Below are positions 1-35,529 of a stretch of DNA of 35,529 nucleotides, one piece after another. The notes beneath the pieces were generated by a model. It was given only the letters and a program-made list of their open reading frames with translations, was not told the origin of the DNA and ran no database searches. The stretch is taken from NCBI GenBank assembly GCA_018064645.1, contig JAGHUT010000071.1:1-35529 (forward strand), read 5' to 3'. Each line of letters starts with the position of its first letter. Within the stretch, counting starts at the first letter, position 1. This DNA is from Candidatus Crickella merdequi (GTDB lineage: Bacteria > Bacillota > Clostridia > Peptostreptococcales > Anaerovoracaceae). Position numbers and translations under genes: made by a program.

Positions 1-23
1 GTATATTTATTCGGAGGGATTGT

Positions 24-485
24 ATGCGCTACTCGAGACAGAATAAAATTCTAGAGATTATCAACACTAACGAGGTCGAGGCACAGGATCGCCTTCAGGA
101 GCTTCTCAGAGAAGCTGGTTATAATGTAACACAGGCAACTATCTCAAGAGACATCAAAGAGCTCCAGCTTGTTAAGGGTCTCTCCAAGAGCGGTAAGTAC
201 AAATATGTATCGAGCAACTACCAGGAGCGTCCTATATCTGACAGATTCATAAAGATTTTCCGCGAGACTACCCTGTCATGGGCTTCAGCAGAGAATCTCA
301 TTATTGTAAAGACTCTTTCAGGTTGCGGTAATGCTGCAGCGGAGGCAATTGACTGTCTTGAGCTTGAGCACATTGTTGGAACTATAAGCGGTGATAATAC
401 AATGCTTATTGTTGTAGATAAGAGCGAACATGTTAAGAATGTTACAGACAAGTTCGAGAAGATGATTAACAAGAAAGAGGACTAA
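24..485 (+). CDS. argR: Arginine repressor ArgR
   Basis: 153 aa with ArgR-type winged helix (ATISRDIKELQLVK) and C-terminal oligomerisation/arginine-binding region (GTISGDNTMLIV); upstream SD GGAGGG; followed by recN as is common in Firmicutes. Confidence 0.95.
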   Translation: MRYSRQNKILEIINTNEVEAQDRLQELLREAGYNVTQATISRDIKELQLVKGLSKSGKYKYVSSNYQERPISDRFIKIFRETTLSWASAENLIIVKTLSGCGNAAAEAIDCLELEHIVGTISGDNTMLIVVDKSEHVKNVTDKFEKMINKKED

Positions 486-496
486 GCACAAACATT

Positions 497-2113
497 ATGC
501 TGAATCGCATTATTATAGATAATTTCGCAACTATCGAGCACCTCTCCTTCGACCTGGGTGATTCACTTAACATCATCACAGGTGAGACAGGTGCAGGTAA
601 GTCTGTTCTTGTACAGGCCATCAGTACAGCCCTGGGTGACAGGGCTGATATTTCTATGGTCAGAACAGGACAGTCCAAGGCGGTTATTCAGATTGCCGGC
701 GATAAAGACGGTGAAGATGTTATCATTACAAGAGAGCTTCTCTCCTCCGGCAAAAGCATCTCCAAGCTTAATGGCGAGATGGTTACTCTCGCTCAGCTTA
801 GAGCTTTCTGTGCTGACTGGGTTGATATTCACGGTCAGTATGACAATCAGCAGATTCTCAATCCGGATAACCATATTCTTATTACAGACAGCTTCCATAA
901 CGAAGCAATTGCTGGTGAACTGGATACTCTCAAAGGTCTATATGACAACTACAGAGACGCAAAGAAGAATTATAATGACCTTCTTGCGGAGGAGCGCAAT
1001 GCAAAGCAGCAGAAAGATTTTCTTGAATACGAATTCAACTATCTGAGTTCACTTAACCTTCGCTCACATGAAGATGAAGAACTTGAGGACAGACTGGACC
1101 TCATGAAGAACAGCGAGAGAATTTATACTGCCGTTAATTCATCATATGAACTTCTCCATGAATCTGACCCGTCTGTTCTTGCAGCACTCAACAGATGTTC
1201 TGGCGAGATTGCTTCTGTCTCTGGATACAGCGATTCCTTAACCCAGCTTTCTTCACAGCTTCAGGATATTTATTATCAGCTTGAAGATGTTTCAGACAGG
1301 CTTAGAGATGTCTCATCTTCCCTCACTTTTGATGATGAAGAACTTGATGCAGTATCGGAGAGATTATCTGCAATTGAAGATGCTAAGCGTAAATACGGCA
1401 AGTCAATTGACGAGATTATTGAATACCAGAATGATATTGATGAGAAGCTTGGACTTATTCAGAACTTCGATTACGAGAAGCAGAAGCTGGCTGATGCTAT
1501 GAATAAGGCCTATTCAAAGCTTGAAGCCCAGGCCGCTCATGTAAGCGAGCTTAGACATATTATCGCCGAGAGACTCGAGTCACAGATGAAGACTGAGCTC
1601 ATGAACCTTGATTTTGCAAATTCTGATTTCAGGATTAAGATTGACAGAATGGATGAGATTGGACCGCTTGGCTACGATAGTCTTGAATTCCTGATTTCCA
1701 CTAACCCTGGCGAGCCTCTTATGCCTCTCGCAAAGATTGCATCAGGTGGAGAAATATCAAGAATCATGCTGGCATTCAAGCACATCATTGGAGACTGCGA
1801 CAATGTGGAGACAATGATTTTTGACGAGATTGACACTGGAATCAGCGGAAGAACAGCTCTGACAGTTGGACACAAACTCAAGGAGATCGCATCACATCAC
1901 CAGATTGTCTGCATCACTCACCTGCCGCAGATTGCAGCCTATGGTTCAGACAACTATCTCATTCGCAAAATGATAGCTGATGGCAAATCACATACAGAGA
2001 TTGAACATCTGGATGAAGATGGCAAAGAAAAGATGGTAGCAACACTGTTCAGTGGATCAGTAAATGAAAGTGCAATAGAAGCAGCAAGAGAACTGATAGA
2101 AAGAACTAAATAG
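497..2113 (+). CDS. recN: DNA repair protein RecN
   Basis: SMC-like ATPase: N-terminal GETGAGKSV Walker A, coiled-coil middle, C-terminal LASGGEISRIMLA signature and FDEIDTGISG Walker B. Confidence 0.96.
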   Translation: MLNRIIIDNFATIEHLSFDLGDSLNIITGETGAGKSVLVQAISTALGDRADISMVRTGQSKAVIQIAGDKDGEDVIITRELLSSGKSISKLNGEMVTLAQLRAFCADWVDIHGQYDNQQILNPDNHILITDSFHNEAIAGELDTLKGLYDNYRDAKKNYNDLLAEERNAKQQKDFLEYEFNYLSSLNLRSHEDEELEDRLDLMKNSERIYTAVNSSYELLHESDPSVLAALNRCSGEIASVSGYSDSLTQLSSQLQDIYYQLEDVSDRLRDVSSSLTFDDEELDAVSERLSAIEDAKRKYGKSIDEIIEYQNDIDEKLGLIQNFDYEKQKLADAMNKAYSKLEAQAAHVSELRHIIAERLESQMKTELMNLDFANSDFRIKIDRMDEIGPLGYDSLEFLISTNPGEPLMPLAKIASGGEISRIMLAFKHIIGDCDNVETMIFDEIDTGISGRTALTVGHKLKEIASHHQIVCITHLPQIAAYGSDNYLIRKMIADGKSHTEIEHLDEDGKEKMVATLFSGSVNESAIEAARELIERTK

Positions 2114-2122
2114 ATACACAAT

Positions 2123-2164
2123 AATTCCCCATAGCCAGGATACGCATCCCGGTTCTGGGGAATT
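2123..2164. terminator. Bidirectional terminator-like hairpin between convergent recN and holA
   Basis: AATTCCCCA (2123-2131) pairs perfectly with TGGGGAATT (2156-2164); inner GGAT-ACGC-ATCC stem; no long U tract. Confidence 0.6.
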
Positions 2165-2171
2165 TATAATA

Positions 2172-3194
2172 TTAAACACTCACTACAAACAGCTCAAAAG
2201 CAAGTTCCCATCCCATATTACCCGACTTGATGTCTTTATCAATGTTATAAAGACCAATCAGCAGTTCCTTGAGTCTTGCCTTGCTGAACTGTCTTGCAGC
2301 CTGATACGCCTTCTTCAGTCTGAATTCATTTACCTTAGTGGCTTTCGCAATCTGTGGAATCGACATTCCCTCGTTAGTCAGTTCAATAGCATCATACATT
2401 ATCTCAAACTGCTTGATGAGAAGACCGATAACCTTCATAACCTCGCCCTCATCCCTGGCAATCTCTGTAGCCAGACTCATGGACTTTCTCTTATTACCTG
2501 CCATCATCGAATCAATCAGATTGAATACAAACCTATCTGCCTCGCCTATCATCAATTCTTCAATAAGCGTATTAGTAATCTGGTCGCCGGCGCAAGCATT
2601 GTTGATTCTGTCCAGGTCGGACATTATATTCTTTAGATAGTATTCACTGTTCTTATTGTAATATCCGGAGAGGTCAATCATGTAATCCATTTCTCTCTGT
2701 CCAAGGATATTGCCTGCCTCGCGAACTCTTTTCTTGATAAAACCTTTCAGTTCTGCCCTGTCAAGCCTTGCAAATTCGTAACCTTTGCATGCCTTGATGA
2801 GTTTCTTTCCGAAAGCATTAATATCTCCTGATCGCTCTGCATCTACTGTAAAAATCAGTATAGAAGAATCGTTATCACTTCCTGCCAGTGTAAGGAGTTC
2901 ATCCTCATCCGCCTTTGTACCCACTTTCTTGAAAAAAGGTCTGTAATTTCTAACAACTACAACTCTCCTCTCCGAGAACATTGAATATGCTCTTGCAGCG
3001 GTTGTTATATCAGAAACAGTGCAATTCTCTCCATCAATAATCTGAAGGTCCAGACTCCGTGACATCTCATCAACATTATCATTAATAAGCAGGTCACAAG
3101 CCCAGTCCATCAGGTAGTCCTCTTCTCCATAGAAGAATAGCGTATTACCCAGATTGCCTGCTTTGTAGTCATTGTAGAAATCCTTATATGCCAT
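2172..3194 (-). CDS. holA: DNA polymerase III subunit delta
   Basis: 340 aa HolA-type protein (LFFYGEEDYLMDWA N-terminus, LLIGLYNIDKDIKSG C-terminus); adjacent to comEC as is typical. Confidence 0.92.
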   Translation of the reverse strand: MAYKDFYNDYKAGNLGNTLFFYGEEDYLMDWACDLLINDNVDEMSRSLDLQIIDGENCTVSDITTAARAYSMFSERRVVVVRNYRPFFKKVGTKADEDELLTLAGSDNDSSILIFTVDAERSGDINAFGKKLIKACKGYEFARLDRAELKGFIKKRVREAGNILGQREMDYMIDLSGYYNKNSEYYLKNIMSDLDRINNACAGDQITNTLIEELMIGEADRFVFNLIDSMMAGNKRKSMSLATEIARDEGEVMKVIGLLIKQFEIMYDAIELTNEGMSIPQIAKATKVNEFRLKKAYQAARQFSKARLKELLIGLYNIDKDIKSGNMGWELAFELFVVSV

Positions 3195-5511
3195 TATTAC
3201 TCCATTGCTGCTTCATCAAATCAATCCTGTAGTTGCCTTTACGATTAATATCGATTCCAACAGCTCCATTATAATCTGTTCTGTATATCTTTACGCCTCT
3301 ATTCACAAGACGCTCTATTGTCTGCTCATGTGGATGGCCGTACATATTGTTTAATCCGACAGATATGATCGCTATGTCGGGCGTTACTGCATCGAGGAAA
3401 GCCTCGCTTGAACTTGATCTGCTTCCATGGTGTGCAACTTTAAGGATATCGCAATCAAGCTCATCTGTACCACTGTAGTATTGTAACATATGGAGTTCAT
3501 CTTCCTCAAGAAGGTCACCAGTCACAAGAACTCTGACACCCCTGTAATAAACCATAAATACCATATTGAATTCATTAGCTTCATCACTTGCAATGATACC
3601 AGTCGAAGACCTTTCCACTGGCCATAGGGGCTTGATGTAGCAGTCTTCTCCAACCTGGATGATATCAGCAGTGGTGATAAACCTTGTATTTGAATGTTCG
3701 GATTCATAACTTCGTGAATACTGCTTCGAAAGTATTATTTCCCTGACAGGATATATTTCGGACAACTCCTCAATACCCTTATAGTGATCTGTGTGAAGAT
3801 GTGTCAGCACTGCAGCATCAATATCCGGTGTGCTGTTGGCGAGAAGATAAGGTTTAAGTATATCTTTGCCTATATTGCATTCTGCATTGCCGCCTCCATC
3901 TACAAGAATGTCATCACTGCCAGAACGAATATGTAATGAATCACCCTGACCTACAGAAAGAAAAACAAGTTCATCATCTCCAAACTGATTATAAGTTGCC
4001 ATACACATTATTAAGCCTGGAATAATAAGGCAAATCACTGCATCCTTTATCACATCGTAATTCTTGCGAATCAGCTGCACCCTCATCCATTCTGAACAGG
4101 CAGCAAAGATGAGACAGTAGAATATAATCAGCAATCCAGGACTACATACTGTCTGATCAAATGACCAGCTGCCCTTCATATTCAGAACCCGGTTAACTTC
4201 AAGGAGCAATTCCAGTAACCCGGCAATTATCTGATAGAGCAGCACTGGCATATTACCAATAATAATTATCAGTCCAATCCCTGCTATGCATAAAGGAACC
4301 AGTACCGAGGCAATTAAAGTGACAGGTATATTGATAAATACGGTCAATGGGCTTACTCTGTGGAACAGAAAAGCTGTAATCGGTGCAATCGCCAGCTGTA
4401 CAGCGATTATGACACTTAAATAATCTCCTACAAAGTAACTTAATGCAGGTGCAGCAAACGCTATTCCAAGCATTGCCAGAAATGACATCTGAAATCCCGT
4501 ATTAAAAAGCTGATATGGGTTACTGATAAGAAGTACCAGCGCAGCAAAGCTTACAGATGTCAGAAGGTCTGCTCTTCTTCTTAATCTCGTTGATGCAAGG
4601 CTTACCGCCATTACCATTACTGCTCTTACAGTAGATGGGCTCCACATAGTCATCTCACCGTAACATATAAGAACTGTCACAATAAATATATTCACTCCTG
4701 AAGTCCGTCTTCTCTTAAGCAGTAATGAAAGCAGGGAGAATAGAAAGCCAATATGAAGCCCACTTACAGCAAGTATGTGTCCAGTTCCATTCTCATTAAA
4801 CTGGTCTCTTGTTGCTTCATCAATTTCGTTCTTATCTCCAAAAACAACGCCTTTAACAAGAGCTCTCAGTTCCGGCTCTCCATCAAAGGACTCTTCAAAG
4901 CCTGATCTGGCTGACATTATACGCTTATGAATTCGGTGCAGCAGTTCATCATTATCATCTATTACAATATATCTGCTTGTAAGTCCGCACCTCACTCCTC
5001 TAGAGGCCTGATACAGCCTGTTATCAAAGCATCCAGGGTTGTCTCTTCCTTCAAACTTACGCAGCGTTCCACCTGCTGTGATATAATCTCCAATCGCTCC
5101 ATAAATGTCCAGTTCATCTTCAAGCTGGTGATTCTCATCAACATATGCTATACGAATATATCGGCCAACGCTTCTGTCTTCCGGAACAGCAAGTATCTCA
5201 TATCCATATTCTTTATATCTTATTGTCTTAATAACGCCGTGAAGGTCATAATCGGCTATCTCAGCCGCACCACTGCTCAAAGCAATAAAGTGTACAACCA
5301 TAGTAAAAAATCCTGTCACAATGGAAATTATAAGCACTCTGCGCTCTTTCGATGTTAGAGTTCTGTCTTCAGGCAATCTGCAGACACATGAACCTGCAGC
5401 AATCATCAGTGCAGCTGCCCATAATGGCTTGGCCATTTCACAAAAGATAAATGCACAGACAATTCCCACAGCAAATGCAGTTGTATAAACAAACAATCTT
5501 CTTCTAAGCAA
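3184..5511 (-). CDS. comEC: DNA internalization protein ComEC/Rec2
   Basis: 775 aa with N-terminal membrane domain, competence motif (GHILAVSGLHIGFLF) and C-terminal metallo-beta-lactamase domain (THLHTDHYKG, VAHHGSRSS); TTG start preceded by GGAGG. Confidence 0.95.
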   Translation of the reverse strand: MLRRRLFVYTTAFAVGIVCAFIFCEMAKPLWAAALMIAAGSCVCRLPEDRTLTSKERRVLIISIVTGFFTMVVHFIALSSGAAEIADYDLHGVIKTIRYKEYGYEILAVPEDRSVGRYIRIAYVDENHQLEDELDIYGAIGDYITAGGTLRKFEGRDNPGCFDNRLYQASRGVRCGLTSRYIVIDDNDELLHRIHKRIMSARSGFEESFDGEPELRALVKGVVFGDKNEIDEATRDQFNENGTGHILAVSGLHIGFLFSLLSLLLKRRRTSGVNIFIVTVLICYGEMTMWSPSTVRAVMVMAVSLASTRLRRRADLLTSVSFAALVLLISNPYQLFNTGFQMSFLAMLGIAFAAPALSYFVGDYLSVIIAVQLAIAPITAFLFHRVSPLTVFINIPVTLIASVLVPLCIAGIGLIIIIGNMPVLLYQIIAGLLELLLEVNRVLNMKGSWSFDQTVCSPGLLIIFYCLIFAACSEWMRVQLIRKNYDVIKDAVICLIIPGLIMCMATYNQFGDDELVFLSVGQGDSLHIRSGSDDILVDGGGNAECNIGKDILKPYLLANSTPDIDAAVLTHLHTDHYKGIEELSEIYPVREIILSKQYSRSYESEHSNTRFITTADIIQVGEDCYIKPLWPVERSSTGIIASDEANEFNMVFMVYYRGVRVLVTGDLLEEDELHMLQYYSGTDELDCDILKVAHHGSRSSSSEAFLDAVTPDIAIISVGLNNMYGHPHEQTIERLVNRGVKIYRTDYNGAVGIDINRKGNYRIDLMKQQWSNNGI

Positions 5512-5592
5512 GTTCCCTCCAAATCAGTTAGTAAGTGGATTGTAACTCACATAAGATTCCCCTTCAGTACACACTTGAATAATGCGCACAAA

Positions 5593-5619
5593 AAAAGAAT
5601 CGCCTTGGGCGATTCTTTT
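5593..5619 (-). terminator. Rho-independent terminator downstream of the B3/4-domain gene
   Basis: AAAAGAATCGCC-TTG-GGCGATTCTTTT perfect inverted repeat with an A tract on + (U tract on the minus transcript). Confidence 0.85.
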
Positions 5620-5633
5620 ATCATTCTAAATTG

Positions 5634-6290
5634 TTAGAGAACAATATATTCTACTTCTGCATCTGGTGCGAGAATCTTAATATACTCTGTCATAAGATCT
5701 GCTGCTGCTTTGAGCTCGGCAGGATCCTGGTCAGGAGTTCCAAAGAGCGGATAGAATACATTTCGGCTGTCCTCTGTTCCGCATGTTCTGTCGTCTGCAC
5801 CTGCAATCATGCTAAGGATAATTCCACCATCATCCTTTCCTGACATTTCGTTTGGATAATTATGAACAGTCTCACCTCTTATTCCAGTGAAGTCTTCCTT
5901 AGACTCAGGACTGTAAATAAGCAGGTCGCCCTGAACCTTATCAATATCATGACAGCCGGAAAGAACAAATGTCTTAACCTCAACAATAAATGGAACTTCA
6001 ACAATCGGATTAAACCTTGGGAACGGTCTGCCCTTAATTGCGAATGATTCATACTGAAGCATTACAGGATAAGACTTCTTGAACTTCTTGAAGTACCTGT
6101 AGTAATTATTCTCACCAAACTCAGCTTTTCTGTCGTAAGAAGCCTCATCTCTTCTAAGTGAGTCAATTACCTCATCAGCCTTGGCGTAGAATGCGTCAGT
6201 ATTCCACTGACTCTTATCAGGATATTTAACGATAAGAAAACCAATAGACTGATTGCGTTCTGCAATTACTGCATCCTTTGTAATATTCAT
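5634..6290 (-). CDS. Freestanding B3/4 (tRNA-editing-like) domain protein
   Basis: 218 aa; motif order YYRYFKKFKKSYPVMLQYESFAIKGRPFPRFNPIVEV ... DIDKVQGDLLIYSPE ... GETVHNYPNEMSGKDDG ... DDRTCGTEDSRNVFY resembles the PheT B3/4 editing domain family. Confidence 0.65.
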   Translation of the reverse strand: MNITKDAVIAERNQSIGFLIVKYPDKSQWNTDAFYAKADEVIDSLRRDEASYDRKAEFGENNYYRYFKKFKKSYPVMLQYESFAIKGRPFPRFNPIVEVPFIVEVKTFVLSGCHDIDKVQGDLLIYSPESKEDFTGIRGETVHNYPNEMSGKDDGGIILSMIAGADDRTCGTEDSRNVFYPLFGTPDQDPAELKAAADLMTEYIKILAPDAEVEYIVL

Positions 6291-6335
6291 TATAATCTCC
6301 TTGTCCGCCGTCCCCCCAGCGGCTTTTAATATAAT

Positions 6336-6980
6336 TTAACCCTTTATAAGAGTTATTGCCTCTTTACGGTCTGCCGCCTTAAAAACAGCAGTTCCCGCCA
6401 CAATTATATCACAGCCGGCAGCTCTTAATGCCTCAGCATTACCTGCGCCTGCGCCTCCGTCAACCTCAATCAGGAAGTCATACCCCTTTGTCTTTCTGAT
6501 CTCATCCAGCTGGCAAATCTTATCAAGAGCAACAGGGATAAACTTCTGTCCCCCAAAGCCCGGATTTACTGACATTACCAGTACCATATCAACATCACAG
6601 AGGATGTTCTCAAGTACCGAAACGGGTGTAGCAGGATTAATTGCCACGCCGGCCTTCACTCCAAGTGAATGAATATGCTGAACCGTTCTGTTAAGATGTC
6701 TGCATGCTTCCTGATGAACAGTAATGAAAGCAGTATTATCTGTTACAAAATCCTCAAGAAGATTGTCCGGATTCTCAATCATCAGATGTACATCGTATGG
6801 TGCTGCTGCAATACCGTTAAGGCTCTTCATTACAGCAGATCCAAAGCTTATATTAGGAACAAAAGCTCCGTCCATTACATCAATATGAAGATAATCTATT
6901 CCAATATCGCATACATCCTTTACATCTTCGCCAAGTCTGGCAAAGTCACATGAAAGAATTGATGGTGCTATTTGTGCCAT
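6336..6980 (-). CDS. rpe: Ribulose-phosphate 3-epimerase
   Basis: IAPSILSCDFARLGEDV, HIDVMDGAFVPNISFG, VNPGFGGQKFIP, EVDGGAGAGNAE motifs. Confidence 0.96.
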   Translation of the reverse strand: MAQIAPSILSCDFARLGEDVKDVCDIGIDYLHIDVMDGAFVPNISFGSAVMKSLNGIAAAPYDVHLMIENPDNLLEDFVTDNTAFITVHQEACRHLNRTVQHIHSLGVKAGVAINPATPVSVLENILCDVDMVLVMSVNPGFGGQKFIPVALDKICQLDEIRKTKGYDFLIEVDGGAGAGNAEALRAAGCDIIVAGTAVFKAADRKEAITLIKG

Positions 6981-7831
6981 GATTTCACCTCGTCTACCAT
7001 TGCAAGATATGAATTATATCTGGTCTCAGGAATTAATCCGGCTGCCAGATCTTCTTTAACTGCACATTCTGGCTCGTTGATATGCATACAGTCTGAATAT
7101 CTGCACTCTCCTCTTCTTCTTCTGAATTCAGGGAAAAGTGTCTGTACCTCATGTTCATCCATCTCTGTCATGTCAAGTGATGTGAATCCTGGGGTATCAT
7201 AGATATTCGTTCCGTCTTCAAATGCAAAAATCTCAACATGCCTTGTAGTATGACGTCCTCTCTTAGTCTTGTCACTAATTGAGCCAGTCTCTGCCGTATC
7301 CTCTCCAAGAAGCTGATTAAGAAGAGTCGATTTGCCTACTCCTGACGGTCCTGCCAGGGCTACATTCTTGCCCCGGATTATCGCTTTAAGATCATCAAAC
7401 CCTTCTCCTGTAAGACCGTTAATAGATGCAACTGGATATACATTGCTGTAAGTCCTTGTGTATGACTCAAGGACCTCAGATGATATGAGGTCCTTCTTTG
7501 TAATGCATATGGCAACATCTATATCTCGGAGTTCTGCTGCTGCAATGAGCTTATCAATTACCGGAAGATTCGGTTCAGGATCAGCTGCTGCGAAAGTCAC
7601 AACAAGCAGCTCCAGATTAGATACAGGTGGCCTGGAGAGAAAATTATTCCTCTCCAGCACCTTTGTAATCACACATTCATCATTGTCGTTCAGCTGATAC
7701 TCAACTATGTCTCCAACATAAATGATGTTCTTGTTTCTCTTAAGGTTGCCTCTTGCTTTGCCCATGTAGACCTTGTCTTCATCTGCAACAAAGTAGAAAC
7801 CGCCTATTCCTTTAATTACTCTGCCCTGCAT
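6968..7831 (-). CDS. rsgA: Ribosome small subunit-dependent GTPase RsgA
   Basis: Circularly permuted GTPase: TKKD (G4) before GPSGVGKSTLLN (G1), DTPGF (G3), C-terminal zinc motif CRYSDCMHINEPEC. Confidence 0.96.
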   Translation of the reverse strand: MQGRVIKGIGGFYFVADEDKVYMGKARGNLKRNKNIIYVGDIVEYQLNDNDECVITKVLERNNFLSRPPVSNLELLVVTFAAADPEPNLPVIDKLIAAAELRDIDVAICITKKDLISSEVLESYTRTYSNVYPVASINGLTGEGFDDLKAIIRGKNVALAGPSGVGKSTLLNQLLGEDTAETGSISDKTKRGRHTTRHVEIFAFEDGTNIYDTPGFTSLDMTEMDEHEVQTLFPEFRRRRGECRYSDCMHINEPECAVKEDLAAGLIPETRYNSYLAMVDEVKSWHK

Positions 7832-7848
7832 AAGCTTTTAATCACCAT

Positions 7849-9534
7849 CTATGCATTAGGCTGAGGGCTTCCTTTGCTGACCTCAATGTCAATGGTTGTA
7901 CCCTTGTCAAGCTGTGTATTAGCCGCATACTGCTGCCACATTACATAGCCGTTTCCGTAAGCATCACTTTCTTCATAAGTGATATTACCAACTCTGAATC
8001 CTGCTGAAGCGATAGCAGTCTTAGCATCTGCAAGAGACTTTCCTGTTACTGAAGGAACAGTTCCCTTCTCCTTGCCTTTTCCATCACTGATTGTGATGTT
8101 GATCTTGCTTCCCTTATCAAGGCTTGAACCAGCTGCAGGCTCCTGTGCTGTAATTGTTCCTGCAGGCTCAGTAGATGTGGTCTCCTTGACTACTCCAAGC
8201 TTGTATCCGTAATCCTTGAGATAGTCTTCAATGTTATCTGTGTTGTAGTTCTTACCTACAAGGTTAGGTACTGTACCTTCCTTTGAACCCTTTGAGAGGT
8301 TAACTGTGATTGTACTTCCCTTACCGGCTTCTGTACCGCCCTGTGGATCCTGCTGAGCAACTCTGTCCTCAGAAATCTCTGATGAGAATACAGCTTTACC
8401 CTTCTTAATCTTGAATCCGGCATCCTCACAAGCCTTCTCAGCCTGCTCATAAGTCATATCTGTGAGATCAGGAACTTCTGCCTGCTTTGAGAATACACCT
8501 GACTTAACTACGCCAAAAACAATCAGAGGAATGAGACATGCCGCGATAACGCAGGCAATGATAATCTTCTTCTTCTTGGCCTCGTCATTACCCTTCTTGC
8601 CTTTGCCCTTGCTGTTCTTTTTCTTCTTGCGGTCTTCGAACTCTTCGTAGTCTTCCTCTCTCTTATCCCCAATAGCCTTTGATGCGCTGTTGAAAATTGA
8701 ATTACCAACTACCTTAGTTACGAATTCAATATTATCCAGATCCTCAATGAGCTCTTCTGCACTCTTGTAGCGGTTTGTCTGGAACTTATTAGTTGCCTTG
8801 AGAACAGCTCTCTCAAGTGCTGGCGGAATTCCTCCAACAAGCTCACTTGGAGGTGCTACCTCTTCATTAATATGCTTCAGTGCAACTGTCACAGGATTAT
8901 CTCCATCAAATGGAACCTTTCCTGTAAGCATCTCATACATTACGATACCAAGTGAATAGATATCAGATCTTTCATCTACATAATTGCCTCTTGCCTGCTC
9001 AGGTGAGAAATAATGAACAGAACCGATAATCTTACTTCCTGTTGAAAGTGTTGCATCATTAACAGCCTTTGCGATTCCGAAATCTGCCAGCTTAACAACA
9101 CCGTCCTCAGTCATCATGATATTGTGAGGCTTAACATCTCTATGAATAATCTTGTTCTTGTGGGCAATTCTCAGAGCTGAAGCAACCTGCTTAGTAATAT
9201 CAATTACTCTCTTGTAATCCATAGGAGCCTCATCTGCAATAACCTCATTAAGAGTTCTTCCTTCAACAAGCTCCATTACAATGTAGTTGATATTACCCTC
9301 TCTGCCTACATCATATACGCCTACAATATTTGGATGTGAAAGTCCGGCTGCAGCCTGTGACTCTCTTTTGAAATTCTCTACGAATGTTGCATCCTTTGTG
9401 AATTCAGGACGAAGAATCTTAACAGCAATGTATCTGTTAAGCAGCTTATCCTTAGCCTTATATACTACGGCCATTCCGCCGTCACCGATCTTCTCGAGGA
9501 GCTCGTATCTTCCTGATAATAGTCTGCTACCCAT
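7849..9534 (-). CDS. prkC: PASTA-domain Ser/Thr protein kinase (PrkC/Stk1)
   Basis: HRDVKPHNIMM and DFGIAKA kinase motifs, TM segment, three PASTA repeats. Start moved from 9561 to ATG 9534 (MGSRLLSGRYELLEK), which has SD GGAGG. Confidence 0.95.
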   Translation of the reverse strand: MGSRLLSGRYELLEKIGDGGMAVVYKAKDKLLNRYIAVKILRPEFTKDATFVENFKRESQAAAGLSHPNIVGVYDVGREGNINYIVMELVEGRTLNEVIADEAPMDYKRVIDITKQVASALRIAHKNKIIHRDVKPHNIMMTEDGVVKLADFGIAKAVNDATLSTGSKIIGSVHYFSPEQARGNYVDERSDIYSLGIVMYEMLTGKVPFDGDNPVTVALKHINEEVAPPSELVGGIPPALERAVLKATNKFQTNRYKSAEELIEDLDNIEFVTKVVGNSIFNSASKAIGDKREEDYEEFEDRKKKKNSKGKGKKGNDEAKKKKIIIACVIAACLIPLIVFGVVKSGVFSKQAEVPDLTDMTYEQAEKACEDAGFKIKKGKAVFSSEISEDRVAQQDPQGGTEAGKGSTITVNLSKGSKEGTVPNLVGKNYNTDNIEDYLKDYGYKLGVVKETTSTEPAGTITAQEPAAGSSLDKGSKINITISDGKGKEKGTVPSVTGKSLADAKTAIASAGFRVGNITYEESDAYGNGYVMWQQYAANTQLDKGTTIDIEVSKGSPQPNA

Positions 9535-9536
9535 GT

Positions 9537-10271
9537 CTAATCCTCCGATACTTCTATGCAAATTACTGAAATGTTGTCATTGCCGCCATTGTCATTTGCC
9601 ATTTTTACAAGGTCTTCGGCACAGTCTGCCATATCATCATCCCTTATAAGTCTCTCAAGCATTGCGGTCTCGTTAACTTCATCATACAGTCCGTCACTGC
9701 AGATCAGTATTCTGTCTCCAGGCTGTATGAATATGTTGAAGCAATCAGGAATGCTGCATGCATTTGCACCAATTGCTCTTGTAATCACATTCTTCTTATT
9801 GTGATGCTCTGCTTCTTCTCTTGTAATAGCCCCCATCTTTACAAGGTCATTTACATATGTGTGATCCTCTGTAATCTGGTGTATCTGAGAATTATGCACT
9901 GCATATACTCTACTGTCACCGACATTTGATATATAAGCAATTCTATCGCGTATATATACGAAAACCAGTGTAGTCGCCATTCCGGCAAATGCTGGTTCTG
10001 CTGTTGATATTCTTATAATCATCTGATTAACAAAATCTACAGCAGCTTCGAAATACCTGAATATTTCGTCTCTTCCCTCCAGGCGCTCAAGAGGATTGTG
10101 TTCAATGAATCTCTCCAGTGCATCCAGAGCAGTCTTACTGGCCACTTCGCCGGACTTGTTACCTCCGACTCCATCGGCGAGCATGAAGAAATTCTTACCC
10201 GGAAGAACTCGGAGTGCATCCTCATTCTTGGGTCTTCTCCTGCCCTTGTCAGTCATGTACCCTATCTTCAT
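9537..10271 (-). CDS. stp: PP2C-family protein phosphatase (Stp)
   Basis: ADGVGGNKSGEVAS, ISNVGDSRVY, ICSDGLYDEV, GGNDNISVI motifs; precedes prkC. Confidence 0.95.
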   Translation of the reverse strand: MKIGYMTDKGRRRPKNEDALRVLPGKNFFMLADGVGGNKSGEVASKTALDALERFIEHNPLERLEGRDEIFRYFEAAVDFVNQMIIRISTAEPAFAGMATTLVFVYIRDRIAYISNVGDSRVYAVHNSQIHQITEDHTYVNDLVKMGAITREEAEHHNKKNVITRAIGANACSIPDCFNIFIQPGDRILICSDGLYDEVNETAMLERLIRDDDMADCAEDLVKMANDNGGNDNISVICIEVSED

Positions 10272-10289
10272 ATATTATCTCCAAGTTAA

Positions 10290-11555
10290 TTACTTCAGAG
10301 GTTTATCTATCAGACAATAGAAGAACCCCACTAAAGTGTTATTATAAGGTAAAATCAAGCATTTTTCAACAATCTCAGCAAATCGGTGGTCTTGTTTGAA
10401 GCGTTCAATTGCTTCTTCATTCTCTGCTTTGTTGATTGTACAGGTGGAGTACATCATTCTTCCACCTGGCTTAAGGTATTCGTATGCATTATCGATGATA
10501 GCCTTCTGAATTTCTGTAAGATTTATGTATTCAGAAGGATTTGTTCTAAGCTTAAGCTCAGGCTTGCTTCCGATAACTCCAAGACCGGAGCAAGGAACAT
10601 CTGCCAGAACAAAGTCGAAAACCTCATCGAAATCATCTCTCCTTACAGTTCCATCAAGAAGTTCAGTCTCAATAATATCAGCTCCAAGTCTTGCTGCAGT
10701 AGCCTGAATAAGCTCAAGCCTGTGCGGATGTATGTCGCAGGCAGTAATGCTGCCTGCATTATTCATTAGCTCTGCCATGGCACATGTCTTGCCACCAGGA
10801 GCAGCACACATATCAAGAACTCTGCTTCCTGGTACTGGTCTCAGCGCCTCAATGGACCTGATTGACGAAAGGCTCTGAACTGCAAACAATCCCTGATGGA
10901 ACATTGAAGTTCCAACTACCTGTCCGCCTCTAACAATAATTGCCGACTCACTTCCCTCACAAGGACTGCATGAGATACCGTCTTCTTCAAAATGCGCCAT
11001 AAGTTCTTCTCTTGAAATTTTAAGAAGGTTGGTTCTTACAATCAGCTCAGGCGCCGTGTTTAAAGCTTTAAGCAGCATCTCTGTATCTTCACCGTACTGC
11101 TCCTTGAGAAGTTCTACCAGTTCCCCCGGGAATGAATACTTAAGACTCAGATTATCTGTAGGAACTGCAATTGTATGTCTTTCTCTCAAAAAACGTCTCA
11201 GAAGCGCATTGATGAAACGGTCGCTGCCCTTACTTGTTTTTTTTGCAAGGGCCACAGCCTCGTTAACAGCAGCATGATCAGGAACGCTATCAAGACTCTC
11301 GATAGCATACAGTCCCATCCTTAATATGATCAGTGTTCTGTTCTTGATTCCCTTAATTCCCTTGTCTGCCAGCCTGTCTATGTAGTAATCAAGCTTAAGG
11401 CTGTCTCTTAGAACGCCCTTCGTAAACGCACGAACGAAGCCGCTCGAGCAATCTCTGTGATTCTCTACGGCTTCGTTAATTGCAATATTTGAAAAGGCCT
11501 CGTCTACATAGCAATCTCTAAGTGCCTCAAAAACTGCCAGCCAGTCTCCCTTCAT
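10290..11555 (-). CDS. rsmB: 16S rRNA (cytosine(967)-C(5))-methyltransferase RsmB
   Basis: N-terminal NusB-like domain, then VLDMCAAPGGKTCAMAEL, ADVPCSGLGVIGSKPE, YSTCTINKAENE. Confidence 0.94.
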   Translation of the reverse strand: MKGDWLAVFEALRDCYVDEAFSNIAINEAVENHRDCSSGFVRAFTKGVLRDSLKLDYYIDRLADKGIKGIKNRTLIILRMGLYAIESLDSVPDHAAVNEAVALAKKTSKGSDRFINALLRRFLRERHTIAVPTDNLSLKYSFPGELVELLKEQYGEDTEMLLKALNTAPELIVRTNLLKISREELMAHFEEDGISCSPCEGSESAIIVRGGQVVGTSMFHQGLFAVQSLSSIRSIEALRPVPGSRVLDMCAAPGGKTCAMAELMNNAGSITACDIHPHRLELIQATAARLGADIIETELLDGTVRRDDFDEVFDFVLADVPCSGLGVIGSKPELKLRTNPSEYINLTEIQKAIIDNAYEYLKPGGRMMYSTCTINKAENEEAIERFKQDHRFAEIVEKCLILPYNNTLVGFFYCLIDKPLK

Positions 11556-11573
11556 ATTGACTCCTTCTGGTGA

Positions 11574-12272
11574 TTAGTCGCGTCTTCCTGCAATAATAAG
11601 AATTCTGAGAAGATTCGCAACTGCTACAGCAAGTGCTGCTACATAAGTCATAGCTGCTGCACTGAGAACCCTCTTACTTCCTTTGTAATCATCACTGTCA
11701 ACCATTCCCAGCTGCTGCATCTGAACAAGAGCTCTATTGCTGGCATTAAACTCAACAGGAAGAGTTACAAGATGGAACAGAATAACTACACAGAAACAGA
11801 TAACGCCAAGATTGAACAGCATTGTTCCATACATCGAAGATGCAGTAAGTACAAGTCCGATAAGGATAAGTGGCCATGCAGCCATCTGTGTAAGATTAAC
11901 AGCTGGAACAATGGCATTTCTGAAAGCTAATGCACCGTAGTGCTCAGCATCCTGGACAGCATGTCCTGCCTCGTGGCATGCAATACACATGGAAGCAATT
12001 GAAGGCTGCTGATATACTTCTGAAGATAGATTCAGCGACTTTGTTCTTGGATCATAGTAGTTAGTCAGCGAGTCTCCACCGATAACATTGATTGGAACAT
12101 CGTTCAGCCCGTTAGCATCCAGCATTCTTCTTGCTGCCTCGTAACCACTGATTCTATGACTGTTTGCAACTTTTGAATACTGTCTGAAAGCACCTTTAAC
12201 CTTTGCCTGGGCCCACAGTGTAAAAAGAATCGCAGGTATCAGTACGATATATGAATAATCATAATAATACAT
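11574..12272 (-). CDS. YugP-type zinc metallopeptidase (membrane)
   Basis: HEAGHAVQDAE zinc motif with membrane segments; start moved to ATG 12272 (MYYYDYSYIVLIP) because the longer ORF overlaps fmt. Confidence 0.9.
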   Translation of the reverse strand: MYYYDYSYIVLIPAILFTLWAQAKVKGAFRQYSKVANSHRISGYEAARRMLDANGLNDVPINVIGGDSLTNYYDPRTKSLNLSSEVYQQPSIASMCIACHEAGHAVQDAEHYGALAFRNAIVPAVNLTQMAAWPLILIGLVLTASSMYGTMLFNLGVICFCVVILFHLVTLPVEFNASNRALVQMQQLGMVDSDDYKGSKRVLSAAAMTYVAALAVAVANLLRILIIAGRRD

Positions 12273-12276
12273 ATCT

Positions 12277-13215
12277 TTAGTCCTCCTTGAGTGTAAATCT
12301 ATCACCTGCGGCAAGCTTGCTTCCTCTAAGGAAATCGCCTGCCATTAGTCTTTTCTTGCCTTGTAACTGAAGTTCTGTAATTCTCAGCTTGCTACCCTTG
12401 CAATTAACAGTAAAACTGTTCTTGTCAACCGAGCAAACAACTCCCGGTTCACCATCAGGAATCTCCGGAACTGCTTCTGCTCCATAGAACTTGACGCTGA
12501 GATCTCCTAGATAACTGTGAAGTGTTGGCCATTCGTAGTAAGCTCTAAGCTTTCTAACAAGCACTTCAGCAGGTTCATTGAAATCAGTTGCTCCATCGCT
12601 TTTCTTAATGATGTGAGCATAGCATGATTCATCATCATTCTGAGCCTCCGGTGTAATCTTACCCTCTTCTATAAGGGTCATTGTTTCAACAAGAAGCTTT
12701 GCTCCAAGTTCTTCAAGCTCACCTGCCAGCTCTGTGATATACTTCTCACCTATCTCGCATTCTGCTTTGGTAAGCATATCACCAGTATCAAGACCTTTTG
12801 CCATCTGCATAATAGTAACACCGGTCTTCTCATCACCTGCAAGAATGCATGCCTGCATCGGCGATGCACCTCTCCATCTTGGAAGAAGTGATCCGTGAAC
12901 ATTGATACAACCGTACTTAGGAAGATTGAGAACTTCTTCCGGTAGAATCTGTCCAAAAGCTGCAACAACGATAATGTCAGGCGCGAGAGCCTTGAGTTCC
13001 TCAATGAAATCCGGCTCTTTTCTAATAACATATGGCTGTGCAACCGGAAGCCCCAGCTCAAGAGCCAGTGCTTTGACAGGTGAAGGTATAACCTTGCCGC
13101 GATTACCTTTTCTGTCAGGCTGTGTTACAACAAGCTGAATATGGTGTCCTGCATCATAAAGAGCCTGTAATGAAGGAACTGCAAACTGCGGAGTTCCCAT
13201 ATATACTACTTTCAT
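12277..13215 (-). CDS. fmt: Methionyl-tRNA formyltransferase
   Basis: MGTPQFAVPSLQAL, INVHGSLLPRWRGASPMQACILAGDEKTGVTIM. Confidence 0.97.
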   Translation of the reverse strand: MKVVYMGTPQFAVPSLQALYDAGHHIQLVVTQPDRKGNRGKVIPSPVKALALELGLPVAQPYVIRKEPDFIEELKALAPDIIVVAAFGQILPEEVLNLPKYGCINVHGSLLPRWRGASPMQACILAGDEKTGVTIMQMAKGLDTGDMLTKAECEIGEKYITELAGELEELGAKLLVETMTLIEEGKITPEAQNDDESCYAHIIKKSDGATDFNEPAEVLVRKLRAYYEWPTLHSYLGDLSVKFYGAEAVPEIPDGEPGVVCSVDKNSFTVNCKGSKLRITELQLQGKKRLMAGDFLRGSKLAAGDRFTLKED

Positions 13216-13217
13216 TC

Positions 13218-13739
13218 TTATTCCTCCGAAGCCTGCTCTTCCTGGAAGGCTCTAAGTCTCTCAGTATACTCTTCTGTAGTCATGAAGTCCTTAGCCTTAT
13301 CAACGTATAGAATTCCATCAAGGTGATCATTCTCATGGCAGATAACTGTCGCTGCGAAATCCTCAAATTCCTCTTCACATGTATTGCCATCAATGTCCAT
13401 GTATCTGACCTTTACTCTAAGTGGTCTGTCAACGAGTCCCATATAGCCTGGAACACTGAGACATCCTTCGCTTGATTCCTGTGTTCCTTCTGTCTCAAGA
13501 ATCTCAGGATTAATCATTACATATACCTCAGGCTCCTCCTCTTCAGGATAAGGCATTGCAACGAAAAGTCTCTTCATAATACCCACCTGAGGTGCTGCAA
13601 GTCCAACACCCTCAGCTTCATACATTGTATCTATCATATCCTCACAAAGCTGAACAATTCTCGGTGTAATCTCCTTAACAGGCTTGCACTTCTTTGCAAG
13701 AATCTCTTCTCCTCTAACTGTAATCTGTCTGATTGCCAT
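13218..13739 (-). CDS. def: Peptide deformylase
   Basis: GVGLAAPQVG, EGCLSVPG, HENDHLDG motifs. Confidence 0.97.
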   Translation of the reverse strand: MAIRQITVRGEEILAKKCKPVKEITPRIVQLCEDMIDTMYEAEGVGLAAPQVGIMKRLFVAMPYPEEEEPEVYVMINPEILETEGTQESSEGCLSVPGYMGLVDRPLRVKVRYMDIDGNTCEEEFEDFAATVICHENDHLDGILYVDKAKDFMTTEEYTERLRAFQEEQASEE

Positions 13740-13748
13740 CTCTTCTCC

Positions 13749-15764
13749 TTAAACTATTCCGTATGGGTTAACATCTATTTCTATGTAGCATGGTGCCTTT
13801 GCTCGTACCATACTGTCTCTCATATTCATATATGCTCTGATATATCCGGCTCTGCTTCCCTGTGGTGCTTTGATGATAAAAGTCGCTCTCGCTTTGCCGT
13901 CTGTTCGTCTCTCAGCCTCTCTTGGAGGAAGGATTACGGCTCCCTTAGGAGCATCCTTAAGATTCTTAAGAGTATCTCTGAAAAGCTTCGCATATTCAAG
14001 GGCAGACTCTGTAGAATCTTTCTTGTCTACAAAGGTTACTGAAATTATATCAGAGAATGGTGGGTAATTCATGATGTTTCGGTGGAGCAATTCATTCTCA
14101 TAGAAATCTTCGTAATCATTTCGCTCTGCCGACTGAATCACACTGCTGTCAGGGTCGTAGGTCTGTATCAGCACACGACTTGCACCTCCTGCTCTGCCTG
14201 CTCTGCCTGCTACCTGGGTTATAAGCTGGTATGTTCTTTCCTGCGATCTGTAATCAGGAATATTCAGGCTGACATCTGCATTAATTATACCCACAAGGCC
14301 TACATTCCTGAAGTCCAGCCCCTTGGCCAGCAGCTGTGTTCCCACAAGAATATCAGTTTCCCCTGCTCTGAATGATTCAAGAACATCTTTAATCTCTTTC
14401 TCAGAGCCTGCTGTATCAAGATCGAACCTCTGAACCTTTGCTTCAGGCCATAGCCTCATTACAGTCTCCTCTACCTTCTCAGTACCAGAGCCTATGTATT
14501 TAATATATTTACTTCCGCATTCAGGACATCCTGCAGGAAGTGGTCTCTTCCTTCCACAGTAATGGCATACAGCGGAATTAGATGACTTGTGATATGTAAG
14601 GGTTATTCCACAATCCTCACATGTCAGCTTATGACCGCATTCCGGGCACATAATCTGAGTAGAATAGCCTCTTCTGTTCAGAAAAAGTATTATCTGTTCT
14701 TTCTTCTCAAGGCTTTCTGTTATTCCCCTTGCAAGAGCCTCGCTTATGACTGTCATGTTGCCTTTTCTTGTTTCGATTCTCATATCGACAGTCTCTATGT
14801 CAGGAAGTACACTTGTTCCTACTCTGTGAGGCATTTCAATAAGCTGGTAAATACCTTTGCTGCATCTGTAATATGAGACAACACTTGGTGTGGCACTTCC
14901 AAGAACAAGCACGGCCTTGTTAGCTGCTGCTCTCTTGTACGCCACATCTACAGTCTCGTATTTAGGATTGTGGTCTGATTTGTAGGTGCTCTCGTGCTCT
15001 TCATCAATTACGATAACACCGATATTCTCTACTGGAGCAAAAACAGATGTTCTCGCTCCAACAACGATCTTTGCCTCGCCGCTTCTTATTCTTGCCCACT
15101 CCTCAAGTCTTCTGCTTGTTGTTAACTTGCTGTGAAGTGTTGCAACCATCTTCTCTCCGAAGCGGTGCTTGAATCTTTCTTCTGTCTGATTGGAAAGTGC
15201 AATTTCCGGAAGAAGTACAATTGCTGTCTTTCCAAGGTCAAGGGCTTTCTCTACAGCTTTCATATAGACTTCTGTCTTACCGCTGTTAGTTACGCCCTTA
15301 ATGAGAAAAGTCTCTGACTTTCCCGCCTCCATTGCGGTCTCTATCTTCTTTGCCGCATTCTGCTGCTCTTCAGTAAGGTGGTACGCAGGCATATGAGCCT
15401 CATCTGAAAGCTGTCTGTCTTTCCTGATTCGCTTGCCCTGCACCGTAAACATCTTAATGGCATCAATGTACTTGACACCATAACGCTTTCTCATCCAGAT
15501 TGCTGTTTCAATCATTTCTTCCGAAAGAGATCTTTCGGGAATATATTCAGCGATAGCTTTGATTCTTGATACATCACAATCTGGAACGACATCCGCCTGA
15601 ACTACATATGCATCTACAGGCTTCTTTCGTCCGGCAAAAGGCACTGTCACTTTTGCACCTGTTCTCACCTCATCTGGAGCCGAATAAGTATAGAAAGTGT
15701 CAGTGTATTCGCTCTTATTATCGACTGCTACATTAACGTATCTACTCACTGTTACCTCTGACAT
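13749..15764 (-). CDS. priA: Primosomal protein N' (PriA helicase)
   Basis: KGVTNSGKTEVYM, DEEHESTYKSDHNPKY, zinc-binding cysteines CPECGHKLTCEDC...CHYCG. ATG 15764 lacks a clear SD; GTG 15749 (VSRYVNVAVD, preceded by AGAGGT) is an alternative start. Confidence 0.93.
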   Translation of the reverse strand: MSEVTVSRYVNVAVDNKSEYTDTFYTYSAPDEVRTGAKVTVPFAGRKKPVDAYVVQADVVPDCDVSRIKAIAEYIPERSLSEEMIETAIWMRKRYGVKYIDAIKMFTVQGKRIRKDRQLSDEAHMPAYHLTEEQQNAAKKIETAMEAGKSETFLIKGVTNSGKTEVYMKAVEKALDLGKTAIVLLPEIALSNQTEERFKHRFGEKMVATLHSKLTTSRRLEEWARIRSGEAKIVVGARTSVFAPVENIGVIVIDEEHESTYKSDHNPKYETVDVAYKRAAANKAVLVLGSATPSVVSYYRCSKGIYQLIEMPHRVGTSVLPDIETVDMRIETRKGNMTVISEALARGITESLEKKEQIILFLNRRGYSTQIMCPECGHKLTCEDCGITLTYHKSSNSAVCHYCGRKRPLPAGCPECGSKYIKYIGSGTEKVEETVMRLWPEAKVQRFDLDTAGSEKEIKDVLESFRAGETDILVGTQLLAKGLDFRNVGLVGIINADVSLNIPDYRSQERTYQLITQVAGRAGRAGGASRVLIQTYDPDSSVIQSAERNDYEDFYENELLHRNIMNYPPFSDIISVTFVDKKDSTESALEYAKLFRDTLKNLKDAPKGAVILPPREAERRTDGKARATFIIKAPQGSRAGYIRAYMNMRDSMVRAKAPCYIEIDVNPYGIV

Positions 15765-15769
15765 AAGAC

Positions 15770-15799
15770 AGGCTGCTGCAGAAAGCAGCAGCCTTTTTT
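15770..15799 (+). terminator. Terminator-like hairpin with the U tract on the + strand
   Basis: AGGCTGCTGC-AGAAA-GCAGCAGCCT followed by TTTTT; lies between asnA and the priA start, both of which are on the minus strand. Confidence 0.7.
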
Positions 15800-15814
15800 G
15801 AAAAACAAATAAGA

Positions 15815-16825
15815 TTAAAGCAGGAAAATATTGCCTGCAGCACACTCATCGTACATTGACTCAGGCCATACTGATACCTGAACCTCACCGATATGTGCCT
15901 TCTTGAGGAAGTACATGCAAAGTCTGCTCTGTCCGATTCCACCGCCGATTGTAAGCGGAAGTGTGTTGTTGATAACACCCTGATGGAACGGCATGTTGAT
16001 TCTGTCTTCCTTACCGTCAATCATAAGCTGTCTCAGCATGCTCTCTGAATCTACTCTGATTCCCATTGAAGAAATCTCGAATGCATCCTCAAGCACCTCG
16101 TTCCAGAGAATAATATCTCCGTTAAGCTCCCAATCATCATAGTCTGGTGCTCTTCCATCGTGTGGCTCACCTGACTTTAATGCACCACCAATCTTCTTTA
16201 CAAAGATTGCGCCGTACTTCTTAGCTGCTTCCTTCTCTCTCTCCTTTGAGGTGAGATCTGGATACTCGTACTCAAGATCCTGTGAATATACGAATGTGAT
16301 GTCTTCAGGAAGGTTAATATTGAGCTCTGGGTATGCTTCATTCATGTACTCTGCAAGGCTTACGAGTGCACCGTAAATGTTCTTTACTGTAGCCTCAAGG
16401 AATGCTTCTGTTCTCTGGTCTGCTGTAATTACTTTCTCCCAATCCCACTGGTCAACATAAATTGAGTGGAGGTTATCAAGTTCCTCATCTCTTCTGATAG
16501 CATTCATGTCTGTGTAAAGTCCAACGCCTGGCTTAACATCGTATCTGCCAAGTGCCATTCTCTTCCATTTAGCCAGTGACTGTACTACCTCAACTTCTCT
16601 CTCATCAAGATCCTTGATTGTGAAGTTTACTCTTCTCTCATATCCGTTAAGATTGTCATTGAGTCCAGTCTCAGGAAATACGAAAAGCGGAGCGCTTACT
16701 CTTCCGAGTCTGAGTCTGTGTGAGAGTTCCGCCTGGAAGTAGTCCTTAATCTTCTTGATTGCTCTCTGTGTTTCGGTTGGTCCCAGAATAGGCTTGTATC
16801 CTTCTGGAATAAATACCTTGCTCAT
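15815..16825 (-). CDS. asnA: Aspartate-ammonia ligase (AsnA)
   Basis: 336 aa AsnA-like protein: NDNLNGYERRVNFTIKD, MNAIRRDEELDNLHSIYVDQWDWEK, GGGIGQSRLCMYFLKKAHIGEVQVSVWP. Confidence 0.95.
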   Translation of the reverse strand: MSKVFIPEGYKPILGPTETQRAIKKIKDYFQAELSHRLRLGRVSAPLFVFPETGLNDNLNGYERRVNFTIKDLDEREVEVVQSLAKWKRMALGRYDVKPGVGLYTDMNAIRRDEELDNLHSIYVDQWDWEKVITADQRTEAFLEATVKNIYGALVSLAEYMNEAYPELNINLPEDITFVYSQDLEYEYPDLTSKEREKEAAKKYGAIFVKKIGGALKSGEPHDGRAPDYDDWELNGDIILWNEVLEDAFEISSMGIRVDSESMLRQLMIDGKEDRINMPFHQGVINNTLPLTIGGGIGQSRLCMYFLKKAHIGEVQVSVWPESMYDECAAGNIFLL

Positions 16826-16827
16826 AA

Positions 16828-17502
16828 TTAGTCCTCCTTTTTATCTTTACCTGCGTATCTTGCGTAATCGCAGCCGCAGAAATTCTGTCTATATAATCCG
16901 TACTGTTTCGAAAGCTCCACACTTCTCCCAAAGCCGTTCTTTTTCTTGAAATCAACATCAAGATAGCTGATGCCGATATCGTCCTGGAGACTATATCCAA
17001 GTTCTGCTATTGCTTTGTAGCTCTTGTGCGGGCTCACTGACATAGTAGTTGTGAAATAATCCATTCCCATCTTCTTTGCCATAACTGCTGTATCAGTAAG
17101 TCTCATTGTGAAACAGATATCACATCGTCTGCCGCCTTCAGGCTCTTCTTTGAGTTCAGCTGTCATGGAAATGAATTTAGCTGGTTCGTATTTGCCCTCT
17201 AGGTAATCTACATAAATCCCTTTGGCTTTGTTCTCTTCATTGAATGCCTTGATGAACTTCAGTAAAGCATCTCTTCTCAGAAAATATTCTTCACTGTCGG
17301 TTATGTTAGGATTATAATAGTAAAGCGTTATTGAGTATTCGTCGGCCAGTCTCTCGACACATGATGTTGAGCATGGACCACAGCAGGCATGCAGCAGAAG
17401 ACGAGGTTTCCTTCCCTCAAGGCTGATTCTCTGGAATTCAAAGTCCTCTGATCTGCATAAGTCAGCAGAATTAAATACGGCTGCTTTGGCATCTTTGCTC
17501 AT
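16828..17502 (-). CDS. queH: Epoxyqueuosine reductase QueH (DUF208)
   Basis: LLLHACCGPCSTSCVERL, YYYNPNI, EGGRRCDICFTMRL, NFCGCDYA; start placed at ATG 17502 with SD GAGGAGG. Confidence 0.93.
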   Translation of the reverse strand: MSKDAKAAVFNSADLCRSEDFEFQRISLEGRKPRLLLHACCGPCSTSCVERLADEYSITLYYYNPNITDSEEYFLRRDALLKFIKAFNEENKAKGIYVDYLEGKYEPAKFISMTAELKEEPEGGRRCDICFTMRLTDTAVMAKKMGMDYFTTTMSVSPHKSYKAIAELGYSLQDDIGISYLDVDFKKKNGFGRSVELSKQYGLYRQNFCGCDYARYAGKDKKED

Positions 17503-17560
17503 AGGGCCCTCCTCATAACAATAATGGATTATTATATCACAAACAGGAGTTTGATAGAAT

Positions 17561-18463
17561 ATGCAAGGTGGAGAAAGATACAATTCAATAGGTAACTGGC
17601 TTAAGAACTACTTCGGCTCAAAGACAGTCAAACTGTCAATCGAGGCCGGCTTCACCTGCCCTAACAGAGATGGCAAGGTTGGCTATGGCGGATGTGCTTT
17701 CTGCTCCAGCGGCGGTTCAGGTGAACTTTCCTCAACTATCGAAGAACAAATAGAGCTTCTGTCAAATAAGTGGCCTGATGCTGTGTATCTGGCATATTTC
17801 CAGAGCCACACAAATACTTATGCACCTGTTTCAGTTCTAAGAGATAAATTCTATTCTGCACTGTCTGATCCGCGCATCAGCGGTATTGCCATAGCAACAA
17901 GGCCTGACTGTCTCGATGAAGATGTTCTTGACCTCCTTGATGAGATTAACAGAGAGCATTTTCTGTGGGTTGAACTTGGTCTTCAGACAATCCATAAGGA
18001 GACATCTGATATGCTTGGCATTGGCTATGACCTAGCCTGCTATGACAAGGCTGTCAGTGAACTTCGCAAGCGAAATATTCGCGTTGTAAGCCATCTTATA
18101 CTAGGTCTTCCGGGCGAAAGTCGTGAAGACATGTTTGAGTCTGTCAGACACGCTGTAAACGGCGGAATATGGGGTCTTAAGCTTCACCTTCTCAACATTG
18201 TGAGCACAGCACGAATGAATGAGATGTATCATGATTACATCCCTTTTGAATCAATAGATGAGTACACAGATCTTGTTGTAGATCTTCTTGAAATAATACC
18301 TGAAGATATTACGATGCACAGGCTCACAGGTGATGTTCCAAGGAGCATTCTTGTTGCACCTCAGTGGAGTTATAAGAAGAGAACGATACTGAACGAAATC
18401 AACAGAAAGCTTAGAGAACGTAATACCTTCCAGGGCAAAGCCCTGCTGAATAATGAAGAATAA
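17561..18463 (+). CDS. TIGR01212-type radical SAM protein (YhcC-like)
   Basis: FTCPNRDGKVGYGGCAFCSSGGSGE cysteine cluster, LIVGLPGES-like motif, family-typical LHLLNIV and RLTGDVPRSILVAPQWS. Confidence 0.9.
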   Translation: MQGGERYNSIGNWLKNYFGSKTVKLSIEAGFTCPNRDGKVGYGGCAFCSSGGSGELSSTIEEQIELLSNKWPDAVYLAYFQSHTNTYAPVSVLRDKFYSALSDPRISGIAIATRPDCLDEDVLDLLDEINREHFLWVELGLQTIHKETSDMLGIGYDLACYDKAVSELRKRNIRVVSHLILGLPGESREDMFESVRHAVNGGIWGLKLHLLNIVSTARMNEMYHDYIPFESIDEYTDLVVDLLEIIPEDITMHRLTGDVPRSILVAPQWSYKKRTILNEINRKLRERNTFQGKALLNNEE

Positions 18464-18464
18464 C

Positions 18465-18492
18465 AAAAACACGCTCAGTAGAGCGTGTTTTT
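18465..18492. terminator. Bidirectional Rho-independent terminator
   Basis: AAAAACACGCTC-AGTA-GAGCGTGTTTTT between convergent radical SAM gene and pduL. Confidence 0.92.
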
Positions 18493-18512
18493 ATTTAATG
18501 CCTATGCAGCAA

Positions 18513-19079
18513 TTACTTAACGATAATCTCTCCCTCAACTGTTCCAGGAAGTCCAGCAGCATTGCACTCATCTGTATCGATGTGCATGAGAGGTGAACCT
18601 GGGTTTACTCTGATTACAACGTCATCAAAGATGAGTGAACGGTCGTCAGTTGTGATCTTAACCTGAACGATGTCATTCTTCTTAACGCCGATCTCATCGC
18701 AGTACTCCTGACCGATGTGGATATGTCTCTTAGCAACGATAGCGCCTTCTGGTGCATCATACTCGCCAGCCTCACCAACAATCTTGATAGGAGCTGAACC
18801 AGCTGTATCTCCTGAAATTCTAATAGGAGCGTCTACTCCGAGCTTACGAGCATCTGTCTTAGCCAGCTCAACCTGAAGTGGTCTGTAAGGTCCAAGAATA
18901 GCAACTCTCTCAGCTGTGCCCTTAGGGCCAACAAGAGTAACTCTCTTAGCGTCAACGAATGCGCCGCCGCCTGTGAGCTCCTTAACTGGAGTCATCTCAG
19001 CATCTGCTCCGAAGAGAATCTTGTAAACGTCCTCTGGAAGATGTACGTGCTTTGCGGATGTTTCTACACTACAATTCAT
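18513..19079 (-). CDS. pduL: PduL-type phosphate acyltransferase
   Basis: NCSVETSAKHVHLP, LGPYRPLQVELAKTDARKLG, IVAKRHIHIG, MHIDTDECNAAGL. Confidence 0.93.
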   Translation of the reverse strand: MNCSVETSAKHVHLPEDVYKILFGADAEMTPVKELTGGGAFVDAKRVTLVGPKGTAERVAILGPYRPLQVELAKTDARKLGVDAPIRISGDTAGSAPIKIVGEAGEYDAPEGAIVAKRHIHIGQEYCDEIGVKKNDIVQVKITTDDRSLIFDDVVIRVNPGSPLMHIDTDECNAAGLPGTVEGEIIVK

Positions 19080-19113
19080 GATTTGTTTCTCCTTTTATTT
19101 CATTAATGAACAA

Positions 19114-19140
19114 AGGCTGCTGCACACTGTACAGCAGCCT
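19114..19140 (-). terminator. Hairpin upstream of pduL; terminator or attenuator candidate
   Basis: AGGCTGCTG-CACACTGTA-CAGCAGCCT perfect 9-bp stem; minus transcript continues UUGUUC. Confidence 0.55.
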
Positions 19141-19149
19141 CCGTATTAG

Positions 19150-19178
19150 ATTGTACTATTATCGCTACGATAATGCAA
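19150..19178 (-). promoter_or_regulatory. Putative promoter for pduL with a palindrome in the spacer
   Basis: Minus strand TTGCAT-N17-TACAAT; spacer region holds TTATCG-TAG-CGATAA (+ 19159-19173). Confidence 0.5.
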
Positions 19179-19208
19179 CGAGTTAATTAGATTTTTAACA
19201 AGTGCCAA

Positions 19209-20657
19209 TTATCTTGATGCAACGATTTCCTTCAGCTCTACCATTGGGAACTTCTCTCCATTCTTGTCCAGTGAAGAAACAAGGATGATTACTGCGAAGT
19301 CGAAGATGTAGAGTCCGAACAGAGCCCAATCCATGTTCATGCCGAGCTTGTCAGCAAGTCCAGGTGTCATTGTAATTACATAGAGGCCGATACCACCAAT
19401 GAGTCCGAGGATCATCTGTGCTGTTACACCCTTCATTGTAGCGCCCTTGTAGTATACTGAGCAAATCAGAGCTACTGTCATTGCGCCTGTGTATGGGTAT
19501 GTTGATGAGATGATAGCGTCCAGGATGTTTGTCATGTAGAAAGTAATCAGGATTCCGAGAACACCTGCAACGATTACAGTCAGTCTGTTCAGCTTGTTAG
19601 CGAATGGAAGCTCTGAGAGCTCCTTGTCTGGGTGAAGAACTGATCTGTAGAAGTCCTTAGTTACACAACCTGCTGTTCCGATGAGGAGGCAGTTTCCTGA
19701 TGACATAGCAGCTGCAAGTACAGCTGTTACTACGATAGCTGCGATGAATGTTGGGCATGTCTGTGATACTGTGTAAGCAAAGATTCCATCTGTTACCTCT
19801 GGGAACAGAATGTGTCCAGCAACACCTACTGCAGAAGCCATTGTTCCGATGAACATTGTAACGATTCCGCCACCGATGCATCCCCACTTAGCTGTGTTAG
19901 CATCCTTAGCTGACTGGTATCTCATGAAGCAGTCATAGCATACTGCCATTGAGAGCAGGAATGGAATGATGTAGTATACGAACTTGCCAACATCTGGGAT
20001 GAATGGTGTTCCGAATACTGTAGCTGCTGAGCCAAGTCCAGCTGCCTTAACAGCCTTGATTGAGAAGATTGCAGCAAGAGGAACTCCGATTCCAAGGATG
20101 CAGAGCTGGATAAGGTCTCCAACTACTACTGAAAGCATACCACCCATTGAGCTGTAAATGATGATTACTACAGCGCAGATGATTGCTCCTGTTGAGAATG
20201 GAAGTCCGAATGCTGAAAGAATGCTTCCGCAAGCGAGAAGCTGAGCTACATAGATACCTACAAGGTTAGGTACGTTTGTGATTGTAGCGAGAGCTCTTGC
20301 AAGTCTGTTAGGTCCGAATCTGAGCTCGAAGAAGTCCAGTGGAACTACGCAACCAGCTGTTCTCATCTTTCCAGCGAAGAATACACCAGCGATGATGCAT
20401 CCAACTCCACAGCTCATTGAGTAGTACATTCCTGGCCATACGCCAAGCTGCATTCCTGTTGTTGCACCACCAACTACTACTCCAGAACCAATCTGTACAG
20501 CAGCGATTGTGCAGATAGACATGATAAGTCCAACCTGTCCGCCGGCTACAAGGAAGTCATCAGCCTTGTTAGCTTTGTTCTTTGCCCAGAAACCGATTCC
20601 GAGAAGAACTACAAGGTAGAGACCTGCTACGAATAAAATAATGTTTGCAGTACTCAT
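19209..20657 (-). CDS. Sodium:solute symporter (SSS) family transporter
   Basis: 482 aa, about 13 hydrophobic helices, SSS-like N-terminus (GFWAKNKANKADDFLVAGG) and GSGVVVGGATTG; substrate unknown. Confidence 0.88.
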   Translation of the reverse strand: MSTANIILFVAGLYLVVLLGIGFWAKNKANKADDFLVAGGQVGLIMSICTIAAVQIGSGVVVGGATTGMQLGVWPGMYYSMSCGVGCIIAGVFFAGKMRTAGCVVPLDFFELRFGPNRLARALATITNVPNLVGIYVAQLLACGSILSAFGLPFSTGAIICAVVIIIYSSMGGMLSVVVGDLIQLCILGIGVPLAAIFSIKAVKAAGLGSAATVFGTPFIPDVGKFVYYIIPFLLSMAVCYDCFMRYQSAKDANTAKWGCIGGGIVTMFIGTMASAVGVAGHILFPEVTDGIFAYTVSQTCPTFIAAIVVTAVLAAAMSSGNCLLIGTAGCVTKDFYRSVLHPDKELSELPFANKLNRLTVIVAGVLGILITFYMTNILDAIISSTYPYTGAMTVALICSVYYKGATMKGVTAQMILGLIGGIGLYVITMTPGLADKLGMNMDWALFGLYIFDFAVIILVSSLDKNGEKFPMVELKEIVASR

Positions 20658-20731
20658 AATTTTACCCCTTTCTTAGAAAAAACATACATACATTTGATTG
20701 TTCTATATAAAACATTTACAAGATGAGAAAT

Positions 20732-21997
20732 TTACACCTGATAGTTTCCCTCTACAAAATGTTTCATAACTTTTGCCGCGAGTCCCGGTACCTTCGATGA
20801 AGGCAACGCACTCATTGCGAATCTGACACCGCCTGAATCAAGAGGAATTGAGAAGATAAGGTCCTCTTTAAGTTCATCACAAAGTGCGAACTGGTCATTT
20901 GCAGGAAGTGTTACGAAGAAGCCAGCTTTATAAGGGAGAATTGGAAGACCTACTTCCTCTGCTTCCTTAACGAAAATCGCTGCTCTTTTTGCGATAAGAT
21001 CAGTGAATTCCTGTCTCTCCTTATCTGTCTGCTCCTTCAGTTGCGGATCCGCCATAATCATTGCAAGAGCTGTCTGAGCACCTCTTGAACCGTTTGACCA
21101 TGTGGATCTGTTTGAGAAAGTGATTGTGCGGTCGAACTCATCGATAATCTCTTCTGATGTTGAAACTCCAATAAGTGCTCCTGATCTCATTCCGTAAATA
21201 AGGAATGATTTAGACATGGAGAACGCTACGAGAAGAAGTACGTTCTCAGGCATGTTGTCGAAGTACTTAAGGAAATCTCTTACCTCATCCTTATCACCTG
21301 CGTAGTCTGTATACGCCATATCCCACAGAACAATAATCCTCTTCGACTGGTCCTCTGCTGCTTCTCTGTAATAATCAGTAAGCTGCTTCCAGTCTTCATT
21401 TGACATTGTGTATCCTGAAGGATTATGGGCAGGTGTGTTGAAGAATGTCAGAAGACCTTCCTGAGAAGAAAGAAGCTCCTTGGACTTTTCAATGATTCCC
21501 TCTACGTCGAATTCATTGTTTTCGTTGAAGCATCTGTACATCTCATACTGTCTGTTGCACTCAACCCCCATCTCTCTATATGGACCCCAGCACCAGTCTG
21601 GAATTAAATACTTCTCATCAGCACCTACATAGTTGTAAATAGCGTGATGGATAGCACCGGATCCTCCTGGAGTAGCAATTGCCCTGGCAAAAGTACCTTT
21701 AGGCTGGTGGCCCTGGAATGTGAACTCTATTGCAGCATCTCTGAAGTCAGCTGTTCCAGGGATTCCTGCATAATCACAGAGTTCATTTCCGGGAAGCTCT
21801 CTATAGATTTTTTCAAAAGTAGGAAGAGTAGCGAAAACTCCGTTCTCATCCTTGATAACACCCAAAGTCGCTTCTATTACTTTGTCCGCTCCGAACTCCT
21901 CGATTGCCTTTCTGGCTGTAAGTGATGCTCCGAAGCTGTTATCTTCTTTTTTGGCTTTGTTTCTTGCCTCTTTGGCAAGCATTGTCATTACTGCCAT
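20732..21997 (-). CDS. PLP-dependent aminotransferase, class I/II fold
   Basis: TPGGSGAIHHAIYNY, FFNTPAHNPSGYTMS, LWDMAYTDYAG, PLP lysine motif SMSKSFLIYGMRSGAL. Confidence 0.9.
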   Translation of the reverse strand: MAVMTMLAKEARNKAKKEDNSFGASLTARKAIEEFGADKVIEATLGVIKDENGVFATLPTFEKIYRELPGNELCDYAGIPGTADFRDAAIEFTFQGHQPKGTFARAIATPGGSGAIHHAIYNYVGADEKYLIPDWCWGPYREMGVECNRQYEMYRCFNENNEFDVEGIIEKSKELLSSQEGLLTFFNTPAHNPSGYTMSNEDWKQLTDYYREAAEDQSKRIIVLWDMAYTDYAGDKDEVRDFLKYFDNMPENVLLLVAFSMSKSFLIYGMRSGALIGVSTSEEIIDEFDRTITFSNRSTWSNGSRGAQTALAMIMADPQLKEQTDKERQEFTDLIAKRAAIFVKEAEEVGLPILPYKAGFFVTLPANDQFALCDELKEDLIFSIPLDSGGVRFAMSALPSSKVPGLAAKVMKHFVEGNYQV

Positions 21998-22043
21998 GCT
22001 GCACCTCCCGGTTACAATCTCTTAATAAGTTGTAAGAAACTGA

Positions 22044-22577
22044 TTACTTAACACACTCGAAGCCTGCCATGAGAGCAGCCTCGTTTGCCTCAGCAAACTT
22101 GCCCTTGCCGTGTGATACGAAGTAATCCTTAAGCGCAACCTTTGCATCCTCGATATCGAAGATCTGTCTTGCCTTGATGATTGCTCCGATTGAAACGATG
22201 TTAGCAGCCTTGATGTTCTTTACACTCTCAGCAAGTGTTGTGCATGCAACCTCAACCACATCGATTCTTCCGTTGTAGTCAGGAACTGTATCAACTGCAT
22301 CTGTGTTTACGATGAGAAGACCTCCGTCCTTAAGGCAATCTGCGAACTCAAGTGATGGTCCGTTCATAGCTACTACTACATCCGGTGTATCATAGTCTGG
22401 TCCACCGATAACGCCATCTGAGAACTTTACTACGCTGTATGCCTTACCACCTCTCATTGATGGGCCGTAAGCAGGCATCCATGTAACGTTCTTACCAGCA
22501 CTCAGAGCCATTTCTGCTGTAATGAGACCTGAAGTAAGTACTCCCTGTCCGCCAAATCCTGCGAAAATTATTTCCAT
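22044..22577 (-). CDS. 2-oxoacid:acceptor oxidoreductase gamma subunit
   Basis: 177 aa; IIFAGFGGQGVLTSGLITAEMAL and TWMPAYGPSMRGGKAYSVVKFSD. Confidence 0.93.
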   Translation of the reverse strand: MEIIFAGFGGQGVLTSGLITAEMALSAGKNVTWMPAYGPSMRGGKAYSVVKFSDGVIGGPDYDTPDVVVAMNGPSLEFADCLKDGGLLIVNTDAVDTVPDYNGRIDVVEVACTTLAESVKNIKAANIVSIGAIIKARQIFDIEDAKVALKDYFVSHGKGKFAEANEAALMAGFECVK

Positions 22578-22587
22578 AGTGCCCCTC

Positions 22588-23328
22588 CTATTTATTGTTG
22601 TTCTTCAGCTCGCCGAGTGGATAGTAAGGAATAACTTCCTCGTTCATCCATGCTGCACAGTCAGCTACGCCTTTTCTCCAGTTTGTAGGACAAGGTGATA
22701 CTACCTCTACCATTGAGTAGCCTTTTCCCTCAATCTGGTTTCTAACAGCTGTCTGAATATACTTCTTGAGCTTGTTAATCTCTGCTGCGCTGATAGTTGT
22801 TCCTCTTGCAACGTAGTTAACATTCTCAAATGAAGCTACGATCTCAGGAACCTTGATTGGAAGACCTGTAATATCACAGTCTCTTCCGTTAGGGCTTGTT
22901 ACAGTAACCTGTCCTGGCATTGTTGTCCATGACATCTGTCCGCCTGTCATAGCAAAGTTGTTATTCAGAACTGTGATAACTGTGATTGGCTCATTTCTGT
23001 AAGCTGCGTTAAGAGTCTCTGCAAGACCGATAACGTAAGCATCTCCATCGCCCTGATATGCGATTGAGAGAAGGTCTGGACGACCTACCTTAACTCCAGT
23101 AGCTGTAGCGCCTGCACGGCCGTGAGCTGTCTGGATAACGTCACCCTTCCATGCTGGTGGGTTCATGTTGCAGCAGCATCCTACACCAAGTGTGAGGATT
23201 GTCTTCTGATCATATCCCTCTTCCTCGAGTACCTCGGCAAGAAGTCTGAATACAATTCCGTGACCACAACCAGGACAAAGAGTATGTGGATTCTCAAGTA
23301 ATCTAGGTACGCTCTTAGTAACTGCCAT
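22588..23328 (-). CDS. 2-oxoacid:ferredoxin oxidoreductase TPP-binding beta subunit
   Basis: HTLCPGCGHGIVFRLLAE, GVGCCCNMNP, HGRAGATATGVKVGRPDL, GDGDAYVIGLAETLNA; start placed at ATG 23328, directly after the alpha subunit stop. Confidence 0.95.
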   Translation of the reverse strand: MAVTKSVPRLLENPHTLCPGCGHGIVFRLLAEVLEEEGYDQKTILTLGVGCCCNMNPPAWKGDVIQTAHGRAGATATGVKVGRPDLLSIAYQGDGDAYVIGLAETLNAAYRNEPITVITVLNNNFAMTGGQMSWTTMPGQVTVTSPNGRDCDITGLPIKVPEIVASFENVNYVARGTTISAAEINKLKKYIQTAVRNQIEGKGYSMVEVVSPCPTNWRKGVADCAAWMNEEVIPYYPLGELKNNNK

Positions 23329-23329
23329 A

Positions 23330-24397
23330 TTAGAATACCTCCTTCTCTTCGCCAGCGATAACGCGCTTAATGAATGCAACTGCCTCTGATGGTCTAACAA
23401 CCTTCTGAGCTGTATAGAGTCCATATACTGGAACGTTTCCGTCAACCATCTTCTTTGTTGCAAGTGCAACGTCCTCAACAACCTGACCAGCGTCTGTTGT
23501 CTCGATTGAGATGATTCCCTTTACGTCCTTCTTGATCTCAGCAAATGCCTTGAATGGGAATGGCCATACCATGATAGGTCTGATAAGACCAACCTTGATT
23601 CCCTCTGCTCTGAGCTGATCAACAGCCTCTCTTGTTGTTCTTGATGGCAGACCATATGCTACGCATACATAGTCAGCATCCTCAACAAGATAGCTCTCCC
23701 ATCTCTGCTCATTCTCCTGCATTGTCTCAATCTTCTCTCTAACTCTTCTTGGCTTGTCAACGTAGAGTGGTGTACCGTGGTTGAATGAATGTCTGTCACC
23801 AACACCGTCCCATACCCAATCCATCTCTGACTGCTTAGGACCCTCCTTGAACTCTGGGAACTCTACAGCTTCCATCATCTGTCCAAGTGCTGCCTCTGAG
23901 AGAATCATTACAGGGTTTCTATATTTCTCTGCCATATCCCATGCCTCATACATGAGATCGATTGTCTCCTGAATGCTGTTTGGTGCGAATACAGGGAGTC
24001 TGTAGTCTCCGTTTCCGCCTCCTCTTGTTGCCTGGAAATAGTCAGTCTGAGCTGAGTCAAGTGAACCAAGACCTGGGCCCCATCTGATTACATTTACAAA
24101 TACTGTTGGAATCCAGTTAGAGCAAAGATATCCAATAGCCTCCTGCTTAAGAGCGAATCCAGGACCGGATGATGATGTCATACATCTCATTCCTGTTGAA
24201 CCTGCACCCTGAAGCATGTAACAAGCTGCCATTTCGTTCTCAGCCTGAATAAACTTACGTCCGAGCTCTGGCATTCTACCTGACAGATACTCACCAACCT
24301 CAGTCTGTGGAGTAATTGGGTATCCAGCGTAGAACATGCATCCAGCTCTCATTGCTGCCTCGGCAATTGCGTGATTGCCTTTCCACAATTCTTTCAT
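23330..24397 (-). CDS. vorB: 2-oxoacid:ferredoxin oxidoreductase alpha subunit, VorB-like
   Basis: KGNHAIAEAAMRAGCMFYAGYPITPQTEVGEYLS, TSSSGPGFALKQEAIGYL, YGLPSRTTREAVDQLRAEGIKVGLIRPIMVWPFP. Confidence 0.93.
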   Translation of the reverse strand: MKELWKGNHAIAEAAMRAGCMFYAGYPITPQTEVGEYLSGRMPELGRKFIQAENEMAACYMLQGAGSTGMRCMTSSSGPGFALKQEAIGYLCSNWIPTVFVNVIRWGPGLGSLDSAQTDYFQATRGGGNGDYRLPVFAPNSIQETIDLMYEAWDMAEKYRNPVMILSEAALGQMMEAVEFPEFKEGPKQSEMDWVWDGVGDRHSFNHGTPLYVDKPRRVREKIETMQENEQRWESYLVEDADYVCVAYGLPSRTTREAVDQLRAEGIKVGLIRPIMVWPFPFKAFAEIKKDVKGIISIETTDAGQVVEDVALATKKMVDGNVPVYGLYTAQKVVRPSEAVAFIKRVIAGEEKEVF

Positions 24398-24457
24398 TTA
24401 ATGTTTCCTCCAAATTTTCACTAAAAAGAACATTTCTTTCGTTGAGAATAAGTGATA

Positions 24458-24664
24458 CTAGTCCTCTGTGATCGTAAATACGATGTCAGGGCATACTGTG
24501 TAGCAAATACCACATTTGATACACTTCTCATCATCACACTGTGCAGGATAGTATCCAGCAGTGTTTGGACGTGCTGCGAGTGAAAGAGCCTTCTTTGGGC
24601 ATGACATTACGCAGAATCCACATCCTTTGCATCTCTCTTCATTGATATGAAGTGTTGCCATTTT
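24458..24664 (-). CDS. 2x[4Fe-4S] ferredoxin-type delta subunit
   Basis: CKGCGFCVMSCPKKAL and CIKCGICYTVCPD; start at ATG 24664 with SD GGGAGG. Confidence 0.93.
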   Translation of the reverse strand, partial: KMATLHINEERCKGCGFCVMSCPKKALSLAARPNTAGYYPAQCDDEKCIKCGICYTVCPDIVFTITED

Positions 24665-24680
24665 GTATCCTCCCTTCACT

Positions 24681-24723
24681 GGTAATCCGGTCGCCTGTCG
24701 GATTACCTTATATTAGCGACAGG
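24681..24723 (-). promoter_or_regulatory. Overlapping alternative RNA stems / possible pseudoknot in the ferredoxin leader
   Basis: Perfect GGTAATCCG/CGGATTACC (24681-24689, 24699-24707) and CCTGTCG/CGACAGG (24694-24700, 24717-24723) share nucleotides 24699-24700. Confidence 0.6.
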
Positions 24724-24766
24724 ACATCTGTAACTCGGAGTTGAGATACAGAATCCTTTTAACTAA

Positions 24767-25834
24767 CTAGTTCTGACCGTAGAGTTTAGCCTCTTCCTCG
24801 CCATCAAGAACAGCCTTGATACCTGTAGCGAGAGCCTCCATCTCAAGTGCTCCTGGAATTACCTGAACAGGTGCCATCCACTGACATCTCTCGATGATCT
24901 TTGAAGTAAGTGACTGTGAGTAAGCTGCTCCACCAGTTACAACAATCTTGTCTACCTTTCCGTAAACAACTGATGCCATGTAAGCAACATACTTAGCAAT
25001 CTGATATGACCAGAAGTCAACTACTTCAGCTGCCCACTCATCGCCTTCTGCAATTCTCTTCTCAACTTCTCTCATATCGTTTGTTCCGAGAAGTGACTTG
25101 AGTCCTGTTCCGCCGATAAGGTACTTTGTAAGTTCTTTCTGTGTATACTCACCGCTGTAAGCCATCTTAATGATGTCTACATAGTGAATTGATCCTGAAC
25201 GCTCTGTTGACATTGGACCTTCCTCAGTTGCGATACAGTCGATAATCTTACCGCCGCTGTGAACGTTGATGCTTGAACCGCCGCCAAGATGAACTGCGAT
25301 GAAGTTACCATCTGCATAGTTTATTCCCATATCTGCAGCAGCCTTCTTACATACAGCTCTTGTGTTCAGTGAATGAGTTCTGTTCTTTCTATACAGACCC
25401 TTAATACCTGTGAGATGTGCAAGTCTTGTTGTCTCGTCTGAACCTACTGCATCGTAGATGTACGCATTAACACCATACTTCTCAGCAATGTCTCTTCCCA
25501 TTACAGCTGCCCAGCTTGATGGATGAGTTGCTGATGGCTCCATGCACTTCTCAATGAGAGCATCGTCTACCAGATAAGCTCCACCAATAAGACCACCGAA
25601 CGTACCGCCTCTGCATGCAACTGCAGAAAGCTTCGACATGTCTACGCCCTCTTCCTCCAGTGTCTTAAGGATAAGTTCCTTTCTGTAAACCATCTGCTCT
25701 GCCTTCTCAGGATACTGAGCAAGCTCTTCGATGCTGTGCATAATGTTCTTCTCGAAGATCTGTGTAGTATCCTCGTACCAGGCAATCTTTGTTGAAGTTG
25801 CGCCTGGGTTGATAACAAGAATATTATAAGCCAT
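24767..25834 (-). CDS. buk: Butyrate kinase family protein
   Basis: ILVINPGATSTKIAWYED, VACRGGTFGGLIGG, IAVHLGGGSSINVHSGGKIID, VVTGGAAYSQ. Confidence 0.95.
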   Translation of the reverse strand: MAYNILVINPGATSTKIAWYEDTTQIFEKNIMHSIEELAQYPEKAEQMVYRKELILKTLEEEGVDMSKLSAVACRGGTFGGLIGGAYLVDDALIEKCMEPSATHPSSWAAVMGRDIAEKYGVNAYIYDAVGSDETTRLAHLTGIKGLYRKNRTHSLNTRAVCKKAAADMGINYADGNFIAVHLGGGSSINVHSGGKIIDCIATEEGPMSTERSGSIHYVDIIKMAYSGEYTQKELTKYLIGGTGLKSLLGTNDMREVEKRIAEGDEWAAEVVDFWSYQIAKYVAYMASVVYGKVDKIVVTGGAAYSQSLTSKIIERCQWMAPVQVIPGALEMEALATGIKAVLDGEEEAKLYGQN

Positions 25835-25882
25835 GTTTCCTCCTTGTTGGCAAATGCCGATTTATAACGTTAATGCACTTTT

Positions 25883-25898
25883 TGAAAAAAATATTTCA
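25883..25898. promoter_or_regulatory. TGAAA-N6-TTTCA candidate operator at buk
   Basis: TGAAAAAAATATTTCA inside a longer TTTGAAA/TTTCAAA inverted repeat (25881-25900), between the predicted TSS and the start codon. Confidence 0.5.
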
Positions 25899-25930
25899 AA
25901 GCGCGCAAAAAACGAAATTTTGTTATCTTT

Positions 25931-25959
25931 AATTTAGTCTCATAGAATCTTTAAGTCAA
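25931..25959 (-). promoter_or_regulatory. Putative promoter of the buk operon
   Basis: Minus strand TTGACT-N17-TAAATT, about 100 nt upstream of the buk start. Confidence 0.6.
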
Positions 25960-26072
25960 GTTAATTTCAAAATTATTTTTTCACAGAAAAATTTTTACGA
26001 AAAAAGTATTGCATTTTTTGTGTTTTTAATTAAAAATTCAATTAACGCTAGGCAAAATACTGGAGGTGTTCT

Positions 26073-26738
26073 ATGAAACAGGTAAACGATATACATTTTG
26101 AATTTCAGACAAAGAATCAGCTTTATAAATTTACAGATACAAGCCTTTTCATAAACTATAAAGAGTACCCATATAAGGACCTTACAGTTAAGGCTTTTCA
26201 TGAAGGAAATGCCGTTATCAACGCATGGTATGAACTTGAAACAGCATCCGGCAAGAAGCTTATAGTTGCCTACAAGCCAAAGAGAAAAGAAATCGGCGCG
26301 CAGCTTAAGACAATTTTCAAGTACATAGCTTCCTTTGATCAGGCTAAATCAGACAACTACCATGCTAATCACAAGGAATTTGAGTTCATCGTAGACGGTA
26401 ATACAGCCGGAGATTCAGTCTGCAAGACCAACACAACCGAAACAATCCTCGGATTTATCAATCGAGACAAAACATTTGTCCTTGCAGATGAAGTTCTTGA
26501 TGGCGAGATTCAGCTTGATGAGACTGATCCTGACAATATCAAAGTCGAAATCTATATGTACAATATAAATGGAGACCCTGTTCACATCGGCTATGTTCCT
26601 GACAGGCTTATGCAGGAAATGAGTCCATATCTTGAAGAAGGTATTACATACGAGCTCAGAATGCTTGCAACACGCTATGGAATAGCAAAAAAGACTTACA
26701 TCATTCGCGCACTTCTGATCTTCGATCGCCGTAAATAA
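26073..26738 (+). CDS. Uncharacterised protein with a HIRAN-like C-terminal region
   Basis: 221 aa; C-terminus DETDPDNIKVEIYMYNINGDPVHIGYVPDRLMQEMSPYLEEGITYELRML resembles HIRAN; N-terminus FTDTSLFINYKEYPYKDLTV...KKLIVAYK looks like a small PH-like beta fold. SD TGGAGGTG. Confidence 0.6.
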   Translation: MKQVNDIHFEFQTKNQLYKFTDTSLFINYKEYPYKDLTVKAFHEGNAVINAWYELETASGKKLIVAYKPKRKEIGAQLKTIFKYIASFDQAKSDNYHANHKEFEFIVDGNTAGDSVCKTNTTETILGFINRDKTFVLADEVLDGEIQLDETDPDNIKVEIYMYNINGDPVHIGYVPDRLMQEMSPYLEEGITYELRMLATRYGIAKKTYIIRALLIFDRRK

Positions 26739-26758
26739 CATAAGTCTCTTGTTTTATC

Positions 26759-26787
26759 AAAAAGGAGTTTATTCCTCGAAGAACTCC
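26759..26787 (-). terminator. Terminator overlapping the 3' end of the alpha/beta hydrolase gene
   Basis: Minus strand GGAGTT-N12-AACTCC followed by TTTTT; the hairpin loop includes the stop codon. Confidence 0.6.
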
Positions 26788-27593
26788 AGCATATCTTTAC
26801 AGAGCTGCTCAGGGGCTCGGCTTACGATTTCGTGGCCGAGTCCTTCGTATATTCTCACTTCTGCATCAGGCATAATCTCCATAAATTCTTTTCTATAATG
26901 CTCTGGCAGACCCATATCCTTCTCTCCCCAGATAGCCATAACAGGCGCCTCGATGAATTGAAGGAAGTTCCTGTGATCTGTCATTGTCATTCCCCACCAT
27001 GTAGGGCCGAAATAACCGGCCGGAAGAGTCTGCAGATCCTTCAGCTGATACTCAAGGCCTTCCTGGTCTGGATAGCCAGCCCTTTCTGAGTACCAGTTCT
27101 CATCGGGTCTGTTATCATTTATATTCCTGTAAAACTGTGCCGAGCGTGCAATATCAGCCTGACTCTCATTCATTCTTGCAAAAGTCGATACAAGTACTGC
27201 TTTAATAATTCTGTCAGGAATCATAAATGCTATTGCCTGGCAAATATAGCTGCCTATGGAATGACCTGCAAGGTATGCCCTCTTAATTCCAAGAATATCC
27301 ATAAGTTCAATTACATTCTCAGCCTGCAAAGCAATTGGGAATGAGAACCTGTCCGGACAGGAACTCTGTCCTGCGCCAATCTCATCAATTGCGTAAATGT
27401 GATACTTCTTTTCGAGGAACCTGAAAGTATACTGCCAGTTTCTTCCTGAATTGCCAAAGCCGTGAAGAAGAACCAGTGGTGCCCCTTCTGTATTGCCTGC
27501 TTCCATATATGAAACTGTCATGCCGTTACTCAAGCTGACAAGACGTTGTCTTTCTTTCCACTCTGAATGCTCTGCCGCCTTAATAATTGCCAT
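26769..27593 (-). CDS. Alpha/beta hydrolase
   Basis: LVLLHGFGNSGRNW, nucleophile elbow LAGHSIGSYI, C-terminal EGLGHEIVSRAPEQ. Confidence 0.92.
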   Translation of the reverse strand: MAIIKAAEHSEWKERQRLVSLSNGMTVSYMEAGNTEGAPLVLLHGFGNSGRNWQYTFRFLEKKYHIYAIDEIGAGQSSCPDRFSFPIALQAENVIELMDILGIKRAYLAGHSIGSYICQAIAFMIPDRIIKAVLVSTFARMNESQADIARSAQFYRNINDNRPDENWYSERAGYPDQEGLEYQLKDLQTLPAGYFGPTWWGMTMTDHRNFLQFIEAPVMAIWGEKDMGLPEHYRKEFMEIMPDAEVRIYEGLGHEIVSRAPEQLCKDMLEFFEE

Positions 27594-27634
27594 CTTATTA
27601 TTCCTTTCTGATTATTTCCCATAACAAGCCAACA

Positions 27635-27654
27635 ACCGTCGGTCATCCGACGGT
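27635..27654 (-). terminator. Hairpin downstream of the first RpiR gene
   Basis: ACCGTCGG-TCAT-CCGACGGT perfect 8-bp stem; minus transcript continues with U-rich TGTTGGCTTGTT. Confidence 0.6.
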
Positions 27655-27725
27655 GCCAGCAAAATGCGAAATGAAGGTGAATGTAATGGTTTGTACTTTA
27701 ATTATTTTAAGTGCTCCAAGCTGGT

Positions 27726-28574
27726 CTACAGAACAAACAGTTCTTTGTTAGTGCACTTGTTAGACTCATGCTGGAGGTTAGCCTCTACAACATCAGGAAT
27801 CTCTGCCGCAATGATGTTGCAAAGTATATTAACTAGCGCAATGGTTGCAACATGTGTGCAGTCAAGGGCTACACCTCTAACCGGTGCAAGCAGAGTGTAA
27901 TCTGCTGCACTGGCAAGAGGATTTGTACAATTGTCTGTGAACGCAACAGTAGTAATCCCGGTCCTTTTTGCAAGTTCTACACATGCAAGAACCTCTTTAA
28001 CAATTCGCTGCGTACTGATTGCAATAAGAACATCTCCATGCTGAATATCGCTGTATTCAAACTTGTTGAACAGGCCCAGTCCTGTAATCTCGTGATAATC
28101 TTTGCCAAGACGCCATAGATAGTGACCAAGCGCTCTTACAACGGTTTCGCTTGAATACATTCCTATTATATATATCTTTCTTGCTTTCTCAATCTTCTCT
28201 GCAACTATGTGCAAAAGTGCCTCGTCGATGGAATTCTCCATTGAAGAAAGATTAATATAATCATTCTTTACAGATTCTTCGATCAGTTCACTTTCTGTTG
28301 TCTGTTCCATTGCTGACTCAAACATATCAAAAGGTGTGATCATTTCTCTATAAAGCAACTCGAATTCAGTTTTGAATTCGCCAAACTTCTCATAGCCTAG
28401 TTTATGAACAAGTCTGGTCATTGATGTTGCAGATACACCACAGTACGAGGCCATCTGCTGTCCGCTTAGAAAAACAGTGCTTCCCATATCGCCCATAAGC
28501 AACTCAATCATCTGAAGCTCTCTTGCAGTGAGCTTCGCCCTGCTGATTCTTTCTTTAAGAGCTGGACCTGTCAT
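27726..28574 (-). CDS. MurR/RpiR family transcriptional regulator (paralog 1)
   Basis: N-terminal HTH (GQQMASYCGVSATSMTRLVHKLGYEKFGEFK) and SIS domain (IYIIGMYSSETV...VLIAISTQRIVKEVL...FTDNCTNPLAS). Confidence 0.92.
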   Translation of the reverse strand: MTGPALKERISRAKLTARELQMIELLMGDMGSTVFLSGQQMASYCGVSATSMTRLVHKLGYEKFGEFKTEFELLYREMITPFDMFESAMEQTTESELIEESVKNDYINLSSMENSIDEALLHIVAEKIEKARKIYIIGMYSSETVVRALGHYLWRLGKDYHEITGLGLFNKFEYSDIQHGDVLIAISTQRIVKEVLACVELAKRTGITTVAFTDNCTNPLASAADYTLLAPVRGVALDCTHVATIALVNILCNIIAAEIPDVVEANLQHESNKCTNKELFVL

Positions 28575-28613
28575 ATGTGCACCCCTCTTCTATAACTTAA
28601 ATACCTGATAATA

Positions 28614-29912
28614 CTATGCGTGCTTCTCCTCTTCTCCATCCTGATAAGGCTTCTTAAGGAAGATTATTCCAAGGATAAGTGCCATAACATACATTCCGGC
28701 ATAAATCTTGAAAGCAATATCATATGAACCTGTTGAATCAAAGATTGCTCCTGAGAACAGACCAGCAAGGATAGGTCCTGCATACAGGAAGAGTGAAACT
28801 ACTCCAAAAATCTTGCCGTACTCTTTGCTTCCAAGTCCGTGTACTGTAATCAGTGGTGAAAGCAGATTTGTGCAGGCAAATGCAATACCGAAGATAAATG
28901 CAGTAATTTCTGCCATTCCTCCCTTTGGACTGATGTTAAGAATCATGATCTGTCCAACAACACCAATTGATGCCATTACGATAAAGTTCTTATATGTTCC
29001 AATCTTATCGTTAAGCCATCCAAAGAAAATCTTTGCAGCTGCCATACTTAAACTGATTGTACTGATAAGTGCACCAGCCTTAACTGGCTCAAATCCTGAA
29101 TCAACAAGGAAAGCGGAAATATGTGAGAAAATTCCGATTGCTCCTGTTGAAAGGAAGAATGCGATGAAGCAGATTGCCCAGAACTTTGGTGTTTTGAATG
29201 CCTGCTGACGTGTATATCCACCCTTCTGTGACATCTCAAGCTTCTTCTGTGCAGCAGCCTGTGCATTTGCAGCTGCTGCTTCAGGATCCTCATCACCGTA
29301 AGGTACAAGTCCCATATCTTCAGGTGCATATCTGAAGAGAAGGAATGTTGGAAGCAGACATACGATAGCAATGATACCGAGAGTTCTGATAGCTGCCTGA
29401 TATCCGCTAGCTACGATAATTGAGCTTGCAAGTGGATTAAATACAGCACTTCCGAAACCTGAACCTGTTGTAGCAAATCCCATTGCAAAGCCCTTCTTTG
29501 CATGGAACCAGTTGTTGAGAACGATGTTTGTTACTACAGCACCAGCAAAGTTTGAACCGATACCAATGCAGAGTGCGCAAGCATAAAGTGTAGCTTTTCC
29601 TGTAGCAAATGAATATCCGAACCATCCAATTACTACAAGGAGGATACCTGCTCTGATTACGTTCTTAGGGTTGAATTTCTCAAATACCTGACCAACAAAT
29701 GGCGATCCACCACAAACAGCTACTGAGATTAGTGAATTTGCAAGAGCAAACTCAGTTCTTGAGATTCCAAAAGCTTCTGTCATCGGAATGAGGAACTGGC
29801 TGAATGAGTTTACAAACATACCAGTCACTACAGCAGTCAGAAGCCAAACTGATACAAGCAGAAACCAGCCATAAAAAATCTTGTTCTGCTTCTTTCCTTC
29901 TAAAGTTGCCAT
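28614..29912 (-). CDS. MFS transporter, OFA (oxalate/formate antiporter)-like
   Basis: 432 aa, about 12 TM; OFA-like N-terminus FYGWFLLVSVWLLTAVVTGMFVNSFSQFLIPMTEAFGISRTEFALA. Confidence 0.88.
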   Translation of the reverse strand: MATLEGKKQNKIFYGWFLLVSVWLLTAVVTGMFVNSFSQFLIPMTEAFGISRTEFALANSLISVAVCGGSPFVGQVFEKFNPKNVIRAGILLVVIGWFGYSFATGKATLYACALCIGIGSNFAGAVVTNIVLNNWFHAKKGFAMGFATTGSGFGSAVFNPLASSIIVASGYQAAIRTLGIIAIVCLLPTFLLFRYAPEDMGLVPYGDEDPEAAAANAQAAAQKKLEMSQKGGYTRQQAFKTPKFWAICFIAFFLSTGAIGIFSHISAFLVDSGFEPVKAGALISTISLSMAAAKIFFGWLNDKIGTYKNFIVMASIGVVGQIMILNISPKGGMAEITAFIFGIAFACTNLLSPLITVHGLGSKEYGKIFGVVSLFLYAGPILAGLFSGAIFDSTGSYDIAFKIYAGMYVMALILGIIFLKKPYQDGEEEKHA

Positions 29913-29966
29913 TTTCTTACCTACCTTTTTATCTTATGTTAAAAACGTTTCTTCGAATTTCATAAA

Positions 29967-29982
29967 TGAAATTTCTTTTTCA
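29967..29982. promoter_or_regulatory. TGAAA-N6-TTTCA candidate operator, start-proximal site of the MFS promoter
   Basis: TGAAATTTCTTTTTCA, overlapped by AATTTCAT-AA-ATGAAATT. Confidence 0.5.
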
Positions 29983-29987
29983 TTGTG

Positions 29988-30016
29988 ATGTTATCACTCC
30001 GCGGAAAAACTGTCAA
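29988..30016 (-). promoter_or_regulatory. Strong sigmaA-type promoter of MFS-rpiR1
   Basis: Minus strand TTGACA-N17-TAACAT. Confidence 0.7.
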
Positions 30017-30033
30017 CGCATAACGATATTTTT

Positions 30034-30049
30034 TGAAAATATTTTTTCA
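30034..30049. promoter_or_regulatory. TGAAA-N6-TTTCA candidate operator, upstream of the MFS -35
   Basis: TGAAAATATTTTTTCA. Confidence 0.45.
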
Positions 30050-30065
30050 CATTCCAAAATAATTA

Positions 30066-30110
30066 CAAAAAAAACAGGAAGCGGGATATTCTTTCGAATA
30101 CCCCACTTCC
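30066..30110 (-). terminator. Rho-independent terminator of the second aminotransferase gene
   Basis: GGAAGcGGGaTATTC/GAATAccCCaCTTCC hairpin followed on the minus strand by a T-rich tract (CTGTTTTTTTTG). Confidence 0.85.
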
Positions 30111-30144
30111 TTTGATAGGAAAAAGAATAAGTATAATATACAAA

Positions 30145-31362
30145 TTATTTTGCAGCTGCCATTGCCTCTGCCTCTTTGTATGCTGCAGCAAAGCCAGGAA
30201 GTGAACCTTCGCATGTTGCTCTTGATACGCAATATGAGAGACGGAGCCAGCCTGGGCAACCAAAGCTGTCAGCTGGAACGATATAGATATCGTGCTTTAC
30301 ACAGAGTTCTGCGAACTCAGGTGCTGACATTCCGAACGGAGCCTGAACGAAGAGATAGAATGCTCCACTTGGGTTAGCTGTGTGGATTCCAATCTCCTGA
30401 AGTCCATTCATAAGAAGGTTTCTGTTGTAGATATAGTCATCCATATTTGGCTCAACATCTACGCATTTCTCAATTACTCTCTGGAAGAATGAAGGTGCGC
30501 ATACATTACCAGCTGTAAGAGCAGCCTTCTTAAGTGCTCTCCATACTCCATCGAAGTCCTCGATATTGTTGTCAGTGCATACATATCCGATACGATCACC
30601 GGCAAATGACAGTGACTTACTGTATGAGTAAGCAATGATTGTGTTTGGATAATAGTCTGGAATGTAAGGAACGATCTCATCTGTGTAAACGAGCTCTCTA
30701 TATGGCTCATCTGCGATGATGTAGATTGCATGTCCGTATTCCTCGCTCTTCTTTATAAGAAGATTAGCAATCTTCTGAATTGTTTCAGGGCTGTAAATTG
30801 TTCCTGATGGGTTATTTGGTGAGTTGATGATAACTCCCTGTGTATTAGGGTTGATTGCAGCCTCAAGAGCTTCCATATTAATCTGGAAATTCTCTGTATC
30901 AGGTGGAACGATTACAAGCTTGTTGCCTCCTACTGCAGCAACTGTGTGGTATGCTGGGAAGAAAGGTGCAATAGCGATAAGCTCTGAGTTCTCATCGATA
31001 TTAAGAATAATGCTGATTGTATGAAGAGCTGTAGTTGCTCCTGATACCATGATAAAGTTGTCCTTTGTCATGTTGCAGCCAAATCTTCTGTTGTATGACT
31101 TAGCAATTGCTTCTCTTGTCTCATCGAAGCCCTGGTTGCTTGAATAACCGTGAATTGCTACCTGATCCTCAGCCTCAGCAAGCTCTTTAATGCAGTCAAG
31201 TACAGCCTGTGGTGGTGGTGTGCTTGGGTTACCAAGAGTAAAATCGTACACATTCTCGATGCCAACAACTTTTGCTCTCTCTGCGCAGAGTTCTGAAAGC
31301 TCTCTGATACCGAGTGACTTTGTTCCAGCTGCAGGCTTTGCGCTGAATTTAGGGTTTAACAT
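30145..31362 (-). CDS. Class I/II PLP-dependent aminotransferase (second copy)
   Basis: VYDFTLGNPSTPPPQAVLD, INSPNNPSGTIYSPE, IADEPYRELVY, AYSYSKSLSFAGDRIGYV. Confidence 0.94.
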   Translation of the reverse strand: MLNPKFSAKPAAGTKSLGIRELSELCAERAKVVGIENVYDFTLGNPSTPPPQAVLDCIKELAEAEDQVAIHGYSSNQGFDETREAIAKSYNRRFGCNMTKDNFIMVSGATTALHTISIILNIDENSELIAIAPFFPAYHTVAAVGGNKLVIVPPDTENFQINMEALEAAINPNTQGVIINSPNNPSGTIYSPETIQKIANLLIKKSEEYGHAIYIIADEPYRELVYTDEIVPYIPDYYPNTIIAYSYSKSLSFAGDRIGYVCTDNNIEDFDGVWRALKKAALTAGNVCAPSFFQRVIEKCVDVEPNMDDYIYNRNLLMNGLQEIGIHTANPSGAFYLFVQAPFGMSAPEFAELCVKHDIYIVPADSFGCPGWLRLSYCVSRATCEGSLPGFAAAYKEAEAMAAAK

Positions 31363-31528
31363 GTGATACCTCCATATTAAATAAATAATACAATTATTAA
31401 TACCATTGCTGTTCGAGCCACATAATGTTGCAGAAAATTACTTTTCGTATTATGCGCTCTATGAAAAGTAAATCACAGAGCGACAATTCGGTCAATACCT
31501 AATTGTTATTTTTGTTTCGAAAAAAATT

Positions 31529-31560
31529 AAGTGCGTTAATGAAATTTCATAAACGCACTT
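31529..31560. terminator. Bidirectional terminator containing a palindromic loop
   Basis: AAGTGCGTT/AACGCACTT stem, T tracts in both directions, loop contains ATGAAATTTCAT. Confidence 0.8.
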
Positions 31561-31582
31561 TTTTCATTATTTATTACTCTTA

Positions 31583-32434
31583 CTATACGCAGAAGAGATC
31601 GTCTGTCTTAGTTACTCTCGATTCTCTAAGATTCTCTCTTACTATATCCTGTGTCTCTCCGGCAATGAAGTTGCAGAGAATATCTACGAGCGCAAGTGAT
31701 GCAGTCTGAGTATAGTCGAATACTTTTCCTTTTACAGGAGCAACCAGTACATAATCAGCTTTGCTTGCCAGCGGATTTGTATAGTTGTCAGTAATAGCTA
31801 CTGTAACTACGCCATTATCATTAGCATACTCAACAGATTCCATAATCTCTTTGAGAATTCTCTGTGAACTGATTGCAATAACCATATCCCCAGGTTTCAC
31901 ATCACTGAAAGTAAACTTCTTGGAAAGTCCGATTCCAGTAAAGGTCTCGTGCATCTTACCCAGTCTCCAACAGTAGAAGTCAAGAGATTTAGCAACGATC
32001 TCACTTCCGAACATACCTAAGATAAAAATCTTTTCTGCTTTACTGAAGTGTTCTGCTACCGCCTTCAGTGTATCTTCATCGAGATTATCTTCCATAATCT
32101 TGAGGTTCTCATAATCTCTCTGAAGTGACTGGCTTATAATCTCACTCTTAATCTCAGACTGAAGATAACTGTCAAACATATCTTTAGGCATAATCTGTTC
32201 ACGATACAATTCTTCGATATCTTTCTTGAAATCTGAGTACTTATTGTAGCCGAGCTTCTGTGTAACTCTTGTAATTGATGTAGGTGAGAGCTTGCATAGC
32301 TCTGCAACCTGTGAAGCACTTAAGAATACAACATTATCTACATTATTAATAATGAAATCAACGGCCTGTCTCTCACTTGCTGTTAATTCAGCAGATAGAA
32401 TTCTATCATTCAGTTCATTATTAATTCTTCCCAT
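31583..32434 (-). CDS. MurR/RpiR family transcriptional regulator (paralog 2)
   Basis: HTH (ASQVAELCKLSPTSITRVTQKLGYNKYSDFK) and SIS domain (MVIAISSQRILKEI, ITDNYTNPLAS); clear homology to the 27726-28574 product. Confidence 0.92.
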   Translation of the reverse strand: MGRINNELNDRILSAELTASERQAVDFIINNVDNVVFLSASQVAELCKLSPTSITRVTQKLGYNKYSDFKKDIEELYREQIMPKDMFDSYLQSEIKSEIISQSLQRDYENLKIMEDNLDEDTLKAVAEHFSKAEKIFILGMFGSEIVAKSLDFYCWRLGKMHETFTGIGLSKKFTFSDVKPGDMVIAISSQRILKEIMESVEYANDNGVVTVAITDNYTNPLASKADYVLVAPVKGKVFDYTQTASLALVDILCNFIAGETQDIVRENLRESRVTKTDDLFCV

Positions 32435-32449
32435 TATGGCCCCCTTTCT

Positions 32450-34984
32450 TTACTGCGGCAGTGATGTTGATGACGGCATATTGTTATATACAGGAATAAT
32501 GAATGTCAAAGCTTCATTTGTAATTCCGTATGATGCGTACGTAGTCTTAACAGAATATGCTTCTGAATATGGCGCAAGAAGATTTGTCATATACTGGTGT
32601 GTTGCTACACTTCCTGCTCCATTAGCTACATTGAATCTCTGGAAGTACAGAGAATTCTGGCCCTTGTTGATATAGCTGCTTGCTATGAATTTGCAACCGC
32701 CATATACTGCATCCTTCTTCGTGTACCAGCCATTATTATAAGCATATTCTATACCCTTCATAACAGGATTAGCTGAAGAAGTAGCTCCTATATTATAAGG
32801 ATTATATACTGTTTTGCCATTATATACATAGCCGCTGATAGCAATACTTCCGCCGCCAGTCTCCTGTCTAGCTCTAGCAGCCAGAGCAACTGGGCTCATG
32901 CCGTACTGAGCACCTGCACCAGTGAACCAGCTAGCAAGAAATCCGTTACTTGAAAGAGCTGTTCCAGCGAGAACCTTGTTAACAACAGCCTCAGTCTGAT
33001 ATGCACCGTTATATGAAAGGTCTTCAAACATATATACTCGGTCCTCATTAAGGAAGTTACGTGGGTCCATGTAGTAAGCAACTGTCTGGCTGTTAGCATT
33101 GAACCATGTTGCTCCATCCTTAGGAATGTATGTTCCCTCAACAATTGAACCAGTTCCTCTGAGATCAGCAGGCTTAACTGCTGCATCACTAGTTCTTGTC
33201 TCTGTTGTCACTACAGGTCTTGAATCTGCAGGAGCTGATTCCTCAGAAAGAACGATATAGTCTGAGCTTGAATATACAGTCTCGCCGCTGTAGCTTATCT
33301 TATACCACACTGTTCCGCCTGAAGTTACTGCACCTGTTACTGTAACTGTTGTTCCCTTGCTGAAAGTTCCAAGTCTTGATGCACTTGTTCCTGCAGCATT
33401 TCTGTAATTGAGAGCTTCAGTTGTTGTTCCCCTGATTGATGTCGGCATTGCTGTTTCTGCAGCTGTTCCAGTAACAGTAAAGTTGTCAGCAGGAGCATAT
33501 ACAGCCTTATCATTCTGATATATCTTGAGCCATAGCTTTCCTGCTCCATCCTTGACCTGACCAAGTACAGTCACTTCGGATCCTGAAGCAACAGTTCCAA
33601 GCTTCTTGTAAGCTGCATCTGGAAGTGACCTGTATTCAACTGCTGCACCTGCAACAGCTGTTGGATAATTACTGCTTAAGGTAGTCTTTGTCTCAGTTAC
33701 TGTAGCTGTCGCACTGGATGCAACTTTTACATATGAAGAATGAATATAAGCATATCCTGTGCCATTCTTGATCTTATACCAAACAACTCCGCTTGAATCC
33801 TTTGCCTGAAGAACAATGCTTACAGCAGTGTTAGGGCTAAGAGTCTTGATTACGCCGTTCTGTGTACCGGCACCCTTTCTGATATTAACATAGTCATTTG
33901 TTAAAGTGCCTGGAACAACCGTGCTGTATGTCTGGTTTGTAATACTTCCGCTAATCCATCCAGTCTTACCTGAAGCACTTGTTATATGTGTCCAGAGAGT
34001 TGTTCCCTTATAGTATTCATCAAGAATTGTGAATTTCTCATTGTTAGCGAGCGTTCCTGCTGATGCAGTTGCTGCAACTGATGTGTAAATTGTTCTGCCT
34101 GAACCTGCTTTGAAGCTGTTAGCATCTGTTGCTCTCCATGCAATCGGCTGAACAGATTCAACAAGAGATACACCATTTGCAGACTCCTTAGCTACTGCTG
34201 TGTTCCAGTCAATACCTGTATTCTTTGCTACGAACACCCAGTTAGGATGCTTCTCATGAAGCTTCCTGAGATACACCTTGTATTCCTCCGGGAATCCCTG
34301 TGAAGTAAGATATGACTCAAAATCCTGTACTACCGGATCTGATGGAGCTGGAGTATTGCCTGTTGAACCAGTATCACTGCCTGTTTCTTCAGGTGGAGCT
34401 GGTGCAGGTGTAACTGGATTTGACGGAGTGCTTCCAGTCGGCTTATCAAAAATTGTATCAGATACAGATATCCAGGTAGCACATGCATAATAATATGAAG
34501 AACCAACCTTAACCTTATACCATGGAGTAGATGAACCGTAAGCCTGGGCTGTCATATATACATTGACAGCAGCACCTTTGCTTAAAGTACCCTTTCTGGT
34601 CATAGAAGTACCAGCTCCAACTCTGTAATTCAGACTGTCAGTAGTTCTACCTGATACTGCAGAGTATGATACTCCATCTACAAGATCAGATCTGATATAT
34701 CCGTTCTTTCCATTAACAGATACATACAGCCATTTGCTCGTTGCAGCTGTTGAAGTCTTGCTTGTGAAAACCTCTTTGCTGATTGTCAGCTTTGTGTTGT
34801 CCTTAAGAAGTGTTACTTTGCTGCTTGAAGTCGAAGCTGATGATCTTAGATAAGCTCCAGAACTTGCATTGACATATCCAGTTCCTGATGCGGAGGCAGC
34901 ATAAGTGCCTGCAGCAGAAAAAAGAATAACCATCAAAGCAAACACAAGCATTATTACGATGTTTCTAGCTACTCTTCTTGTCAT
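32450..34984 (-). CDS. Secreted multi-SH3 N-acetylglucosaminidase (autolysin-like)
   Basis: Signal peptide (MTRRVARNIVIMLVFALMVILFSAAGTYAAS), several SH3_3-like repeats (LNYRVGAGT, VNIRKGAGT, LNYRNAAGT), C-terminal glucosaminidase-like region (YMDPRNFLNEDRVYMFE...ARARQETGGG...YNPYNIG). Start at 34984 or in-frame ATG 34996. Confidence 0.85.
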   Translation of the reverse strand: MTRRVARNIVIMLVFALMVILFSAAGTYAASASGTGYVNASSGAYLRSSASTSSSKVTLLKDNTKLTISKEVFTSKTSTAATSKWLYVSVNGKNGYIRSDLVDGVSYSAVSGRTTDSLNYRVGAGTSMTRKGTLSKGAAVNVYMTAQAYGSSTPWYKVKVGSSYYYACATWISVSDTIFDKPTGSTPSNPVTPAPAPPEETGSDTGSTGNTPAPSDPVVQDFESYLTSQGFPEEYKVYLRKLHEKHPNWVFVAKNTGIDWNTAVAKESANGVSLVESVQPIAWRATDANSFKAGSGRTIYTSVAATASAGTLANNEKFTILDEYYKGTTLWTHITSASGKTGWISGSITNQTYSTVVPGTLTNDYVNIRKGAGTQNGVIKTLSPNTAVSIVLQAKDSSGVVWYKIKNGTGYAYIHSSYVKVASSATATVTETKTTLSSNYPTAVAGAAVEYRSLPDAAYKKLGTVASGSEVTVLGQVKDGAGKLWLKIYQNDKAVYAPADNFTVTGTAAETAMPTSIRGTTTEALNYRNAAGTSASRLGTFSKGTTVTVTGAVTSGGTVWYKISYSGETVYSSSDYIVLSEESAPADSRPVVTTETRTSDAAVKPADLRGTGSIVEGTYIPKDGATWFNANSQTVAYYMDPRNFLNEDRVYMFEDLSYNGAYQTEAVVNKVLAGTALSSNGFLASWFTGAGAQYGMSPVALAARARQETGGGSIAISGYVYNGKTVYNPYNIGATSSANPVMKGIEYAYNNGWYTKKDAVYGGCKFIASSYINKGQNSLYFQRFNVANGAGSVATHQYMTNLLAPYSEAYSVKTTYASYGITNEALTFIIPVYNNMPSSTSLPQ

Positions 34985-35189
34985 TATGGTTGTCATCTCT
35001 CTTTCTAATAAAAATCTCATTAACGGGTATTTCCAGCAAATCTGCCAAATCAAGCGCAAGTTCAAGTGACGGAGTGCACCTTCCATTTTCGATGGCACTT
35101 ATTGTCTGCCTCGAAACACCAAGCTTCTCAACCAGATAAGCCTGCCCTATTTTCTTTTTCTTTCTAATTTCAGCTAATCTGTTCTCCAC
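34965..35189 (-). CDS. Small XRE-family transcriptional regulator
   Basis: HTH_3 protein NRLAEIRKKKKIGQAYLVEKLGVSRQTISAIENGRCTPSLELALDLADLLEIPVNEIF; likely GTG start 35189 (VENRLAEI) after GCGGGGGG; the ORF track extends to 35219. Confidence 0.88.
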   Translation of the reverse strand: MENRLAEIRKKKKIGQAYLVEKLGVSRQTISAIENGRCTPSLELALDLADLLEIPVNEIFIRKRDDNHNDKKSS

Positions 35190-35212
35190 TTGCGCCCCCC
35201 GCAAAAGCAAAA

Positions 35213-35279
35213 ATGTCAAGTCTAGTTTACATTTATCATTTTACCAGATATATGCAATATGTCAAGCACACTTTACATT
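35213..35279 (-). promoter_or_regulatory. XRE promoter with two operator-like direct repeats
   Basis: ATGTCAAGTCTAGTTTACATT (35213-35233) and ATGTCAAGCACACTTTACATT (35259-35279), 17/21 identical; minus-strand TTGACA-N16-TAAAAT (35238-35265). Confidence 0.65.
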
Positions 35280-35291
35280 TTAGATAAGCAT

Positions 35292-35320
35292 AAAAAATCC
35301 GAAGCAATTGCTTCGGATCT
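35292..35320 (-). terminator. Rho-independent terminator of tRNA-Phe
   Basis: ATCCGAAGC-AATT-GCTTCGGAT followed by TTTTT on the minus strand. Confidence 0.9.
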
Positions 35321-35325
35321 TCTGA

Positions 35326-35401
35326 TGGTGCCCAGACTCGGAATTGAACCAAGGACACAGGGATTTTCAGTCCCTTGCTCTACCAACTGAGCTATCTGGG
35401 C
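35326..35401 (-). tRNA. tRNA-Phe (GAA), CCA encoded
   Basis: GCCCAGA...TCTGGGC acceptor stem with ACCA end, anticodon arm AGGGA-CTGAAAA-TCCCT, T arm with GGTTCAATTCC. Confidence 0.96.
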
Positions 35402-35423
35402 ACATGTTTATTAATGTATCTAA

Positions 35424-35451
35424 ATAATAGCATATATTATGTACGTGTCAA
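35424..35451 (-). promoter_or_regulatory. tRNA-Phe promoter
   Basis: Minus strand TTGACA-N16-TATTAT just upstream of the tRNA. Confidence 0.75.
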
Positions 35452-35529
35452 GGTTTTTATGAAAAATAACAAAATCCGATAGCATTTTCATAACATAATA
35501 TAAATAAATACACAAAAGAAAAAGACAAG

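Follow-up and report, generated by a model that had tools for sequence, protein, structure and literature searches.

A conserved gapped palindrome as a putative RpiR-family operator at an amino acid fermentation locus of Candidatus Crickella merdequi

Gene content of the locus and its relatives

The window, by which we mean the whole stretch of 35,529 nucleotides of Candidatus Crickella merdequi DNA analyzed here, carries on its minus strand a catabolic operon that runs from an acyl kinase through a ferredoxin-like subunit, the alpha, beta, and gamma subunits of an oxidoreductase, aminotransferase 1, and a Na+ symporter to a PduL phosphotransacylase (Table 1). A second minus-strand transcription unit consists of an MFS transporter, the regulator RpiR1, and an alpha/beta-hydrolase-like gene. 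The genes for aminotransferase 2 and another regulator, RpiR2, are positioned further upstream.

Table 1. Genes, predicted promoters, and putative operators of the locus, with positions in the window
Feature	Position	Strand	Remarks
PduL-type phosphotransacylase (PTAC)	18513..19079	-	
Sodium:solute symporter	19209..20657	-	
Aminotransferase 1, class I/II	20732..21997	-	Top NCBIfam match aromatic aminotransferase, far under cutoff
2-Oxoacid:ferredoxin oxidoreductase alpha (VorB subfamily), beta, gamma	22044..24397	-	
Ferredoxin-like subunit (KorD) of 2-oxoacid oxidoreductase	24458..24661	-	
Acyl kinase, butyrate kinase family	24767..25834	-	Catabolic operon gene 1; TIGR02707, 377.5 bits, over cutoff
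buk leader operator	25883..25898	-	TGAAATATTTTTTTCA; 32 nt downstream of -10; G005 leader has weaker CGAAAGAAAATTTTCT
Predicted buk promoter TTGACT-N17-TAAATT	25931..25959	-	-35 region conserved in G005
Second buk operator, degenerate	25968..25983	-	CAAAATTATTTTTTCA, minus strand TGAAAAAATAATTTTG; motif score 19.2; directly upstream of buk -35
Alpha/beta-hydrolase-like gene after RpiR1	26769..27593	-	Name from sequence alone; same place in G005
RpiR1, proposed regulator; HTH_6 + SIS	27726..28574	-	Gene 2 of MFS operon
MFS transporter, oxalate/formate-antiporter and monocarboxylate-like group	28614..29912	-	MFS operon gene 1
MFS operator 1	29967..29982	-	TGAAAAAGAAATTTCA on minus strand; starts 5 nt past -10, ~+1; G005 same place CGAAAAAAATATTTCG
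Predicted MFS promoter TTGACA-N17-TAACAT	29988..30016	-	Between both operators; conserved in G005
MFS operator 2	30034..30049	-	TGAAAAAATATTTTCA; upstream of -35; 67 bp from operator 1; G005 equivalent TGAAATAATTTTTTCG
RpiR2, paralog of RpiR1 (48-49% identical)	31583..32434	-	Alternative or second regulator

The catabolic unit had been named a buk fermentation operon in the initial annotation. Fermentation remains the appropriate term, but its nature is corrected by the gene content: the set of aminotransferase, 2-oxoacid:ferredoxin oxidoreductase, phosphotransacylase, and acyl kinase is best read as an oxidative amino acid fermentation, not as butyrate formation. By gene content, the same chemistry occurs in the HpdDEFG-HpdJ-HpdK tyrosine pathway of Clostridium scatologenes, which has in common with the window a four-subunit 2-oxoacid:ferredoxin oxidoreductase, a transacylase, and a butyrate kinase homolog (PMC13285125). 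The acyl-transferring step differs, with a phosphate butyryltransferase homolog in the Hpd pathway (PMC13285125), the PduL-type transacylase in the window, and an ADP-forming synthetase in the other lineages described below.

Among 148 relatives screened, RpiR proteins of this type (E ≤ 1e-30) were present in only two further genomes: G005, from the same genus as the window genome, and G054, the contig of which matches Bacilliculturomica massiliensis of the family Anaerovoracaceae. A scan of named genomes contributed three more MAG contigs, L024, L026, and L027, two of them from Oscillospiraceae and one labelled Clostridia. These relatives were recovered by an alignment-based contig scan and not with the RpiR1 sequence alone. 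Further homologs sought in 395 genomes of the order and 399 of the phylum added none. Gene order in G005 is the same as in the window. In G054, L026, and L027 a ferredoxin gene comes first, followed by alpha, beta, gamma, ADP-forming acyl-CoA synthetase, aminotransferase 1, symporter, MFS transporter, and RpiR, and in those three as well as in L024 the RpiR gene is grouped with the same catabolic genes. The B. massiliensis locus additionally has HpdBCA-type, p-cresol-forming genes inserted between the MFS and RpiR genes, so that RpiR closes the run: a glycyl radical enzyme matching 4-hydroxyphenylacetate decarboxylase 2y8n with 972 bits, its small subunit, which matches 2y8n_B with 61.5 bits, and a radical-SAM activase. 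Because HpdBCA-type genes accompany the same catabolic genes there, an aromatic substrate is plausible for this gene family, although it is not proven for the window. One candidate substrate is 4-hydroxyphenylpyruvate, as in Hpd-type tyrosine oxidation. At the loci of the window, G005, L026, and L027, no HpdBCA homologs were seen, and the window oxidoreductase alpha subunit scored best as VorB.

Gapped palindromes at the promoters

The initial annotation had reported exact TGAAA-N6-TTTCA palindromes at 25883-25898, 29967-29982, and 30034-30049, and all three were confirmed. The mean number expected in the window from 100 dinucleotide-preserving shuffles was 0.13, and none of the shuffles contained three or more. 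A genome-wide count, one of the checks proposed with that annotation, gave only five exact sites in the assembly (1,608,310 bases, 92% complete). The two sites outside the cluster, C5:36950 and C90:18935, are both within open reading frames (ORFs), and thus all of the intergenic exact copies in the assembly belong to the buk/MFS cluster. Relaxing the motif to YGAAA-N6-TTTCR raised the genome-wide count to eight, the three extra sites being two within ORFs and one directly before a response-regulator gene. When spacers of 3 to 9 were allowed, 24 sites were found genome-wide and no second cluster of a comparable kind.

Global regulators such as CcpA and CodY are common in Bacillota, and another regulator of this sort, with a similar site, might occupy the palindromes. 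We regard that explanation as very improbable. The CodY motif has its arms the other way round (TTTTC followed by GAAAA), which counts against CodY, and many intergenic sites would be expected of a global regulator, whereas the exact motif has none elsewhere in the genome. The cre consensus quoted for Streptococcus pneumoniae, tTGAAAGtGtTTaCAa, does have TGAAA-like arms (PMC12713135), but its short G/C-containing center is not matched by the AT-rich N6 center of the present sites, which is without a central G/C step. CcpA and CodY were set aside on these grounds.

The putative operators sit at the start point of, or flank, predicted promoters. The distance from the -10 element to the start of the operator is 5 to 7 nt in the MFS promoters of the window and G005 and in the korD promoters of G054, L026, and L027, the full site starting 7 nt past the -10 element in each of the latter three. 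The buk leader operator is more distant than the operators at the other promoters. The 67-bp spacing of the MFS operator pair is identical in the window and G005, and the G005 operators lie at the window positions, with outer bases that are often C/G. At the korD promoter of G054 a second full site follows at 31 bp, and a near-site is present 144 bp upstream in both L026 and L027. The second buk element (25968-25983) had not been part of the initial annotation. At the place aligned with it, G005 has a full YGAAA-N6-TTTCR site, TGAAAAAATTATTTCG, upstream of the -35 element.

Phylogenetic footprinting, also proposed with the initial annotation, extended this picture to the same operons of relatives that keep this RpiR type. 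All seven testable promoters, of 250 bp each, contained YGAAA-N6-TTTCR; L024 was absent from this test because its contig starts inside the operon. The shorter GAAA-N6-TTTC occurred in 13 copies across the seven promoters, and TGAAA-N6 (or GAAA-N6) ranked first among all of the 5-mer (or 4-mer) gapped palindromes tried. Among spacers of 0 to 20 other than N6, none was found in more than one of the seven promoters. The RpiR proteins of L026 and L027 are 98.9% identical, which brings the number of independent lineages to about three, and the window and G005, whose promoter alignments have a mean column identity of 75%, are partly independent of each other. In B. massiliensis, 11 of 15 exact sites elsewhere in the genome are within ORFs. 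The 110 kb flanking 27 more distantly related aminotransferase homologs contained no site.

The initial annotation had cautioned that AT-rich regions might yield chance matches, and the seven promoters are indeed only 27 to 36% G+C. That caveat is contradicted by the footprinting and by shuffling of the promoters themselves. The 250-bp buk and MFS promoters, against expectations of only 0.004 and 0.003 exact sites from their own shuffles, contain 1 and 2, respectively, such that AT-richness is insufficient as a cause. Across the seven promoters, dinucleotide shuffles predict 0.003 to 0.013 YGAAA-N6-TTTCR sites each, while 1 to 2 were found in every one and no other spacer recurred. The sites are retained, moreover, in contigs with 62 to 64% G+C, and no Rfam family was matched. 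Coincidence, UP elements, or RNA structures would therefore be a barely credible source of the palindromes. On sequence grounds, we take the sites to be a real, conserved operator.

The two RpiR regulators

The presence of two RpiR genes nearby, as first annotated, was borne out, and they are the only two genes of the genome that exceed the PF01418 cutoff. RpiR2 has an N-terminal HTH_6 domain of 49.2 bits, over the cutoff, while RpiR1 reached 28.1 bits with hmmscan, narrowly below the cutoff of 28.3, and 30.3 bits, over it, in the genome search. The C-terminal SIS domain is over the cutoff in both proteins. The predicted RpiR1 model (mean pLDDT of 81) had as its top fold match S. pneumoniae NanR with DNA (9dqn), a regulator that resembles RpiR1 in its HTH plus SIS architecture, in its half-sites, and in its DNA-contacting residues. 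The NanR binding consensus, TCTGAAACTACTTTCAAA, has TGAAA half-sites with an N4 spacer (PMC12713135); the spacer is N6 in all seven of the present promoters and N4 in none. NanR residues Ser50, Thr55, and Arg56 correspond to S48, T53, and R54, which are invariant in all eight RpiR proteins aligned, and in NanR the R56A mutation abolishes DNA binding. In NanR, Arg67 reaches into the minor groove at the dyad. The present homologs carry G, S, T, or A at this position, a change that would fit the wider spacer.

Several other RpiR regulators offer parallels. RccR and HexR of Pseudomonas likewise have palindromic operators, RccR using a single half-site type with different linker lengths, but the half-sites differ, being TGTAGT for RccR and TTGT for HexR (PMC5489143) in place of TGAAA. 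A pair of 15-bp RccR sites at aceE is separated by 68 bp (PMC5489143), comparable to the 67 bp at the MFS promoter. Both proteins respond to KDPG, a sugar phosphate, and target central carbon metabolism (PMC5489143). MurR of Escherichia coli, a regulator of cell wall sugar recycling, matches RpiR1 in sequence and fold and in having HTH_6 and SIS domains. The best single-sequence PDB match to RpiR1 was the Sphaerobacter thermophilus RpiR protein 3sho (62 bits), a structure of the SIS domain only, which superimposed on the RpiR1 SIS domain at 1.7 to 1.8 Å; neither ligand, function, nor operator was found for 3sho.

The SIS domain of RpiR1 departs from its sugar-sensing relatives in the phosphate loop. 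S-x-S-G is retained in NanR, MurR, and RccR, all of which have sugar phosphate ligands, but in all eight homologs the S-x-S-G-x-T loop is replaced by S-[STN]-Q-R-[IV]-[VL]. In NanR numbering, Gln, Arg, and Val/Leu take the places of Ser181, Gly182, and Thr184, respectively; Ser135, Ser179, and Arg148 are unchanged. Because the loop that grips the phosphate is replaced by an invariant Gln-Arg, the RpiR1-type regulator probably senses something other than an ordinary sugar phosphate. The change thus argues against the usual ligand and not against RpiR membership, which is given by HTH and SIS. The 3sho protein also has an Arg where sugar phosphate sensors carry Gly (S-V-W-R). A loop without S-x-S-G hence occurs elsewhere in the RpiR family too, which weakens the argument on the ligand.

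The initial annotation had suggested that one of the two RpiR proteins controls the regulon without choosing between them. Control by an RpiR protein was strongly supported, and RpiR1 is the better candidate, because its gene belongs to the controlled MFS operon and the HTH region of the protein is nearer to that of the operon-linked RpiR proteins of G054, L024, L026, and L027 (63 to 74% identity, versus 45 to 63% for RpiR2). Alternatively, the palindromes might be bound mainly by RpiR2 or be shared between both proteins. The residues matching NanR Ser50, Thr55, and Arg56 are kept in both proteins, RpiR2 is better conserved than RpiR1 between the window and G005 (75% versus 53%), and G005 has a weaker motif match (score of 14.8) directly upstream of RpiR2. 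Nonetheless, RpiR2 is not within the controlled operon, and the lineages whose RpiR proteins resemble RpiR1 more closely in the HTH have the same operator, which leaves a leading part for RpiR2 unlikely. Between the window and G005, no gene of the cluster has diverged more than that of RpiR1 (53% identity, versus 68 to 93% for its neighbors). This divergence coincides with a change of the outer operator base from T to C, an observation that we note only as a lead.

Proposed regulation and members of the regulon

We consider there to be a good case that YGAAA-N6-TTTCR is an RpiR-family operator, most likely that of RpiR1, and that this regulator controls the amino acid fermentation operon and the MFS-RpiR1-hydrolase operon. 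An RpiR1 dimer would occupy each palindrome, and a tetramer may bridge paired operators. Since one operator usually starts at about +1, binding is read as blocking RNA polymerase. RpiR1 at the start-point operator and a second nearby site would then repress both the catabolic operon and its own, and the block would be relieved as a pathway metabolite builds up. As its substrate, the pathway would use an amino acid that is perhaps aromatic. RpiR1 is thus proposed as a repressor, whereas NanR activates sialic acid genes; by analogy with NanR an activator role is possible, but operators located at about +1 favor repression.

The four RpiR regulators compared in the NanR study all respond to phosphorylated carbohydrates (PMC12713135). 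Relative to such known switches, the one proposed here would be new in its amino acid fermentation target, its wider operator, and its changed sensing loop. A broader and more tentative suggestion, which we hold to be somewhat less probable than its contrary, is that an RpiR clade has abandoned ordinary sugar phosphate sensing and responds to an intermediate, whether carboxylic, 2-oxo, or acyl-phosphate, of the oxidative fermentation of amino acids, perhaps aromatic ones. Its operator would resemble that of NanR but be 2 bp wider, and at least in B. massiliensis, a cultured bacterium, the clade would control the formation of p-cresol. The word "regulator" is absent from the enzyme paper on the HpdDEFG-HpdJ-HpdK pathway (PMC13285125), and a literature search found no papers linking RpiR with p-cresol or Stickland fermentation. 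If true, a clade devoted to amino acid fermentation would widen the known range of the family and provide a candidate transcriptional switch for arylacetate/p-cresol-type gene clusters of anaerobes. With an operator this short and clearly defined, the idea lends itself to direct testing.

The regulon as initially annotated joined the buk operon, the MFS transporter, and aminotransferase 2. Footprinting, together with an RpiR protein common to the homologous loci, supports the first two. A degenerate palindrome does precede aminotransferase 2 (31432-31447). Its motif score, 10.1, does not stand out from the window background, where a coding-DNA site at 3725 scores 14.9, and the palindrome is not kept in the closest relative, G005, even though the core promoter is conserved. 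The site was therefore rejected, and aminotransferase 2 is not supported as a regulon member. The sequence CTGTGATTTACTTTTCAT over the aminotransferase 2 -10 element is identical in G005 and may reflect the promoter alone, and TGAAATTTCA, near 31540, corresponds to the loop of a hairpin that resembles a terminator.

Putative operator and the RpiR proteins

Between the window and G005, a same-genus relative with the same gene order, RpiR1 is only 53% identical, versus 68 to 93% for the adjoining genes, and this low identity is accompanied by a change of the outer operator bases from T to C. It is possible that RpiR1 and its putative operator have co-evolved. In G005 the motif also has a weaker match, scoring 14.8, immediately upstream of RpiR2, and therefore this paralog may be subject there to the same control.

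Coordinates of the features discussed
Feature	Stretch	Positions
PduL-type phosphotransacylase	window	18513-19079
Butyrate-kinase-family enzyme	window	24767-25834
221-aa protein	window	26073-26738
RpiR1	window	27726-28574
Aminotransferase-2 promoter	window	31452-31500
Weaker motif match	L020 (G005)	13399-13418
Cluster with HpdBCA-type genes	L021 and L022 (G054)	10642-19843 and 2-4521

Neighboring genes and promoter

The 221-aa protein, oriented divergently to buk, had no Pfam match; it occupies the same position in G005, with 69% identity. In the aminotransferase-2 promoter, the block CTGTGATTTACTTTTCAT, identical in both genomes, covers the predicted -10.

Probable amino acid fermentation genes

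A single amino acid operon combines the PduL-type phosphotransacylase with the butyrate-kinase-family enzyme. PduL versions would escape the enzyme survey of PMC13285125, because it sought transacylases of family PF01515. In Bacilliculturomica massiliensis (G054), homologous genes are contiguous with HpdBCA-type p-cresol-forming genes and the RpiR gene comes last, making this run a candidate complete tyrosine-to-p-cresol cluster carrying its own switch.
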